Shown here piece after piece: positions 1 through 64,000 of a stretch of DNA of 64,000 bases. This DNA is from Pararhodobacter sp. SW119 (GTDB taxonomy: Bacteria > Pseudomonadota > Alphaproteobacteria > Rhodobacterales > Rhodobacteraceae). Numbering within the stretch: position 1 is the stretch's first letter; every line of letters starts with the position of its first letter. The notes beneath the pieces are model-generated. The model was not told the origin of the DNA, searched no databases, and saw only the letters and a list, made by a program, of their open reading frames with translations. Both the position numbers and the translations under genes were made by a program. The DNA is taken from the NCBI RefSeq assembly GCF_017811755.1, contig NZ_JADDJF010000001.1, positions 248,001 through 312,000 of the forward strand, given 5' to 3'.

Positions 1-1
1 G

Positions 2-1975
2 CTGGGTGCGCGCTATGTCGACTATGCCGGGCTGAACGACCCGATGCTCTACATCAAGGTCACGCCCAACCGGCCCGACGCGCTGGGCGTGCGCGGCATT
101 GCCCGCGATCTGGCGGCGCGCGGCCTGGGCACGTTGAAGCCGCTGTCCGTGGTGCCGGTGCCCGGCGTCTTCGCGAGCCCGCTTCGGGTCGAGATCGATC
201 CGGCGCTGAAGGCGCGGGGCTGTCCGCATTTCGCCGGCCGGGTGATCCGCGGGATGACGAACGGGCCGTCGCCGGACTGGCTGCAGCGCCGGCTCAAGGC
301 GATCGGGCTGAGGCCGATCTCGGCGCTGGTGGACATCACCAACTTCTTCACGTTCGGCCTCAACCGTCCGCTGCATGCCTTTGACATGGCGAAGGTTTCG
401 GGCGACGTGCTGCGCATCCATCCGGCTGCGGGCGGCGAGGAGATCCTGACGCTCGACGGCCGCACCTACCGGTTGGCGCCGGGGATGATGGCGATCTCGG
501 ACCTGCGCGGGGTCGAGAGCATCGCCGGAATCATGGGCGGCGAGGAGACCGGCTGTACCGCGGCGACGACCAGCGTGTTCCTGGAATCGGCCTGGTGGGA
601 CCCGATCACGGTGGCGGCGACCGGGCGGGCGCTGAAGATCAATTCGGACGCCCGCTACCGGTTCGAGCGCGGTGTCGATCCGGAGTTCACGCTGCCGGGG
701 CTGGAACTGGCGACGCGGATGGTGCTGGACCTGTGCGGCGGCGAGGCGTCGGATCTGGCGGAGGATGGCGCGCCGCTCGAGACCGCGCGGACCTATCGGT
801 TCGAGCCGGACGCGATGCGGCGGCTGGTGGGGATGGACCTGCCCGAGGCCGAGCAACGCGCGATCCTGGAGGCGCTGGGCTTCCGTCTGGAGGGCGAGAG
901 CGTGATGCCGCCGCCGTGGCGGCCAGATGTGCTGGGCGATGCCGATATCATCGAGGAAGTGGCGCGCGTGGCCTCGCTGACGCGGCTGGAGGGGCGGCCG
1001 CTGGCGCGTCCCGCCGGCGTGCCGGCGCCGATCCTGACGCCGGCGCAGAAGCGCGAGCGGCTGGCGCGGCGGACGCTGGCGGCGCTGGGCTATCATGAAT
1101 GCGTGACCTACAGTTTCATCGACGCGCCGTCGGCCGCGGCCTTTGGCGGCGGCGGCGATGCCGTGCGGCTGGAGAACCCGATTTCCAGCGAGATGACGCA
1201 TCTGCGCCCGGACCTGCTGCCCGGCCTGCTGGCGGCGGCGGCGCGCAACCAGGCGCGGGGTATCCCGGACCTGGCGCTGTTCGAGCTGGGACCGGTGTTT
1301 TCGGGCGGCCAGCCGGGCGAGCAGGCGATCCACGCGACGGGGTTGCTGGTCGGCCACGCCGGGCCGCGCGATCCGCACGGCAGCCGCCGGGCGGTCGACG
1401 CGTTCGACGCGCGCGCCGATGCCGAGGCGGTGCTGGCGGCGCTGGGCGCGCCGGCGCGGGTGCAGATCGACCGGCAGGTCGCCGGCTGGTTCCATCCCGG
1501 TCGCGCCGGTCGGCTGACGCTGGGTCCAAAACGGGGGCTGGCGGCCTTTGGCGAGGTGCATCCGCGGGTGCTGCGCAGCCACGGGATCAAGGGCGCGGCG
1601 GTCGCTTTCACGGTCGAACTGGCCGCGATCCCCGAGCCGCGCAAGTCCGAGGCGACGCGCCCGGCGCTGGCGATCAGCGACCTGCAGGCGGTGGAGCGCG
1701 ACTTCGCCTTCGTGCTGGATGCGCGCATCGAGGCGCAGGTGGTGGCGCAGGCGGCGCAGGGCGCGGACAAGGCGCTGATCGAGAGCGTGCGGGTCTTCGA
1801 CGAGTTCGCCGGCCCGAAGGCCGAGGCGCAGATGGGCGCGGGCCGCAAGTCGCTGGCGATCAGCGTGCGGCTGCAGCCGATGGAGCGCACGCTGACCGAG
1901 GAGGAGATCGAGGCGGTGAGCGCGAAGATCGTCGAGAAGGTGGCGAAGGCCACCGGCGGCAGCCTGCGCGGCTGA
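2..1975 (+). CDS. pheT: Phenylalanine--tRNA ligase beta subunit, 5'-truncated by window edge
   Basis: This is the beta chain of the alpha2-beta2 cytosolic enzyme that charges tRNA-Phe. The frame is already open at the left edge and 657 codons remain of a family length near 800, so the N-terminal tRNA-binding-like domain is missing. In the visible part, a B3/B4 editing domain lies at about residues 55-210 (including the stretch ISALVDITNF), a B5 domain starts near residue 263, a catalytic-like core follows, and the C-terminal anticodon-binding FDX-ACB domain starts near residue 554 (ERDFAFVLD). The reading frame is intact to its TGA. pheS would be expected just upstream, outside the window. 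The next gene is convergent, 4 bp away. Confidence 0.96.
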   Translation: MGARYVDYAGLNDPMLYIKVTPNRPDALGVRGIARDLAARGLGTLKPLSVVPVPGVFASPLRVEIDPALKARGCPHFAGRVIRGMTNGPSPDWLQRRLKAIGLRPISALVDITNFFTFGLNRPLHAFDMAKVSGDVLRIHPAAGGEEILTLDGRTYRLAPGMMAISDLRGVESIAGIMGGEETGCTAATTSVFLESAWWDPITVAATGRALKINSDARYRFERGVDPEFTLPGLELATRMVLDLCGGEASDLAEDGAPLETARTYRFEPDAMRRLVGMDLPEAEQRAILEALGFRLEGESVMPPPWRPDVLGDADIIEEVARVASLTRLEGRPLARPAGVPAPILTPAQKRERLARRTLAALGYHECVTYSFIDAPSAAAFGGGGDAVRLENPISSEMTHLRPDLLPGLLAAAARNQARGIPDLALFELGPVFSGGQPGEQAIHATGLLVGHAGPRDPHGSRRAVDAFDARADAEAVLAALGAPARVQIDRQVAGWFHPGRAGRLTLGPKRGLAAFGEVHPRVLRSHGIKGAAVAFTVELAAIPEPRKSEATRPALAISDLQAVERDFAFVLDARIEAQVVAQAAQGADKALIESVRVFDEFAGPKAEAQMGAGRKSLAISVRLQPMERTLTEEEIEAVSAKIVEKVAKATGGSLRG

Positions 1976-1979
1976 GGGG

Positions 1980-2369
1980 TCAGCCCTCCTCGGGGAACTG
2001 GGTGCGGCAGGCGGCGATCTGCGCATCGGCGATGCGGCGTTCGCGGGCGATGGCGTCCTCGAGGAGGGCGACGCGCGCGCGCTCGGCCCGCGGATCGATG
2101 GGGCGGCGGAATTCGCGCAGGGTGTCGACCCAGTCGACGCAGCTGTAGACCCTGCCCTCGCTGTCGCGGCACCAGGCGGGGCCGAGGCGCGGGACGATGC
2201 GCGTCTCAAGGGCATAGCCGCGGATCAGGTTGCCCTGACGTTCGGCCAGTTCCTCGGTGAGGAGGCGAACCTCGCGCTCTGCGCGCAGGACGCAGCGTTC
2301 GAGCGGGGTGCCGCAGGCGGCCAGAAGCGCGAGGGCGGCCAGCGCGGTGAGGGGGCGGAAGGCGGGCAT
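1980..2369 (-). CDS. Small putative lipoprotein of unknown function
   Basis: A 129-residue protein whose first 20 residues form a lipoprotein signal: a short basic start, a hydrophobic Leu/Ala stretch and a lipobox ending LLAAC at Cys19. I chose the ATG that begins this signal (MPAFRPL); an in-frame extension further upstream is Pro/Arg/Gly-rich and does not look like coding sequence. The mature part is charged and probably alpha-helical, with several further cysteines (the regions WCRD, YSCVDW and AACRT). Membrane attachment through the acylated cysteine is inferred from the lipobox. I do not recognise a family, and the convergent pheT and the Trm112 operon give no hint of its role. Confidence 0.72.
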   Translation of the reverse strand: MPAFRPLTALAALALLAACGTPLERCVLRAEREVRLLTEELAERQGNLIRGYALETRIVPRLGPAWCRDSEGRVYSCVDWVDTLREFRRPIDPRAERARVALLEDAIARERRIADAQIAACRTQFPEEG

Positions 2370-2565
2370 CGGCGACTCCGTTCCGGGGTGAGTCGGAGTG
2401 TAGCAGCCCGCGCCCCGGGGTCCAGTGGCCAACGGCTGACCCGCGCCCGGGCGGCACGGGGCGGGTGGGTGGGCGTGACGTCCGGGCGCGGGTCGGGTCA
2501 CGGCGGTTCGGGCGGGGGCGACTTGGGGTCGCAGGTCCTGCGGGCCTGCGCCGACGGTAGTGGCG

Positions 2566-2772
2566 TCAGACGTCGATTTCGCGCGCCTCGGAGGCCAGCA
2601 TGATCGGGATGCCGTTACGGATCGGGAAGGCCAGGCGGGCGGTGCGCGAGATCAGTTCCTGCCGCTGGGCGTCGTAGCCGAGCCGGCCCTGGGTCACCGG
2701 GCAGACCAGCGCCTCGAGCATCTTGCGGTCGAAGGCGGGGCGGTCCGCGGGTGGGGGAGCGGCGTCGGTCAC
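2566..2772 (-). CDS. Trm112 family protein
   Basis: A 68-residue Trm112/UPF0434 protein. It shows the typical core: [15 protein letters not shown] near the N-terminus, then a region matching the family's '[17 protein letters not shown]' ending. In bacteria these small proteins are thought to partner or stabilise methyltransferases, but the bacterial role is poorly defined. Only one cysteine of the zinc-type pairs is visible, which is common in bacterial members. Its start overlaps the stop of the upstream LON-domain gene by 4 bp, so the two are translationally coupled and probably transcribed together with the thioredoxin-TPR gene. Confidence 0.9.
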
Positions 2773-3419
2773 TGGATCTGGTCCTCGGGCGTGCCGCTCT
2801 GGCCGCGGAGGGTGAATTCCATCAGCGTGACCAACGTTTCGCGGCGGGTGGAGAGCGACGGCGCCTCGAGCAGGGCCTGCTTTTCCTCCGGCGCGAAGGG
2901 GCAGAGCATCGAGAGCGAGTTGATCAGCAGTTCGTCCTCGGCCTCTTTCAAGCTGCCCCAGTCGGTCGACAGGTCCACGGTGCGGAAATAGCGCACGAGA
3001 AGATCGAGGAAGGCCGGCTTGTCGAAGCCAGCGTCGGCCTCGGTCGGGCCGGTATCGCGTTCGAACCCGGCCCAGGAGACATGCGCGCGTCGATAGGGGG
3101 CGAAGCCCTCGACCTCGGCGGTCAGGCGAAAGCGCGAGACCCCGGATAAGGTGATCATGTAGCGCCCATCCTCGGTTTCCGAGAACGCGGTGAGCCGCCC
3201 GGCGCAGCCGATCGAATGCAGGCGCGGCGCCTCGCTGCCGGGCACGCTGCGCGGCTGGATCATGCCGATCAGCCGCTCGCGCGTTTTCAGGGAATCCTCG
3301 AGCATGGCGAGGTAGCGCGGCTCGAAGATATGCAGCGGCAACCGGGCGCGCGGCAGAAGCAGCGCCCCCGGAAGCGGGAAGATCGGGATCGTTTCGGGCA
3401 GGTCGCTGGCTTTGCTCAT
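2769..3419 (-). CDS. LON peptidase N-terminal (substrate-binding) domain protein
   Basis: A 216-residue stand-alone version of the substrate-recognition domain of Lon protease, without ATPase or protease parts. The start is typical of the family: [20 protein letters not shown], followed by [11 protein letters not shown] later segment matches the conserved 'GCAGRLT' turn. Such proteins are usually annotated as peptidase S16 / LON-domain proteins; they lack the catalytic Ser-Lys pair, so a binding or adaptor role is more likely than proteolysis. It lies between a thioredoxin-TPR gene (27 bp upstream) and the overlapping Trm112 gene, an arrangement I know from other alphaproteobacteria. A link to proteostasis is an inference from these neighbours. 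Confidence 0.9.
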
Positions 3420-3446
3420 GGACCTACAGCTAATGCGCAGGGGCGT

Positions 3447-4352
3447 TCAGGCAAATATCATCGAACTGAGTCGGCGGCGGCCCTTCTGCGCAAGGGGATC
3501 GTTGGGTTTGAGCGCGTCGAAGACGGTGAGAAGCTGCGTCTTGGCGGCGCCGTCGTTCCAGTCGCGGTCACGGCGGAAGAGCTCCAGCAACTCGTCGATG
3601 GCGCCCGCCGCGTCGCCTCGGGCGTGCAGCGCCTGCGCCAGGTCGAAACGCGCCTGGTGGTCGTCGGGGTCGGCCTCGATCCGGGCGCGATAGTCCTCGA
3701 CCGGGCCGGCGTTGGCGGCCTGGCGGGCGAGCGCCAGTTGCGCGCGCGCGGCTTCGAGTTCCTTGGCGGAGGCGATGGCGGCGGGGGCGTTGTTCAGGAG
3801 TGCCTCGGCCTGGTCAAGTTCGCCCATCGCGATATGAGCGCGGGCGAGGCCACCGAGGGCGGCGGGCTGTTCGGGCTCCTGCCCGAGGATCGCGGCGTAG
3901 AGCTGCGCCGCCTCGACCGCGGCGCCGTCGGTGAGCAGCCGCTCGGCCTCGTCCAGCACCTCGCCCAGACCGCCGTCGCCGGCCAGATCGGACAGCTTGT
4001 CGACGAAGGCCTTGAGTTCGGACGGCGCCAGCGCGCCCTGGAAGGCATCGACCGGGCGGCCCTGCCAGAAGGCGTAGACCGTGGGGATCGACTGGATGCG
4101 CAACTGCTGGGCGATCATCTGGTTTTCATCGACATTGACCTTGACCATGCGCACCTTGCCGCGCGCGGCGGTCACCGCGGCCTCCAGCGCCGGGCCCAGC
4201 GTCTTGCAGGGGCCGCACCAGGGGGCCCAGAAGTCGACGATGACCGGAACTTCCTGGCTGGCTTCGACGACATCGGCCATGAAGCTGGCCTCGGTCGTAT
4301 CCTTGATGATCGGCGCGGCGGATGCGGCCTTGGGCTCGGACATTCCCAGCAT
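3447..4352 (-). CDS. Thioredoxin-TPR co-chaperone, YbbN/CnoX-like
   Basis: A 301-residue protein with an N-terminal thioredoxin fold carrying the redox motif WAPWCGPCK at about residues 44-52 and a C-terminal half of helical TPR-like repeats (EAERLLTDGAAVEAAQLY and following). This matches the YbbN/CnoX family, which protects folding proteins from oxidation and hands them to chaperones; here both cysteines are present, so thiol-redox activity is possible. I chose the ATG at 4352 (MLGMSEP) because a strong AGAGAGGA lies 5 nt upstream; an ATG 18 nt earlier would place that site inside the gene. It heads a minus-strand operon with the LON-domain and Trm112 genes and is divergent from the deacetylase-family gene. 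Confidence 0.9.
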   Translation of the reverse strand: MLGMSEPKAASAAPIIKDTTEASFMADVVEASQEVPVIVDFWAPWCGPCKTLGPALEAAVTAARGKVRMVKVNVDENQMIAQQLRIQSIPTVYAFWQGRPVDAFQGALAPSELKAFVDKLSDLAGDGGLGEVLDEAERLLTDGAAVEAAQLYAAILGQEPEQPAALGGLARAHIAMGELDQAEALLNNAPAAIASAKELEAARAQLALARQAANAGPVEDYRARIEADPDDHQARFDLAQALHARGDAAGAIDELLELFRRDRDWNDGAAKTQLLTVFDALKPNDPLAQKGRRRLSSMIFA

Positions 4353-4529
4353 GATGGTCCTCTCTGACATGACTTTGGCCCCTATATGCGCATGTGGGGC
4401 AAAAAGGCCAAGGGGGCGCTTGATCGACGGGGGGCAAACGATACCTTGCGCGCAACCGGGAAGGGAGGGCCGGATGCGCGCAGGTGTCGGTCATTGTCGT
4501 CGTCATCGCAGGGCCGGCGTGGTCCGGTG

Positions 4530-5735
4530 ATGCAGGCGCCGGTCTTCATCGGGTCCGAGATCTATCGCCGCTCCAGCTACGGGGGACGGCACCCGCTGGC
4601 GATCGCGCGCGTGTCGACGGTGATGGATCTGGCGCGCGCGCTGGGCTGGCTGCCGGCGGGGCAGTACCGCACCAGCCCGCGCGCCAAGCCGGCGGCGCTG
4701 ACCGCCTTTCACGCGCCCGCCTATGTCGCGGCGCTGGCGCGGGCCGAGGCCGAGGGCGCGGTCGACGCGGCGACGCGCGCGCGCCACGGGCTGGGCACCT
4801 TCGCGAATCCGGTCTTTCCCGAGATGTTCCGCCGCCCGGCGACCGGGGCGGGGGGCGTGATGCTGGCGGCCGACCTGGTGCGCGCGGGCGGCGTGGTGCA
4901 TGTGCCGGGCGGCGGCACGCATCACGCGATGGCGGACCGGGCGAACGGGTTCTGCTATCTCAACGATCCGGTGCTGTGCATCCTGCGGCTGCGGGCGTTG
5001 GGAATGCGGCGCATCGCCTATGTCGATATCGATGCGCATCATTGCGACGGGGTCGAGGCGGGCCTGGGCGGCGCGGGCGACGTTCTGATGCTGTCCGTAC
5101 ACGAGGAGCGGCGGTGGCCGTTCACGGGTGCGCTGGGCGACGACGGCGGCGGCAACGCTTTCAACCTGCCGGTACCGCGCGAGTTTGGCGATGCCGGCAT
5201 GGCGCGGGTGCGCGACCGCCTGATCCTGCCCGCGCTGGCGGCGTTCGAACCCGACGCGGTGGTCCTGCAGGCGGGCGCCGATGGGGTGAGCGAGGACCCG
5301 CTGTCGCGGCTGGCGCTGTCGAACGGGGCGCATGCGGCGATGGCGCTGGCGCTGCGCGCGATGACCCCGCGGCTGATCGTGCTGGGCGGCGGCGGCTATA
5401 ACCCGTGGTCGGTGGCGCGCTGCTGGACGCGGATCTGGGGCGCGCTGAGCGGCCATGCGATCCCCGAGCGGTTGCCGCCCGAGGCCGCGGCGGTGCTGGA
5501 GGCGCTGGTCTGGCCGGGCCGCGCGGCCGGCCGCGCCCCGCCCGCCGAATGGAAGACGACGCTGGCCGATCCGCCGCGTCCAGGGGCGGTGACGCAAGAG
5601 CTGGAGGGTCGCATCCAGGTGCTGCGGGCGCGGCTGCCGCGGACGCTGGCGCGCATGGCCGACACGGCTGCGGCGGCGAAAGGCGCCGGCGCCCACGATC
5701 CGCGTGCGCGGGTGGCAAGCGGTTCTGCGGGTTAG
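4530..5735 (+). CDS. Histone deacetylase family hydrolase (AcuC/acetylpolyamine-deacetylase-like)
   Basis: A 401-residue arginase-fold zinc hydrolase. Signature parts are visible in order: GGGTHHAMADRANGFCYLND (paired active-site histidines), YVDIDAHHCDGVE (zinc ligands Asp and His), QAGADGVSEDP (third ligand Asp) and GGGGYNPWSVARCW (active-site loop with the catalytic Tyr). All key residues are present, so it should be an active amide hydrolase; possible substrates include acetylated lysines, acetylpolyamines or short acyl-amides. I chose ATG 4530 because homology-like sequence begins there; the in-frame sequence upstream is low-quality. It is divergent from the thioredoxin-TPR gene and ends 9 bp before the sdh operator-like palindrome. 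Confidence 0.88.
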   Translation: MQAPVFIGSEIYRRSSYGGRHPLAIARVSTVMDLARALGWLPAGQYRTSPRAKPAALTAFHAPAYVAALARAEAEGAVDAATRARHGLGTFANPVFPEMFRRPATGAGGVMLAADLVRAGGVVHVPGGGTHHAMADRANGFCYLNDPVLCILRLRALGMRRIAYVDIDAHHCDGVEAGLGGAGDVLMLSVHEERRWPFTGALGDDGGGNAFNLPVPREFGDAGMARVRDRLILPALAAFEPDAVVLQAGADGVSEDPLSRLALSNGAHAAMALALRAMTPRLIVLGGGGYNPWSVARCWTRIWGALSGHAIPERLPPEAAAVLEALVWPGRAAGRAPPAEWKTTLADPPRPGAVTQELEGRIQVLRARLPRTLARMADTAAAAKGAGAHDPRARVASGSAG

Positions 5736-5741
5736 CGATTA

Positions 5742-5776
5742 TTTGTGATCACTGAATTATTCACAGTGATCACAAA
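5742..5776. promoter_or_regulatory. Double GTGATCAC palindrome upstream of sdhC
   Basis: A perfect inverted repeat with 13-bp arms (TTTGTGATCACTG and its complement) separated by 9 bp. Each arm also contains the self-complementary octamer GTGATCAC, at 5745-5752 and 5766-5773, centred 21 bp apart, which is two helical turns. It is AT-rich compared with its surroundings and lies 140 bp before the sdhC start. This geometry suggests two dimers of one regulator binding on the same face of the DNA. A regulator of central carbon metabolism (for example a GntR-type such as the AkgR described for Rhodobacter) is possible, but I am not certain of its binding motif. Confidence 0.7.
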
Positions 5777-5915
5777 GGAAGGAATCCCTATCCGTAGTGT
5801 CGCAGCCCGCGCAGAAATCGGCAATCCGGGCGTGACTCGGCCGGAAAATGCGTTATTCATTCCGTCGAAGCCGGTGGGGCATCTGGTCCCGCCTGCCACA
5901 CGAAAGGGACCGATC

Positions 5916-6302
5916 ATGGCTGACGTGAACCGGGGCAACCGGCCGCTTTCCCCGCATCTGCAGGTCTACCGCCTTCCACTGACCGCGAAGATGTCGATCC
6001 TGCACCGGATCACGGGTGCCGGGCTGACGCTGGGCGCGTTGCTGGTCGCCTGGCAGTTCATCGCGGCGGCGATCGGGCCGGGGTATTCGGATTTCGTCGA
6101 CGGGCTGCTGGCTTCGATCCTGGGGCAGCTGATCCTGATCGGAAGCCTCTGGGCGCTTTGCTACCATGCGCTGAACGGCATCCGGCACCTGTGGTGGGAC
6201 ATCGGGCGCGGGTTCGACCTGGAGTTCACCGAGAAAGCGAACTACGTCGTCCTTGGCGGATCGGTCGTGCTAACGCTGATCTTCATCCTGGCGATCTGGT
6301 AA
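5916..6302 (+). CDS. sdhC: Succinate dehydrogenase cytochrome b556 subunit
   Basis: The 128-residue large membrane anchor of respiratory complex II, which holds heme b and part of the quinone site. Family marks are RPLSPHLQVYRL at the N-terminus, SILHRITG (quinone-site Ser and Arg) and HALNGIRHLWWD (heme-ligand histidine region). Three hydrophobic membrane segments are visible. The ATG at 5916 follows the good site GAAAGGGA and begins the conserved N-terminus; the frame is open for 57 codons before it, but that stretch runs through the palindrome and does not look like protein. It is first of four tightly spaced sdh genes. Confidence 0.96.
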   Translation: MADVNRGNRPLSPHLQVYRLPLTAKMSILHRITGAGLTLGALLVAWQFIAAAIGPGYSDFVDGLLASILGQLILIGSLWALCYHALNGIRHLWWDIGRGFDLEFTEKANYVVLGGSVVLTLIFILAIW

Positions 6303-6314
6303 AGGGGGGCGACG

Positions 6315-6695
6315 ATGGGCTACCGGACCGATTATGCACGCGTTCAGAACCTCGGCGCCGCACATGAAGGCGTTGGCCACTGGTGGGGGCAGCGGATCTC
6401 GTCGCTGGCGCTGATCCCGCTGACGCCGCTTTTCGTCATCCCCTTTGGCCGCGCGCTGGGCGGCGGGTACGAGGCGATCCTCGCCACCTATTCCGGCTGG
6501 GGGAACGCGCTTGTCGCCGTGGCGTTCCTGCTGGTCGGCTTCTGGCATCTGGCGCAGGGGCTGCAGGTGGTGGTCGAGGATTACGTCCCGCAAAAGGGCC
6601 CGCGCATGGGGCTGCTGCTGGGCAACACGCTGCTTTGCGGGGCCTTCGCGCTCGCCGGTGTTTTCGCCATCCTGACCATCCTGTTGCGCGCCTGA
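6315..6695 (+). CDS. sdhD: Succinate dehydrogenase hydrophobic membrane anchor subunit
   Basis: The 126-residue small anchor of complex II. It has the conserved GHWWGQRISSLALIPL stretch at about residues 23-38 and WHLAQGLQVVVEDYV in the middle (the His and Asp-Tyr positions that line the heme/quinone pocket), with three predicted membrane helices. It follows sdhC after 12 bp and has a purine-rich AAAGGGGGG site before its ATG. Together with SdhC it anchors the SdhAB head to the cytoplasmic face of the inner membrane and passes electrons to ubiquinone. Confidence 0.95.
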   Translation: MGYRTDYARVQNLGAAHEGVGHWWGQRISSLALIPLTPLFVIPFGRALGGGYEAILATYSGWGNALVAVAFLLVGFWHLAQGLQVVVEDYVPQKGPRMGLLLGNTLLCGAFALAGVFAILTILLRA

Positions 6696-6704
6696 GGATA
6701 CTCC

Positions 6705-8510
6705 ATGCCTGCATATGAAATCGAAGAACATTCCTATGACGTGGTCGTGGTCGGTGCCGGCGGCGCCGGGCTGCGCGCGACGCTGGGCATGGCCGAACAG
6801 GGGCTGAAGACCGCCTGCGTGACAAAGGTCTTTCCGACCCGGTCGCACACGGTCGCGGCCCAGGGCGGCATCGCCGCGTCGCTGTCCAACATGGGTCCCG
6901 ACCACTGGCAGTGGCACATGTACGACACCGTCAAGGGATCGGACTGGCTGGGCGATACGGATGCCATGGAATACCTGGCCCGCGAGGCGCCGAAGGCGGT
7001 CTACGAGCTGGAGCATTACGGCGTGCCGTTTTCGCGGACCGAGGATGGCAAGATCTATCAGCGCCCCTTTGGCGGGCACACGACCGAATTCGGCGAAGGC
7101 CCGCCCGTGCAGCGCACTTGCGCCGCCGCCGACCGGACTGGGCACGCGATCCTGCACACGCTTTATGGCCGGTCGCTGAAGGAAAAGGCCGAGTTCTACA
7201 TCGAGTATTTCGCCACCGACCTGCTGATGGACGAGGACGGCGGCTGCGTCGGCGTGCTGGCGTGGAAGCTGGATGACGGCACGCTGCACCAGTTCAACGC
7301 AAAGGTCGTGGTGCTGGCGACCGGCGGCTACGGGCGCGCCTATTTCAGCGCCACCTCGGCGCATACCTGCACGGGTGACGGCAACGGCATGGTGGCGCGG
7401 GCGGGCTTGCCGCTTCAGGACATGGAATTCGTGCAGTTCCACCCGACCGGCATCTACGGCGCCGGCTGCCTGATCACCGAAGGCGCGCGCGGCGAGGGCG
7501 GCTATCTGACCAACTCCGAGGGCGAGCGGTTTATGGAACGCTACGCGCCGACCTACAAGGACCTGGCCAGCCGCGACGTCGTCAGCCGCTGCATGACGAT
7601 GGAGATCCGCGAGGGCAGGGGGGTCGGCCCGGACAAGGACCATATCCACCTGCACCTGAACCACCTGCCGCCCGAAACGCTGCATCTGCGCCTGCCCGGC
7701 ATTTCGGAATCGGCCCGGGTCTTTGCCGGGGTGGACGTGAACAAGGAGCCGATCCCGGTCCTCCCGACGGTGCACTACAACATGGGCGGCATCCCCACCA
7801 ACTACTGGGGCGAGGTGCTGAACCCCGATGCCGAGAACCCGACCCGCCTGGCCCCTGGGCTGATGGCGGTGGGCGAGGCGGCCTGTGCCTCGGTCCACGG
7901 GGCCAACCGTTTGGGGTCGAACTCGCTCATCGATCTGGTGGTCTTTGGCCGCGCCGCGGCGATCCGCGCGGGGCAGGTCGTCGACCGCGACAGCGCCATT
8001 CCGCGCGCATCGAAAGCCGCGGTCGACAAGGCGCTGGAGCGTTTCGACCGGACCCGCAACGCCAATGGTGCGGTGCCCACCGCCGATCTGCGGCTGGAGA
8101 TGCAGAAGGCCATGCAAGAGGACGCCGCCGTCTTCCGCACCGACAAGACCCTGGCCGAGGGGTGCAAGAAGATGGAGGCGGTCGCCGCCAAGATGGCCGA
8201 CATCAAGGTCACCGACCGCTCGCTGATCTGGAACACCGACCTGATGGAGACGCTGGAGTTGGAGAACCTGATGCCCAACGCGCTGACCACCATCGTCTCG
8301 GCCGAGGCGCGCAAGGAAAGCCGCGGCGCCCACGCGCACGAGGATTACCCCGACCGCGACGACGCCAACTGGCGCAAGCACACGCTCGCCTGGGTCGAGG
8401 GCACCAAGGTGCGGCTGGACTACCGCCCGGTCGTCACCGACCCGCTGACCACGGCCGATCAGGGTGGGATCGACCTGAAGAAGATCGCGCCCAAGGCCCG
8501 TGTTTACTGA
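6705..8510 (+). CDS. sdhA: Succinate dehydrogenase flavoprotein subunit
   Basis: The 601-residue catalytic subunit that oxidises succinate to fumarate in the TCA cycle. It shows the Rossmann start [20 protein letters not shown], the covalent-FAD histidine in [10 protein letters not shown] near residue 45, the substrate-binding region [20 protein letters not shown] and the conserved capping/active-site Arg in [30 protein letters not shown] marks the C-terminal part of the FAD domain. Length matches the family. It starts 9 bp after sdhD, in the same operon. Confidence 0.98.
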
Positions 8511-8521
8511 GGAATGGATCG

Positions 8522-9301
8522 ATGGTTCAACTGACCCTGCCGAAGAACAGCCAGATGCGCACCGGCAAGACCTGGCCGAAGCCCGAGGGGGCGACAAATC
8601 TGCGGACCTTCCGCATCTATCGCTGGAGCCCGGACGACGGCGAGAACCCGCGGGTCGACACCTATTTCGTCGACATGGACAATTGCGGGCCGATGGTTCT
8701 GGACGCGCTGATCAAGATCAAGAACGAGATCGACCCGACGCTGACCTTCAGGCGGTCCTGCCGCGAGGGGATTTGCGGATCCTGCGCGATGAACATCGAC
8801 GGCGGCAACCATCTTGCCTGCATCTTCGGCATGGACGAGGTGAAGGGTGACGTGAATATCTACCCGCTGCCTCACATGCCGGTGGTCAAGGACCTGGTGC
8901 CGGATCTGACGCATTTCTATGCCCAGCACGCCTCGATCCAGCCGTGGCTGGAGACGAAGTCGAACACGCCGGCGAAGGAATGGCGCCAGTCGATCGAGGA
9001 TCGCGAGAAGCTCGACGGACTCTATGAATGCGTGATGTGCGCCTGCTGCTCGACCGCGTGCCCCAGCTACTGGTGGAACGGCGACCGCTACCTGGGCCCG
9101 GCCGCGTTGCTGCATGCCTATCGCTGGATCATCGACAGCCGCGACGAGGCGACGGGCGAGCGGCTGGACGATCTGCACGATCCGTTCAAGCTTTATCGCT
9201 GCCACACGATCATGAACTGCACGAAGACTTGCCCGAAGGGTTTGAACCCGGCGAAGGCGATCGCGCAGATCAAGAAGCTGATGGTCGAACGGGTGGTCTA
9301 A
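8522..9301 (+). CDS. sdhB: Succinate dehydrogenase iron-sulfur subunit
   Basis: The 259-residue electron-transfer subunit with three clusters: the [2Fe-2S] ligands in CREGICGSC near residue 80, the [4Fe-4S] ligands in [12 protein letters not shown], and the [3Fe-4S] ligands in [17 protein letters not shown] near the C-terminus. The ATG at 8522 begins the usual N-terminus ([10 protein letters not shown]) 11 bp after sdhA; in-frame sequence upstream overlaps sdhA and is not protein-like. It completes the sdhCDAB operon. Assembly factors such as sdhE are not next to it. Confidence 0.97.
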
Positions 9302-9388
9302 GGCGCCTTTTTCGGAGGGTCGGCAAAGTCGCTGTCGCCGTCTTCAGCGTCTGGGTCTGGCCGCTCGTTTCTTCCTTGCAAGTCCAAC

Positions 9389-9402
9389 TGCACCGCGGTG
9401 CA
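9389..9402. promoter_or_regulatory. 14-bp perfect palindrome between sdhB and the Lrp-type gene
   Basis: TGCACCGCGGTGCA is a perfect palindrome lying 87 bp after sdhB and 71 bp before the AsnC/Lrp-type gene, in a 172-bp intergenic stretch. It could be an operator for the downstream regulator (these regulators often control themselves) or part of a terminator-like hairpin of the sdh operon. There is no T-run after it, so I slightly favour an operator. Confidence 0.35.
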
Positions 9403-9473
9403 AGGGAACCGGCGCGGCGGCTTGCTCGTTGTTCCGGACGGCGCTAGTGCTGAGGCGCCCTTTGGAGTGATAG

Positions 9474-9938
9474 ATGCCTGCCCATGATCTCGATCCGCTG
9501 GACCGCAAGATCCTTGCCGAACTGCAGCAGGATGCGGGCCAGTCGCTGGACGAGATCGCGCGCAAGGTCGGGTCGAGCAAGACGCCGGTTTGGAACCGGA
9601 TCCGGAAGCTGCGCGACGCCGGGGTGATCGGCCGCCAGACCGTGCTGCTGGATCCCGACGCGCTGGGGCTGGAGGCGTGCTTTTTCGTGCTGATCCGCAC
9701 GTCGGAGCACGAGGCCGACTGGCAGGATCGCTTTCTGCGCTCCGTCCGCGCCCGGCCCGAGGTGCTGGAGGCGCACCGCCTCGCCGGAGAGATCGACTAC
9801 ATCCTGAAGGTGCGCGTGCAGAACGCGCGGGCCTATGATGTGTTTTACCAGGCCCTGATACGGGATGTGCGTATCTATAACGTCACCGCGCTGCTATCGA
9901 TGGAGGAGATCAAGGCCACGACCATCCTGCCGGTATGA
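9474..9938 (+). CDS. Lrp/AsnC family transcriptional regulator
   Basis: A 154-residue regulator with an N-terminal AsnC-type helix-turn-helix (LDRKILAELQQDAGQSLDEI, then the recognition region SSKTPVWNRIRKLRDAGVI) and a C-terminal RAM/ligand-binding domain (HRLAGEIDYILKVRV and the end 'LSMEEIKATTILPV'). Members sense amino acids or related metabolites and bind DNA as dimers to octamers. The ATG follows TGGAGTG. No obvious target gene is adjacent; the sdh operon ends just upstream and a secreted acidic protein follows, so its regulon is unknown. Confidence 0.93.
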   Translation: MPAHDLDPLDRKILAELQQDAGQSLDEIARKVGSSKTPVWNRIRKLRDAGVIGRQTVLLDPDALGLEACFFVLIRTSEHEADWQDRFLRSVRARPEVLEAHRLAGEIDYILKVRVQNARAYDVFYQALIRDVRIYNVTALLSMEEIKATTILPV

Positions 9939-10022
9939 GCGCCGGACGGTGGCTTGGGGCCGCTGCGGCCGAGTACGGCAAACGGAACGCCAGGAACGTC
10001 AACCCAGATAAAGGAGTCCGCT

Positions 10023-10502
10023 ATGCTGCGCCCCCTCATGAAGTCCCTCACTGCCCTTACGGTCCTCGGCTTGCCGGTGGTTGCGTTGCCGGCGTCAGCC
10101 CAGCAGGCAGGTGGTCCCGCCGCGACCCTGACATCCGAGCGAATCCAGACCTGCCTGGACGATCGTCTGGCCGAGGGGTGCGCGACGGTTCTGGTGCGGC
10201 TTCTGGTTTGCGAAAGGGCGCCGGACATGGAGGGATGCGCGGCTGTCAATGACGCGGCGGCGGCGGCGGATGACGAGGAGAACGGCGACACCGAAGATCA
10301 GGCCAGCGCGGAAGAGAACGACAGCGCGGACGAAAACGATACTGCCGACGAGAGTGATACCTCGGATGAGAGCAGTGAGTCCGAAAGTGCCGGGGACGAT
10401 GAGATCGACGACGCGATCGATGTCGACGTCAAGGCCGAGGGCGAACTCGCCGATGAGGCCGACGGCGCGGAAGACGCGACGGACGACGAAGAGGAAGACT
10501 GA
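10023..10502 (+). CDS. Secreted, strongly acidic protein of unknown function
   Basis: A 159-residue protein with a clear signal peptide (basic start, hydrophobic core, cleavage-like PASAQQ near residue 27). Residues about 40-80 hold four cysteines spaced like a small disulfide-bonded helical unit (TCLDDRL, GCATV, VCERAP, GCAAV). From about residue 80 to the end the sequence is almost only Asp, Glu, Ser, Ala, Thr and Asn, extremely acidic and probably disordered. ATG 10023 is chosen because AAAGGAG lies before it and the signal peptide starts there. Calcium or cation binding in the periplasm or outside the cell is a guess from composition alone. I recognise no family. Confidence 0.75.
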   Translation: MLRPLMKSLTALTVLGLPVVALPASAQQAGGPAATLTSERIQTCLDDRLAEGCATVLVRLLVCERAPDMEGCAAVNDAAAAADDEENGDTEDQASAEENDSADENDTADESDTSDESSESESAGDDEIDDAIDVDVKAEGELADEADGAEDATDDEEED

Positions 10503-10518
10503 TCGCGCGGCCGGTCGT

Positions 10519-10546
10519 GGAAAGTGCTCGCATGCGAGCGCTTTCC
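10519..10546 (+). terminator. Long hairpin after the acidic-protein gene
   Basis: A near-perfect inverted repeat of two 14-base arms that meet without a gap, reading from GGAAAGTGCTCG to CGAGCGCTTTCC; the only mismatch is a possible G-U pair. It begins 16 bp after the stop codon of the acidic-protein gene, a position that fits a transcription terminator or mRNA-stabilising hairpin. The T-run of a classic intrinsic terminator is missing. Confidence 0.45.
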
Positions 10547-10580
10547 CAAGTGGTTGATTTGGTGAGAGAAATCAGTCGCG

Positions 10581-10600
10581 TTAATCGCAGTGAAACTTTC
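10581..10600 (+). repeat. Copy A of a 20-bp intergenic element
   Basis: The 20-mer TTAATCGCAGTGAAACTTTC matches a second intergenic 20-mer at 39272-39291 at 18 of 20 positions. Here it sits 78 bp after the acidic-protein gene and 160 bp before the BASS-like gene. It may be a promoter element or a binding site. Confidence 0.45.
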
Positions 10601-10759
10601 TCCGGACGGGTTGTCTGGGCCGGTTTGAGGATGTTCGACAGTCCCGCCCATACGTTCCTGCCCGGTTGATCACCAGTATTCGGCGCGAGTTTCCGGGCCT
10701 GCGGCGGGTCTGTCTGGACAAAGCCGCGCCGCCCTGTAGCCTGTCCGGCGGAGGCAGGC

Positions 10760-11719
10760 ATGGGTGGAATGCTCGACTACTGCGCCCGGCACGGGCGGGG
10801 CGTTCTGGTTGCCGGTCTGGTGGCCGGGATCGCGCTGGGCATTGCGGCGCCGTCGGTCGCCGAAGCCGGTCGGGCGCTGATCGCGCCGATGGTCGTGCTG
10901 CTGCTGTTCCTCGCGGTCCTGAGACTGGGCCCCGAAGGGGTGCGTGCAGGCCTGCGCGGGATCGGAAGCGCGCTGGGCGTGACGCTGGTGCTGCAACTGC
11001 TGCTACCGGTGGTCGCGGCGCTGGCCTTACTGCTTCTGGGATGGCACGGCGCGGCGGCGCTGGGCGTCGTGCTGGTCCTGTGCGCCGCGCCGCTGACCGG
11101 CTGTCCGAACATCGCCATCATGTCCGGTGGCGACCCGGTGCCGGCGTTGCGTCAACTGGTGCTGGGCACGACGTTTCTGCCGCTGACGGTGATCCCGGTC
11201 TTCGCGCTGGTTCCGGCCTTTGGGGAGCCGGCTCAGGTTGCCGCGATCGTCCTTCGATTGCTGGGTGTGATCGCCCTGGCGGGGGGCCTTGCGCTGTTCC
11301 TGCGTTTGCGTGGCGTGGTGCCGGGTCACGATCGGGCGCTGCGGCGGATGGACGGATTGGCCTCGCTGATCCTGGGTGTCGTCGTGGTGGCGATCATGGG
11401 GGCGGTCGGCCCGGCCCTGGCGGACGGGGGAAGCGTCTGGGGCCTGCTGGCGCTGGCCATGGCGCTCAACTTCGGTCTTCAGGCGGGGGTGGCGTTGCTG
11501 GCGCGGGCGGCTGGGTCTGACAGCGCGGCTGCGCCGCTGGGGATCGTCGCGGGCAATCGCAACATCGCCCTTTTCCTGTCGGTCCTGCCGGCGTCGCTGG
11601 CCGATGAACTGCTGCTTTTCATCGGGCTCTACCAGATCCCGATGTACCTGACGCCGCTGGTCATGACGCGCTTCTACCGCTGGCTTGCCGGGCGGCCGTC
11701 CATCGCCGCGCGCCAGTGA
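10760..11719 (+). CDS. BASS (bile acid:sodium symporter)-like membrane protein
   Basis: A 319-residue integral membrane protein with about nine or ten hydrophobic helices. Small-residue motifs such as APLTGCPNIAIMSGGDPVPA near residue 110 and GIVAGNRNIALFLSVLPAS near residue 265 resemble the two discontinuous, inverted helices of the BASS/arsenite-symporter fold, in which such Asn/Gly-rich stretches bind sodium and substrate. Substrate cannot be told from the sequence. The ATG follows GGAGG; a second ATG 9 nt on is possible. Its 3' end overlaps the convergent thymidine kinase gene by 46 bp. Confidence 0.68.
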   Translation: MGGMLDYCARHGRGVLVAGLVAGIALGIAAPSVAEAGRALIAPMVVLLLFLAVLRLGPEGVRAGLRGIGSALGVTLVLQLLLPVVAALALLLLGWHGAAALGVVLVLCAAPLTGCPNIAIMSGGDPVPALRQLVLGTTFLPLTVIPVFALVPAFGEPAQVAAIVLRLLGVIALAGGLALFLRLRGVVPGHDRALRRMDGLASLILGVVVVAIMGAVGPALADGGSVWGLLALAMALNFGLQAGVALLARAAGSDSAAAPLGIVAGNRNIALFLSVLPASLADELLLFIGLYQIPMYLTPLVMTRFYRWLAGRPSIAARQ

Positions 11720-12270
11720 CGGCGGCAGAGCGAGACATAAGTCTCGTTCCCGCCGATCTGCACCTGCGCGCCGTCCTTCGCCGGTTCCCCGTCCGGTCCC
11801 AGCCTGACGACCATCGTCGCCTTCCGGCCGCAATGGCAGATCGTGCGGACTTCGCGCATCTCGTCCGCGAGCGCCAGCAGCGCGGCGGAGCCCGGAAACA
11901 GCTCTCCCCGGAAATCGACGCGCAGACCGTAGCACATGACTGGGACGGACAGGTCATCGACAGCGCGCGCAAGCTGCCAGACCTGGTCACGCGTCAGGAA
12001 TTGCGCCTCGTCGACGAACACGCAGGCGACGGGGCCTTCGGCCTGCCGTTCGGCGACACGGTTGAAAAGGTCATCGTCGGGGCTGAAGGTATCCGCAGGC
12101 TCGTCGATGCCGATGCGCGAGGCTATGCGGCCCATGCCGGCCCGACGGTCGAGCCGGGCGGTCAGCAGATAGGGGATCATGCCCCGTTCGCGATAGTTAT
12201 GCGCGGCTTGCAACAGGATCGTCGACTTGCCGGCATTCATCGTCGAATAATGGAAGTGCAGCTTGGCCAT
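11674..12270 (-). CDS. tdk: Thymidine kinase
   Basis: A 198-residue type II thymidine kinase, which phosphorylates thymidine for nucleotide salvage. Visible features are a P-loop-type start HFHYSTMNAGKSTILLQAAH, the DEAQFLTRDQVWQLAR magnesium-site region, a lid with zinc cysteines (CHCGRKA and LCRRH) and GNETYVSLCR near the end, which contacts the base. Length is normal. It is convergent with, and overlaps, the BASS-like gene. Confidence 0.96.
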   Translation of the reverse strand: MAKLHFHYSTMNAGKSTILLQAAHNYRERGMIPYLLTARLDRRAGMGRIASRIGIDEPADTFSPDDDLFNRVAERQAEGPVACVFVDEAQFLTRDQVWQLARAVDDLSVPVMCYGLRVDFRGELFPGSAALLALADEMREVRTICHCGRKATMVVRLGPDGEPAKDGAQVQIGGNETYVSLCRRHWRAAMDGRPASQR

Positions 12271-12348
12271 GGCGTGGCTCTAGCCGCAGTTCGCCGCACG
12301 CGCAACGGCGGGCGGACCCCCGTTGCGCATGCCCGCGGGGCGGAGGTT

Positions 12349-12777
12349 TCAGCCGATCGCCACGACCTCGACCGCGAAGGTCAGATCCTTGCCGGCCAGC
12401 GGATGGTTGGCGTCCAGCACGACCGTCGACTCGTCGGCTTCGGCGACGACGACCGGCATCGCGTTGCCGTCGGGGGTCTGCATCTGCAGCATGGTGCCGG
12501 GGTCCAGCGGAATATGCTCGGGGATCTGTTCGCGCGGGACGGCCTGGCGCGCCTCGGGCTGGTAGTCGCCGTAGGCGTCCTCGGACGGGATGGTGACGGT
12601 CTTCTGCTCGCCGACCGCCATGCCTTCGACGGCGGCGTCGAGCCCGGGGATGATCTGCCCGGCGCCGACCGTGAAGGAGAGGGGGTCGCGCCCGTCGGAA
12701 CTGTCGAAGACCGATCCGTCGCTGAGCGTGCCGGTGTAGTGTAGCTGGACGGTATCGCCCGCCTTTGCCTGGGTCAT
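12349..12777 (-). CDS. FKBP-type peptidyl-prolyl cis-trans isomerase, SlyD-like
   Basis: A 142-residue protein with an FKBP fold: VQLHYTGTLSDGSVFDSSDG at the start, GAGQIIPGLDAAVEGMAVGE in the core, and an inserted chaperone flap (GDYQPEARQAVPREQIPEHI) before the last strands, as in SlyD. The histidine-rich metal tail of E. coli SlyD is absent. It should catalyse proline isomerisation and act as a folding helper in the cytoplasm, as no signal peptide is present. ATG 12777 starts the domain; in-frame sequence upstream is not protein-like. Confidence 0.94.
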   Translation of the reverse strand: MTQAKAGDTVQLHYTGTLSDGSVFDSSDGRDPLSFTVGAGQIIPGLDAAVEGMAVGEQKTVTIPSEDAYGDYQPEARQAVPREQIPEHIPLDPGTMLQMQTPDGNAMPVVVAEADESTVVLDANHPLAGKDLTFAVEVVAIG

Positions 12778-13097
12778 GGAAACCTCGTGATCGGGGGTGA
12801 ATGGCCGGAGGGGTGCTGTACGCGCCGGTTGCTCCGCTGTGCGAGGCCATCGTAACCAAACATGCTGCAACTGAAAACCCCGTCGCCGGCAGGTCTTCAT
12901 GAGGGTTTGTTCGGATTGGTTGACCCTTCCGTGAACGGGCAAACGCGCATCGTCAGGCAAGGAAGGATCGCTTTCCGGTCGGTTGGGCGTTGCGAAATCC
13001 CGCTCAAGATGGGAAACAAAGTTCTCCGGCACGATGGGTCGGGTGCGCCGGACTGGGTGCAACATCAATAAAAAGGCGAAACAGCCGGGACGGGGAG
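12778..13097. other. 320-bp intergenic region between divergent FKBP and mnhA genes
   Basis: This gap holds the promoters of two divergent units. Local AT-rich patches and a TTGACC hexamer at about 12919-12924 could be part of a promoter, but I cannot pair it with a convincing -10 box. I see no RNA gene, repeat or conserved small reading frame. Confidence 0.4.
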
Positions 13098-15386
13098 ATG
13101 GCGGAACATTCGGACGCGAACGCGCCTTGGGTGAATCTTGCGGGGATGGCGACCGTCGCGCTGACGGCGGCATTGTTCGCCTTTTTCCTGCAGTACCTGC
13201 CGGTCGTCGCGGCGGGATCACCCGTACAATGGAGCTGGAACTGGATTCCCAGCCTGCAGATCAACCTGTCGTTCTGGCTGGACGGGCTGAGCCTGATGTT
13301 CGCGCTGCTGATCACCGGAATCGGCGCGTTCGTGATGCTTTATGCCGCGCGCTATCTGGCGGGGCATCCGCAGTACAACCGCTTCGCGCTCTATCTGTTC
13401 AGCTTCATGCTGTCGATGCTGGGACTGGTGCTGGCCGATAACCTGATCGCGATCTTCGTCTTCTGGGAACTCACGACCTTCACCTCGTACCTGCTGATCG
13501 GCTTTTCGCATACCGATCCGAAGTCGCGCCGCAACGCGCTGCAGGCGCTGCTACTGACGGCGGCGGGGGGGCTTGCGCTGCTGGCGGGCTTCATCCTGAT
13601 CGGCGTCACGCAGGGCACGTTCGAGATGTCCGAGCTGAATGCCGCGGGCAGCATGGCGGAGCAACCCTATTACCTGGGCATCCTGATCCTGGTGCTGCTG
13701 GGCGCCTTCACCAAGTCGGCGCAGGTGCCGTTCCATTTCTGGTTGCCGAATGCGATGGCGGCGCCGACGCCGGTTTCGGCCTATCTGCACTCGGCCACGA
13801 TGGTGAAGGGGGGGGTCTATCTGCTGGCACGGATGCATCCCAGCCTGTCGGGTACCGATGTCTGGGTCTGGGTGCTGACGATCTTCGGGGCGGTCACGGC
13901 GGTCTTTGCGTCCTTCATGGCGCTCCGGCAGATCGACCTGAAGCAGACGCTGGCCTACACGACGCTGATGGCATTGGGTACGCTGGTGATGTTCCTGGCC
14001 GGGTCCACCGGGTATGCGATCACCGCGGCAATGACGTTTCTGATAGTGCATTCGCTTTACAAGGCGTGCCTCTTCCTGACCATCGGCGTGATCGACCACG
14101 CGACCGGCACCCGCGACGCCGATGTTCTGGGCGGGCTGGCGCGGGCCATGCCGATCACGGCGATGATGGCGTTGCTGGCGGGGCTGGCGATGGCCGGCAT
14201 CCCGCCCTTCCTGGGCTTCATCGCCAAGGAGGTCGCCTATGCCGGCGGGCTGAGCATGGCGCTGACGGTCTTCGTGGTGCTGATGTCGCTGGCGGCCTTC
14301 GCGCTGATGTTCGCGGTGGCGGCGATCGTGGCTTACCGCCCCTTCTTCGGCCCGCAGGGCGCGCTGCCGCGCAAACCGCACGAGGGGCCCTGGCCGATGC
14401 TGATCGGCCCCGCGACGCTGGCGGTGTTGGGGCTTCTGGCCGGCCTCATGCCCGGGGTCACCGCCTACTATCTGGTCGAACCGGCGGTGGCCGCAGTGAT
14501 GAGCGCGCCGGATACGGGTGGGCGGTTGAAGCTCTGGGCCGGGTTCAACCTGCCATTGGTCCTGAGCCTTGCGACCTTCGCGCTGGGGTTCGTGCTCTAC
14601 TGGTTCCACCAGGATCTGCGCGCGCTTCTGGCGCGGATCGAGGCGCGCGGCCCCAACCTCGATGCCGGCTGGGACCGGATGCTGGAGCGCTTCATGGACT
14701 TCGCCAAGCTGCAGACGCGGGTGATCCAGACCGGCGTGATGCATCAGTACCTTTTCGCCACGTTCACGGTCCTGGCGCTGGCGATCGTGGTGCCGATGGT
14801 GCTGCGACCGGTGGGCGGGATGACGCTAACCTTTGCGGGGCTGAGCTTTCTTGAATGGGGTATCGGCTTCCTGATCTGTGCGGGCACCGTGCTGGTGCTG
14901 CTGACCTCCTCGCGGATCGTGGCGCTGACCGGGCTGGGTGTCGTCGGCATCGGCGTGGCGCTGATCTTCATCGTCTACTCGGCTCCCGATGTCGCAATCA
15001 CGCAGCTGCTGGTCGAATTGCTGGTCGTGGTGCTTTTGGCGGTGGCGCTGCTGAAGATGCCGCATCTCGACCCCGACAACCGGCAGGTTCATCGCCCGAT
15101 GGATGCGATCCTGGCACTGGTCGTCGGCGGGCTGACCGCGGCTGTGCTGCTGCTGGTGGTCGAAACCCCCTTCGACCGGCGCCTGACCGATTTCTTCGAG
15201 GGCGCCAGTTGGATGGAGGCGTTCGGGCGCAACATCGTCAACGTCATCCTGGTCGATTTCCGCACGCTGGACACCTTCGGCGAGATCGCGGTCGTGATCA
15301 TCGCCGCGCTGGGGGCGTTCGCCCTGCTCAAGGGCGGCTTGAAGCGCGGGGCCGAGGGTGAGGCGGAGAAGGAGGACAGCAAATGA
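13098..15386 (+). CDS. mnhA: Na+/H+ antiporter (Mrp/Mnh) subunit A
   Basis: The 762-residue largest subunit of the multi-subunit cation/proton antiporter, related to the proton-pumping NuoL subunit of complex I. Most of the length is membrane helices. Family marks include FVFWELTTFTSYLLIGF (conserved Glu in a helix), KSAQVPFHFWLPNAMAAPTP (conserved Lys), HSATMVKGGVYLLARM, and the C-terminal MrpA-specific domain (YSAPDVAITQLLVELLVVVL). ATG 13098 follows a GACGGGGA site. It opens a run of seven mnh genes that overlap or nearly touch and must be co-transcribed; the complex exports Na+ and keeps cytoplasmic pH, as expected in a marine or alkaline setting. Confidence 0.96.
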   Translation: MAEHSDANAPWVNLAGMATVALTAALFAFFLQYLPVVAAGSPVQWSWNWIPSLQINLSFWLDGLSLMFALLITGIGAFVMLYAARYLAGHPQYNRFALYLFSFMLSMLGLVLADNLIAIFVFWELTTFTSYLLIGFSHTDPKSRRNALQALLLTAAGGLALLAGFILIGVTQGTFEMSELNAAGSMAEQPYYLGILILVLLGAFTKSAQVPFHFWLPNAMAAPTPVSAYLHSATMVKGGVYLLARMHPSLSGTDVWVWVLTIFGAVTAVFASFMALRQIDLKQTLAYTTLMALGTLVMFLAGSTGYAITAAMTFLIVHSLYKACLFLTIGVIDHATGTRDADVLGGLARAMPITAMMALLAGLAMAGIPPFLGFIAKEVAYAGGLSMALTVFVVLMSLAAFALMFAVAAIVAYRPFFGPQGALPRKPHEGPWPMLIGPATLAVLGLLAGLMPGVTAYYLVEPAVAAVMSAPDTGGRLKLWAGFNLPLVLSLATFALGFVLYWFHQDLRALLARIEARGPNLDAGWDRMLERFMDFAKLQTRVIQTGVMHQYLFATFTVLALAIVVPMVLRPVGGMTLTFAGLSFLEWGIGFLICAGTVLVLLTSSRIVALTGLGVVGIGVALIFIVYSAPDVAITQLLVELLVVVLLAVALLKMPHLDPDNRQVHRPMDAILALVVGGLTAAVLLLVVETPFDRRLTDFFEGASWMEAFGRNIVNVILVDFRTLDTFGEIAVVIIAALGAFALLKGGLKRGAEGEAEKEDSK

Positions 15387-15805
15387 ACTCCATCATCTTC
15401 ACCGCGGGCGCCCGGATCCTGGTGGCGCTGCTGCTGGTCTTTTCGCTGTTCATGTTGCTGCGCGGACACCATCTGCCCGGCGGCGGCTTCATCGGCGGGC
15501 TGATCGGCGCGATCGCGTTCATCGTCTATGCGCTGGCCTGCGGGTCGGCCGAGGCGCGCACGGCGCTGCGCGTCAGCCCTGAGGGGCTGGCAATGGTGGG
15601 TCTGGGCGTGGCGCTGCTGGCGGGACTTGTGTCCTTCGTCTTCGGTGATCCGTTCTTCACCGGGCAATGGTACTGGGTCGGCGGCGACAGCTACGAGACC
15701 GCTGCCTTTTCCATCAACTCGGTGCTGGTCTTCGATATCGGCGTCTATCTGGTGGTCCTCGGCGGAATCCTCTCGATCGCCTTCGCCTTCGAGGAGGAGA
15801 CCTGA
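15383..15805 (+). CDS. mnhB: Na+/H+ antiporter subunit B
   Basis: A 140-residue membrane subunit of the Mrp antiporter with four hydrophobic helices. The sequence LFMLLRGHHLPGGGFIGGLI near residue 25 is the hallmark of the MnhB/MrpB family. Its ATG overlaps the mnhA stop by 4 bp. Confidence 0.95.
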   Translation: MNSIIFTAGARILVALLLVFSLFMLLRGHHLPGGGFIGGLIGAIAFIVYALACGSAEARTALRVSPEGLAMVGLGVALLAGLVSFVFGDPFFTGQWYWVGGDSYETAAFSINSVLVFDIGVYLVVLGGILSIAFAFEEET

Positions 15806-15806
15806 G

Positions 15807-16165
15807 ATGGAAACGCTCACCGCCCTGATCATCGGCGTTCTGGTCGCCGCCTCGGTCTACCTGATGCTGGCGCGCAATTTCATGCGCTTTCTTTTCGGGC
15901 TGATCCTGCTGTCGAACGCCGCGAACCTGACCATCTTCGCTTCGGGGCGGATGACGCCGGGCGCACCCGCGCTTGTCCCCTACGGAGAGGACACGCCCCT
16001 TGGCGTGGTCGGCAACGCCCTGCCGCAGGCACTGGTGCTGACCGCCATCGTCATCGGCTTCGGGCTGCTCGCCTTCACCCTGGCGCTGGCCTTCGAGGCC
16101 TATCGCCGCCTGCGCACGATGGACAGCGACAAGATGCGATACGCCGAACCGAAGGAGGAGCGTGA

Positions 16166-16169
<4 letters not shown>
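15807..16169 (+). CDS. mnhC: Na+/H+ antiporter subunit C (NuoK-like)
   Basis: A 120-residue three-helix subunit related to NuoK. It has the typical NFMRFLFGLILLSNAANLTI stretch and the conserved PQALVLTAIVIGFGLLAFTL helix. ATG 15807 is the first in-frame start giving the family N-terminus, 1 bp after the mnhB stop; longer in-frame sequence overlaps mnhB in another frame. Confidence 0.94.
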
Positions 16170-17664
<1,495 letters not shown>

Positions 17665-17668
<4 letters not shown>

Positions 17669-18156
17669 AAACGTCCATGAATGCACTGGTGGTCAACCTG
17701 CTGCTGGCCTTCGCCTGGGCCGGGATGCAGGGCAGCTTCACGCTGGGATCGCTGATCACGGGGGCGGTGCTGGGCTTTTTCGCGCTGTGGCTATCCGCGC
17801 CGCTGATCGGGATCGAGCGGCTGTACTTCGCGCGGGTCTACCGGATCGTGCGGTTGGCGCTGTTCTTCCTGTGGGAATTGACCCTGTCGTCGATTCGCGT
17901 CGCCTGGGATGTCATCCGCCCCTTTCCGCGCAACCAGCCCGCGATCATCGAGATGCCGCTGAGCGTGAAAAGCGATATCGAGATCCTGTTGGTGACCAAC
18001 CTGATCTCGCTCACCCCCGGGACGCTGAGCGTCGATGTGACGCCGGACCGCGAGACCTTGCTGGTGCACGCGATGTTCGCCGACGACCCCGAGGCGCTGG
18101 TGACGGAACTGAAGGACGGGTTGGAACGGCTGGTAGCGGAGGTATTCGAAAAATGA
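17665..18156 (+). CDS. mnhE: Na+/H+ antiporter subunit E
   Basis: A 163-residue subunit with two or three N-terminal hydrophobic segments and a soluble C-terminal part. NLISLTPGTLSVDVTPDRET near residues 112-131 is the family signature. Start and stop overlap its neighbours by 4 bp. Confidence 0.94.
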
Positions 18157-18470
18157 CCGCAACCGAGTTTCTGGATTTCGCCGTCAATCTGACGCTGGGC
18201 ATGATCCTGCTGGGCCTGGTGGTGGCCTTCGTCCGCCTTGCCATCGGCCCGACCCTGGCGGATCGGGTCGTGGCGCTGGACATGATGACGATCACGATCA
18301 TCGCCTTCTGCGGCGTCTATGCTGTTGCCGTGCGCGAGCCGTCGTTCCTAGACGTGGCGATCGTGCTGGCGCTGGTCGGGTTTCTGGCCACGGTGGCGTT
18401 GGCGCGCTACGCCGAGCGACGGTTCGAACGCGACGGTGACAAGAACGGCGGGGGCGCGGGCCATGATTGA
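18153..18470 (+). CDS. mnhF: Na+/H+ antiporter subunit F
   Basis: A 105-residue three-helix subunit. The stretch GPTLADRVVALDMMTITIIA is typical of MnhF/MrpF. The ATG at 18153 overlaps the mnhE stop; the tail (FERDGDKNGGGAGHD) is hydrophilic and overlaps the mnhG start. Confidence 0.93.
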   Translation: MTATEFLDFAVNLTLGMILLGLVVAFVRLAIGPTLADRVVALDMMTITIIAFCGVYAVAVREPSFLDVAIVLALVGFLATVALARYAERRFERDGDKNGGGAGHD

Positions 18471-18795
18471 GATCCTCACCGGCATCCTGCTGCTGGGAGG
18501 CGGCGCCTTCGTGCTGATCGCCGCCATCGGCATCGTGCGCCTGCCCGACCTGCTGACACGGATGCACGCCTCGACCAAGGCCGGCACGCTGGGCAGCCTG
18601 CTGGTGCTGGCCGGCCTTGCCGTCCATGTCGGCTCGGCCGAGGTGATCAGCAAGGCGATCGCCACCTCGCTTTTCCTGCTGCTGACCGCGCCCATCGCCG
18701 CGCATATGATCGGTCGCGCCTATGCCCGGACCGAGCGGCGAAAGCGCCCCGGCGACGCCGATCCTTCGGCGCCTGTGCAGTACAACCAGGGATAG
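18463..18795 (+). CDS. mnhG: Na+/H+ antiporter subunit G
   Basis: A 110-residue subunit that ends the mnh operon. It has the family motif GIVRLPDLLTRMHASTKAGT followed by a helix and a charged C-terminus (YARTERRKRPG). ATG 18463 gives the normal N-terminus MIEILTGILLLGG and overlaps mnhF by 8 bp. With this gene, all seven subunits of a group 1 type Mrp complex are present. Confidence 0.94.
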   Translation: MIEILTGILLLGGGAFVLIAAIGIVRLPDLLTRMHASTKAGTLGSLLVLAGLAVHVGSAEVISKAIATSLFLLLTAPIAAHMIGRAYARTERRKRPGDADPSAPVQYNQG

Positions 18796-18860
18796 TATTG
18801 CGCGATCGGGCGGCGCTGGGTGGAAGCTTGTCTTGCCCGGCGCGGACGATTGGATTAAGC

Positions 18861-19045
18861 AAAGGTTGCTTCGGTGCAGGCGGTACTCTGCCTGTTAAAA
18901 GGGAATGCGGTGCGGCCCTTCGGCCAATTCCGCGACTGCCCCCGCAACTGTAAGCGGCGAGCGATGTCGGCACATGCCACTGTGGCGCAAGCCATGGGAA
19001 GGCCCGGCAAAGCGACGACCCGCGAGTCAGGAAACCTGCCGAGGC
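18861..19045 (+). promoter_or_regulatory. Cobalamin (adenosylcobalamin) riboswitch
   Basis: The 383-bp leader before btuB contains the ordered conserved pieces of a B12-sensing RNA: AGGTTGCTTCGGTGCAGG near its start, then TTAAAAGGGAATGCGGTGC, the core GCGACTGCCCCCGCAACTGT, the GGGAAGG piece and the terminal GAGTCAGGAAACCTGCC (the classical B12 box, about 19024-19040). High B12 should lower expression of the following uptake operon. I see no strong rho-independent terminator, so control is probably at translation start. The remaining 65 bp before and 133 bp after hold nothing else I recognise. Confidence 0.95.
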
Positions 19046-19178
19046 GATCACCCTGTTCATGCGCGGGTGGCGCAGGGGCAACGGTCCGTCCGTAGAGGTG
19101 ATGCCCCACCGTCTGCGGAGGAATGCCTCCCAGACATGTCGTCACTTGGCGCCCGGCGCCGACTTTCGGGATGGTTAC

Positions 19179-21044
19179 ATGCCTTCGCTTCCAATTCTCA
19201 AACCCGCCTTGGCCGGTCTTTTCGTGCTGGCCGCCGTTCCTGTCCAGGCGCAGATCGTCGATCTGGGCCGCATCACCGTTCTGGCGACGCGCGTCGCGAC
19301 CGAGGTTCAGCGCAGCGGCGCCTCGGTCAGCGTCATCGAGCGTGATTCGATCGAGGCGAGCGGCGCCACCCAGCTTGCCGATCTGCTGGCGCGTCTGCCG
19401 GGTGTCAGCATCGTGCGCACGGGTGGTCCCGGCACGTTGACCGGCCTGCGCATGCGCGGTGCCGCGCCGGGCTATGTCGCGGTCTATGTCGACGGCATTC
19501 GCGTCGACGATCCCACTGCGACCTCGGTGCAGACCGATTTCGGGCACATGCTTCTGGATGACGTCAGCCGGATCGAGGTTCTGCGCGGCTCGCAATCGGC
19601 GCTCTATGGCGGGTCTGCCGTTGCCGGCGTGATCAGCATCACCACCCACCGGCCCGAGCGGGACGGCTTCAGCCAGGAAACCGGGCTGGAACTGGGCAGC
19701 TACCGCACGCGCGCGGCGCGCTACGCGCTGTCGTTCCGCGACGACCGGATGGAGGCGGGGCTGTCGCTGGTCCATCGCCGGACGCGCGGCTTCACTGCCT
19801 GGGAGGGTATCCCCGGCACCCCCGGCTTCAGCCCGGACGCCGAGCCCGACGGGTTCGAGGCCACCCGCCTGTCGGCCAGTTTCCGCTACCGCGCCAGCGA
19901 GGTGCTGACCTTCGGACTCTCCGCTTTCGGGCAGAGGTCGCGCAACGACTACGACACCGGCTGGCCGACCGACCCGAATTCCGATGCCGAGTCGCGCTGG
20001 CGCACCCGTGGCGCCCGCGTCTTCGCCGAGATCGAGACCGGCATCGTTCAGCATGAACTGTCGTTTTCCCGGTACCGCATTGACCGCGATCTTTACGAAC
20101 TGGGCGCACTGACCAACGGGTATGTCGGGCGGCGCGCCGGGCTGGCGTATCAGGGCGTCGCCGAAGTCACGCCTGACTTGACCTTGATCTGGGGCGCCGA
20201 CACGACGCAGGAGCGCGCGACCGCCGACACGATCCCCGCCGGGACCGAGAGCACCCGGACTAGCGGCGCATTTGCTCAACTTCTTTGGGCACCGACCGCG
20301 CAACTGGATCTGGGCGCGACGGCGCGGGTCGACCGGAATTCGGCCTTCGGGTCGTTCAGGACCGGCCGGCTGACCGCGGCATGGCAGGTCGCACCGGGCA
20401 CCACGTTGCGTGGTGCGCTCGCCCGCGGCTTCCGCGCGCCATCGCTGGATGAACGCTTTGGCGATTACGGTTTCTTCGTCGGCAACCCGGCCCTGCAGCC
20501 CGAGACGAGCGACAGCGCCGAGATCGGTCTCGATCATCGCTTTGCTGGGGGCGGCGAGGTCAGCGCCACGCTCTTCTGGCTGAATACTTCTAACCTGATC
20601 ACCTACGACGGGCTCGCTGTTCCCAACACGCTCAACAACGTGCCCGGAACCTCGCGTCGCCATGGGCTGGAGCTGTCGGGCAGCCTGCCGGTGGGCGACC
20701 GCCTGACCGTGACCGGCGCCTATACCTATACCGATGCGCGCCTGCCGTCGGGCGGTAGGCTGACGCGGGTGCCGCGCCATGACCTTGCGCTTGGGCTGGA
20801 TGCGGTACTGGCCGACCGCTGGCGCGGGGCGGTCGATCTGCAGCGCGTCTCGGGGCGCGCGGCGGAGTTCGGCGCGGCCTTCGACGACTATACCGTCGTG
20901 AGCGGAAGCCTGCGCTACGCGGTGACCGACAGCGCCGATATGTACCTGCGGGTCGAGAACCTGTTCGACCAGCAGTATCAACTGGTGCCGGGCTACGCGA
21001 CGCCCGGTCGGTCGTTCTACCTTGGCGTTGCCGCGCGCTTCTGA
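19179..21044 (+). CDS. btuB: TonB-dependent cobalamin receptor BtuB
   Basis: A 621-residue outer-membrane beta-barrel receptor that imports cobalamin with energy from TonB. It has a signal peptide (cleavage-like VQAQ near residue 23), a TonB-box-like start (IVDLGRITVLATR), a plug domain (LADLLARLPGVSIVRTGGPG, VDGIRVDDPTATS, RIEVLRGSQSALYGGSAVAG) and a barrel that ends in an aromatic residue (YLGVAARF), as needed for barrel insertion. ATG 19179 begins the signal peptide; in-frame sequence before it lies in the leader. The B12 riboswitch directly upstream supports the substrate. Confidence 0.94.
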   Translation: MPSLPILKPALAGLFVLAAVPVQAQIVDLGRITVLATRVATEVQRSGASVSVIERDSIEASGATQLADLLARLPGVSIVRTGGPGTLTGLRMRGAAPGYVAVYVDGIRVDDPTATSVQTDFGHMLLDDVSRIEVLRGSQSALYGGSAVAGVISITTHRPERDGFSQETGLELGSYRTRAARYALSFRDDRMEAGLSLVHRRTRGFTAWEGIPGTPGFSPDAEPDGFEATRLSASFRYRASEVLTFGLSAFGQRSRNDYDTGWPTDPNSDAESRWRTRGARVFAEIETGIVQHELSFSRYRIDRDLYELGALTNGYVGRRAGLAYQGVAEVTPDLTLIWGADTTQERATADTIPAGTESTRTSGAFAQLLWAPTAQLDLGATARVDRNSAFGSFRTGRLTAAWQVAPGTTLRGALARGFRAPSLDERFGDYGFFVGNPALQPETSDSAEIGLDHRFAGGGEVSATLFWLNTSNLITYDGLAVPNTLNNVPGTSRRHGLELSGSLPVGDRLTVTGAYTYTDARLPSGGRLTRVPRHDLALGLDAVLADRWRGAVDLQRVSGRAAEFGAAFDDYTVVSGSLRYAVTDSADMYLRVENLFDQQYQLVPGYATPGRSFYLGVAARF

Positions 21045-21852
21045 TCTGGCGGCGCTGGCCGTGGTGCTTTGCGGCGCCACGGCCTCGTCCGCGGGGCCAC
21101 CCGAAAGGGTGGTCTCGATCAATCTGTGCACCGACCAGCTTGCGATCATGCTGGCCGCGCCGGGGCAGCTCGTTTCGGTAAGCCACATTGCCGCCGACCC
21201 CCGGGTTTCGCCGCAGGCCGCCGAGGCCGCGCGCTTTCGCCTGAACTACGGCCAGGCCGAGGAAGTGCATGCCATGGCGCCCGACCTGGTGCTGGCGGGG
21301 CCCTACACTTCGCGCTACACCGTGGGGTTGCTGCGGCGACTGGGGGTCGAGGTGCGCGAACTGCCGCTTGCCGATCGGTTGCAGGACATTCCCGAAACGA
21401 TCTCGCAGATGGGTGCCTGGCTGGGCCGCGAGCGTGCCGCCGAGGCCCTGATCGACGATTTCAACGAGGGGCTGGCAGCGCTGACGTCCGAGACGGACCT
21501 GCGCCCACGCGCGGTACTGCATTACGCCAACAACTACACCTCCGGTGGGGGCACTTTGGCCAACGAATTGCTGAACCTGGCCGGGTTCATCAACATCGCA
21601 GCCGAGGAAGGCTTGCGCGGCGGTGGCACGCTGCCGATGGAACGGATCGTGATGCTGGCACCCGATCTGGTGATCTCGGGTCAGCGCTATCCGGGCGAAA
21701 GTCGGGCCGAGGCGGTGCTGGATCATCCCGCGATGATTGCGTTGCGCGAGCGACGCGTAGGCGGCGTGTCCGACGCCGATTGGGTCTGCGGCACGCCGAA
21801 CGTGCTGCGCGCGCTGGCCCGCCTTGTCGCGCTCCGGGCAGAGGTGCGCTGA
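21022..21852 (+). CDS. btuF: Periplasmic cobalamin-binding protein BtuF-like
   Basis: A 276-residue substrate-binding protein of the helical-backbone metal/B12 type. It starts at a TTG codon inside the end of btuB, with 23 bp overlap, and has a short secretion signal before PPERVVSINLCTDQLAIML. DLVLAGPYTSRYTVGLLRRL and the closing LRALARLVALRAEV are typical of the family. Position between btuB and btuC under the riboswitch argues for cobalamin or cobinamide rather than a siderophore. The exact start is uncertain because other TTG and CTG codons are nearby. Confidence 0.88.
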   Translation: MALPRASDLAALAVVLCGATASSAGPPERVVSINLCTDQLAIMLAAPGQLVSVSHIAADPRVSPQAAEAARFRLNYGQAEEVHAMAPDLVLAGPYTSRYTVGLLRRLGVEVRELPLADRLQDIPETISQMGAWLGRERAAEALIDDFNEGLAALTSETDLRPRAVLHYANNYTSGGGTLANELLNLAGFINIAAEEGLRGGGTLPMERIVMLAPDLVISGQRYPGESRAEAVLDHPAMIALRERRVGGVSDADWVCGTPNVLRALARLVALRAEVR

Positions 21853-22841
21853 TGCGCTTTCCCCTGCTGCTGGGCGTGCTGGCGCTACTGGTGGCAGGGC
21901 TTTTCGCCGCCTCGCTTCTGGTTGGCCCGGCCGGGATTGTGCCGGCGCGCGCGCTGGCCGCGCTGATCCGGGGCGAGGGGGTTGCCGAGACGCTGGTGAT
22001 GCGCGAGATCCGCCTGCCGCGGGCGCTTCTGGCGGCGATGATCGGGGCCTCGCTGGGGCTGGCCGGGGCGGCGATGCAGGGCTATCTGCGAAACCCGCTG
22101 GCCGAGCCGGGGCTGATAGGCATTTCGGGCTCGGCCGCGCTGGGGGCGGTGCTGGCGCTGCAGACCGGCGTCGCCGCAGCCTTTGTGCTGGCGCTGCCTC
22201 TGGCGGCGATGGCGGGGGCGGTGGTTGCGGTGGGCTTGATCCTGCTGCTGGCGGGGCGCAGCGGCGGGTCGATCACGCTGATCCTGGCCGGCATCGCGGT
22301 CTCTGCCATGGCGGGGGCGTTGACCGCGCTGGTCCTGAACCTGTCGCCCAACCCCTTCGCCGCTGCCGAGATCGTGTTCTGGATGATGGGCTCGCTGGCC
22401 GACCGGTCGATGACCCATGTCTGGCTCGCGCTGCCGTTCATGGTGGTGGGCGGGGCGCTGCTCGCGACGCTGGGGCGCGGCTTGGATGCGCTGACGCTGG
22501 GCGAGGATGCGGCGGCGACGCTGGGCGTGTCGCTGACGCGGATGCGCCTGGTGCTGATCGGCGGGACGGCCTGCGTGGTCGGGGCGGGCACGGCGATTTC
22601 CGGGGCCATCGGCTTCATCGGCCTTGTGGTGCCGCATATCCTGCGCCCGGTGGTCGGGGCGCGGCCGTCGCGCCTGCTGGCGGCCTCGGCACTGGGTGGG
22701 GCGGCGATGCTGCTGGCGGCGGATATCGCGGTGCGGCTGATCCTGCCCGAGCGCGACCTGAAGCTGGGCGTGCTGACCGCGCTGGTCGGGGCGCCGCTTT
22801 TCCTGCATCTCATCTACCGCACCCGACGCGAGGGGTTGTGA
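21852..22841 (+). CDS. btuC: Cobalamin ABC transporter permease
   Basis: A 329-residue FecCD/BtuC-type permease with about ten membrane helices. Signature pieces are IRLPRALLAAMIGASLGLAG, GYLRNPLAEPGLIGISGSAA, and GFIGLVVPHILRPVVGARPS. It starts with ATG at 21852 in a 1-bp overlap with the preceding stop and would dimerise in the inner membrane with two BtuD subunits. Confidence 0.93.
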   Translation: MRFPLLLGVLALLVAGLFAASLLVGPAGIVPARALAALIRGEGVAETLVMREIRLPRALLAAMIGASLGLAGAAMQGYLRNPLAEPGLIGISGSAALGAVLALQTGVAAAFVLALPLAAMAGAVVAVGLILLLAGRSGGSITLILAGIAVSAMAGALTALVLNLSPNPFAAAEIVFWMMGSLADRSMTHVWLALPFMVVGGALLATLGRGLDALTLGEDAAATLGVSLTRMRLVLIGGTACVVGAGTAISGAIGFIGLVVPHILRPVVGARPSRLLAASALGGAAMLLAADIAVRLILPERDLKLGVLTALVGAPLFLHLIYRTRREGL

Positions 22842-23599
22842 TGGCGTTGCTGACGCTTTCGAATCTCTACGCGGCACGGGGCCCCTGTGACGTCCTGCAC
22901 GACATCTCGCTTTCGGTCGCGGCGGGCGAGTTCGTCGGGCTTCTGGGTCCCAACGGCGCCGGCAAGACCACGCTGATGCGCGCCGCGCTCGGCTTGATGC
23001 AGTCACGCGGGCAGTCGAACCTTGCTGCCCTTGACCGCCGCGCCCGCGCCCGCGCCGTCGCCTGGCTGCCCCAGGCGCGCGAAATCGCCTGGCCGATGGA
23101 CGTGGAGACGGTGATCACCCTGGGCCGCGCCCCGCATCTGGCGCCGGGCCAGTGTCCCGGCGCCGAGGATCGGGTCGCAATCGACGCTGCCATCACGCGC
23201 ATGGGACTGGACGGCTTTCGCACGCGCATCGCCACGCAACTTTCCGGCGGCGAACAGGCGCGGGTTCTGATCGCGCGCGCGCTGGCGCAGGACACGCCGC
23301 TTCTGATGGCCGACGAACCGACGGCGGGCCTGGACCCGGGCAGCCAGATCGGCCTGATGGAACTGTTCGCCCAGACCGCGCGCGAGGGCAGGGCGGTCGT
23401 GGCGTCGCTCCACGATCTGGGTCTGGCGGTGCGGCATTGCACGCGTGTCGTCGTGCTGGACCGTGGCCGTATCGCCGCCGATGGCGCGCCGGACGCGGTG
23501 ATGTCGCCCGACCTGCTGGCGCGGGTCTTTCACATCACCGCGCATTTCGCCTCGGGACCCGAGGGGCCGGTCTTTCAGCCGCTGGGGCTGATCCGATGA
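22841..23599 (+). CDS. btuD: Cobalamin ABC transporter ATP-binding protein
   Basis: A 252-residue ATPase that powers BtuC. All motifs are present: Walker A GPNGAGKTTL near residue 37, Q-loop, signature LSGGEQARVLIARAL, Walker B LLMADEPTAGLD and the switch histidine in VVASLHDLGLAVRH. Its ATG shares one base with the btuC stop. Confidence 0.94.
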   Translation: MALLTLSNLYAARGPCDVLHDISLSVAAGEFVGLLGPNGAGKTTLMRAALGLMQSRGQSNLAALDRRARARAVAWLPQAREIAWPMDVETVITLGRAPHLAPGQCPGAEDRVAIDAAITRMGLDGFRTRIATQLSGGEQARVLIARALAQDTPLLMADEPTAGLDPGSQIGLMELFAQTAREGRAVVASLHDLGLAVRHCTRVVVLDRGRIAADGAPDAVMSPDLLARVFHITAHFASGPEGPVFQPLGLIR

Positions 23600-24270
23600 T
23601 CGTGCTCGATCGGCCCTGGCTGTCCTTCGATCTGGGCGTTGAGATGACGGTGCTCAGCTGGACCGTCAACCGCCCCGGATTCGTGCGCGGACGCCATCTG
23701 ATCTGGCGAGAGATCCGCAACGCCGACTTGCCGCCCGATCTGAACGTCAAGGCGTGGCTCGACGCGGAAACCGCCCGTTTGGGAAAGCCCGATGCGCCCT
23801 GCCTGCTGACCTCGCGCCGGCTGGATGCCTTTGTCCGGCATGACGCGCGTGAAGGCACGGTCGCGGCCTGCGCCGTCGCGACCGTGGGACTATCGAATGC
23901 CGAACGGGTCGGCACGCGTACCGATCGAACCGGCCGAAACTGGGACCTGGACCTTGGGGCGCATTACGGCACGGTCAACGTGGGGGTGCGCGTCGATCAC
24001 CCGCTGTCGCGCGCGGGGATGCTGGAGGCGCTGAGCATCGTGACCGAGGCGCGTACCGCCGCGATCCTTGACGCCCAGGTACATCTGCCGACCGGGCTGG
24101 CGACGGGAACCGGTACCGACTGCATCGCGATTGCCGCACCCGAAGGCGTCGACGATTACGCGGGCCTCCATACCGACTGCGGCGTGGCGCTCGGGAGGGC
24201 GGTCTACGGTGCCGTGCTTGCCGGCGCGCGCGATTGGCAGTCGACGGTAGGCTTGATCAGGGGGGGTTGA
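23596..24270 (+). CDS. cbiZ: Adenosylcobinamide amidohydrolase CbiZ
   Basis: A 224-residue enzyme that removes the aminopropanol tail from adenosylcobinamide to give adenosylcobyric acid, so that incomplete corrinoids can be re-used. The pattern GLSNAERVGTRTDRTG, the Asn/Gly-rich GTVNVGVRVDHPLS and the C-terminal region TGTGTDCIAIAAPEG match the CbiZ family. The ATG overlaps the btuD stop by 4 bp, so it is the last gene of the riboswitch-controlled operon. The pairing with BtuFCD indicates that the operon serves salvage of foreign corrinoids as well as cobalamin import. Confidence 0.9.
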   Translation: MIVLDRPWLSFDLGVEMTVLSWTVNRPGFVRGRHLIWREIRNADLPPDLNVKAWLDAETARLGKPDAPCLLTSRRLDAFVRHDAREGTVAACAVATVGLSNAERVGTRTDRTGRNWDLDLGAHYGTVNVGVRVDHPLSRAGMLEALSIVTEARTAAILDAQVHLPTGLATGTGTDCIAIAAPEGVDDYAGLHTDCGVALGRAVYGAVLAGARDWQSTVGLIRGG

Positions 24271-24413
24271 TCGACCAGCCCCCGTGGAAATCCGGTCCGG
24301 GCTGTGTCACGATCCACCCTGTTTCGACGCCGGTCTGAAGCGCAACGCGAACCTGGACACGGAACCACCGGCGCGTCACGTCGTTGGAACGGCAACCCTT
24401 GGAAGGATCGCGA

Positions 24414-25793
24414 ATGAGCCGACTGATCGTCGCGTCGAACCGAACCGCGAACCCCGGCGAGGAACGCGCGGGCGGTTTGGCCGTGGCCTTGGGAGATGCT
24501 CTGGCCGAGCGCGGCGGCGTCTGGTTTGGATGGTCGGGCGAGATCGTCCCGAGAGAAACCCGCGGCATCCGCCTCGCGGTCGAGGGCAACATCGATTTCG
24601 CATTGGCCGACCTGACGGCGGCTGAACATCAGGGCTATTACCTCGACTTCGCCAACCGCGCGCTCTGGCCGGTCTTTCACTACCGCGTCGATCTCGCCGT
24701 TTTCGACGATGCCGCCTTTGACACCTACGCCGCGGTGAACCGCCGGTTCGGCCGTCTGCTTCTTCAGCTGTTGCGCCCGGCGGATGTTGTCTGGGTCCAC
24801 GACTATCATTTTCTGTTGCTGGGCGATGCCCTGCGCGACAATGGATGGCGTGGCAGGATTGGGTTTTTCCTGCACATTCCCTTTCCGCCTGCCGAGATCT
24901 TCGCCGCCTTGCCCCACCACCAGCGCCTGGCGCGCGGCATGGCGGCATTCGATCTGCTGGGCTTCCAGACCGAGCGGGATGTCGGCAACTTCACCCGGTA
25001 CATGGTCGAGGAGCATGGCGCCGAACGTCTCGACGATGGGCGCATCAAGGTCTTCGACCATCTGATCCGCGCGCAGGCCTTCCCCATCGGTATCGACCCC
25101 GACGAGGTCGCGTCCATGGCCGAGAGCGAGGAGGCGCGCACCGCGTCAAATCAACTGGGTCGGATGATCGAGAGTCGTTCGCTGGTCATCGGCGTCGACC
25201 GCATGGACTATTCCAAGGGGTTGCCTCAGCGGCTTCAGGCCTTTGGCCGGCTTCTGGATGAGGACGAGCGGCTATGCGGACGGGTCAACCTGTTGCAGAT
25301 CGCCCCCCCTTCGCGCGAGACGGTCGAGGCCTATCGGGATCTGCGTGAAGAGCTCGACCGCCTGACCGGGCGGGTGAACGGCGATCATTCCGACCTTTAC
25401 TGGACGCCGATCCGCTACATTGCGCGCAGCTACTCGCGCGAGGTTCTTGCGGGGCTGTTCCGGCTGGCGCGCGTCGGGCTGGTGACACCGCTGCACGACG
25501 GGATGAACCTTGTCGCCAAGGAATACATCGCCGCGCAGGACCCGCAGGATCCGGGCGTGCTGATCCTGTCGGAGTTCGCCGGTGCCGCCGAACGGATGCA
25601 GGCCGCGATCCTGGTGAACCCCCACGATGTCGATGGCATGGCCGATGCGATCCGACGGGCGCTGGAGATGTCGCGAGAGGAACGCACGGAACGATGGACA
25701 AGTCTGATGCAGGAGGTGCGGGACCACGACGTCGTCGCCTGGCGGCAGAATTTCCTGTCGGCCCTTGAAGGAATGGGACGGGATGAGACGTGA
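24414..25793 (+). CDS. otsA: Trehalose-6-phosphate synthase
   Basis: A 459-residue GT20 glycosyltransferase that joins UDP-glucose and glucose-6-phosphate. Conserved parts are VASNRTA at the start, the loop GGLAVALGDAL, WVHDYHFLLLG, GFFLHIPFPPAEIF, VDRMDYSKGLPQRLQAF, PSRETVEAYRDLREEL and TPLHDGMNLVAKEYIA. ATG 24414 follows GGAAGGA and begins the usual N-terminus. It forms a two-gene operon with otsB for the osmoprotectant trehalose. Confidence 0.96.
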   Translation: MSRLIVASNRTANPGEERAGGLAVALGDALAERGGVWFGWSGEIVPRETRGIRLAVEGNIDFALADLTAAEHQGYYLDFANRALWPVFHYRVDLAVFDDAAFDTYAAVNRRFGRLLLQLLRPADVVWVHDYHFLLLGDALRDNGWRGRIGFFLHIPFPPAEIFAALPHHQRLARGMAAFDLLGFQTERDVGNFTRYMVEEHGAERLDDGRIKVFDHLIRAQAFPIGIDPDEVASMAESEEARTASNQLGRMIESRSLVIGVDRMDYSKGLPQRLQAFGRLLDEDERLCGRVNLLQIAPPSRETVEAYRDLREELDRLTGRVNGDHSDLYWTPIRYIARSYSREVLAGLFRLARVGLVTPLHDGMNLVAKEYIAAQDPQDPGVLILSEFAGAAERMQAAILVNPHDVDGMADAIRRALEMSREERTERWTSLMQEVRDHDVVAWRQNFLSALEGMGRDET

Positions 25794-26515
25794 GCGACCT
25801 GGACGCCTTGCGGCTGACGGCGCGCGACGCGCTCTATCTCGATTTCGACGGCACGCTTGCCGAGATCGGTCCGGACCCCGACGCGATCATGTTGTCTGCC
25901 ACCACGCTTGCCGCGCTGACGGCGCTGGCCGCGCGCCTGGGCGGGGCGCTGGCGGTGCTATCGGGACGGGATCTGCGCGACCTGGCGCGGCGCACGCCCG
26001 ACAGTCTTTGGCGCGTCGGCGGGCACGGGCTGGAGGTGTTGCCGCCTGGCGCGACCATCCCTCCTGCCGCCTCCGCTCCGTCCGGTTCCTTCATGGATGC
26101 GTTGCTGCCGCTTGCAGTCATTCCTGGCGTGCGGATCGAAGTGAAGGGCCCTGTCGTCGCGATCCATTACCGCGCCGCGCCCGAGGCCGAAGTCGCCTGC
26201 CTTGAGGCGGCGAAAGCCGCGCTGGACCTGGCGCCCGGCTACAGTGTTCAATCCGGCAAGATGATCGTGGAACTGAAACCCCAGGGCGCGGACAAGGGCG
26301 CGGCCTTGCGCCGTCTGGCGTCGCTGGAACCCTTCGCCGGGCGGCGGCCGATCATGCTGGGCGACGACACCACCGACGAAGACGCAATGCGGGCGGCGCG
26401 TGCGCTTGGCGGGATCGCGGTCAAGGTGGGCGAGGGCGAGAGCGTCGCCGATTTGCGCGCAAACGACCCCGCTGCCGTGCGCGCCTGGATTGCCCGCGAG
26501 GCCGAGAGAGCCTAG
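25790..26515 (+). CDS. otsB: Trehalose-6-phosphate phosphatase
   Basis: A 241-residue HAD-superfamily phosphatase that completes trehalose synthesis. It has motif I YLDFDGTLAEIGPDPD (nucleophile and acid Asp), motif II LAVLSGRDLRDL, KMIVELKPQGADKGAALRRL and motif IV MLGDDTTDEDAMRAAR. The start is a GTG that overlaps the otsA stop by 4 bp. Its end overlaps the convergent TRAP gene by 4 bp. Confidence 0.95.
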   Translation: MSDLDALRLTARDALYLDFDGTLAEIGPDPDAIMLSATTLAALTALAARLGGALAVLSGRDLRDLARRTPDSLWRVGGHGLEVLPPGATIPPAASAPSGSFMDALLPLAVIPGVRIEVKGPVVAIHYRAAPEAEVACLEAAKAALDLAPGYSVQSGKMIVELKPQGADKGAALRRLASLEPFAGRRPIMLGDDTTDEDAMRAARALGGIAVKVGEGESVADLRANDPAAVRAWIAREAERA

Positions 26516-27771
26516 AGCAGGGCCAGACTCAGCCATGGAACCAGCGCGAGGATCACCAGGGCCACGCAGGCCACGGCGAAGAAGGGCAGGGTGGCGCGGA
26601 AGATCTGAAGCGCGCCGGTGTCGCTGACCGAGGCGGCAACGTACAGTCCGATCCCCACCGGTGGCGTCAGCAGTCCGAGGATCAGGTTGATCGAGACGAC
26701 CACACCGAAATGCAGCGGGTTGATGCCGTAGACCTCGGTCGCGATGGGCAGCAGGATCGGCACCACCATGATCAGACCCGGGATGCCATCGATCACCGTC
26801 CCGACAAGGAGCAACAGAAGCAATACCAGCAGCATGAAGGCCCAGGGCGTTGTCGCCACCGACTGGATCCATGTTGCCGCGGTTTGCGGCACCTGTCCGT
26901 AGATCAGGACCCAGGAAAAGACGCCCGCCGCCGCGACCAGGAAGAGGACGAGCGCGGTGTTCAAACCCGTTCGCAGGAGGATCGCCGGCAGATCGCGCAA
27001 TCGCAGCGTTCGCGTGTAGAGAAATCCGATCAGCGCCGCTGTCACCGCCCCCAACGCCGCCGCCTCGGTCGGCGAGCCGAAACCGCCCAGGATCGTGCCG
27101 ATGATCACCGTCGGGATCGCCAGCATCGGCAGCGCCGCGCGCGCCGCGCGCCACCGGGACGGCCAGTCCAGCCGCTCGCCCTGCGGATAGGCATGGCGCC
27201 AGCCGAGTGCTGCGAGCGTCAGCAGGAAGAACCCGCTCAGCATCAATCCCGGCAGGATGCCCGCGATCAGCATGTCCCGCACAGCGACCTGTGCCAGCAC
27301 CGCATAGACCACGAAGACGATCGACGGGGGGATGATCGGCCCGAGCAGGCCGCCAAAGGCCGTAAGGCCCGCGGCGAAGGCGCGCTCGTAACCCGCGCGT
27401 TCCATCTCGGGGACCATGACGCGGCTCATCATCGCGATCTGCGCGGTTGCCGAGCCGAGGATCGACGCAACCATCATGTTCGCGATGACGTTGATATAGG
27501 CAAGCCCCCCGCGCAACGCGCCGACGAAGACGGCTGCCAGCCGGACCAGCCGCGCCGTGACCCCTGCGCCGTTCATCAGTTCACCCACGAGGATGAAGAC
27601 CGGGATCGCCAGCAGGCCGAAGTTGTCGAGCGAGGTGAACATCTTCAGCGGATAGCTGTCGAGCAGCAGGGGATTGCCGGTCTCGAAGATGAAGACCAGG
27701 GCGGCAAGGCAGAGGACCAGCGCGATCGGCAGGCCGATCATCAACAGAACGAGGAACGCTGCGACCGTCAT
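26512..27771 (-). CDS. TRAP transporter large permease (DctM family)
   Basis: A 419-residue membrane protein with about 12 hydrophobic helices, the cation-driven translocation subunit of a TRAP importer. Typical pieces are IPVFILVGELMNGAGVTARL, LGSATAQIAMMSRVMVPEME, GLLGPIIPPSIVFVVYAVLA and LLTPPVGIGLYVAASVSDT. It lies downstream of the small permease and the solute receptor on the same strand. The substrate is unknown. Confidence 0.95.
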   Translation of the reverse strand: MTVAAFLVLLMIGLPIALVLCLAALVFIFETGNPLLLDSYPLKMFTSLDNFGLLAIPVFILVGELMNGAGVTARLVRLAAVFVGALRGGLAYINVIANMMVASILGSATAQIAMMSRVMVPEMERAGYERAFAAGLTAFGGLLGPIIPPSIVFVVYAVLAQVAVRDMLIAGILPGLMLSGFFLLTLAALGWRHAYPQGERLDWPSRWRAARAALPMLAIPTVIIGTILGGFGSPTEAAALGAVTAALIGFLYTRTLRLRDLPAILLRTGLNTALVLFLVAAAGVFSWVLIYGQVPQTAATWIQSVATTPWAFMLLVLLLLLLVGTVIDGIPGLIMVVPILLPIATEVYGINPLHFGVVVSINLILGLLTPPVGIGLYVAASVSDTGALQIFRATLPFFAVACVALVILALVPWLSLALL

Positions 27772-27775
27772 CCCC

Positions 27776-28354
27776 CTATCCCTCGCCCCCGGAATTTAGG
27801 TCTGACGCACGGCGGTCGATCAAGCCCAGATCCTCGACCAGATTGGTGAGCGCATGCACGATCAGTGTCAGCGCGAACCACGGCATGATCAGGTAGAACC
27901 ACCAGTAGGGCAGTCCCAGGACGGGCGTCACCTCGGTATAGAGGAAGTTGAAATGCCTCAGCTCGAATTCCCCGATGTCGTAGCCCGCCGACGAGAGACC
28001 CGGCAGATCGAACCACCGCCAGCAGAGCCAGGCCAGCAGCACCGCGAAGGTGACCGCCATCGCCGACGCGGCGACACGCAGTGCGCGCAGCAGAAGCGGC
28101 GTCGCAACCTCGTGCAGCACGCGCATTGCCGGATCCGAACGCGCCCGCAGCATCAACGAGGCGCCGACGAAGGTGGCGAGCGTCATCGAAAGGATCGCGG
28201 ATTCGTCCGCCCAGGCGAGCGTCACACCGAAGGCGCGAAAGCTCACGTTGATCAAAACGAACCCGGCGACCCCCGCGATCAGCACCGTCAGGAGCCATCG
28301 CTCGACCACGGTGAGAATGTCCGAGATGCCCCGCAGGAGGTGGACGAGGGTCAT
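27776..28354 (-). CDS. TRAP transporter small permease (DctQ family)
   Basis: A 192-residue protein with four membrane helices that supports the large permease. The start MTLVHLLRGISDILTVVERW and the ADESAILSMTLATFVGASLM helix are of DctQ type. An unusually long loop between helices 3 and 4 (SAGYDIGEFELRHFNFLY) distinguishes it from the other two small permeases in the window. ATG 28354 is preferred over in-frame codons upstream that run into the receptor gene. Confidence 0.88.
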   Translation of the reverse strand: MTLVHLLRGISDILTVVERWLLTVLIAGVAGFVLINVSFRAFGVTLAWADESAILSMTLATFVGASLMLRARSDPAMRVLHEVATPLLLRALRVAASAMAVTFAVLLAWLCWRWFDLPGLSSAGYDIGEFELRHFNFLYTEVTPVLGLPYWWFYLIMPWFALTLIVHALTNLVEDLGLIDRRASDLNSGGEG

Positions 28355-28379
28355 TGGCCGCCCCTCGTGCCCCAAGCCC

Positions 28380-29357
28380 TCAGAACGACGCGACCAGTTC
28401 GCGCAACCGCGCGACATAGGGCGTCTGCGCACCCCATTCCGCATCCCACCGCGCAACGACATCGCCGAAGAAATCGGGGCCGACGTCCTCGGTGATGTGG
28501 ATGCCGGGGGTCTCGCTCAGTCGTGCGAGTTTGCCGTCCTCTTCGGCGACGAAGCGGTCGATGGTGCGGTCACAATGCTCCTGCGTCGCCTCGCGGATGA
28601 GTTCACGATCATCCTCGGGCAGGCCGGCCCAGACCCGTGCCGAGACGAGCGCGACCATGCCGAACATGTGGTGGTTCGTCTCCATCAGGTGCGGCGCATG
28701 CTCGAAGTAGCGGAAGTTGATGATCGACTCGTAATCCATGTCGATGGCGTCGATCTGGGCGTTGGCGAGCGCATCATAGACCTGTGTCAAGGGCATCGGC
28801 GCCGGTGCGGCGCCGAACATCTCGAAGAACGAACGGATGGGCGGCGCGGGGGTGATGCGAAAGCGCAGCCCGCTCAGATCCGCCGCCGATGCGACGGGCT
28901 GGCGGGTCACCAGTTGACGCATGCCGGTCATCGCGTAGCAAAGCCCCATGGTGCCGGTGGCGCGCGGCAGAAGTTCGAGGATCTCGCGCGCCTCGTCCGA
29001 GCGCAGGACGCGCGCGGCATCGGCGATGTTTTCGACCAGGAAAGGCGCGTGCAGGGCCGCCATGGCCGGCACGCGGAACGTGATCTCGGCCGTGGTCAGC
29101 CAGGCCATGTCCAAGGCGCCCGTCTGCAGCTGCTGCAGCATCGTCGCTTCATTTCCCAACTGGCCCGAGGGATAGGCGGTGACCGAGAAGCGTCCGTCAG
29201 AGCGACTGGCCAGCGTCTCGCCCATGGCCGCGACCTCCTGGTTCCAGACATGTACCGGCGGGGTGATCAATCCCAGCCCGAAGCTGCGCTCCTGCCCCGA
29301 TGCGGGCAGAGCCAGAAGGGCGACGAGGGAGGCGGCGAGGAACTTCTTTGGTTTCAT
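28380..29357 (-). CDS. TRAP transporter solute-binding protein (DctP family)
   Basis: A 325-residue periplasmic receptor with a signal peptide (MKPKKFLAASLVALLALPAS). The DctP fold is recognised by YPSGQLGNEATMLQQLQTGA and the conserved ligand-arginine strand LSGLRFRITPAP. Two later segments (IDAIDMDYESIINFRYFEHA) are typical hinge and binding regions. The substrate is unknown. The gene starts a three-gene minus-strand transporter operon; transketolase lies 30 bp further upstream on the same strand and may be read through into it. Confidence 0.92.
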   Translation of the reverse strand: MKPKKFLAASLVALLALPASGQERSFGLGLITPPVHVWNQEVAAMGETLASRSDGRFSVTAYPSGQLGNEATMLQQLQTGALDMAWLTTAEITFRVPAMAALHAPFLVENIADAARVLRSDEAREILELLPRATGTMGLCYAMTGMRQLVTRQPVASAADLSGLRFRITPAPPIRSFFEMFGAAPAPMPLTQVYDALANAQIDAIDMDYESIINFRYFEHAPHLMETNHHMFGMVALVSARVWAGLPEDDRELIREATQEHCDRTIDRFVAEEDGKLARLSETPGIHITEDVGPDFFGDVVARWDAEWGAQTPYVARLRELVASF

Positions 29358-29387
29358 CGGCGGTTCCCTTCAGGATGGTCATTCGGG

Positions 29388-31400
29388 TCAGAGCAGGGCT
29401 TGCGCGCGCTCGGCAACGGCCTCGGGCGTGATGCCGAACTGGCGGTAGAGGACTTCTGCCGGGGCCGAGGCGCCGAAGCCCTCCATCCCGACGAAATCGG
29501 ATTTCTTCGCGCGCTCGCCCAGCAGCCACCGATCCCAGCCGCCCGCGCGTACCGCGGCTTCGACGCCCACGCGCACAGGACCCGCAGGCAGGACGCGGCG
29601 CCGATAGGCCTCGGGCTGGGCGGCGAACAGTTCCATGCATGGCATGGAGACGACGCGTACGCCGATGCCTTGCGTCTGCAGCTTTTCGCGCGCTGCCATG
29701 GCCACGCTCACCTCGGAGCCGGTGGCGATCAGAATGACCTGACGTTTGCCTTCGGCCTCGGCCAGGACATAGGCGCCCTGGGCGGTCAGGTTGCTGGTGC
29801 TGTGCTTCGTCCGTACCGCCTCGACGCCTTGGCGGGTCAGCGAAAGAACTGTGGGGGTGGTTGTCTGATCCAGTGCGATTTCCCAGGCTTCGGCGGTTTC
29901 GACCAGGTCGGCCGGGCGGATGACCAGGGTGTTTGGCGTCGCGCGACTGATCGCCAGATGCTCCACCGGTTGATGCGTCGGCCCGTCTTCGCCCAGGCCG
30001 ATCGAGTCGTGCGTCATGACATAGATCACCGGCACACCCATCAGCGCCGATAGCCGCATCGAGGGGCGCGCATAGTCGGTGAAGGCCATGAAGGTGCCGG
30101 CATAGGGGCGGATGCCGCCATGAAGCGCCATGCCATTCATCGCCGCCGCCATGCCATGCTCACGTATACCGTAGTGCAGGTAGCGGCCCTTGCGGTTTCC
30201 CGGTTCGAAGATGCCCAGGTCCGGGGTTTTGGTATTGTTCGACCCGCTCAGGTCGGCCGAGCCGGAAAAGGCTTCGGTCACGACCGGATTGATCGCTTTC
30301 AGCACCGCCTCCGATGCCGCGCGGGTGGCCAGTTTCGGGCGGCTTTCGATGGCCTCCTTCTTCACCTTGCGGATCGTCGCGGGCAGGCGCTTGGGAAGTT
30401 CGCGCGCAAAGATCCGGGCGAATTCGGTTTGCTTGGCGGCCGATAGCTCCGCCAGGCGTCTTTCCCATGCCTCGCGCGGCGCGCCACCACGGGCGCCAAT
30501 CGTTTTCCAGGCCTTCCTGATCTCGTCAGGGATCTCGAACGGGCCGTGGTCCCAGCCATAGGCCTTGCGCGTGTCCGCGATCAATTGGGCATCGGTCAGG
30601 GCGCCGTGACCTTTGGCGGTGTCCTGTGCACTGGATCCAAGCGCGATATGCGTGCGGCAGGCCACCATCGCCGGGCCCGGGCTGGTCTTGGCGTCAGTCA
30701 GCGCGCGGTCGATGTCGTCGGGGTCGTGGCCGTCGCATTCGAACACGTCCCAACCGGAGGCCGCAAAGCGCGCCTTCTGGTCGGTGATACAGGCGATGGA
30801 GACCTTGCCGTCGATGGTGATGTCATTGTTGTCCCACAGAAGGACCAGCTTCGACAGCTTCTGTTTGCCTGCCAGACCGATTGCTTCGTGGCTGATGCCC
30901 TCCATGAGACATCCGTCGCCGGCGATGACCCAGGTGTGATGGTCCTGGATCTTCGCCCCCCAGCGCGCGCGCAGCGACTCCTCGCCAATCGCGAAACCCA
31001 CGGCATTGCCAAGCCCCTGGCCCAGCGGGCCGGTCGTCGTCTCGATCCCCTTGGCGTGGCCGTATTCCGGGTGCCCTGCGGTGTTCGCACCCCACTGGCG
31101 GAAGTTCCTGATCTGATCGAGCGTCATGTCCTGATAGCCCGTCAGATGCAGCAGCGCGTAGAGCAGCATCGACCCGTGACCCGCCGACAGGATGAAACGG
31201 TCGCGGTCCGGCCAGTCGGGGGCGCTGGGGTCGAACTTCAGGTGTTTTTCGAACAGGACGGTCGCCACGTCGGCCATGCCCATCGGCATGCCGGAATGGC
31301 CTGAATTCGCCGCGGCAACGGCATCCAGTGCAAGCACACGGATCGCGCAGGCTTTCTGCCAGTGATCGGGGTGCCGGGTGCGCAGGGTGTCGATGTCCAA
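29388..31400 (-). CDS. tkt: Transketolase
   Basis: A 670-residue ThDP enzyme of the pentose phosphate/Calvin-type sugar rearrangements. Visible marks are [56 protein letters not shown], the ThDP/Mg motif [18 protein letters not shown] ... NDITID, and the pyrimidine-binding half with [20 protein letters not shown]. The start is taken as the TTG at 31400 ([10 protein letters not shown]), which has GAGAGGA 7 nt upstream and gives the normal length; longer in-frame sequence is Arg/Leu-rich and unlikely to be coding. It is divergent from the coiled-coil/zapA pair. Confidence 0.95.
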
Positions 31401-31588
31401 GGCGACGTCCTCTCGTAAAGGGGGTTGAGCGCGTCTTAGCAGGCTCAAGAGCAAGTTCAAGCGCGTGCTGCAAGCCCTTGGTTGGAATGGCGGCGCAATC
31501 GGCCTAATCTGCGCGTCAACCGAGGCCGACAGCAATTGCGGGTTGATTCGCGGCCCTGGCCGGAGTGCTTGCGAAACGGAGGATCGAG

Positions 31589-32101
31589 ATGAGCGACCTT
31601 GCCGCCTATGAGCGTCGCATTACCGCTGCGCTGGACCGTATCGCCCGCCGGATCGAGGCCGGGCCGGGTCCGGCCGCGGCACAGGTGTCCGCAAAACCGG
31701 ATCCCGCCACTGAAGCGACCATTGCACAGCTCAGGTCGGCGCTTGAGAAGGAGCGCGCGACAAATGTGCAGCTTTCGGAACGGCTGGCTGCCTCGCGGCA
31801 ACGGCAGGACGGACAGGTGGGTCAACTGGAGCGACGCCTGGCACGGCTGACGGAACAGCTGGACCTGCAAAGCCTGGAGATGCTGCGCCTGAAGAAGGCC
31901 AACACCCGGTTGATGGAGGCTCACGCGGCGTTGCGCGAAGCCTATGTCGAGAACTTTCCGGATCACCAGCTGATCAACCGTTCGATTTCCGCCGATCTGG
32001 AAGCGCTGCAGGCAGAACGCCGCGCCGAAATGGCCGAGATGGAAGAGATCCTGAGCGAACTGAAACCGTTTGTCGCGGCTGACGGCCGCACCGCCGGCTG
32101 A
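31589..32101 (+). CDS. Coiled-coil protein encoded directly before zapA
   Basis: A 170-residue protein without signal peptide or membrane segment. Residues about 50-125 form a long heptad-rich coiled coil ([40 protein letters not shown]). The C-terminal part [19 protein letters not shown] is more conserved-looking. ATG 31589 has ACGGAGGA upstream and is chosen over an in-frame GTG at 31565. Only 10 bp separate it from zapA, so the two are almost surely co-transcribed; a role with ZapA in FtsZ-ring assembly is an inference from this position. I know this gene only as a hypothetical protein in related bacteria. Confidence 0.85.
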
Positions 32102-32111
32102 GGAGGACGCG

Positions 32112-32501
32112 ATGCCCGAAGAGAAGATCACGATCGGCGGCAAGACCTTCGAAGTGGCCTGCCAGGCTGGCGAGGAACAGTTCCTGCACGCCGCCGCTGG
32201 CATGCTCGATGCCGAGGCTCAAGCCCTGATCGGCCAGATCGGTCGCCTGCCGGAAGCGCGCATGCTGTTGATGTCCGGCCTCATGCTGGCCGACAAGACC
32301 GCGGGTTACGAGGACCGCCTGCGCGCGGCCGAGGAAGAAATCGAAAGGCTGCGTGCCGAGAATTCCAAGTTGCGCAGCGCCCCGCGTCCTGCGCAGAACC
32401 GGGTCGAGGTTCCCGTCGTCCCGCAGGAGGTCGCCGAAACGATGGCCGAACTCGCCGCCCGCGCCGAGGCCCTGGCGGATCAGATCGACGAGCGTGCCTG
32501 A
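32112..32501 (+). CDS. zapA: Cell division protein ZapA
   Basis: A 129-residue ZapA, which cross-links FtsZ filaments at the division site. The N-terminus EEKITIGGKTFEVACQAGEE is the globular head, followed by a predicted coiled coil (AGYEDRLRAAEEEIERLRAE) that mediates dimers and tetramers. The ATG follows AGGAGGA. The C-terminal 35 residues are variable. It is transcribed away from transketolase with the coiled-coil gene before it. Confidence 0.92.
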   Translation: MPEEKITIGGKTFEVACQAGEEQFLHAAAGMLDAEAQALIGQIGRLPEARMLLMSGLMLADKTAGYEDRLRAAEEEIERLRAENSKLRSAPRPAQNRVEVPVVPQEVAETMAELAARAEALADQIDERA

Positions 32502-32521
32502 CCGGTTGCCAGCGCCGTATG

Positions 32522-33214
32522 TTAGGAACGTCCCATGGCGGCCGGTACCAGAGGGGAACGGCGGTAGCTTGCCATGAGATCGTTGAACTTGCTGCCCTGG
32601 ACCGCGACGTGATTCCGCAAGGCATCCGCCGCAGCTTCGCTCTCGCCACGTTCCAGAGCTGCCAAAACCTGGCGGTGCTCGTCCAGCGATTGCGCCATGC
32701 GTCCACGCACCTGTAGCTGCATCCTGCGAAAGGGCTTCAACCGACGATGCAGACGAGCGGCCTCGTCGGCCAGGAAGCGGTTGCCACCGGCCTGGTAAAG
32801 CAGCATGTGAAAGCGTTCGTTCTCTGCGTAGTAGCGGTCGCTGTCGGCGTCGTGGACTGCCGCCTCGCAGGCGATGACCGTCTCGTGCAGCGCCGCAAGA
32901 AGCGGGCGTGTGATCCGACGTGTCGCCAGTCGCCCGCACAGCGCCTCCAGTTCGGCCATCACCTCGAACATCTCGACCAGTTCCTCGAAGGCCGGGTGCC
33001 GGACGAAGGCGCCACGATGCGGGATGAGTTGCACCAATCCCGAGGCGGCGAGTGCCTGGAAAGCCTCGCGCAGGGGCGTGCGTGAACAGCCGAACCGTTC
33101 GGCAAGGCTGACCTCGTCCAGCCGGTCGCCATCCGCAAGGTCGCCGGTCAGGATCAGCTGTTCGAGTTCATGGCGGACGCCATCGGCCCGCCTGTCCGCG
33201 CGTCGGGTGTTCAT
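32522..33214 (-). CDS. GntR/FCD family regulator of the malonate cluster (MatR-like)
   Basis: A 230-residue regulator with an N-terminal winged helix (RLDEVSLAERFGCSRTPLRE, then the wing) and a C-terminal all-helical FCD ligand domain (ELEALCGRLATRR, ENERFHMLLYQAGGNRFL, EHRQVLAALERGESEAAADA), which usually binds an acid with a metal ion. It is divergent from the malonate TRAP/MatAB operon, and a TTGTATACAA palindrome lies in the shared 167-bp intergenic region. By analogy with MatR of rhizobial mat clusters it should repress the operon until malonate or a derivative binds; that function is inferred. Confidence 0.88.
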   Translation of the reverse strand: MNTRRADRRADGVRHELEQLILTGDLADGDRLDEVSLAERFGCSRTPLREAFQALAASGLVQLIPHRGAFVRHPAFEELVEMFEVMAELEALCGRLATRRITRPLLAALHETVIACEAAVHDADSDRYYAENERFHMLLYQAGGNRFLADEAARLHRRLKPFRRMQLQVRGRMAQSLDEHRQVLAALERGESEAAADALRNHVAVQGSKFNDLMASYRRSPLVPAAMGRS

Positions 33215-33257
33215 GCAATCAGCCTAGCGTGCAGCATTGTTTTTCACAACGCCGAAC

Positions 33258-33267
33258 TTGTATACAA
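33258..33267. promoter_or_regulatory. TTGTATACAA operator candidate, malonate cluster
   Basis: A perfect 10-bp palindrome in an AT-rich patch, 43 bp upstream of the GntR-type start on one side and 115 bp before the dctP start on the other. Operators of FadR-type GntR regulators are often short palindromes of this kind. It shares the TGTATACA core with the three sites in the 42-51 kb region. Confidence 0.6.
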
Positions 33268-33381
33268 AATAATTGACTCTGCATTTCAGATGGAGTTCCC
33301 TCGGAGCGTCAGCCCATCTGGGCGTGGCGGGAGGTGCAGATCGACCAAGGTCGCAAGATTTGCAGATCAGGGAGGAACAGA

Positions 33382-34371
33382 ATGAAGATCGCTTGTTATC
33401 CGGCGGCTACGGCCGCGCTTGCACTCGCCCTGGGCCTGAGTGCCGCCGAAGCGCAGCAACTGCGGCTGTCGCACCAGTGGTCCACGGCCGATGTCCGCCA
33501 CAAGGTCGCCGAGATGGTGGCCGAGAAGGTGGCCGAAGCCGATGTCGGGCTCGAAATCCGCATCTTTCCTTCGGCCTCGCTCTTCTCCGCGACAGAGCAG
33601 TACGTACCTCTCAGCCGTGGGCAACTCGACATGACGGTCTATCCGCTGTCCTATGCCGGCGGACAGCGACCGGAATACAACCTCACGCTCATGCCCGGTC
33701 TTGTTCGCAACCACGACCATGCTGCGCGCCTGAACCAATCACCGTTTATGGAGGCGCTGGAAGACATCATGGCCGAGGATGACGTGATGGTCCTCGTGCA
33801 CGGCTATCTGGCCGGCGGCTTCGCCTCCAAGGGCGACTGCGTCACCCGGCCCGAGCATATGTCGGGCCGGACGGTCCGCGCCGCGGGCCGCGCGTTCGAG
33901 CAGATGCTGGCCGCGGCCGGCGCCTCGATCTCGTCAATGGCCTCGTCCGAGGTCTACAACGGAATGCAGACCGGGGTCCTGGACGCCATCAACACATCTT
34001 CCTCGTCGTTCGTCTCGTTCCGGCTTTACGAGCAGGTGGACTGCTTCACCCCGGCGGGCGATGTCGCGCTCTGGTTCATGTATCAGCCGCTTCTGATGAA
34101 CAAGTCGACATTCGAGGGGCTGAGCGAGGAACAGCAGCAGGCACTTCGCGACGCCGCCGCCGAGGCCGAGGAATGGTATCTTGAGCAGGCCAAGGCCGAT
34201 GACGTCAACGCGGTCGAGGTCTATCGAAACAATGGCGTAGAGATTGCCGAGATGACCGCCGAGGACTTCGAGGCCTGGCGCGAACTGGCGATGCAATCCT
34301 CCTACGCGAGCTTCCTTGAGGATGTGCCAGACGGGCAGCGCCTGCTCGACCTCGCCTTCGAGGTCGAGTGA
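33382..34371 (+). CDS. TRAP solute-binding protein, probably for malonate
   Basis: A 329-residue DctP-type receptor with a signal peptide ending near AAEAQQ. Conserved pieces are LRLSHQWSTADVRHK (ligand entry), FPSASLFSATEQYVPLSRGQ and the arginine-containing strand MSGRTVRAAGRAF. The start ATG 33382 follows GGAGGA; in-frame codons upstream are rejected because they precede this site. It heads an operon with two TRAP permeases and genes for malonyl-CoA decarboxylase and malonyl-CoA ligase, which argues for malonate or a close C3 dicarboxylate as substrate, as in the MatPQM system. Confidence 0.9.
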   Translation: MKIACYPAATAALALALGLSAAEAQQLRLSHQWSTADVRHKVAEMVAEKVAEADVGLEIRIFPSASLFSATEQYVPLSRGQLDMTVYPLSYAGGQRPEYNLTLMPGLVRNHDHAARLNQSPFMEALEDIMAEDDVMVLVHGYLAGGFASKGDCVTRPEHMSGRTVRAAGRAFEQMLAAAGASISSMASSEVYNGMQTGVLDAINTSSSSFVSFRLYEQVDCFTPAGDVALWFMYQPLLMNKSTFEGLSEEQQQALRDAAAEAEEWYLEQAKADDVNAVEVYRNNGVEIAEMTAEDFEAWRELAMQSSYASFLEDVPDGQRLLDLAFEVE

Positions 34372-34430
34372 CCGTCACCTGATCGTGGCGCCGGGCCTGC
34401 GCGGCCCGGTCGTCGCTCCGGAGGCCAGCC

Positions 34431-34979
34431 ATGACGCAACGCCCCTCCGCCGCCGCAGGCGGCCGCGGTGTCGATCTCTTCCTTCGTGTCGTGGGGGGGG
34501 TATCGACCCTGTGCGGCTGGATCGCGGCGACGATGATCCTCGCCTCGGTGCTGATCACCTGCCAGATGATCTTCGTGCGCTTCATGCTGCGCCAATCCAC
34601 GATCTGGCAGACCGAAACCGTCATCTACCTGATGATCGCCGCGACCATGCTCGGCCTGCCCTATGTGCAGAAGCTTCGCGGCCATGTGAACGTGGATCTG
34701 CTTCCGCTCTACATGCGACCCCTGCCGCGCAAGGTGCTTGCCGTCTTCGTACTGGTCGCCGGGGTTGTCGTCCTGGGTGTGATGGCCTGGTACGCTTTCG
34801 AGAACTGGATGACCGCCTATTCCCGTGGCTGGCGCTCGGCGACCGTGTGGGGGCCACGGCTCTGGGTGCCGTATCTGGCGCTGCCGCTTGGCTTCGCGCT
34901 TTTCATCCTGCAACTCTTCGCTGACCTCGTGGCCCTGCTGACCGGCCGTGATCGTGCATTCGGGTTGGAGGACGCCTGA
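34431..34979 (+). CDS. TRAP small permease (malonate cluster)
   Basis: A 182-residue DctQ-type subunit with four membrane helices; RQSTIWQTETVIYLMIAATM (conserved Glu before helix 2) is typical. It ends in a 1-bp overlap with the start of the large permease. Confidence 0.9.
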   Translation: MTQRPSAAAGGRGVDLFLRVVGGVSTLCGWIAATMILASVLITCQMIFVRFMLRQSTIWQTETVIYLMIAATMLGLPYVQKLRGHVNVDLLPLYMRPLPRKVLAVFVLVAGVVVLGVMAWYAFENWMTAYSRGWRSATVWGPRLWVPYLALPLGFALFILQLFADLVALLTGRDRAFGLEDA

Positions 34980-36295
34980 TGGACCCACTCACCCTGGGCG
35001 CGTTCGTCGCGATCGTCACGGTCTTCGTGCTGTTCTCGGGCGTTTCGGTCGCAACCGGCCTGCTAATCGTTTCGGGCGGGTTCCTGGTGGTGTTCGACGG
35101 CATGCGCTCGCTCGAACTCATGCCCGAGATGTTTTTCGGCAAGCTCAACTCCTTCGCGCTGCTGTCGATCCCGATGTTCATCATCATGGGGTCGGCGATT
35201 TCCTCGACCCGCGCGGGCGCCGACCTCTACGAGGCGCTGGAGCGCTGGCTTACCCGGGTTCCCGGAGGGCTGGTCATGTCGAACCTGGGCGCCTGCGCGC
35301 TTTTCTCGGCGATGTCAGGCTCCAGCCCCGCGACTTGCGCGGCCATCGGCAAGATGGGCATCCCCGAGATGCGCAAGCGCGGCTATCCTGACGAGGTGGC
35401 GGCAGGCTCCATCGCCGCGGGCGGGACGCTGGGCATCCTGATCCCGCCGTCGGTGACGATGATCGTCTACGGCATCGCCACCGAAACCTCGATCGGGCGG
35501 CTGTTTCTGGCGGGCGTCGTTCCGGGGTTGATGCTGGTGGGGCTGTTCATGGCGTGGTCGGTCTGGTCGACCTGGCGCAACACCGGCCTCTCGGTCATGT
35601 CGGACAGACGCTACAGCCTGCGCGAGAAGCTGGAGATCCTGCCGCGGGTGATTCCGTTCCTGTTGGTGATCCTGGGTGTCCTTTACGCCATGTATGGAGG
35701 CATCGCCACGCCGTCCGAAACCGCCGCGGTGGGCGCCCTGCTGTGCCTGTTGATGGCGATCGTCATCTACCGGATGTGGTCGCCGGCATCGCTTTGGGTT
35801 GTGCTGCGCGACTCGACGCGCGAAAGCGTGATGATCCTTTTCATCATCGGCGCGGCGGGGGTCTTCAGCTACATGCTTTCCTCGCTTTTCATCACGCAGT
35901 CCATTGCCATGTGGATTTCGGGGCTGGACGTGAACCGCTGGGTGCTGATGGGGGCGATCAACGTCTTCCTGCTCATCGCGGGCTTCTTCTTGCCGCCTGT
36001 GGCGGTTATCCTGATGGCGACGCCCATCCTGTTGCCAATCGTGCTGGCTGCCGATTTCGATCCCTACTGGTTCGCGGTCGTGCTGACGATCAACATGGAG
36101 ATCGGCCTGATCTCGCCGCCCGTGGGGCTCAACCTCTATGTGATCAACTCCATCGCGCCGGATATCAAGCTCAAGACAATCCTGAAGGGGTCCATGCCCT
36201 ATGTCGGCTGCATGGTGCTTGCCATCATCATCCTGTGTTTCTTTCCGGCTATCGCCACCTGGCTGCCCGAGTTGGTCATGGGGCCGGTAATCTGA
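34979..36295 (+). CDS. TRAP large permease (malonate cluster)
   Basis: A 438-residue DctM-type subunit with about 12 membrane helices. MFFGKLNSFALLSIPMFIIM, SGSSPATCAAIGKMGIPEMR, GTLGILIPPSVTMIVYGIAT and ISPPVGLNLYVINSIAP are diagnostic. It lies between the small permease and malonyl-CoA decarboxylase, 18 bp from the latter. Confidence 0.95.
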   Translation: MDPLTLGAFVAIVTVFVLFSGVSVATGLLIVSGGFLVVFDGMRSLELMPEMFFGKLNSFALLSIPMFIIMGSAISSTRAGADLYEALERWLTRVPGGLVMSNLGACALFSAMSGSSPATCAAIGKMGIPEMRKRGYPDEVAAGSIAAGGTLGILIPPSVTMIVYGIATETSIGRLFLAGVVPGLMLVGLFMAWSVWSTWRNTGLSVMSDRRYSLREKLEILPRVIPFLLVILGVLYAMYGGIATPSETAAVGALLCLLMAIVIYRMWSPASLWVVLRDSTRESVMILFIIGAAGVFSYMLSSLFITQSIAMWISGLDVNRWVLMGAINVFLLIAGFFLPPVAVILMATPILLPIVLAADFDPYWFAVVLTINMEIGLISPPVGLNLYVINSIAPDIKLKTILKGSMPYVGCMVLAIIILCFFPAIATWLPELVMGPVI

Positions 36296-36313
36296 GCGAG
36301 GAGAGGTGAAGCG

Positions 36314-37666
36314 ATGGCACGGACAGGCTTTCTGGGCGATCTGCTGGCACAACTGGTTGATCGGCAGTTCATTCCGTTCCGGCCTGCCAGCGACAAGCCG
36401 ATCGAAGATCTGTGCCGCGCGCTGCTTTCGGGCCGCGGCGAAGTTTCGGCCATGCGACTCGCTCGGGAGATCCTGGCGCGCTATGACGGCATGGACGCCG
36501 CCGGTCGCCGTGCCTTCTTCCAGTTGCTTGCAGAACGCTTCGACCTTGATCCCGCCGCGGTGGCGGAGGCTTCTGCCGCCTATGCCGAAGCGCGAGACGC
36601 GGACAGGCTGTCCCGGCTCGTACGTGCCGCCGAACCCGCCCGTCAGGAGCTTTTTCGCCGGCTCAACCACGCGCCCGGCGCAACGGCTGATCTGGTTCGG
36701 ATGCGGCGCGATCTGCTGGATTTCGTGTCCGAGGAACCGGCGCTGAGCCGGGTCGACCTCGATTTCACGCATCTCTTCGCATCCTGGTTCAATCGTGGCT
36801 TTCTTGTGTTGCGACAGATCACCTGGGACACGCCCGCCCGGCTGCTGGAAAAGATCATCGAGTACGAAGCCGTGCACGAAATCGGTGACTGGCGTGCGCT
36901 GCGCGCCCGCATCGATCCGCCCGACCGGCGCTGCTTCGCCTTCTTCCATCCGGCGATGCCGGACGAGCCATTAATCTTTGTCGAGGTGGCGCTGGTGCGC
37001 AAGGTACCCGGCTCGGTTCACGCCCTGCTCGATCCCGAGCGCAGCATCCTCGACCCGGCGGCGGCCGATACCGCCACGTTCTATTCGATCTCGAACTGTC
37101 AGGAGGGGCTGCGCGGCATCAGCTTCGGCAACTCGCTGATCAAGCAGGTCGTCGAACTGCTGCGCAGCGAATTTCCGCACCTTCGCCATTTCGTGACGCT
37201 GTCGCCAATCCCCGGGTTTGCACGCTGGCTTTCAAGGCGCGCCGAGGCGGGGGACGCCGTGCCCGCCGCGTTGCTGAAAACAGCCGCTACGGGTAAGAAC
37301 CTCGGCGATGCCGAAGTGCTGTCGCTGCGCCGGCTGGCCGCGTATTTCCTGGTCGAGGCGAAACGCGAGGGCGGACGCCCGCTGGACCCGGTGGCGCGGT
37401 TCCATCTTGGCAACGGCGCGCAGGTCTACGATGTCCACGCCAATGCCGATCGTTCGCCGCGCGGTCTGAAACAGGCACTTGGCGCGATGGTCAATTATGA
37501 CTATGCCCTCGACGCCGTCGAGCAGAACCACGAGGACTATGCGCAGCGGGGCACGGTTGCGGCGACGCGGGGGGTGCGGGCGCTGGCCCGTGCCGCCGAA
37601 ATCGCCCAGTCCGAACCCGCGACCGCCCGGAAGGAGATCGCCAGACATGACAAACCCGCTGCATGA
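36314..37666 (+). CDS. matA: Malonyl-CoA decarboxylase
   Basis: A 450-residue enzyme converting malonyl-CoA to acetyl-CoA and CO2. The N-terminal helical domain (about residues 1-150) is followed by a GNAT-like catalytic domain with FYSISNCQEGLRGISFGNSL and LRHFVTLSPIPGFARWL; the His and Ser in the latter are the catalytic region of the family. Near the C-terminus VARFHLGNGAQVYDVHANAD is also highly typical. The ATG follows GAGGAGAGG. Together with the next gene it turns imported malonate into acetyl-CoA. The C-terminal tail (about 45 residues) is Ala/Arg/Glu-rich and looks dispensable. Confidence 0.96.
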   Translation: MARTGFLGDLLAQLVDRQFIPFRPASDKPIEDLCRALLSGRGEVSAMRLAREILARYDGMDAAGRRAFFQLLAERFDLDPAAVAEASAAYAEARDADRLSRLVRAAEPARQELFRRLNHAPGATADLVRMRRDLLDFVSEEPALSRVDLDFTHLFASWFNRGFLVLRQITWDTPARLLEKIIEYEAVHEIGDWRALRARIDPPDRRCFAFFHPAMPDEPLIFVEVALVRKVPGSVHALLDPERSILDPAAADTATFYSISNCQEGLRGISFGNSLIKQVVELLRSEFPHLRHFVTLSPIPGFARWLSRRAEAGDAVPAALLKTAATGKNLGDAEVLSLRRLAAYFLVEAKREGGRPLDPVARFHLGNGAQVYDVHANADRSPRGLKQALGAMVNYDYALDAVEQNHEDYAQRGTVAATRGVRALARAAEIAQSEPATARKEIARHDKPAA

Positions 37667-39191
37667 AGCCCTGATCGCCCCGCTGCGCACGCGCGCCGAT
37701 CCGCTGCTGCATCTGAGTGACGGCGCATCGCTCTCGGGGTTCGAGTTCTTCGCGATGTGCGCTCGCGCGGCCGGCGCGCTGCGCGCCGCGGGGCTGGAAC
37801 CCGGCGACCGGGTCGTGGTGCAGGCGGCGAAATGCCCCGGCACACTTGCCATCTATGGCGGGGCGTTGGCGGCGGGTGTGGTCTTCCTGCCGCTCAATAC
37901 CGCCTATACGCCCGATGAAGTCGCCTATTTCCTGCAGGATTCCGAGGCAGGGTTGATGATCGCCGAACCCGCACATGCGCCGGCGCTCGCGCCGATCGTG
38001 GCGGATTGCGGCACGCGCCTTGAAACGCTGTCGTCGGACGGGTCGGGAAGCTTCGATGCGCTGGCGGCGGCTCAGCCCGACACATTTGCGCCGGTCGCCC
38101 GCGATCCGGACGATCTGGCGGCGATCCTTTATACGTCGGGCACGACGGGCCGGTCGAAGGGCGCGATGCTGAGCCAGCGAAACCTTCTGTCCAACGCCGA
38201 GGTCCTGGTTCAGGAATGGCGCTTCAGCGATTCGGACGTGCTGCTGCACGCCCTGCCGGTCTTTCACACGCATGGCCTGTTTGTCGCGACCAATGTCACG
38301 CTGCTGGTCGGCGGGTCGATGATCTTCCTTCCGAAGTTCGACGCCGATCAGGTCTTCGAGGAACTGCCGCGCGCCACCGCGATGATGGGGGTGCCGACCT
38401 TCTACACGCGCCTGCTGGAGGATCCGCGGCTGACGCGGAAGATGGTCGAGCATGTCCGGCTCTTCGTCTCGGGCTCGGCGCCGCTTCTGGCCGAGACGCA
38501 CACCGCCTGGGAAGCGCGCACCGGGCATCGCATCCTCGAACGCTACGGCATGACCGAAACCAACATGATCACGTCGAACCCCTATGAGGGCGAGCGCCGC
38601 GCCGGCACGGTCGGCTTTCCGCTGCCGGGGATCGAGGTGCGCCTGACCGATCCCGCAACGGGCGCCGAGGTCCCGGCGGGCGAGACCGGAATGATCGAGG
38701 TTCGCGGCCCCAACGTCTTCCGCGGCTACTGGCGCATGCCCGAGAAGACGGCGGAGGAGTTGCGCGAGAATGGTTTCTTCATCACGGGTGACCTGGGCCG
38801 GTTCCAGCCGGACGGCTACCTTGAGATCGTCGGGCGGCAGAAGGATCTGATCATCACCGGCGGTTTCAACGTCTACCCGCGCGAGATCGAGGATGTCCTG
38901 GACGCCCAGCCCGGCGTGCTGGAATCCGCGGTGATCGGTGTGCCGCATCCGGATTTCGGCGAGGCGGTGCTGGCGGTTCTCGTCCCCCAGGCCGGCGCGA
39001 CCCCCGATCTGAACATGATCGAGGCGGATCTGCGCCAGCGTCTGGCCGGGTTCAAGCGACCGAAGGGATTTGAGATCGTGCCGGAACTGCCGCGCAACGC
39101 GATGGGGAAGGTGCAGAAGGCCGAGCTTCGGCGCCAGTACGGCCAGATGTTCAAGCCGGCGGCTGCCGGTTCCTTAGGGCGCAGGGCGTGA
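37647..39191 (+). CDS. matB: Malonyl-CoA synthetase
   Basis: A 514-residue ANL-superfamily ligase that activates malonate with ATP and CoA. Motifs in order are ILYTSGTTGRSKGAMLSQ (P-loop), ERYGMTETNMITSNPYEGER, TGDLGRFQPDGYLEIVGRQK with the hinge Asp, and the adenylation lysine in LPRNAMGKVQKAEL. The Arg in the EGERRAG stretch is a MatB-type substrate-binding position. ATG 37647 has AAGGAG upstream and overlaps the end of matA by 20 bp. It ends the malonate operon. Confidence 0.92.
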   Translation: MTNPLHEALIAPLRTRADPLLHLSDGASLSGFEFFAMCARAAGALRAAGLEPGDRVVVQAAKCPGTLAIYGGALAAGVVFLPLNTAYTPDEVAYFLQDSEAGLMIAEPAHAPALAPIVADCGTRLETLSSDGSGSFDALAAAQPDTFAPVARDPDDLAAILYTSGTTGRSKGAMLSQRNLLSNAEVLVQEWRFSDSDVLLHALPVFHTHGLFVATNVTLLVGGSMIFLPKFDADQVFEELPRATAMMGVPTFYTRLLEDPRLTRKMVEHVRLFVSGSAPLLAETHTAWEARTGHRILERYGMTETNMITSNPYEGERRAGTVGFPLPGIEVRLTDPATGAEVPAGETGMIEVRGPNVFRGYWRMPEKTAEELRENGFFITGDLGRFQPDGYLEIVGRQKDLIITGGFNVYPREIEDVLDAQPGVLESAVIGVPHPDFGEAVLAVLVPQAGATPDLNMIEADLRQRLAGFKRPKGFEIVPELPRNAMGKVQKAELRRQYGQMFKPAAAGSLGRRA

Positions 39192-39214
39192 AAAGGGGGG
39201 GCGGATTGCGACAG

Positions 39215-39230
39215 GGTCCAAGCTTGGACC
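39215..39230. terminator. 16-bp perfect palindrome after matB
   Basis: GGTCCAAGCTTGGACC lies 23 bp after the matB stop. As RNA it would form a 6-bp stem with an AGCU loop, a plausible end of the malonate operon, although no T-run follows. An operator function is also possible. Confidence 0.4.
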
Positions 39231-39271
39231 TTCGCGTAACCAATTCATATCAGATTCGAAAATTTCGTAAA

Positions 39272-39291
39272 TTAACCGCATTGAAACTTTC
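39272..39291 (+). repeat. Copy B of a 20-bp intergenic element
   Basis: TTAACCGCATTGAAACTTTC, 18 of 20 bases identical to the element at 10581-10600. It lies in an AT-rich part of the 241-bp gap between matB and the convergent DeoR-type gene. Confidence 0.45.
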
Positions 39292-39432
39292 GGCCGACAG
39301 CCAAATCCGCCCGGCTGAAGCCGTCATGCCGCCGCCTTCTGCGTAGCGTTCCGCCCGTATTGTGCCGGTTGCAGGTCGATATCGGCAGGGGGCAGAATCC
39401 CGTGACGCACGGCACGCGGTACCTGGTCGGCT

Positions 39433-40194
39433 TCAGCCCACGACGCAAAGCCTCGTGCCCCACTCGCCGCAGGCGGCGATGACGCTGCGCGGGGGCGGAT
39501 GGTCGGTGTAGAAGGCGTCGATCTGGCGCAGGGAGGCGATGCGCGCCGGGGCGCGACGCTGGTACTTGGAATGATCGGCGACCAGATAGGTCTTGCGCGC
39601 GCAGTCGATGACCGTCTGGCTGACCCCGACTTCCTGGATGTCGAAATCCAGCATGTCGCCATCCTCGTCAAGCGCCGAGCAGCCGATCACGGCCAGGTCG
39701 AACTTGAAGGCCCGGATCGCCTGCATGGCGATGGTGCCGACCAGCCCGCCATCGGCGCGGCGCAGCAATCCGCCCACCACGATCACGTCGCAATCGGGGT
39801 TGTCGACCATGATGTTGGCGACGTTCATGTTGTTGGTCAGCACCATGATGTCGCGGTGCTTCAGCAGCGCGCGGGCAACGGCCTCGGTGCTGGTCCCGAT
39901 GTTGAGGAAGACCGAGCAACCGTTCGGGATGTCCTGCGCGCAGCGCGCCGCGATCGCGGCCTTGGCGGCATCGTTCAGCCCGCGGCGATCCTCGTAGCCG
40001 ATGTTGGCCACGGTCGAGGGCAGCAGCGCGCCGCCGTGAACGCGCTCCAGCTTGCCGCTGTCGGCAAGCTCGGTCAGGTCGCGGCGGATGGTCTGCGGCG
40101 TGACGTCGAAATGCGCGGCCAGTTCATCGACGCTGACCCGCCCGTCGCGCCGGGCCATGGACAGGATCTCGGGCAGGCGAAGATTTTGCGACAT
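39433..40194 (-). CDS. DeoR/GlpR family transcriptional regulator
   Basis: A 253-residue regulator with an N-terminal DeoR helix-turn-helix (RVSVDELAAHFDVTPQTIRR) and a C-terminal sugar-phosphate-binding domain (VFLNIGTSTEAVARALLKH, MVLTNNMNVANIM, DVIVVGGLLRRADGGLVG). ATG 40194 is the start of the conserved N-terminus; an in-frame extension of 16 codons is not needed. Members usually repress sugar or glycerol genes and respond to a phosphorylated metabolite. No sugar genes are next to it, so its target is unknown and it seems an orphan between the malonate cluster and block A. Confidence 0.92.
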   Translation of the reverse strand: MSQNLRLPEILSMARRDGRVSVDELAAHFDVTPQTIRRDLTELADSGKLERVHGGALLPSTVANIGYEDRRGLNDAAKAAIAARCAQDIPNGCSVFLNIGTSTEAVARALLKHRDIMVLTNNMNVANIMVDNPDCDVIVVGGLLRRADGGLVGTIAMQAIRAFKFDLAVIGCSALDEDGDMLDFDIQEVGVSQTVIDCARKTYLVADHSKYQRRAPARIASLRQIDAFYTDHPPPRSVIAACGEWGTRLCVVG

Positions 40195-40388
40195 GAACGG
40201 CCCTCCGGCTTGGAGGGTTGGTGATTTCGGCGCGCGGATCAAGCCGATTCCGGGCCGCCATTAGCGACAGGCGGTGTCGACTCGGTGTGGCACACGGCGG
40301 AGCCGGGCAGGGGGCCCAAGACCGGATCGCATCTGCCGGACAGCACGGGTTCATCAGAAGAGTGCAGTCCGAACCAGCGGAGCGACGA

Positions 40389-40799
40389 TCAGACGCGAGT
40401 GACCCGACCCGCCACGGCGTCGACCCGAAGCCGATCGCCGGGTGTCACAGCCTGCCAGAACCCCGTATCCGCGACCACGACAATGGGCACTTCCGCAAGA
40501 AAGGCGCCCTGCGTGACGGATGGGTCCGGCAATTCGCGCAGGACCAGCGCGGCGGGATGCGTTTCATGGACCTTGAGTTGATAGAGAAAGCGCCAGGCGC
40601 CGGCCGAGCCACGGGTTTCCGGCAGCACCAGAACGCGGCCCGTGACGACCTCGCCGCAGAGATCGCTGGACCGGCCGACAACCCGACCGGACCGGATGTC
40701 GAGGTCGCCCAGAAAGGAAAGCGCCGTTTGCGAGATCAGCGCAGGCCCCTCCGCCATGCCCTTGACCACGCCGCGCGCTTTCCAGCCGGTTTCAGTCAT
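40389..40799 (-). CDS. Aconitase X small (swivelling) subunit, DUF126
   Basis: A 136-residue DUF126 protein, the small beta-barrel-like subunit of a type II aconitase X. GPALISQTALSFLGDLDIRS matches the family opening and SDLCGEVVTGRVLVLPETRG the middle. In most relatives the next residues form an RGSSxxS loop; here they read RGSAGAWRF, so the loop is altered. AcnX enzymes are hydro-lyases with an iron-sulfur cluster and, depending on the clade, act on cis-3-hydroxyproline or mevalonate 5-phosphate. ATG 40799 lies inside the end of the large-subunit gene (8-bp overlap), so they are co-translated. Confidence 0.85.
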   Translation of the reverse strand: MTETGWKARGVVKGMAEGPALISQTALSFLGDLDIRSGRVVGRSSDLCGEVVTGRVLVLPETRGSAGAWRFLYQLKVHETHPAALVLRELPDPSVTQGAFLAEVPIVVVADTGFWQAVTPGDRLRVDAVAGRVTRV

Positions 40800-42057
40800 T
40801 CTGCCGCGCCCTTGGCACGAACCGCCCGGAAATCGCGGATTCCACCGCGCGTTCACTGGAGGTGAAAAGCGTGGGACACTGGATCATGTCGCGCACGTAG
40901 TGGGCCTGCTTGGCGGAATCGACAAGGATCGTGCGGATCTTCGGGGGCGTCACGCCGAGCGACGCATCGGGCGAGCAGGTGCGGGCGAAGTGGCACGAGA
41001 TCGGGCAGGTGTCCGAAACGACCTTCGCGCCGGCGGCCAGCAGCGGCGCCAGCAGCCCCGCATCGCGCGCCATCTGCCGCACGACCCGGTTGGTGGTGAC
41101 CCAGACCTCGACGCCTTCGGCGATCCTGCGTCCCGCGAAGAGCGCGGCATAATGCTTCATTTCCTCGAAGGACGCATGCGGGCAACCCAGATGCACCAGG
41201 TCGAACCCGGTCTCGTCGCCGGTGCAGAACCCGTCGAACACCTGCTGAAGGTCGGCCTCGGCGATGGCGACCTCGGGCAGGCCGGCCGCGTCCGCGTCGC
41301 TGTCGTAGGGCGGGGTCACGCCGGGCAGGATGAACATCGCGACACCGCCCGATGTCGCCATTCCGACCCCCAGGGCATCCAGGTCATCGAGGCCGGGCCG
41401 GAACGGCAGCCCGGTGATCAGCGGCACGCCGTTGCGTACGGCGGTGCCGATGGCATAGCCGAGCGCGGTGAAGTCGGCCGTTCCCCGCGGCGGGGCCGTC
41501 ACCCGCACCCGATGGGTGGCTTGGCGGTTCGCGTTCAGGTGCAGCCCGAAGCGCGGATACCGCCCGGTCATCCCGGCATAGACGGCAAAGAACCCGTCCC
41601 GGTTGGCGCGCGCACCGAGGACGGAATTGGCAAACACGGTCACGCCGCTTTCGATCGAGGCGATGTGCATGTTCCAGGTGGGCCAGTGTCCTGCCCAGTA
41701 CGGCGTGCAGGTGAAGGAGGTCGCGCTGCCCATGGCGCGGTGGGCGGCCTCGGCCCGCTTCTGCAACTGCCCCAGGCTGTCGGGCGCGCCGGTGCTGTGC
41801 CAGTCGCCCATGTCGGCATTGGCGATGTTGGTGGAGACCGGCACGACCATGCGCGCGCCCTGTTCGGCTGTCGCCTCGATCAGCTCCACATCGCCCTTGT
41901 AGAGCGCCATGCCGGCATGCACATGCGCATAGCCGATATCGACCATGTCGGGCGCATCATAGGCTTCGCCGAGTTGGACCAGCGCCTCCATCGCCAACTG
42001 CGCCGCCCGGCCCTGGTCGCCGGCCAGCAGGGCCTTGTCATGATCGGAAAGTCGCAC
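40792..42057 (-). CDS. Aconitase X large (catalytic) subunit, DUF521
   Basis: A 421-residue catalytic subunit. Typical AcnX parts are MRLSDHDKALLAGDQGRAAQ at the N-terminus, IGYAHVHAGMALYKGDVELI, CTPYWAGHWPTWNMHIASIE, FANSVLGARANRDGFFAVYA and the C-terminal region with CPISCHFART. Several cysteines (CTPYW, LGCPHAS, DTCPISC) can bind the iron-sulfur cluster. Substrate class cannot be fixed from the sequence; a hydroxy-acid or hydroxyproline dehydratase is likely. It sits 4 bp after the DUF108 gene and overlaps the small subunit, so these three genes form one minus-strand operon in block A. Confidence 0.9.
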   Translation of the reverse strand: MRLSDHDKALLAGDQGRAAQLAMEALVQLGEAYDAPDMVDIGYAHVHAGMALYKGDVELIEATAEQGARMVVPVSTNIANADMGDWHSTGAPDSLGQLQKRAEAAHRAMGSATSFTCTPYWAGHWPTWNMHIASIESGVTVFANSVLGARANRDGFFAVYAGMTGRYPRFGLHLNANRQATHRVRVTAPPRGTADFTALGYAIGTAVRNGVPLITGLPFRPGLDDLDALGVGMATSGGVAMFILPGVTPPYDSDADAAGLPEVAIAEADLQQVFDGFCTGDETGFDLVHLGCPHASFEEMKHYAALFAGRRIAEGVEVWVTTNRVVRQMARDAGLLAPLLAAGAKVVSDTCPISCHFARTCSPDASLGVTPPKIRTILVDSAKQAHYVRDMIQCPTLFTSSERAVESAISGRFVPRARQND

Positions 42058-42061
42058 GGGC

Positions 42062-42880
42062 TCAGCTGCCGATCCGCAGGGTGGCGCCTTCGCGGCGCAG
42101 CGCGGCGAGAATGCTCAGCGCCACCACCATGCTGGTGCGGTTGTTCTGCGGCGACGGATAGTTCTGCGAGGTCATCTCGAGCGAGACGGAGCTGGCCTCG
42201 ACGCTCAGCGTGTGGCGGGCCCCGGGCAGGGTGCCGTCGGCGCGTATCCGCACCTGGGTCCGGTCCAGACCGATGCCGGCCAGGGCCAGCGTGACCGCGA
42301 CGTTGAAATGGCGCGGGAAATGCCCTGCCGCCTCCCGCGCGCTTCCCTCCAGCACCGTGACCGGGCCGCTGGCGGCCGCGGCGAGGTCGATCCCTTGCTC
42401 ACGGATATACGGCTCGTGCTCGAAGGAGGCGGGGTTGATGTGCGAGGTGAGCACGACCGAGCGGATCTCGTCTTCGGCGGCGGCGCGAATGATGTCCAGG
42501 CCCGGCAGCGTTCCACCCGCCAGGTGAAGCGTGGCGCCGCTGGCTTCGGCGATGTCGATCAGGTCCATGTTGACCGCAAGCGCCCCGATGCTGACGGCGA
42601 CCACTTTGCCACCCGCGCGCAGTGTCGGCTCGACCACCGCGCGAAATCCGTCATAGGTCGCGCATTCCACCAGGATCGCGTCGAAGCCCGGAGCCTCGTC
42701 GGCCGAGATGATCGGGACATCCAGATTGAAGCCCGTCGCCGCCCGCTCCGCCTTGACCTTGTCGCGCGCGGCGATGGCCACGATCTCGATCGTCTCGTTG
42801 GCGTTGGTCGTCAGCTTGTGCGCGATCTGCTGGCCGACATTTCCGAACCCGCCGAGTACGATCCGCATCGCTTTCGCCAT
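42062..42880 (-). CDS. Aspartate-dehydrogenase-like (DUF108) NAD(P)-dependent enzyme
   Basis: A 272-residue two-domain oxidoreductase. The N-terminal Rossmann fold begins MRIVLGGFGNVGQQIAH, and the C-terminal domain starts at about residue 115 with SGATLHLAGGTLPGLDIIRA, then HFPRHFNVAVTLALAGIGLD with the conserved His-Asn of L-aspartate dehydrogenase (NadX-type) enzymes. It may reduce or oxidise an amino/imino acid or a related 2-substituted dicarboxylate. The start at 42880 gives MAKAM with a GGAAAG before it. It is divergent from the MmgE/PrpD gene, sharing a 90-bp promoter region with an ATGTATACAT palindrome, and precedes aconitase X. Confidence 0.85.
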   Translation of the reverse strand: MAKAMRIVLGGFGNVGQQIAHKLTTNANETIEIVAIAARDKVKAERAATGFNLDVPIISADEAPGFDAILVECATYDGFRAVVEPTLRAGGKVVAVSIGALAVNMDLIDIAEASGATLHLAGGTLPGLDIIRAAAEDEIRSVVLTSHINPASFEHEPYIREQGIDLAAAASGPVTVLEGSAREAAGHFPRHFNVAVTLALAGIGLDRTQVRIRADGTLPGARHTLSVEASSVSLEMTSQNYPSPQNNRTSMVVALSILAALRREGATLRIGS

Positions 42881-42922
42881 CTTTCCGCGCCCCTCATGAT
42901 CGTGTTGCTTATGTATTCTGAC

Positions 42923-42932
42923 ATGTATACAT
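42923..42932. promoter_or_regulatory. ATGTATACAT operator candidate
   Basis: A perfect 10-bp palindrome in the 90-bp gap between the divergent DUF108 and MmgE/PrpD genes, centred about 43 bp from either start. It shares TGTATACA with sites upstream of the ThDP-enzyme gene and of the TctC gene. A TTGCTT hexamer (42905-42910) with a 17-bp spacer to TACATT would place the -10 box of the MmgE/PrpD promoter over the palindrome, fitting repression. Confidence 0.62.
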
Positions 42933-42970
42933 TTATCGGTGCAAGACGAAAAGTTGTTGAGGAACAATTG

Positions 42971-44365
42971 ATGAGCGACCGCGCTCCGATCACGCGCCGC
43001 CTCGCCGCCTTCATTTCCGGTTTCGGGCCGCACTCGCTGCCCGAGGAGGTCATGGCCTATACCCGCACGCTGGCGACCGACGGCATCGGGGTCTTGTGCG
43101 CGGCGACCCATCCCAGCGTCACCGCCGCGCAAGGGATCGGAGATTTCGCTGAAGAGTTCGCAGGCGCCGGTCGCGCAACGCTGATCGGGCGCGGCCGCAA
43201 GGTGGACCCGGTCAACGCGGTGCTGGCCAACGGGACACTGGGCTATGCCGCCGATTTCGAGCCGCACCACCCGGAGGCGATCCTCCATCCGATCGCCGTG
43301 ATGATCCCCACCGCGCTCGCCCTCTCGGAAACCGAATCCCGCAGCGGTGCCGAGGCGTTGGCCGCCGTGGCGCTTGGCTGCGAGATCACCTATCGCGTTT
43401 CCATGGCGATGAACCCCCGCGCGCTTTACGAGCGCGGGTTTCACCCCTCGGCCATCGCCGGCAGCTTCGGCGCCGCCGCGGCTTCGGCATACCTGCTGGG
43501 TCTGGATACCGAACAGACCGTGCGCGCCCTGGGACTGGCTGGGCTGCAGACCTCGGGGCTGCTGGCCTGGCAGGACGATCCGCGCGAGGACGCGCGGCCG
43601 TTCCAGATGGGGCTTGCCGCGCGGAACGGGGTCATGGCGGCATTGCTGGCCCAACGGGGATTCGGTGCGCCCGATCGCATCTTCGATGGTGGCCACGTCG
43701 TGCTCGACGCCTATAGCGGCGTTGCCGATGCCGGCAAACTGGTCGACGGTCTGGGCCAGACCTGGGACGGGGTGATGGAACTGGCGATCAAGCCCTATTC
43801 CTCGGTGTCCTTCCTGCACCCGGCCCTCGACGCGCTTGTCGGGCTGCTGGAAGAATACGCGCTGAACTCATCCCAGATCGCGAAGATCTCCCTTCGCTTT
43901 GCCGCTGCGGGTGCGCATTGCGTCGACGACAACCCGCTCAAGGGTCATTCGGCGCAGTACATCCTGCCGGTGCGCGCGGCCATGGGGCGGCTTTCTTTCC
44001 TCGATCTCTTCATCGATCGCCGCGAAAGCGAGCCCGAGGTTGCCCGCCTTGCAGTCAGCACCGAGGTGATCCGCGACACCGGCGAGTTCGACGCGGCCTT
44101 TCCGGATTCCTACATGGGCGAAATCACGCTGACCCTGACCGACGGGCGCACGCTCGTGGCAAGGTCGGATGTCGCGCGCGGCTATCCCGAAGTCCCGATG
44201 ACGCAGGAAGAGCTGGATGCGAAATTCGACGAGGTGACATCCGCCGTCTGTTCGGACATGCGCCGAGAGGCACTCGCAGACGCCGCGACCGATCTTTATT
44301 CAGCGCCGGATGTTCGGACCTTGACCGGTATTCTCGCACAGCCACCCGATGCCCATGTCGCATGA
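42971..44365 (+). CDS. MmgE/PrpD family protein
   Basis: A 464-residue member of the family that includes 2-methylcitrate dehydratase, cis-aconitate decarboxylase and iminodisuccinate epimerase. The N-terminal helical domain includes RKVDPVNAVLANGTLGYAAD and a substrate-region FEPHHPEAILHPIAV (the usual Asp-Asp-x-His site is here Asp-Phe-Glu-Pro-His). Later parts are RGFHPSAIAGSFGAAAASAY and LAIKPYSSVSFLHPALDAL, with the family Lys-Pro-Tyr and His. ATG 42971 follows GAGGA and the long in-frame sequence upstream is antisense to the neighbour. Which reaction it performs cannot be read from the sequence; the altered acidic motif argues against plain methylcitrate dehydratase. Confidence 0.85.
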   Translation: MSDRAPITRRLAAFISGFGPHSLPEEVMAYTRTLATDGIGVLCAATHPSVTAAQGIGDFAEEFAGAGRATLIGRGRKVDPVNAVLANGTLGYAADFEPHHPEAILHPIAVMIPTALALSETESRSGAEALAAVALGCEITYRVSMAMNPRALYERGFHPSAIAGSFGAAAASAYLLGLDTEQTVRALGLAGLQTSGLLAWQDDPREDARPFQMGLAARNGVMAALLAQRGFGAPDRIFDGGHVVLDAYSGVADAGKLVDGLGQTWDGVMELAIKPYSSVSFLHPALDALVGLLEEYALNSSQIAKISLRFAAAGAHCVDDNPLKGHSAQYILPVRAAMGRLSFLDLFIDRRESEPEVARLAVSTEVIRDTGEFDAAFPDSYMGEITLTLTDGRTLVARSDVARGYPEVPMTQEELDAKFDEVTSAVCSDMRREALADAATDLYSAPDVRTLTGILAQPPDAHVA

Positions 44366-44421
44366 AGGTGGCGCCGGTGCCCGCAATTCGAAAAGCAGAA
44401 CATTGGTGAAAGGGTCGGGCC

Positions 44422-45117
44422 ATGTCCAACGAACTTAGATCCGCGCAGGCAAAGCCCGGCCCGTCATCGTCACAACGGGCCTATGCGCAGCTTCGCGAGC
44501 GGATCCTGCGGTCGCGGTTCCTGCCGAACCAGAAGATCAACGAGGTCGCGCTTGCCAGCGAGTTGAACATCAGCCGCACGCCGCTGCGCGAGGCGCTGCA
44601 CCGGCTTGTCGCCGAGGGGCTGCTGGTCGACCGGGGTCGGGGACTCTCGGTGCCCGGGCTCGAACCGAAGGTGGTTTTCGATCTGTTCGAGGCGCGGCTC
44701 GAGATCGAGTGCGCGACCGTCCGCCTCGCCTGCGAACGCGCCGAAGATGCGGAACTCGAGGCGCTGTCCGAATTCCTCAGCGAAAGCATGGCGGAGTCGC
44801 CCGACGCCTCAGTCGACCGGCTGATCGAACTGGATCTTCGGTTCCATGACACCATCGCCGCACTCGCCCGCAACGAGGTGTTGCGGCAGACACTCTCCAA
44901 CCTCAACGACCGTATCCATCTGGTCCGCTGGATCGCCATGGAGGGCCGACGCGAGCGCACACAATCGGAGCATCGTGACATCCTCGACCACATGTGCGCG
45001 CGCGACAAGAACGCCGCCATTGAGGTGATGCGCGAACATATCCTGCATCGGAACGACGACATCCTCGTGGCGATCAAGGCGGCGTACGGGCACGTCTACA
45101 CGCTGTCGTCGGCCTGA
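44422..45117 (+). CDS. GntR/FCD family regulator of block A
   Basis: A 231-residue regulator with a GntR winged helix (INEVALASELNISRTPLREA at about residues 35-54) and an FCD ligand-binding domain (EARLEIECATVRLACERAED, DLRFHDTIAALARNEVL, SEHRDILDHMCARDKNAAIE) with the His and Asp residues that bind a metal in this family. It lies between the MmgE/PrpD and SDR genes in the same direction. I infer that it binds the TGTATACA palindromes at 42923, 45935 and 51031, since it is the only regulator inside this group of genes. Confidence 0.9.
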   Translation: MSNELRSAQAKPGPSSSQRAYAQLRERILRSRFLPNQKINEVALASELNISRTPLREALHRLVAEGLLVDRGRGLSVPGLEPKVVFDLFEARLEIECATVRLACERAEDAELEALSEFLSESMAESPDASVDRLIELDLRFHDTIAALARNEVLRQTLSNLNDRIHLVRWIAMEGRRERTQSEHRDILDHMCARDKNAAIEVMREHILHRNDDILVAIKAAYGHVYTLSSA

Positions 45118-45157
45118 CGCCGGCGTGCAAGGCGGCACAGTCGAAGGAGCGCGTAGC

Positions 45158-45898
45158 ATGGAACGTCACATCATCATCGGATCGGGCTCCGGTATCGGCG
45201 CCGCGCTTGCGCGGATTCTGGCTGCGCCGGGAATGGAGTTGCTGCTGCACACCGGCCAGAACGCCGATCGCCTGCGCGGTGTCGCCGCGGACTGCGAGGC
45301 GAAGGGGGCAAGGGTCGACACCTGCCTGGGCCTGACCGAGGAGCCGCATCTGGCAGAACGGGTTTCAGACTGGCTGGACCAGCTGCCCGCCGGCGGGTTT
45401 ACCACCTTCACCTTCGCCGCCGGTTACGCGAAACTCGGGACGCTCGACACCGCCGACGCGAAGGCGCTGCGCACCGCGCTCGATGCGATGCCGATGGCCT
45501 TTCAGACCCTGGCGGCGCTTGCCTCGCGGAAATTGCCGGATCGGCGCGGCCGCATCCTGTGTGTCAGCGCCTTCGGGGCGCACCGGACCAAGACCCACAG
45601 CTATGCCCCCACCGCCCCGGCGAAAGCGGCGCTGGAGGCCCAGGTGCGCCTCTTCGCCGCCAATCTTGCGCCGCGGGGGATCACGGTGAACGCGCTGGTC
45701 CCCGGCTTCATCGCCAAGGAGGCCGGAACGCCCTCCTCGCTGACGCCGGAGCAGTGGACCAAGGTGACGGACACGATCCCGATGGCGCGCATCGGCCGCC
45801 CCGAAGAAGTCGCCGCGGCGGGGGCGTTCCTGCTGTCGGAGGGCGCGGGCTACATCACTGGCCAGAACCTGCACGTGAACGGCGGCCTGACCCTGTAG
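45158..45898 (+). CDS. Short-chain dehydrogenase/reductase with displaced active-site Tyr
   Basis: A 246-residue SDR fold enzyme. The N-terminal GSGSGIGAALARIL is the nucleotide loop, FAAGYAKLG replaces the usual NNAG motif, and ITVNALVPGFIAKEAGTP and GYITGQNLHVNGGL are normal C-terminal parts. In the active site the usual Tyr-x-x-x-Lys reads Thr-Ala-Pro-Ala-Lys, with a Tyr three residues earlier (SYAPTAPAK), so Tyr and Lys are seven apart. The protein may be a divergent reductase or may have lost activity. ATG 45158 has AAGGAG upstream. It follows the GntR regulator by 40 bp and probably belongs to the same operon. Confidence 0.85.
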   Translation: MERHIIIGSGSGIGAALARILAAPGMELLLHTGQNADRLRGVAADCEAKGARVDTCLGLTEEPHLAERVSDWLDQLPAGGFTTFTFAAGYAKLGTLDTADAKALRTALDAMPMAFQTLAALASRKLPDRRGRILCVSAFGAHRTKTHSYAPTAPAKAALEAQVRLFAANLAPRGITVNALVPGFIAKEAGTPSSLTPEQWTKVTDTIPMARIGRPEEVAAAGAFLLSEGAGYITGQNLHVNGGLTL

Positions 45899-45914
45899 GG
45901 CGGGCCTTCGATCA

Positions 45915-45944
45915 TTGCGAAACTGCCTGCATGTATGTATACAA
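45915..45944 (+). promoter_or_regulatory. Promoter with embedded TGTATACA operator before the ThDP-enzyme gene
   Basis: TTGCGA at 45915-45920 and TATACA at 45938-45943 are separated by exactly 17 bp, a good sigma-70-type layout. The -10 box is the centre of the palindromic octamer TGTATACA (45936-45943, counting the T and G before it), the core shared with the sites near 42923 and 51031. A repressor bound there would block RNA polymerase directly. The ThDP-enzyme gene starts about 70 bp downstream. Confidence 0.6.
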
Positions 45945-46010
45945 CCACGGATACAGTTTTTTGCCACGGCTTTCCTGATCGGTTCGGGATAGCCGAGAGG
46001 AGGGTTCTTC

Positions 46011-47702
46011 TTGGAAAACAGGCTCAACGGCGCCGAAGCCATGGTGCGCATGCTGGAAGCGCATGGGGTGAAGCACATCTTCGGCTTGTGCGGCGACACG
46101 ACGCTTCCCTTTTACGATGCCATGCATCTGCTCGACCACGACATCGACCATATCCTGACCCGCGACGAACGTAGCGCCGCCTACATGGCGGATGGCTATT
46201 CGCGCGTGACCGGCCGGCCCGGGATTTGCGAGGGCCCGTCCGGCGGTGGGGCGACCTATATCCTGCCGGGCCTGATCGAGGCTTCCGAAAGTTCCTATGC
46301 GATGCTTGCCATCACCACCGACATCTCGGTCGGGACCTATGGGAAGTACCCGCTGACAGAGGTCGATCAGGAGGCGCTGATGCGCCCGCTGACTAAGTGG
46401 AACACGGTGATCCGGCACGCCGATCACATTCCGCGGATGGTGCGCGCCGCCTTCCGCGCGATGACCACCGGGCGGCCCGGCGCTGCGCATCTGGGCTTGC
46501 CCTATGACATCCAGTACCATCCGGTCGAACCCACCGACATCTGGGCCGACCCGAAGCTTGCCAGCTATCCGGCCTATCCGACCGGCCCGGACGCGGGCGC
46601 GATCGAGGCGGCGATCGATGCCATCCTGTCGGCCCGGAACCCGCTGATCGTCTGCGGCGGCGGCGTTGTCGTGGCGGGTGCCATGGACGAGCTCGAGCGT
46701 ATTGCCACGCGGCTCGACATCGCGGTGGCGACGTCGATTTCGGGGCAGGGGTCGCTGGCGGACGTTCACCCCAATTCGCTGGGCGTGGTGGGTTCGAACG
46801 GCGGCACCGATCAGACCTGGGAGCTGATGGAAGTGGCCGACCTGATCGTGTTCATGGGGTGCCGCGCCGGGTCGACCACGACCTCGCGCTGGGAGGCGCC
46901 GAGTGTCGGCACGCGGATCGTGCATTTCGACGTCGACCCGTTGGTGATCGGGGCCAACCTGCCGACGGAGGTCGGCGTGGTGGGCGACCTGCGGATGTCG
47001 CTGGAGATGGTGAACGCGGAACTCGACCGGCGGGGACAGGGGGGCGCCACCTTCGGGGGGGCGGCGGCCGTCGCGGACATCAAGCGCCGCAAGTTCGAGA
47101 TCTTCGACCGGATCGCGGCAGGGACGGAGCGGCCGATCCGACCGGAGCGCGTGATTTCGGACCTGATGAAGGTTCTGCCCCCCGATGCGACCGTGGTGTC
47201 CGATCCCGGGACGTCGTGCCCCTACTATTCGGCGTATTACAGCCAGCAACTCGCCGGGCGGTACTTCATCACCAACCGTGCGCATGGGGCGCTTGGCTAC
47301 GCGCTGGCGGCGTCGCTGGGCGCGTGGTACGGGCGGCCGGGCAGCAAGACGGTTGCGCTGATGGGCGACGGGTCCTTCGGGTTCACCGTGGGCGAGCTGG
47401 AAACGGTCTGTCGGTCGCGCGCGCCGATCACCTTCATCGTCTTCTCGAACTCCAGCTACGGCTGGATCAAGGCAAGCCAGATGGCCGACAAGGGGTCGCG
47501 CTATTACAACGTCGATTTCGACCGGGTCGATCAGGCGGCGGTCGCGGCGGCCTATGGCGTGAAATCCTGGCGGGTGGAGGACCCCGAGGCGCTGGAGGGC
47601 GTGCTGCGCGCGGCGGTGGCGCACGACGGCCCGACGCTGGTCGATATCGTCAGCCAGCCGCTGGAGGAGGCCAACGCGCCGGTGCGCCGCTGGATGGGCT
47701 GA
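46011..47702 (+). CDS. Acetolactate-synthase-like ThDP-dependent enzyme
   Basis: A 563-residue protein with the three-domain layout of acetolactate synthase/2-oxo-acid decarboxylases. The N-terminal PYR domain has the catalytic Glu in TRDERSAAYMADGYSR; a central domain binds or once bound FAD/nucleotide (NPLIVCGGGVVVAGAMDEL); the C-terminal PP domain has GDGSFGFTVGELETV followed by the Asn of the ThDP/Mg motif (FSNSSYG). It starts at TTG with GAGAGGAGGG upstream. No regulatory small subunit gene is present, so a catabolic decarboxylase or carboligase is more likely than branched-chain amino-acid synthesis. Its substrate in block A is unknown. Confidence 0.88.
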   Translation: MENRLNGAEAMVRMLEAHGVKHIFGLCGDTTLPFYDAMHLLDHDIDHILTRDERSAAYMADGYSRVTGRPGICEGPSGGGATYILPGLIEASESSYAMLAITTDISVGTYGKYPLTEVDQEALMRPLTKWNTVIRHADHIPRMVRAAFRAMTTGRPGAAHLGLPYDIQYHPVEPTDIWADPKLASYPAYPTGPDAGAIEAAIDAILSARNPLIVCGGGVVVAGAMDELERIATRLDIAVATSISGQGSLADVHPNSLGVVGSNGGTDQTWELMEVADLIVFMGCRAGSTTTSRWEAPSVGTRIVHFDVDPLVIGANLPTEVGVVGDLRMSLEMVNAELDRRGQGGATFGGAAAVADIKRRKFEIFDRIAAGTERPIRPERVISDLMKVLPPDATVVSDPGTSCPYYSAYYSQQLAGRYFITNRAHGALGYALAASLGAWYGRPGSKTVALMGDGSFGFTVGELETVCRSRAPITFIVFSNSSYGWIKASQMADKGSRYYNVDFDRVDQAAVAAAYGVKSWRVEDPEALEGVLRAAVAHDGPTLVDIVSQPLEEANAPVRRWMG

Positions 47703-47759
47703 GGCCGGGGCCGAGAGGGATCAGCCGGGGCTTTCCGCGCCGAAACGGTGAGGAATGGA

Positions 47760-47782
47760 GGGGTGTGCAAGTTGCACACCCC
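47760..47782. terminator. Inverted repeat between convergent operons
   Basis: GGGGTGTGCAA and its complement flank a single G, giving a 9-bp stem with a 5-base loop as RNA. It lies 57 bp after the ThDP-enzyme gene and 110 bp beyond the convergent tctA gene, the expected place for a two-way terminator. No T-run follows in either direction; a shorter AT-rich repeat (TAAAGAT ... ATCTTTA, 47807-47835) is further on. An operator is the alternative. Confidence 0.45.
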
Positions 47783-47892
47783 GATCAAGTCACTGAAAGA
47801 ACGGCATAAAGATTTTTCTGTTAACCTGATCTTTACCCGGATTCCAGGCGCATCGCGGTTTGTAGATCGCTCCCGCCGTCGGGTGGGCCGCC

Positions 47893-49380
47893 TCAGCCGA
47901 CCTTCGGCGCGCGGATCCGCAGGAAGTAGATGAACAGGAACATCATCGCGTAAAGCCCGAGGCTGATCGGGCTCTGGAAGAAGATCATCACGTCGCCCTG
48001 CGAGGTGATCAGCGCGCGGCGCATGTAAAGCTCCAGATACGGCCCGAGGATGAAGCCCATGAGCATCGGCACCAGCGGATAGGACATCAGCCGGAGCAGA
48101 TACGCGAAGATCCCGATCCCCAGCGCCACCCACATCTGAAAGACCGAAAAGGTGGAGGCATAGGTCCCCACCATGGCCACCATGGCGATGAAGGAATAGA
48201 GCACCGCGCGGTTCATCCGGGCCAGCCGGATGTAATAGGGCCCGAAGACCAGCACCGAGAGGAAGACGAAGACCGCCGCCACCATCAGCGCGGCAAACAT
48301 GGGCGCGATCGTCGCCATCTCGTTAGTCAGGAGGCCCGGTCCGGGCACCAGCCCGTGGATCAGAAGCACGCCGAAGATGATCGCCGTGACCGCGTCGCCC
48401 GGAATGCCGAGGGTCAGGAGCGGCACGACCGCGCCACCGCACATGGCGTTGTTGGCGGATTCTGCGGCCGAGAGCCCCTCGTGCGAGCCGTTGCCGTATT
48501 CCTCGCGTTTCTTCGACACACGCTTTGCCTCGGCATAGGCGACGAAGGACGCCATCGAGGCCCCGCCGCCGGGAAGCATGCCGATCAGCACGCCGATGAT
48601 CGAACTCTTGACGTAGGTCCACCAGCCGATCTCTCGGATGTCCGCCCATTTCGGCAGGAAGTCGCGGTGGCGCACCTTGAAATTCGGCGCATCGAGCGCG
48701 CCCCGGGGCGGGGAGCCGCCCTGCAGGAACAGCTCGCAGACGGCGAAGAGGCCGATGACCGCCGGCAGCAGCAGCACGCCCTCGATCAGGTTGTGACTGC
48801 CGAAATCGAAGCGGCCCTGCGCCACCATGTTGTCGAAGCCCACGGTCGAGATCATCAGGCCCAGGGTCACCGCGACGAGGCTTTTCCAGATCGAGCCCTT
48901 GGCGACGATGACCACGGTCACCACTGCCATGAAGACCAGCGCGAACTTGTCGGGGGTGCGAAAGAGAAGCGCGAACTGGCTCATCGGGATGGCGACGAAC
49001 ATCAGCACCAGCGCGCCGAGGACGCCGCCGATGGAGGACGCCAGCGCATCGAGGCTCAGCGCCTTCGCGCCTTCGCCGCGCTTGGTCAGCGGGTAGCCTT
49101 CCATCGTGGTGATGGCGCCGCCGGCCGCGCCGGGAATGTTGACGGTGATGCCCGTCACGCTGCCCGCGTAGATGCCGGACATGAAAATCGCCATGACCAT
49201 GACCAGCGCGTTGGTCAGCTCCATCGCGAAGGTGAAGGGCAACAGAAGCGCGATGGCCAGCGTCGCGGTCAGTCCGGGGATGGCCCCAAAGAGCAGCCCC
49301 ATAAGGAACCCGCCCACCAGGTAGAAAAAGGTCACCGGATCGGTGAGCGCGCCGAAGCCCTGAAGAATTTCCCCGGACAT
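47893..49380 (-). CDS. tctA: Tripartite tricarboxylate transporter, large permease TctA
   Basis: A 495-residue membrane protein with 11-12 helices. GLTATLAIALLLPFTFAMEL, GITVNIPGAAGGAITTMEGY and GGAVVPLLTLGIPGDAVTAI are the diagnostic TctA motifs. Its start overlaps the tctB stop. With TctB and the receptor TctC it forms a sodium- or proton-driven importer for carboxylates; the substrate is not fixed by sequence. Confidence 0.96.
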   Translation of the reverse strand: MSGEILQGFGALTDPVTFFYLVGGFLMGLLFGAIPGLTATLAIALLLPFTFAMELTNALVMVMAIFMSGIYAGSVTGITVNIPGAAGGAITTMEGYPLTKRGEGAKALSLDALASSIGGVLGALVLMFVAIPMSQFALLFRTPDKFALVFMAVVTVVIVAKGSIWKSLVAVTLGLMISTVGFDNMVAQGRFDFGSHNLIEGVLLLPAVIGLFAVCELFLQGGSPPRGALDAPNFKVRHRDFLPKWADIREIGWWTYVKSSIIGVLIGMLPGGGASMASFVAYAEAKRVSKKREEYGNGSHEGLSAAESANNAMCGGAVVPLLTLGIPGDAVTAIIFGVLLIHGLVPGPGLLTNEMATIAPMFAALMVAAVFVFLSVLVFGPYYIRLARMNRAVLYSFIAMVAMVGTYASTFSVFQMWVALGIGIFAYLLRLMSYPLVPMLMGFILGPYLELYMRRALITSQGDVMIFFQSPISLGLYAMMFLFIYFLRIRAPKVG

Positions 49381-49847
49381 CAGAACCGGCCCGCCGGCAG
49401 GAAAAGCTCGAACAGGTAGGCGAAGAAGAGCCAGCCCGACACGGTGATCCCGGCCGCGATCAGGGCCGAGGTCAGCACCGCGCGGACGCCGCCCAGGCGG
49501 TCCTGCTCGAACAGCCAGGCGACGGCGAAGGTGTAGCCCGCCGTCGCGATCCAGTAGCCAAGCGGCTCGAACGCCCAGACGAAGCCTGCGGTCAGCGCGA
49601 TCAGGGCCAGCGTGCGCAGCGCGAAGGTTCCGCCGACCTCGTCATCGGGGTCGGGGGTGCCGCGCAATTCCTGGACCAACACGCCGAGCGCGCCGATTGC
49701 GAGTACCACGACCAGGATCAGCGGCATGAAGGCCGGGCCGGGTTCGCCCCGCGCGAAGGGGAAGGTCAGCGACAAGGCCTGATGCAGATAGGCGGCATCG
49801 AGCGCGAGGATGAAAAGGGCGAAAATGACCTGGCGGTTGAGGGTCAC
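49380..49847 (-). CDS. tctB: Tripartite tricarboxylate transporter, small permease TctB
   Basis: A 155-residue protein with four membrane helices. FPFARGEPGPAFMPLILVVV is the typical TctB stretch after the first helix. It sits between tctC (100 bp) and tctA (4-bp overlap). Confidence 0.92.
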   Translation of the reverse strand: MTLNRQVIFALFILALDAAYLHQALSLTFPFARGEPGPAFMPLILVVVLAIGALGVLVQELRGTPDPDDEVGGTFALRTLALIALTAGFVWAFEPLGYWIATAGYTFAVAWLFEQDRLGGVRAVLTSALIAAGITVSGWLFFAYLFELFLPAGRF

Positions 49848-49947
49848 TGGCGGTTCTTCCCCTGGCTTCTTGATCTGCGAAGCGACCCGGCTGCTGCGGA
49901 CAACCGGGTCGCGATGGAACTTCGGGCAAGTGTCGCCGTGCGACGGA

Positions 49948-50934
49948 TCAGTCGCCGATAAGGCCTTCCTCGGTCAGCCGGTCAAGCATCTGCGTCGCGC
50001 GTTCCTGCATCCGTTCGACATATTCCTTCGCCGCCGGACCGTCCATCCAGTAGGCATTCATGCCGGTTTCTTCCGCGCGCTGCTGGAATTCGGGGTCGTC
50101 GAAGCCCGCCTTCATCGCGGTGATCAGCGTCTGCTGGATGTCCTCCGGCGTCTCGGCGGGAACCGCCAGAACCCGCATGCCGCCCCAGGCCACGTCATAG
50201 CCCAGTTCCTTGAAGGTCGGCACGTCGGGCAGGTTCGCGTCACGCTCCTCGCCCATGACGGCCAGCACGTTGACCTGGCCGGCTTCATGCGCGGTGGCCA
50301 CGGTGGCGTAGCTCAGGCTGCCGGCGTCGTTCTCGCCCGACAGCAGCGCCTCGCGCTGTTCGGCCGAGCCGTGGGGGAAGGGGATGTGATTGACCTCGAT
50401 CCCCAGTTGGTCCGCCATGTCGAGGGCGTGAAGATGCCAGATCCCGGCGATGCCCGAGTTCGACACCGTCACCTCGCCCGGCCGTTCCTCGGCGGCGGCG
50501 ATGAAGTCGTCCAGGGATTCCCATCCGGTGTCGGCATTGACGGCCAGCACCGTGGGATAGAGCGTCACCATGGCGAGGTAGCTGAGGTCGGCGGTATCGT
50601 AGCCCGGCACCAGGTCGCGGTAGGGAACGGTGATCATGCTGTCCCAGGTCAGGGTGCCGATGGTGTAGCCGTCGGGGCGCGCGCGCATCAGCCGCAGCAC
50701 GCCGACGCCCGACTGCGCGCCGGTGATGTTCTGCGTGCGGATGCCGACGCCCAGCGGCTCCTCGACATACTGCAGGAAGGTGCGCATGACGGAATCGGTG
50801 CCGCCGCCGGCGCTCCAGGGCATGATGTGGGTCAGGTCGCGGGCGGGAAAGTCCTGCGCCGCGGCGCCCACCGCGCCCGACGCCACAAGGGCGGCACCCG
50901 CCAGGGCGGTGCGAATGCTGTGTCCAAGGGTCAT
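49948..50934 (-). CDS. tctC: Tripartite tricarboxylate transporter receptor TctC (Bug family)
   Basis: A 328-residue periplasmic receptor with a signal peptide ending in GAAAQDF. Family pieces are LTHIMPWSAGGGTDSVMRTF, TGAQSGVGVLRLMRARPDGY (ligand-binding loop) and LPDVPTFKELGYDVAWGGMR. ATG 50934 follows AGAGAGG; the much longer in-frame sequence upstream crosses the promoter region. It begins the tctCBA operon, and a TGTATACA palindrome lies about 100 bp upstream. Confidence 0.94.
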   Translation of the reverse strand: MTLGHSIRTALAGAALVASGAVGAAAQDFPARDLTHIMPWSAGGGTDSVMRTFLQYVEEPLGVGIRTQNITGAQSGVGVLRLMRARPDGYTIGTLTWDSMITVPYRDLVPGYDTADLSYLAMVTLYPTVLAVNADTGWESLDDFIAAAEERPGEVTVSNSGIAGIWHLHALDMADQLGIEVNHIPFPHGSAEQREALLSGENDAGSLSYATVATAHEAGQVNVLAVMGEERDANLPDVPTFKELGYDVAWGGMRVLAVPAETPEDIQQTLITAMKAGFDDPEFQQRAEETGMNAYWMDGPAAKEYVERMQERATQMLDRLTEEGLIGD

Positions 50935-51030
50935 GGTCAACCTCTCTGTCAGTTGTGACGGGCACCAGACGCATCCTTGATGCGGCGCCCGTCGGGATCC
51001 ATTCTGTGCCGGTTTGAGCACGGGCTTGTT

Positions 51031-51050
51031 TGTATACATCATGCTATACA
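51031..51050. promoter_or_regulatory. TGTATACA operator candidate with a second half-site
   Basis: The palindrome TGTATACA (51031-51038) is followed by a second TATACA (51045-51050). It lies between the divergent tctC and VOC-protein genes, about 97 bp from one start and 84 bp from the other, in an AT-rich patch. It is the third copy of this octamer in promoter regions of block A. Confidence 0.58.
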
Positions 51051-51121
51051 TTAAAGAGTGCATTGCAACGGTTTTCGCGCCCTCTTGTCCGGGCCGCGCA
51101 GGGAAGTCAGGAACACGGGTC

Positions 51122-51994
51122 ATGAAATCAGCCAACCAACCCGCGGATCGCGAAGTCACCCTGGACCACAGCGGCCATTTCGTCGCCGATGCCGACGCCG
51201 CCCGGCGCGCGCTGGAGGAGCTTGGCTTCACCGTCACGCCGTTCTCGGCGCAGGTGCAGCCGGACCCCGAAACCGGGGCGGAACGCCTGACCGGGACCGG
51301 GAATGTCTGTGTCATGCTGCCGGCGGGGTATCTGGAGTTCCTGGTCCACACCGCCGACACGCCGATCGGACGGGAATTCAGCGCCGCGCTTGGCCGTCGC
51401 GCGGGCCTGCATCTCTGCGCCTTCGGGGTCGCGGATGCCGCTGCCCGCCACCGGGAACTGACGGAAGCGGGGGTCGAGATGCGCCCGCTCGTTCATTTCT
51501 CGCGCGCGGTGGAAACGGTCGTCGGGCATCGGACCGCCGCCTTCACCGTCGCGCGCATGGCGGCGGGATCCATGCCCGAAGGCCGCGTCCAGGTCCTGAC
51601 CCATCACGATGAGGCCGCCATGTGGCAGCCGCGCTGGACCCGGCACGCCAACGGCGCGCAGGCGCTTCAGGCGATCCTCGTCTCGGCGCCGGACCCGCAG
51701 GAGGCCGCCGCGCGTTTCGCCCGGCTGCTGGGCCGCGCGCCCGAGGAAACCGAGGCGGGACTGCGCATCGCGCTTGATCGCGGCGCGGTCGAGTTTCTGC
51801 CCGAGGACGCAGCAACCGAGCTGATCGGGCAGGCGGTGGACCCCGGGCGGTCCTGTTTCGTCGGGCTGCGCGTCACCGTGGCGGACCTGTCCTTCCTGCG
51901 CGCGCGGCCCGAGGCGAAAGCGGTCGGTGACACGCTCGTTCTGCCCTTCGCGCCGGCGCTGGGGCGCGGTGCCTGGCTGTTCCAGACAGCCTGA
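51122..51994 (+). CDS. VOC family (glyoxalase-like domain) protein
   Basis: A 290-residue protein with two vicinal-oxygen-chelate modules. The N-terminal part has a DHSGHFVADADAARRALEEL strand with the first possible metal His and GYLEFLVHTAD with a Glu; the second module has VQVLTHHDEAAMWQPRW, typical of the glyoxalase-like PF13468 type, and AVEFLPED. Such proteins bind a divalent metal and act as lyases, isomerases or ring-opening enzymes. ATG 51122 is preferred to earlier in-frame codons because these overlap the promoter region. It is divergent from tctCBA and shares its operator, so it probably acts on the same substrate route. Confidence 0.78.
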   Translation: MKSANQPADREVTLDHSGHFVADADAARRALEELGFTVTPFSAQVQPDPETGAERLTGTGNVCVMLPAGYLEFLVHTADTPIGREFSAALGRRAGLHLCAFGVADAAARHRELTEAGVEMRPLVHFSRAVETVVGHRTAAFTVARMAAGSMPEGRVQVLTHHDEAAMWQPRWTRHANGAQALQAILVSAPDPQEAAARFARLLGRAPEETEAGLRIALDRGAVEFLPEDAATELIGQAVDPGRSCFVGLRVTVADLSFLRARPEAKAVGDTLVLPFAPALGRGAWLFQTA

Positions 51995-52045
51995 TCGGGG
52001 AGGGACGGTAGCCGAACCGCCGCAATCCCCCTGACTGCGGCTGGA

Positions 52046-53305
52046 TCAGGCGAAGCGCGCCGGGCTGAACGGGGCAAGGTCGATCTCGGGTTCCTCGCCG
52101 GCGACAAGCTGCGCGTTCAACCGCCCCGTGCGCGCCGACGACACAAGCCCGACATGGCCATGCCCGAAGGACTGGACGACGCCCGAAAGCCTTGATGCCC
52201 TGCCGATCACCGGCAGTCCATCGGGCGTGCTGGGCCGGTGCCCCATCCAGACGCGCCCCTCGGCAGTGTCGAGGCCGGGAAAAACCTTGGCGAGATGCGT
52301 GCGCAGGACCTCGGCGCGGCGCCAGTTGGGGGCGGCGTCGAGGCCTGCGATCTCGACCTGTCCCGCGCAACGGACGCCGTGCTGCAGCCGGCTGATCACC
52401 ACCTTCCGGTCGCTGATCATGACGCCGGTCGTCGGGCCGGGCAGGTTGTCGCCGCCGGCGATGGTGACGTGATAGCCGCGCTCGCTTTCCAGCGGCACGC
52501 GGTCGCCGGCCTTGATCGCCAGCGCGCGGGAATGCGCACCCGCGGCGATCACCGCGGCGCTGCAGGCAATCTCGCCCTGCGTCGTCTCCACCGCGGTCAG
52601 CTTGCCGCCGCTTTCGCGAAACCCGGTGGCGCGGGCGATGATGCGCCGCGCGCCCAGCGTTTCGGCATGCGCAACCAGACCGGCGCAATAGGCGCCGGGG
52701 TCGCGGCACTGCCCGCCTTCGGGAACGTGGATGGCGAAGCGGTATTCCGGCGCAAGATCGGGCTGGCGGCGGGCCAGTTCCTCGCCCTCGACCTCCTCGA
52801 ACGCGATGCCGAGGTCGCGCCGGATGTCCCAGGCCATCGCATCAGCGGCATAGGCGGCGCGATCGGGGTAGACATGCATCAGCCCGCATTCCGCGTCGAT
52901 GAGGTGCGACAGGCCCGCGCGGGCGGCGATTTCGGCATGCAGCGCGGGGGCGCCGACCAGCAGCGCGCGCAGATGCGCGGCGATTGTCCTCAGCTTTGCC
53001 TCGGTCGAGGCCGAGGCAAGGTAGCGCCAGAGCCACGGCGCAACCCGTGGCAGATAGGTCGGACGCAGGCTCAGCGGTCCCAGCGGGTCCATCAGCCACC
53101 GCGGCACCTGCTTCCAGACGCCGGGCGCGGCGGGCGGCAGGACGGAATGCGACGAGAGCCACGCCGCGTTGCCGTAGCTGGCGGCCTGTTCGCCGCCCGG
53201 CGGATCGGGATCGACCAGCACCACGCCGAAGCCGCGATCGGCCAGCTGGACCGCGGTATGGGCGCCGATCAGCCCCGCCCCGATGACAACCACATCCGTT
53301 TTCAT
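52046..53305 (-). CDS. DadA-type FAD-dependent D-amino-acid dehydrogenase, copy 1
   Basis: A 419-residue flavoprotein of the DAO/DadA family that oxidises D-amino or N-methyl amino acids to oxo acids and passes electrons to the respiratory chain. It shows DVVVIGAGLIGAHTAVQLAD at the N-terminus, EQAASYGNAAWLSSHSVLPP, the ESERGYHVTIAG active-site region and the C-terminal GRVWMGHRPSTPDGLPVIGR with GHGHVGLVSS. I prefer ATG 53305 (11 nt from GGAAGG); ATG 53314 or GTG 53317 would add three or four residues. It is convergent with the VOC gene and opposite in strand to its paralogue at 56665. Confidence 0.9.
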   Translation of the reverse strand: MKTDVVVIGAGLIGAHTAVQLADRGFGVVLVDPDPPGGEQAASYGNAAWLSSHSVLPPAAPGVWKQVPRWLMDPLGPLSLRPTYLPRVAPWLWRYLASASTEAKLRTIAAHLRALLVGAPALHAEIAARAGLSHLIDAECGLMHVYPDRAAYAADAMAWDIRRDLGIAFEEVEGEELARRQPDLAPEYRFAIHVPEGGQCRDPGAYCAGLVAHAETLGARRIIARATGFRESGGKLTAVETTQGEIACSAAVIAAGAHSRALAIKAGDRVPLESERGYHVTIAGGDNLPGPTTGVMISDRKVVISRLQHGVRCAGQVEIAGLDAAPNWRRAEVLRTHLAKVFPGLDTAEGRVWMGHRPSTPDGLPVIGRASRLSGVVQSFGHGHVGLVSSARTGRLNAQLVAGEEPEIDLAPFSPARFA

Positions 53306-53398
53306 CGTGCCCATCACCTTCCGTCGTTCCTGTCGTTTTCCGTACCCGGCCGCCTGTGCCCAGGAATGTATGCAGAATTGTGGACCGGACGCAACGCG

Positions 53399-54298
53399 CT
53401 AGCGCCACATGCCGGTCAGCCACCGCAGGCGGACCCCGCCGACCGTCAGCAGAAGCGTCCCGCCCAGGATCACCGCGGCGCCGATCCAGGTGTTGATGCC
53501 GGCAACCTCGCCAAAGGCCACGAAGGCCAGCAGGGCCACCACCGGCAGGCGCAAAAAGTCGATCGGCGCCAGCCGAGAGGCCTCGGTCAGCGAAAACGCG
53601 CGGGTCAGCATCGCCATGTTCAGCGCCCCCAGCCCGCCCTGCAGGGCCAGCAGCGCCAGGATGTCCCAGCTCGGCGTTGCCCAGAAATAGAGCGCCGGCA
53701 ACACCGCCAGCGGCACCGTCACCACCAGGTTCCAGGCGACCAGCGTGCGGGTATCGTCGCGCCGCGACATCACCTTGAGCATCAGTTGCGACACCGCGAT
53801 CAGCGCCGCCCCGCCCAGCGCGAACAGCAGCGCCGGCGACGGATCGCCCTGTCCTGGCCGGATGATGATCAGCGCGCCGCAGAAGCCGGCGAGGATCGCG
53901 ATGATGCGCAAGAGGTCGAGCCGTTCGCGCAGCACCATCCAGGCGCCCAGCGTCAGGAACAGCGGCGCGGTGAACATGATCGCGGTGGCATCGGCCAGGT
54001 TGGCGCGCGCGAAGGCGGCATAGAACGCGACCAGCGCGCCCAGCTTGATCCCGGCCCGCACCACATGCGTCCAGCGATAACTCGACCGGGCCAGCCGCGG
54101 CAGCGAGACCATCCACGGCGCCACGAACAGAAGCCCGAAGGCGCTGCGGAAGAAGCCGATGGCGAAGGGATGCATGGTCTCGGACACAAGCCGGACCAGC
54201 ACCGCATCCAGCGCGTTCAGCGCCGCGGCCATGACGGCAAGGACGATCGCCAGCGCGGCGCCCGGTTCACCCGTCGAAAGACCTCGGAACCTGTTCAT
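53399..54298 (-). CDS. EamA/DMT-family transporter
   Basis: A 299-residue membrane protein with ten helices in two EamA repeats. FRSAFGLLFVAPWM, ARANLADATAIMFTAPLFLT and GFCGALIIIRPGQGD are typical of drug/metabolite exporters. Members often export amino acids or their derivatives, which would fit the neighbouring DadA and racemase genes, but the substrate is unknown. It is on the same strand as the DadA gene that follows. Confidence 0.9.
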   Translation of the reverse strand: MNRFRGLSTGEPGAALAIVLAVMAAALNALDAVLVRLVSETMHPFAIGFFRSAFGLLFVAPWMVSLPRLARSSYRWTHVVRAGIKLGALVAFYAAFARANLADATAIMFTAPLFLTLGAWMVLRERLDLLRIIAILAGFCGALIIIRPGQGDPSPALLFALGGAALIAVSQLMLKVMSRRDDTRTLVAWNLVVTVPLAVLPALYFWATPSWDILALLALQGGLGALNMAMLTRAFSLTEASRLAPIDFLRLPVVALLAFVAFGEVAGINTWIGAAVILGGTLLLTVGGVRLRWLTGMWR

Positions 54299-54447
54299 CG
54301 CACCCCACTTTCACGACTGTCGCCCCGCTGGACGCGGAAACTGAACCTCGGCACCCACCTGCCTTCCCCCTCAATGTAGAGGGCGCGGGACGGCGGCCCG
54401 GCCCCCTCCGCGCGGCTTTCGCTCCCCGCTGCCGGTCGTCGCCCGGT

Positions 54448-55194
54448 TCAGCCGCGCAGCGCCGGGAAGGACGGCGTCGGATCGGCAAAACGCGGCGGCA
54501 CCAGGGCCGAGTGGAACCAGGTGACGAAGCTTGCGATCGAAAAGACCGGCAGGCCGGTGGCGGCCCGGATATCGGCCGCATAGGGCACCATGTTCGTGCA
54601 TTCCAGCACCAGCGCGCCCAGTTCCGGATGCGCGCGCTGCAGCGCCAGCGCGGCGGAAACGTTGTCCTCGCGCGCCGCCGCCACGTCGAGTTCCGGCTCG
54701 TTGCCGATGATCACGCGGGTGAATTCGCGCCCGCCCTCGGTGGTGCCGATCGGTGTGTCCGCCGGCACGCCCGCACGCTCCAGATGCAGCGGCGTCAGGG
54801 TGGAGGCCGATATCGTCAGGATCCCCGCCCGACGCCCCGGCGCAAGCAGACTGTTCACCGTCGCCACCTGCATCAGCGACGAGGTCGCCACCGGCACCGG
54901 CACCGCCGCCGCGATCTCGTCCTGGAAGATCGACAGGAAGCCGCAGTTGGTGGTGATGCCGTCGGCGCCTTCCGCGACCAGGTCGCGCGCGGCGTCGATG
55001 AAGGCGTCGAGCATCCCCTCGGCCCGGCGGCGCACCACCAGGTCGGGGCTGGCGTTGCGCACCACGCGGTAGAGGACGGGAAAGGGCCAGCTGAGCGCGT
55101 TGCCCATGTCGCCGGGGATGCGCGGAAAGCGCGCCTCGAGCATCAGGATGCCCACCGCCGCCCCGTAGACCGCCTTGCCGCCGCCAACCTTCAT
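54448..55194 (-). CDS. Aspartate/glutamate racemase family protein
   Basis: A 248-residue Asp/Glu/hydantoin-racemase-fold protein with two catalytic-type cysteines: one in ITTNCGFLS near residue 87 and one in ALVLECTNMVPY near residue 192. Both cysteines argue for a racemase; related enzymes with one cysteine are decarboxylases or isomerases (arylmalonate or maleate type). ATG 55194 starts a normal N-terminus; in-frame sequence upstream is Arg/Pro-rich. It is divergent from the enolase-type gene and close to two D-amino-acid dehydrogenase genes, which suggests that L- and D-forms of the substrate are interconverted before oxidation. Confidence 0.83.
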   Translation of the reverse strand: MKVGGGKAVYGAAVGILMLEARFPRIPGDMGNALSWPFPVLYRVVRNASPDLVVRRRAEGMLDAFIDAARDLVAEGADGITTNCGFLSIFQDEIAAAVPVPVATSSLMQVATVNSLLAPGRRAGILTISASTLTPLHLERAGVPADTPIGTTEGGREFTRVIIGNEPELDVAAAREDNVSAALALQRAHPELGALVLECTNMVPYAADIRAATGLPVFSIASFVTWFHSALVPPRFADPTPSFPALRG

Positions 55195-55525
55195 GCCCGC
55201 CCCTTCGTCATCGCCGATTTCTCTCGGCCGCCGCCGTGATTTCCGCCCGGCGCGCGGTCTTGCCACCGGTTTTCCGGTCCGCAGCACTTCCCGCCGCGGC
55301 AACTTGACTCACCCCCACAGAGTTTGCAAGCTGTGTTGAACACGGGGCTGTGTACAATGGAGCATGCAAAGTGTCAGCGGGTGGCGAGATCAGGGAAGCG
55401 GCCGAAGTCATCGCCAGGTTTCGGCGTCGTGCCGCGCTAGCCGTTATGCCGGCGCGCAGGGCTTGCGGGGATCCGTTCGGGCCCTTGCCGCTGCGCGCCG
55501 CCCCACCTGTGAACGGGTCGACCGC
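55195..55525. other. 331-bp divergent promoter region between racemase and enolase-type genes
   Basis: This gap holds no convincing gene. An interrupted palindrome GTGTTGAACAC (55333-55343) and TGTGTACA (55349-55356, 7 of 8 match to TGTATACA) lie near its middle and may be operator sites. TACAAT at 55353-55358 resembles a -10 box but I find no well-spaced -35 partner. Open frames crossing it are Arg/Pro-rich and not protein-like. Confidence 0.4.
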
Positions 55526-56668
55526 ATGACCGCCGACCTTTCCCAGCGGATCGTCGGGTTCGATCTATGGCACCTGGAATTGCCGGTGGTGTCGCGCCGC
55601 GACCACGGGATCGGAAGCGTCGCCGGCACGGTCGAGGTTGTCGTGCTGCGCCTGACCGCGGAAGACGGCACCCAGGGCTATGGCGAGGCGGCCTGCTGGT
55701 CGGTCTTCACCGGCTCGCCCGAAGCCAGCCTGGCCGCGCTCGACCGCTATATCTGCCCCCTCGCGCTGCACCGGCCGCTTGTCGAAGCCGCTGGCATGAT
55801 GGAAGCCGCCGCGCGCGTCGTGGCGCATTGCACCGAGGCAAAGGCGGCGCTGGAAACCGCGCTGCTGGATCTGGTCGGCCGGGTCGCCGGGCTGCCGGTC
55901 TGGGCCTTGCTGGGCGGCTGCGCGCAGGCCGAGATTCCGCTTTCCGTCTCGCTCGCCGATCCGGACTTCGGCGCCGATCTGGCACTGCTCGACCGGCTGC
56001 GGGCGGATGGTGTCGGCATCGTGAAGCTGAAGGCCGGTGTCGCCGGGCACCGGTTCGACCTGGAGCGGCTGGAACGGTTGCGGCGCGACCATGCCGACAT
56101 CGCGATACGCGTCGATTACAACCAGGGCCTGGGCCCGGCCGAGGCCGCCGCCTGCCTGCGCGACGTGGCAACCTTCCGCCCCGATTTCATCGAGCAGCCG
56201 GTCGCCGCATCGCAGTTCGCGCTGATGCGCCGCCTGCGCGAGGCGATCGACGTGCCACTTCTTGCCGACGAAAGCGTCTTCGGACCCGAAGACATGCTGC
56301 GCGCGATCGCGGAGGGCATCTGCGACGGCGTCTCGGTCAAGGTGATGAAGGCCGGCGGGCTGCGGCGTGCACAGTCGGTGGCCCAGATGGCGGCGGCGGC
56401 GGGCCTTTCCGCCTATGGCGGTGACATGTTCGAGACGGGGCTGGGCCATCTTGCCGGTGCCCAAATGATCGCCGCGACGCCCGCCATCGGGCTGGGCTGC
56501 GAATTCTACCAGGCCCGCTACTACCTTGCCGAAGATATCCTTGCGCAACCCTTTCCGATCCGCGAAGGTCGGGTCGTGGTGCCGCCGGGGCCGGGCCTGG
56601 GTATTGCCGTCGATACCGACCGCCTTGCCCGATTTTCCCGCCGCACCCTGACCCGAGAGGCCGCATGA
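55526..56668 (+). CDS. Enolase-superfamily enzyme (muconate lactonizing/dipeptide epimerase type)
   Basis: A 380-residue MR/MLE family enzyme. The barrel has the base motif [12 protein letters not shown] (Lys-x-Lys), the three metal ligands in RVDYNQG, FIEQPV and LADESV, and the opposite lysine in [10 protein letters not shown]. This Lys/Asp/Glu/Asp/Lys set is that of the MLE subgroup, which includes cycloisomerases, N-succinylamino-acid racemases, dipeptide epimerases and betaine/hydroxyproline epimerases. All catalytic residues are intact. The ATG is the first in the conserved region. The neighbouring DadA gene favours an amino-acid or betaine epimerase, but that is inference. Confidence 0.88.
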
Positions 56669-57984
56669 GCACGACCGACACGCTGCCCCAGGACCAGAGC
56701 GCCGACAGCGCAGGCGGCCCGGCCGCGGCTTCCGGAACGGTTGCCATTATCGGGGCCGGGATCGTCGGCGTCGCCACCGCGCTCTGGCTGCAGCGCTTCG
56801 GGCGCAAGGTGATCCTGATCGACCGCGCCGGCCCAGCCGAGGGGGCGAGCTTTGGAAACGGCGGCGTGCTGGCCGCCTGTTCGGTGGTGCCGGTCACGGT
56901 GCCAGGGCTTCTGGCCAAGGCGCCGCGGATGCTGTTCGATCCCGGCCAGCCGCTGTTCCTGCGCTGGGGCTATCTGCCCCGGCTCGCGCCCTGGCTGATC
57001 CGCTACCTGCGGCACGGCAATGCCGCCGATGTCCGCCGCATCGCCACGGCGCTGCACGGGATCATCGGGGATAGCCTTGCCGATCATCGGGCGCTGGCGG
57101 CCGGCACCGGGGCCGAGCGTTTCGTCGTGCCCTCCGACTACATGTTCCTCTACCGCGACCGCGCCGCCTATGACGCCGACGCCTTCGGCTGGGAAATCCG
57201 CCGCGACCTCGGCCTGACCTATGAGGAAATGGACGGCGAGGCGCTGCGCGCGCATGATCCAGTCTACGGCCCCGCGGTCGGGTATGCCGTGCGCGTCCCC
57301 GATCACGGCCGCATTTCCGATCCGGGCGCCTATGTGCGCGCGCTGGCCGATCACGTCGTGGCCCAGGGCGGCGCGCTGCGCATTGCCGAGGTGACGGATA
57401 TTGCCTGCAGCGATGGCCGCGTCACCGGGCTGCGGCTGCGCGCCCGCGACGGCACCGCCGAAACGCTGGAATGCGACGCCGCGGTGATCGCCACCGGCGC
57501 CTGGTCCGGCGCGCTGGCCGCGAAGCTGGGCCTCAAGGTTCCGCTGGAAAGCGAGCGTGGCTATCACATCGAGCTTTGGGAGCCGAGCGCGATGCCAAAG
57601 GCGCCCGGGATGATCGCGGCGGGCAAGTTCGTCGCCACGCCGATGGAGGGGCGCCTGCGCCTTGCTGGCGTGGTGGAGTTCGGCGGCCTCGACGCGCCGC
57701 CCTCGCGCCCGCCGGTCGAGTTTCTCAAGCGGCAGGTCGCGGCGGCCTTTCCCGGCCTGACCTGGCGCAAGATGACCGAGTGGATGGGCCATCGCCCGGC
57801 GCCGACCGATTCGATCCCGCTGATCGGGCCGGTGCCCGGGGTCAGCGGCGCCTACCTTGCCTTCGGGCACCACCACGTCGGCCTGACCGGCGGGCCGCGC
57901 ACCGGACAGCTTCTGGCGCAGCTGATCGCCGGGAAACGCCCGAACATAGACCTTGCGCCCTATGCGCCTTCACGCTTTCAATAA
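56665..57984 (+). CDS. DadA-type FAD-dependent D-amino-acid dehydrogenase, copy 2
   Basis: A 439-residue flavoprotein of the same family as the gene at 52046. It has [20 protein letters not shown] after a 25-residue hydrophilic N-terminal extension, [20 protein letters not shown], the [16 protein letters not shown] region and a C-terminal [20 protein letters not shown] with [15 protein letters not shown]. Its start overlaps the enolase-type gene by 4 bp and the TRAP receptor follows within about 30 bp, so all belong to one plus-strand operon. Confidence 0.9.
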
Positions 57985-58015
57985 CGACAAGCCGCAACCG
58001 ACAGGGAGAATGATG

Positions 58016-58993
58016 ATGCGGACGATGACCACCCTCATGACTGCCACGGCGCTGACTGCGGTCGGCGTTTCGGCCATCACGGCCGAGACCTGGGACCTGC
58101 CGATGGCCTATCCGGCGACCAATATCCATTCCGAGAACGCCGCGGAATTCGCCTCCTGCGTCGCGGATGCGACCGACGGCGCGATCGAGATCGTCACCCA
58201 CCCCAACGGCTCGCTTTTCGCCGGCAACGACATCAAGCGCGCCGTGCAGACCGGCCAGGCGCCCATCGGCGAGCGCCTGATCTCGGCTCACCAGAACGAG
58301 AATCCGCTCTTCGGTATCGACTCCATCCCGTTCCTGGCGACATCGTTCGATGATCACGAGGAACTTTGGGAAGTCGCGGGTCCGGCGGTCGCCGAACTGC
58401 TCGACTCGCAGAACCTCGTCTACCTCTACTCGGTCGCCTGGCCGCCGCAGGGGCTCTACTTCAAGCGCGAGATCAACTCGGTCTCCGACATGGAGGGGAT
58501 CCGCTTCCGCTCCTACAACACCGCCACGGCGCGGCTGGCCGAACTGACCGGCATGCGCCCCGTGCAGATCGAGGCCGCCGAACTCAGCCAGGCGCTGGCC
58601 ACCGGCGTGGCCGAGAGCTTCATCTCCTCGGGCGCGACCGGCTATGACAGCCAGGTCTGGGAAAGCCTGACGCATTTCTACGAGGTCGACGCCTGGCTGC
58701 CGCGCAACATCATCTTCGCCAACAAGCAGGCCTGGGAAGGTCTGGACGAGGACACGCAATCCGCCATCCGCGACTGCGCCGCGGAAGCCAAGGAACGCGG
58801 ACTGGAGATGTCGAAGGAATACACCAACTTCACCCTCGACGGGTTGCGCGACGGCGGCATGATCGTCCAGCGCGCCAGCGACGAGCTGATGGAAGGTTTG
58901 CGCGAAATCGGCGACACCATGACCGAGGAATGGCTGGAAAGCGCCGGCGAGACCGGCCGTGAAGTGATCGAGGCGTATCGCAGCGCCGACTGA
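58016..58993 (+). CDS. TRAP solute-binding protein, block B
   Basis: A 325-residue DctP-type receptor with a signal peptide ending near SAITAET. Marks are NIHSENAAEFASCVADATDG, HPNGSLFAGNDIKRAVQTGQ and the ligand strand MEGIRFRSYNTATARLAELT, with the conserved Arg. Three consecutive ATGs start it; 58016 has the best spacing to AGGGAG, but 58010 or 58013 are possible. The ligand is unknown; by operon context it should be the substrate of the epimerase and DadA genes. Confidence 0.92.
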   Translation: MRTMTTLMTATALTAVGVSAITAETWDLPMAYPATNIHSENAAEFASCVADATDGAIEIVTHPNGSLFAGNDIKRAVQTGQAPIGERLISAHQNENPLFGIDSIPFLATSFDDHEELWEVAGPAVAELLDSQNLVYLYSVAWPPQGLYFKREINSVSDMEGIRFRSYNTATARLAELTGMRPVQIEAAELSQALATGVAESFISSGATGYDSQVWESLTHFYEVDAWLPRNIIFANKQAWEGLDEDTQSAIRDCAAEAKERGLEMSKEYTNFTLDGLRDGGMIVQRASDELMEGLREIGDTMTEEWLESAGETGREVIEAYRSAD

Positions 58994-59034
58994 CCACTCG
59001 CTTCGGGACGCGGCCGCCTGCGCGCCGCGTCCCG

Positions 59035-59090
59035 CCACTCTGGTCCGACCTCCACCACTTTTGTCCGACCCCCATCACTTTTGTCCGACC
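59035..59090 (+). repeat. Three 16-bp direct repeats with 20-bp period
   Basis: Copies at 59035-59050, 59055-59070 and 59075-59090 read CCACTCTGGTCCGACC, CCACTTTTGTCCGACC and TCACTTTTGTCCGACC. They fill the 117-bp gap between the TRAP receptor and small-permease genes. The first contains TGGTCCGACC, close to the TGGTCnGACCA operator core of FadR-like GntR proteins. The 20-bp period puts the copies nearly on one face of the helix. Confidence 0.7.
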
Positions 59091-59110
59091 CAACGACGAC
59101 GGAGGCGATC

Positions 59111-59644
59111 ATGGCCCGAATGCTCGGCCTTGTGCGACGCATTCTCGATACGATCTATCTGATCGGCGGCTATATCGGGGCGGCCTTCCTGATCACGATC
59201 CTGTTTCTGATCACCGCGCAGATGATCGCGCGCTGGACCGGCCTGACGATTCCCGGCGCGTCGGATTACGCCGGCTACGCGATGGCCGGCGCCTCGTTCA
59301 TGGCGTTCGCCTACGCGCTCAACACCGGCTCGCATATCCGCGTCACGCTCGCCCTGACCGCGCTGGGCCGCTGGCGCCGATGGGGCGAGGTGTGGTGCCT
59401 TTCGATCGGCGCGGTAGTGGTCAGCTACATATTTTACAACGCCTGGAACGCGGTCTACTGGTCGCGGCTCCTGGGCGATGTCAGCCAGGGGCAGGACGCG
59501 ACGCCCCTCTGGATCCCGCAGATCGTGATGGTGATCGGCTCGGCGCTGCTTGCGATCTGCCTGTGGGACAACCTGATCCGCATGATCTTCACCGGCACCT
59601 CGGGCACCGAGGGCAGCGCCGGCGACGCGGCGCAATCCGAATAA
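59111..59644 (+). CDS. TRAP small permease, block B
   Basis: A 177-residue DctQ-type protein with four membrane helices; IPGASDYAGYAMAGASFMAF (acidic residue before helix 2) is typical. ATG 59111 has GGAGG upstream and begins the basic N-terminus MARMLGLVRR; an in-frame start at 59081 would lie inside the direct repeats. It follows the receptor by 117 bp, an unusually long gap for this operon. Confidence 0.9.
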   Translation: MARMLGLVRRILDTIYLIGGYIGAAFLITILFLITAQMIARWTGLTIPGASDYAGYAMAGASFMAFAYALNTGSHIRVTLALTALGRWRRWGEVWCLSIGAVVVSYIFYNAWNAVYWSRLLGDVSQGQDATPLWIPQIVMVIGSALLAICLWDNLIRMIFTGTSGTEGSAGDAAQSE

Positions 59645-59656
59645 GGGGCTTCCTGG

Positions 59657-60970
59657 ATGGAACAACTCGCGCCGATCGCGATCTTTCTCTTCGTGCTGTT
59701 TCTGCTGCTGGGCACCGGCGTCTGGGTGGGGCTGGCGCTGGTCGGCGTCGCCTGGGTGGGGATGGAACTGTTCACCGCGCGCCCCGCCGGGGACGCGATG
59801 ATCACGGTGATGTGGCGCTCCTCGTCGTCCTGGACGCTGACCGCGCTGCCGTTATTCATCTGGATGGGCGAGATCCTCTACCGAACACGCCTGTCCGAGG
59901 ACATGTTTCGCGGCCTCTCGCCTTGGCTGGCGCGGCTGCCCGGCGGGCTGGTGCATACCAATATCGTCGGCTGCACGGTCTTCGCCGCGGTTTCGGGGTC
60001 TTCGGCGGCGACGCTGACCACCGTGGGCAAGATGTCCATCCCCGAACTGCGCAAGCGCAACTACCCCGAGACGATGGTGATCGGCACGCTGGCCGGCGCG
60101 GCCACGCTGGGCCTGATGATCCCGCCGTCGCTGGCGCTGATCGTCTATGGCGTCACCGTCAACGAATCGATCACCCGGCTTTTCATGGCGGGGGTTTTCC
60201 CCGGCCTGGTGCTGGCGGGGATGTTCATGGCCTATGTCGCCATCGCCGCGACCCTCTCGCGCAACTTCAACCCGACGCCAGAGCCGCGCACAACCTTCAT
60301 GTGGAAGGTGAAGAATTCGCGCTCGCTCATTCCGGTGATGATCCTGATCCTCGTCGTGATCGGCTCGATGTATCTGGGTTACGCCACCGCGACCGAAGCG
60401 GCGGCCTTCGGGGTGATCGGGGCGCTGATCCTTGCCGCGACGCAGGGGATGCTGAGCTGGCACACCTTCATCGAAAGCCTGCTCGGCGCCACCCGCACCT
60501 CGGCGATGATCGCGCTGATCCTTGCCGGCGCGGCGTTCCTGTCGCTGTCGATGGGGTTCACCGGACTGCCGCGCGGGCTGGCGCAGTTCATCGACGGGCT
60601 CGATCTGTCCACCTTCCAGTTGCTGATGGTGCTTCTGGTCTTCTACATCATCCTCGGCATGTTCCTGGACGGGATTTCCTCGGTCGTGCTGACCATGGCG
60701 ATTGTCGAGCCGATGATCCGGCAGGCGGGGATCGACATGATCTGGTTCGGCATCTTCATCGTCGTCGTGGTGGAAATGGCGCAGATCACGCCGCCCATCG
60801 GCTTCAACCTCTTCGTCCTGCAGGGGATGACGAAACACCAGATGACCTTCATCTCCTGGGCGGCGCTGCCGATGTTCCTGATCATGGTGCTGATGGTCTT
60901 CGTGCTCATCGCGTTTCCCGAAATCGCCACCTGGCTGCCCGAGAACATCCGCCAACGACCGGGCGCCTAG
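59657..60970 (+). CDS. TRAP large permease, block B
   Basis: A 437-residue DctM-type subunit. SWTLTALPLFIWMGEILYRT, VSGSSAATLTTVGKMSIPEL, LGLMIPPSLALIVYGVTVNE and QITPPIGFNLFVLQGMTKHQ are diagnostic. It completes the second plus-strand dctPQM set and precedes the enoyl-CoA hydratase gene by 99 bp. Confidence 0.95.
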   Translation: MEQLAPIAIFLFVLFLLLGTGVWVGLALVGVAWVGMELFTARPAGDAMITVMWRSSSSWTLTALPLFIWMGEILYRTRLSEDMFRGLSPWLARLPGGLVHTNIVGCTVFAAVSGSSAATLTTVGKMSIPELRKRNYPETMVIGTLAGAATLGLMIPPSLALIVYGVTVNESITRLFMAGVFPGLVLAGMFMAYVAIAATLSRNFNPTPEPRTTFMWKVKNSRSLIPVMILILVVIGSMYLGYATATEAAAFGVIGALILAATQGMLSWHTFIESLLGATRTSAMIALILAGAAFLSLSMGFTGLPRGLAQFIDGLDLSTFQLLMVLLVFYIILGMFLDGISSVVLTMAIVEPMIRQAGIDMIWFGIFIVVVVEMAQITPPIGFNLFVLQGMTKHQMTFISWAALPMFLIMVLMVFVLIAFPEIATWLPENIRQRPGA

Positions 60971-61069
60971 TAAATGAGCACCGGGTGACCACGCGACCGC
61001 CGGCGCCCGGCCGCAACCCGGCGCGGCCGGGCGCTGGCGGTCCTGTCTGAAACGATCCAGGAGGGTCCC

Positions 61070-61834
61070 ATGCCGGACTACATCATCCTTGAAACCCGCG
61101 GCGCCGTGCGCCTGATCACCCTGGACCGGCCCGAGGTGATGAACGCCTGGCACCGGCCGATGCGCCAGGAACTCGTCGCCGCATTGCACGACGCCAATGC
61201 CGACGCCGATGTCCGCGCGGTGGTGCTGACCGGCGCCGGCGATCGGGCCTTCGGCGCCGGGCAGGACCTGGGCGAGGCGCATGGCTTCGACGCCGACCGC
61301 GCGCGCGAATGGATCGACGAATGGGCCGAGCTTTACGGCGCGCTGCGCGCCCTCGACAAACCCTCGATCGCGGCGCTGAACGGGGTCGCGGCGGGCTCGG
61401 CCTTCCAGTTCGTGCTGCTGTGCGATCTGCGCGTCGGGCATGCCGATGTCCGCATGGGTCAGCCCGAGATCGACGCCGGCATTCCCAGCACCACCGGCCC
61501 CTGGGTGATGCTGGACCGGATCGGCCTTGCCCGCACGATCGAGCTGACCCTGACCGGCCGCCTGATGGACGGCGAGGAATGCCACCGCCTCGGCCTGATC
61601 TCGCGGCTCGTCCCGGCGGCGCAGGTGCTGCCCGAGGCGCTTGCGCTGGCCGAGGAACTCGCCGCCAAGCCGCCCGTCGCGATGCGGCTGAACAAGCGCC
61701 GCTTCCGCGAGTTGACCGAAGCCTCCTTCCGCGAGGCGCTGGACGCCGGCGCCCGCACCCAGGCCGAAGCCTACGGCACCGGCGAACCGGCGCGGATGAT
61801 GGAGGCTTTCATGGCCCAGCGCGGCCGGAAATGA
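61070..61834 (+). CDS. Enoyl-CoA hydratase/isomerase family protein
   Basis: A 254-residue crotonase-fold enzyme. GDRAFGAGQDLGEA and NGVAAGSAFQFVLLCDLRVG form the oxyanion hole, and GQPEIDAGIPSTTGPWVMLD contains the Glu position used in hydration (rat Glu144 equivalent). Length is normal. It probably adds water to, or isomerises, an acyl-CoA made by the ligase encoded in the overlapping next gene. Confidence 0.92.
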   Translation: MPDYIILETRGAVRLITLDRPEVMNAWHRPMRQELVAALHDANADADVRAVVLTGAGDRAFGAGQDLGEAHGFDADRAREWIDEWAELYGALRALDKPSIAALNGVAAGSAFQFVLLCDLRVGHADVRMGQPEIDAGIPSTTGPWVMLDRIGLARTIELTLTGRLMDGEECHRLGLISRLVPAAQVLPEALALAEELAAKPPVAMRLNKRRFRELTEASFREALDAGARTQAEAYGTGEPARMMEAFMAQRGRK

Positions 61835-63363
61835 CGACAGAGACGCCGCCGCCCGGCGGCTTCCTGGAACCGATCCTGACCCTCGCCTGCGACCGGCCCG
61901 AGCGCGTCTTCGCCCGTTTTGACGGCGAGGCGCTGCGCTTCGGCGACCTCGACCGGCGCACCGCGGCGCTCGCGGCGGGGCTGACCGCGCGCGGCCTGCG
62001 CCCCGGCGCCGTGGTCGCGGTGATGCTGCGCAACTCGCTCGACGCGGTGCTGACGATCCTTGCGCTGGCTCGGGCCGGGATGGTCTGGGTGCCGGTCAAT
62101 GCCCAGGCGCAGGGGCCGGGCCTGCGCCACATCCTCGATCATTCCGACCCGGCGCTGGTGATCGCCGAGCCCGACCTCGCCCCCGCGATCGCGGCCTGCG
62201 GCGCCGGCGCGCGCCCGCTCCTGCGCCGCGGCGCCGAGCTTCAGGCGCTGCTCGACGGCCCGGCCGCGCCCGCGACCCCGCCGCCCGCGCCCGATGCCCG
62301 CTTCGCGCTGATGTACACCTCGGGCACCACCGGGCCGGCCAAGGGCGTGCCGGTGACCCACCGCATGATGCGCATCGCCGCCGAAGGGGTGGCCCAAGTG
62401 ACCGACGCGCGCCCCGGCGACGTCATGTTCATGTGGGAGCCACTCTACCACATCGGCGGCGCGCAGATGCTCGGCCTGCCGGGGCTCGTCGATGTAGAGC
62501 TGGCGATGACCGCCTCCTTCAGCGCGCGGCGGTTCTGGGGGCAGGTCGCGGCCAGCCGGGCGACGCATGTCCACTACCTCGGCGGGATCCTGCAGATCCT
62601 GCTCAAGCAGCCCGACAGCCCCGAGGAACGCGCGACCCGCCTGCGCGTCCTCTGGGGCGGCGGCTGCCCCGCCGAGGTGTTCGAGGCCGCCCGCGCCCGC
62701 TGGGGCTTCGCGATCCGCGAATGCTACGGCATGACCGAAATGTCCTCGATCACCACCGTGTCGGACGGCGGCACCGCGGGGGTGGTGGGCAAGCCGCTGC
62801 CCTGGTTCGACGTCAGCATCCGCGATGCGCAGGGCCGCGCCCTGCCGACCGGCGCGCGCGGCGAGATCGTGGTCGAAACCCGCGATCCCGGCGCCTTCTT
62901 CGCGGGCTACCACCAGAACCCCGAGGCCACGCGCAAGACCCTGCGCGCCGGCCGCCTGCACACCGGCGATGTCGGATCGCTGGACGACAGCGGCACCTTG
63001 CGGTTTCACGGCCGGCTCAGCGACGCGCTGCGCATCCGCGGCGAAAACGTCTCCGCCTGGGAGATCGAACATGTCGTCACTAGCCACCCGGATGTGGCCG
63101 ATTGCGCCGTCACCGCCACCGCCGCCGAGATCGGCGAGCAGGAGGCCGTCCTCCACGTCCAGCCGCGCGCCGGTGCCGCGCTCGACCCCGCGACGCTCGC
63201 CGCCTGGCTCGAACCGCGCCTCGCGCGCTACCAGTTGCCCCGCTACTTCCGGCTGGTCGAGGGTTTTCCCCGCACCCCCAGCCAGCGGATCATGAAACAC
63301 AAGCTGCCCCAGGGCCACGATGGCGCCTGGGACCGGCTGGCCAGAACCGAGGTGACCCGATGA
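61831..63363 (+). CDS. ANL-superfamily acyl-CoA ligase (CaiC-like class)
   Basis: A 510-residue AMP-forming acid:CoA ligase. P-loop MYTSGTTGPAKGVPVTH near residue 165, the A5 motif ECYGMTEMSSITTVS, the A7-A8 region HTGDVGSLDDSGTLRFHGRL with RGENVSAWEIE, and the C-terminal lysine region RTPSQRIMKHKL are all present. The substrate may be a crotonobetaine-like or short acid, but sequence alone cannot say. Its ATG overlaps the hydratase stop by 4 bp. Confidence 0.9.
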   Translation: MTTETPPPGGFLEPILTLACDRPERVFARFDGEALRFGDLDRRTAALAAGLTARGLRPGAVVAVMLRNSLDAVLTILALARAGMVWVPVNAQAQGPGLRHILDHSDPALVIAEPDLAPAIAACGAGARPLLRRGAELQALLDGPAAPATPPPAPDARFALMYTSGTTGPAKGVPVTHRMMRIAAEGVAQVTDARPGDVMFMWEPLYHIGGAQMLGLPGLVDVELAMTASFSARRFWGQVAASRATHVHYLGGILQILLKQPDSPEERATRLRVLWGGGCPAEVFEAARARWGFAIRECYGMTEMSSITTVSDGGTAGVVGKPLPWFDVSIRDAQGRALPTGARGEIVVETRDPGAFFAGYHQNPEATRKTLRAGRLHTGDVGSLDDSGTLRFHGRLSDALRIRGENVSAWEIEHVVTSHPDVADCAVTATAAEIGEQEAVLHVQPRAGAALDPATLAAWLEPRLARYQLPRYFRLVEGFPRTPSQRIMKHKLPQGHDGAWDRLARTEVTR

Positions 63364-64000
63364 CCCATCCGCTTCTCTTCACGCCCGAGGAATTCCGCGC
63401 CCGCGTCGCCCGCACGCAGAAACTCATGCGCGACGCCGGTATCGACGTGCTGCTGGTCTCGAACCCGGCCAACCAGTTCTGGCTGACCGGCTATGACGGC
63501 TGGTCCTTCTACACGCCGCAGATGGTGGTGCTGCCGGTCGATGCCGACGAGCCCTTCTGGTTCGGGCGCAAGATGGACGCCGTGGGGGCGAAGTTCACGG
63601 CCTTCCTCGCGCCCGAAAACGTCATTCCGTATCCCGACAGCTACGTCGGCACGCCCGACCGGCACCCGATGCAGTTTCTGGTCCGGATCCTGAAGGAACG
63701 CGGGCTGGACCGCGGCCGCATCGCCGCCGAGCAGGACGACTACTACTACACCGCCAAATGGAACCGCATCCTGACCGAGGGGATGGGGCAGGGCGAATTC
63801 GACGACGGCTTCCTGCTGGTCAACCGCGCCCGCATGGTCAAGTCCGAGACCGAGCTGCGCTACATGTCCGAGGCCGGCCAGATCGCCGGCGCGGCGATGG
63901 AAGCCGCCCGCCAGACCGCCCGCCCCGGCGTGCGCCAGTGCGACGTCATGGCCGAGGTCTACCGCGTCACCACCGCCGGCCTGCCCGGCATGGGCGGCAC
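63360..64000 (+). CDS. M24 family peptidase, ectoine hydrolase (DoeA/EutD)-like, cut by window edge
   Basis: The first 213 codons of a creatinase/aminopeptidase-P-type enzyme; the metal-binding catalytic domain lies mostly beyond the right edge. The N-terminal domain has VSNPANQFWLTGYDGWSFYT, FGRKMDAVGAKF, DRHPMQFLVRILKERG and DDYYYTAKWNRILTEGMGQG, which I recall as close to ectoine hydrolases of Halomonas and Roseobacter ectoine-catabolism clusters. It overlaps the ligase stop by 4 bp. The usual eut/doe partners (deacetylase, cyclodeaminase) are not visible, so the substrate may be a different cyclic or betaine-type amide. Confidence 0.8.
   Translation, partial: MTHPLLFTPEEFRARVARTQKLMRDAGIDVLLVSNPANQFWLTGYDGWSFYTPQMVVLPVDADEPFWFGRKMDAVGAKFTAFLAPENVIPYPDSYVGTPDRHPMQFLVRILKERGLDRGRIAAEQDDYYYTAKWNRILTEGMGQGEFDDGFLLVNRARMVKSETELRYMSEAGQIAGAAMEAARQTARPGVRQCDVMAEVYRVTTAGLPGMGG

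Follow-up and report, generated by a model that had tools for sequence, protein, structure and literature searches.

An orphan aconitase X clade and its conserved partner genes in Pararhodobacter sp. SW119: a putative regulon for an acidic amino acid

The genes that surround the sole aconitase X (AcnX) of the Pararhodobacter sp. SW119 genome raise two questions, namely whether they form one unit and which compound such a unit would degrade. They lie in the window, i.e., the whole 64-kb stretch (64,000 nucleotides) analysed here, for which an earlier note had proposed one inducible route for an imported polycarboxylate. The families and strands given there all hold on the basis of Pfam matches: the block contains AcnX swivel and AcnX domains, Asp_DH_C/NAD_binding_3 (DUF108), MmgE_PrpD N- and C-terminal domains, GntR with FCD, an SDR, three ThDP domains, Glyoxalase_3, and TctA, TctB and TctC, so that the tripartite tricarboxylate transporter is complete. 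The features of the block and of the adjoining region are the following:

40389..40799, minus strand, AcnX small subunit (swivel domain; PF01989 2.5e-19), its gene overlapping that of the large subunit
40792..42057, minus strand, AcnX large subunit (PF04412 8.8e-106)
42062..42883, minus strand, DUF108/aspartate-dehydrogenase-like enzyme (PF01958 6.4e-23)
42924..42931, unstranded, predicted operator TGTATACA, flanked on each side by half-site-like sequence and some 40 bp upstream of both DUF108 and PrpD
42971..44365, plus strand, MmgE/PrpD enzyme (PF03972 1.4e-56)
44422..45117, plus strand, FCD-type GntR regulator (PF07729 2e-27, PF00392 1.1e-15)
45158..45898, plus strand, SDR oxidoreductase (PF13561 4.7e-39)
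45936..45943, unstranded, predicted operator TGTATACA, preceding the ThDP gene
46011..47702, plus strand, ThDP enzyme (PF02775/02776/00205)
47893..49380, minus strand, TctA, large membrane subunit (PF01970 2.6e-127)
49380..49847, minus strand, TctB, small membrane subunit (PF07331 2e-18)
49948..50934, minus strand, TctC, solute receptor (PF03401 7.7e-41)
51031..51038, unstranded, predicted operator TGTATACA, between TctC and VOC
51122..51994, plus strand, VOC/Glyoxalase_3 protein (PF13468 3.6e-25)
52046..53317, minus strand, DAO1, FAD amino-acid-dehydrogenase-like enzyme (PF01266 1.1e-54), beyond the block as first drawn
54448..55194, minus strand, Asp/Glu/hydantoin-racemase-type enzyme (PRK07475; NF005679 301 bits, cut-off 231), part of the adjacent sister locus
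55526..60970, plus strand, sister module adjoining the block: MLE-type enzyme, DAO2 and TRAP DctP/DctQ/DctM (Pfam)

The PrpD gene has an ATG at 42971, and for the AcnX small subunit 40799 is a likelier start than 40856, as it gives 136 aa and the median of relatives, from our own gene calls, is 137.

The gene set is a real unit. The neighbourhood sample consisted of 40 loci retrieved by way of their AcnX large subunit (10 from Rhodobacteraceae, 30 from others), and 43 genes from elsewhere in the window served as negative control, 41 of which recur in none of the loci. The AcnX small subunit is found in 39 of the 40, DUF108 in 30, PrpD in 26, a relative of the Asp/Glu racemase in 21, the SDR in 14 and the ThDP enzyme in 13, a number shared by VOC (8/10 Rhodobacteraceae, 5/30 others). 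Tct occurs in eight loci (8/10 and 0/30, respectively) and the GntR regulator in 9/10 Rhodobacteraceae and 1/30 others. The order of the genes is freely shuffled among these loci, and the importers vary by lineage, comprising Tct, a TAXI-like TRAP system (NMT1_3 receptor and fused DctM) and ABC receptors of families 3 and 8, the amino-acid-type family-3 binding protein being present in two loci. The ThDP enzyme (40% identity) is missing from four of the 10 Rhodobacteraceae loci, which weighs against the scheme proposed below: the L035 locus is no longer than 3.5 kb, a 36% homologue is present in L034, and L038 and L041 have none within 10 kb. As for the borders, the left one stands, the DeoR gene at 39433-40203 being found in none of the 40 loci, while the right one was set too early: in relatives DAO1 and AcnX are operon neighbours, and in six Rhodobacteraceae loci the DAO1 homologue comes after the AcnX genes. 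The earlier list of members is thus correct in the genes it names and overlooked DAO1, the racemase partner and the fact that the ThDP enzyme is common to related regulons.

Partial versions of the set were found elsewhere. In Shinella a PrpD-DUF108-ThDP set has no AcnX nearby, and in genome G014, where PrpD-MLE-DUF108 stand at a contig end, AcnX was not found; the dehydratase therefore may be an optional branch. Stretches of three further genomes (G083, G159, G267) hold a DUF108 gene (35-40%) and no other block gene, save a TctA fragment match in G267. The plasmid search gave 160 records with AcnX, all below 60% identity. Two AcnX loci (L046, L047) have nearby an FAD oxidase set, which we take to be opine-oxidase-like; in the annotation of an Agrobacterium plasmid, the racemase stands beside an aspartate-dehydrogenase-domain protein, an oxidase set of this kind and a RidA protein, and the window DUF108 has no match in that stretch at 1e-10.

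The TGTATACA palindrome that had been noticed in three block promoters is present at 42924, 45936 and 51031, and the window holds four copies against 0.02 expected from shuffles. The fourth, at 33259, lies outside the block before another FCD-regulator/TRAP operon; it has no extended-operator match, and its membership in the regulon is unlikely. Genome-wide the plain palindrome is hardly enriched (8 sites vs 6 for the reversed pattern), whereas TGTATACA with one flanking half-site occurs in the 4.5-Mb genome only at the three block promoters, a uniqueness that is descriptive, the extended pattern having been devised after viewing the sites of the window and of relatives. Among relatives, 29 of 31 sites precede cluster genes, 27 of these in Rhodobacteraceae and some of them relocated; three of the 31 are outside this family, one preceding an unrelated gene. 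A scan for consensus sigma-70 promoters found 0 against 1.2 expected. The FCD-GntR regulator presumably binds TGTATACA, and the proposal of one inducible regulon is supported by the gene-neighbourhood comparison that the earlier note had named as a check, together with the conservation of the operator in Rhodobacteraceae. The near-confinement of regulator and operator to this family counts against the catabolic scheme proposed below, as does the missing exact operator in front of the window DAO1, which is preceded only by TGTATGCA at 53367, a one-mismatch version for which 1.65 sites per window are expected. In L041 the relocated DAO1 homologue does have an exact operator in front of it, as has the 36% DAO of L067.

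The same palindrome also leads to related regulons, of which the ThDP enzyme looks like the hub. Of 295 family genomes, 50 encode this enzyme, and in 35 of the 50 a racemase gene lies no more than 4 kb away; TGTATACA stands just upstream of the ThDP gene in 21 of 30 loci. The partners of the ThDP genes so preceded vary (TctCBA; a racemase only; racemase-MLE-DAO-TRAP), and a further partner set combines a cystathionine-gamma-lyase-like gene with TAXI-TRAP, an FAD oxidase, a racemase and a class V aminotransferase. The sister module, whose gene order is the same in L097, L100 and L108, each with its own ThDP gene and operator, is a possible partner of the block. The racemase (54448) and MLE (55526) genes of the window were considered as orthologues of the copies in AcnX loci and rejected, since trees group both with the sister locus. 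This variety of partners and the free shuffling of genes would also suit a rather unlikely alternative, that of several short pathways under one regulator with products converging on the ThDP enzyme and with AcnX-DUF108-PrpD and Tct-VOC as separate additions; however, DUF108 (30/40) and PrpD (26/40) follow AcnX across lineages, and all three block promoters share one extended operator that has no further copy in the genome.

With regard to AcnX, both its domains are present (PF04412 8.8e-106 and PF01989 2.5e-19) and the large subunit falls in a clade of its own (support 100/99). With residue numbers hand-counted on the alignments, C117, C292, C351, E136, S137, K383 and Y387 of the large subunit are found in 41/41 aligned rows, the three cysteines occupying the type II cluster positions Cys110, Cys283 and Cys342 of a cluster that is itself predicted from sequence; S65, W69, R70 and Q74 of the small subunit are found in 38/38 rows, and Ser65 (136-aa numbering) aligns with the catalytic Ser inside an invariant GSAG.WR motif. 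The general dehydratase residues are thus kept, whereas those of the pocket are altered with respect to the two known activities. A cis-3-hydroxy-L-proline dehydratase, an activity reported for bacterial AcnX in PMC5144071 and PMC8184944, is highly improbable here: Asp203, Ile206, Thr72, Trp35 and Cys510 are replaced by His47, Met50, Gly67, Leu30 and Ile/Met, whereas in other clades 20 of 28 AcnX rows retain the pattern at the large-subunit positions checked, and NCBIfam scores the large subunit at 275 bits and the small one at 59, against a cut-off of 700 that is meant for the fused protein. The residue pattern of phosphomevalonate dehydratase does not agree either, and both activities were rejected from the pocket residues and the tree. 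H47 and M50 are each present in 39/41 rows. His47 stands where the hydroxyproline enzyme has Asp203, which binds the proline nitrogen (PMC8184944), and therefore argues against assuming an amino group at that position; Arg70, an invariant residue five places beyond Ser65, would suit an additional negative group. According to PMC8184944 and PMC10040528, the bacterial subclasses IIc-IIf have no known function, and our search, which covered part of the literature, found no function in print for this branch.

Which substrate class these enzymes would serve was considered from the remaining families. DUF108 aligns with solved L-aspartate dehydrogenases and keeps their C-terminal domain and motif (PF01958 6.4e-23), its best score being below the NCBIfam L-aspartate dehydrogenase cut-off (195 bits vs 253). 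Among solved proteins, PrpD comes closest to iminodisuccinate epimerase and the IRG1/cis-aconitate decarboxylases (77-109 bits); of their local motifs it retains the GFHP His, and it has RPFQ where they have KP(L/M)H. The imported polycarboxylate of the earlier note may be the substrate, TctCBA and the PrpD family being also compatible with non-amino polycarboxylates; yet an acidic amino acid is somewhat likelier, because amino-acid-type enzymes (DUF108, an Asp/Glu-type racemase, an FAD oxidase and the family-3 binding protein) recur with AcnX. The recurrent racemase and oxidase and the aspartate-dehydrogenase motif kept in DUF108 likewise make less likely a nitrogen-free hydroxylated di- or tricarboxylate, which AcnX would dehydrate and PrpD isomerise or decarboxylate, the ThDP enzyme cleaving a 2-oxo acid and DUF108 being a hydroxy-acid-type dehydrogenase, an assignment that draws on the Tct importer, the relatives of PrpD, the GntR-ThDP-TctCBA unit of Pacificitalea and Qingshengfaniella plasmids, and His47 with Arg70, which could suit carboxylates. 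Sulfonate catabolism was rejected on the families compared, all matches being weak and below cut-offs: cysteate racemase for the window racemase (23 bits vs 190), sulfoacetaldehyde acetyltransferase for the ThDP enzyme (243 vs 620) and sulfolactate dehydrogenase for a gene of L069, outside the window (175 vs 500). In agreement with the earlier note, searches of part of the literature returned no described pathway for the gene set.

We therefore favour, tentatively, one inducible regulon under the FCD-GntR regulator at TGTATACA for the catabolism of an acidic alpha-amino acid imported by TctCBA. This compound would most probably carry a beta-hydroxyl group and be encountered in several stereoisomeric forms. 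After uptake, PrpD and racemase-type enzymes would set the configuration; Ser65 of the AcnX small subunit would remove the C2 proton, with loss of the C3 hydroxyl to the Fe-S cluster (C117, C292, C351), and the resulting enamine would tautomerise to an imine, which DUF108 may reduce to the amino acid, unless it acts in the reverse direction. DAO1 would oxidise the isomer not taken by AcnX, and the 2-oxo acid would be cleaved or decarboxylated by the ThDP enzyme, its product then being reduced by the SDR to end in central metabolites. Neither PrpD nor VOC has a firm place in this scheme. A more specific version is a long shot: the AcnX clade would represent a novel Fe-S dehydratase acting on a hydroxy amino dicarboxylate (e.g., one of the 3-hydroxyaspartate stereoisomers), DUF108 would serve as imine reductase, and DAO, ThDP enzyme and SDR would form a parallel branch. 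If true, these bacteria could use every stereoisomer of the compound and would thereby supply a ThDP hub common to many Rhodobacteraceae TGTATACA regulons.

With these data, the orphan AcnX clade acquires conserved enzyme partners, an importer with a measurable ligand and an operator usable as reporter, and is thereby directly testable. Moreover, the ThDP unit, with its 50 of 295 family genomes, may point to a common dietary compound that has no assigned pathway.

Among known systems, the beta-hydroxyaspartate cycle (BhcABCD) would be alike if the substrate is a 3-hydroxyaspartate, with dehydration to an imine followed by imine reduction. A gene like the 3-hydroxy-D-aspartate aldolase BhcC lies near AcnX in L058 (and, by clustering, L057); it is outside the block and below the cut-off (420 bits vs 690), and the dehydratase and reductase of the block belong to other families. 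The EutABC module for hydroxyectoine follows the logic of the proposed route, with a racemase-type enzyme, a dehydratase and an imine reductase, the last two from different families. 3-Hydroxyproline catabolism shares part of this logic of racemase, dehydratase and imine reductase (PMC5144071). Hydroxyproline AcnX (type I) shares the fold, the active-site Glu-Ser, Lys and Tyr, the catalytic Ser and the equivalents of Cys273 and Cys508; it is a single chain, whereas the block AcnX consists of two, belongs to a separate clade, has a type-II-like third Cys (C292) instead of Cys510 and differs in the ring- and nitrogen-binding residues. Types IIc-IIf (Watanabe, 2021) are similarly bacterial, two-subunit and without the hallmark residues of either known activity. 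The archaeal phosphomevalonate dehydratase (type IIb) has two subunits and the same three Cys ligand positions; of its residues Ala47(L), Ser50(L), Asn53(L), Val64(S) and Leu27(S), the last agrees, Gly67(S) replaces Val64, the Ser50 column has no Ser, the Asn53 stretch is an insertion in the archaeal enzyme, and gaps near 47 leave the Ala47 match uncertain. In contrast to type IIb, the block AcnX sits in a catabolic neighbourhood.

The genes, strands and coordinates that the earlier note had assigned to the block around aconitase X (AcnX) were confirmed, save for small changes of start codon, and AcnX is present in a single copy in the source genome. Genome contigs were scanned with an alignment that paired the AcnX large subunit of the window with that of one relative, and 40 loci were found at 55-88% identity. 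Ten are counted as Rhodobacteraceae (L034-L042, L068), the remaining ones belonging to Alphaproteobacteria and Rhodospirillales MAGs, two Stella, a Burkholderiales MAG, Chitinasiproducens, Acidimicrobiia and others; these loci are partly non-independent, including very close pairs (L072/L073, L057/L058, L037/L068), and several stop at contig ends. When a gene is counted as present if a single tblastn segment gives 40% identity and 60% coverage, the AcnX small subunit recurs in 39 of them, DUF108 in 30, PrpD in 26, the racemase type in 21, SDR in 14, ThDP and VOC in 13 each, GntR in 10, DAO1 and MLE in 9 each, the Tct genes in 8 each and DAO2 in 6, while the DeoR, EamA and TRAP genes were found in none of the 40 by the same criterion. 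The 43 genes called in the first 39.2 kb of the window or beyond 61 kb served as controls; 41 of them are absent from all 40 loci and two (61070, 61831) recur, in two loci. The neighbourhood search proposed in the earlier note has thus come out in favour of co-occurrence, and since gene order differs among lineages, this is more than inherited synteny. The stretch 61070-63363 holds one enoyl-CoA-hydratase-like and one acyl-CoA-ligase-like gene, whose relatives lie close to AcnX in L070 and L071 (Chitinasiproducens palmae and a Proteobacteria MAG). Among the 295 family genomes, PrpD (E <= 1e-90) is found in three, all with DUF108 (at least 50% identity); two of them have AcnX of the block clade, and in the third (G014), where PrpD-MLE-DUF108 stands at a contig end, the AcnX search gave no match.

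In an AcnX tree of 70 rows, a single clade of 42 rows with support 100/99 unites the window with the 40 loci and with L003, which is identical to L040 (itself on the same contig as that of family genome G215). The family is represented in the tree by the loci returned by its search, a subset of the matches. Outside the block clade, 20 family rows show the hydroxyproline-dehydratase pattern. Two smaller family clades (six rows, L004, L005, L007, L008, L010 and L012; two rows, L018 and L025) have neither pattern and lack the hydroxyproline-dehydratase residues; relations between clades are unsure because long branches meet. Residues were mapped on solved enzymes via alignments, with residue roles taken from PMC8184944. 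The block clade retains Ser65 (small subunit), Glu136, Ser137, Lys383, Tyr387 and Cys117/292/351, and has His47 for Asp203, Met50 for Ile206, Gly67 for Thr72 and Leu30 for Trp35 (the last two in the small subunit). The large subunit has further invariant residues at W121, H124, W125 and C355 (41 rows), the small one at W69, R70 and Q74 (38 rows); on our reading, His47 and Arg70 may leave room for an extra carboxylate. The functions of AcnX types IIc-IIf are unknown according to Watanabe 2021 (PMC8184944) and PMC10040528. In L072/L073, titled Acidimicrobiia, and in L069, a bacterium MAG, block-clade AcnX is flanked by two racemase genes, accompanied by three Ldh_2-family genes, a distant PrpD, a ThDP enzyme, an aminotransferase and an acyl-CoA dehydrogenase.

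Among the other enzymes, DUF108 can be aligned with solved aspartate dehydrogenases through a conserved C-terminal stretch and stays below NCBIfam cut-offs (195 versus 253 bits). The closest matches to PrpD are IRG1 of Bacillus subtilis, at 109 bits, and iminodisuccinate epimerase, at 93 bits, with one motif differing. DAO1, an FAD amino-acid-oxidase-type protein, is D-amino-acid-dehydrogenase-like (213 bits, cut-off 383).

The palindrome TGTATACA, the presumed operator, occurs four times in the window, where shuffles predict 0.02. Three copies lie at block promoters, as had been noticed from the sequence:
42924, with DUF108 and PrpD each about 40 bp away
45936, 67 bp upstream of ThDP
51031, between TctC and VOC
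The fourth, at 33259, does not match the extended pattern of the block and lies in a region (32522-39191) that contains genes for an FCD-GntR regulator, a DctPQM TRAP transporter and malonyl-CoA decarboxylase, followed by a gene that reads as AMP-ligase-like from its sequence, and that looks like a malonate operon. Half-sites stand about 12 bp from many copies, and the extended pattern TGTATACA-N8-TRCA, picked after the sites had been inspected, is found in the 4.51 Mb genome at the three block promoters only (reversed control 0); the bare 8-mer has eight genome copies, four of them in the window (reversed control 6). The 40 AcnX loci (682 kb) hold 31 exact copies, 29 within about 125 bp before a cluster-family gene by our gene calls (27 in the ten Rhodobacteraceae loci, two in L067), the exceptions being L034:20258 and L060:12847. 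The site moves along with relocated genes, namely PrpD (L038), DAO-racemase (L041) and VOC/Tct (L042). In L034 it precedes, at the matching place (L034:4329-), a ThDP gene of just 36% identity, a distant homologue having apparently replaced the usual enzyme. The FCD regulator encoded between PrpD and SDR would be the natural ligand of TGTATACA. Regulator and operator are mostly absent from AcnX loci outside Rhodobacteraceae, which makes the enzyme set either more ancient or more widespread than such control.

The ThDP enzyme (E <= 1e-150) is present in 50 of the 295 family genomes. It is similar to acetolactate synthases and glyoxylate carboligase, has BbmA as its closest solved structure (254 bits) and reaches no NCBIfam cut-off among the 25 families listed out of 57. 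In the best 30 of the 50 genomes (139 kb of DNA, window and G215 included), TGTATACA lies 29-91 bp before the ThDP start in 21, with no further copies in the DNA surveyed. Taking the best racemase match per genome, the racemase gene starts within 4 kb of ThDP in 35 of the 50 genomes; at a limit of 10 kb the figure is 37. TGTATACA precedes ThDP in six of six annotated plasmid stretches, and the partners vary among the plasmids:
Ruegeria pomeroyi: racemase-GntR-ThDP
Pacificitalea: GntR-ThDP-TctCBA
Qingshengfaniella: GntR-ThDP-TctCBA and a VOC gene (no tblastn match to the window VOC at 1e-10)
Leisingera: ThDP, a gene annotated cystathionine gamma-lyase, TAXI-TRAP, FAD oxidase, racemase and class V aminotransferase
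Ruegeria AD91A: ThDP with MLE-DAO-TRAP
A Shinella replicon carries consecutive PrpD-DUF108-ThDP, with neither block-type AcnX nor TGTATACA nearby.

The right border, placed at 51994 in the earlier note, has to be moved. A DAO1 homologue directly follows the AcnX genes in six loci (L034, L036, L037, L039, L040, L068), and DAO1 (52046-53317), which in the window has only a one-mismatch TGTATACA site (53367), is therefore part of the block. Beyond it, the window racemase and MLE cluster in trees with copies from a sister-type locus made of racemase, GntR, TGTATACA, ThDP, MLE, DAO2 and DctPQM:
54448-60970, window copy of the sister locus (racemase at 54448; MLE, DAO2-TRAP at 55526-60970)
This locus is complete in L097, L100 and L108, partial in L099, L101, L102 and L103, and represented only by the racemase in L098; the family AcnX search gave no match in the genomes of L097-L103. 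The window copy has no GntR gene. As it is without a ThDP gene of its own, the block ThDP may serve both loci.

The nature of the substrate is the element of the proposed mechanism most open to doubt. An amino acid would be suggested by DUF108, the racemase and the FAD oxidase, to which can be added an Agrobacterium gene set with RidA and the family-3 amino-acid-type receptor that L067 carries, as does L043 by clustering. The FAD oxidase set of L046/L047, which we take to be opine-oxidase-like, is counted on the same side, as is a 3-hydroxy-D-aspartate-aldolase-like (BhcC-like) gene near AcnX at L058:12531-13655 (420 bits, cut-off 690), with a homologue in L057. Three 2-hydroxyacid-dehydrogenase-family genes also lie near AcnX in L058/L057. 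Tct, PrpD and the loss of the amine-binding Asp are against an amino acid or neutral.

The earlier note knew of no named pathway with this gene set, and no description was found in the literature searched. The block is filed as a real catabolic regulon, so far unassigned, in which a likewise unassigned AcnX clade is combined with a ThDP hub that is widespread. Compared with known systems, its AcnX departs from the hydroxyproline enzyme at the residues that define it, and different enzyme families are employed from those of the beta-hydroxyaspartate cycle; with hydroxy-amino-acid catabolism, if our reading is right, the block would share dehydration and imine reduction.
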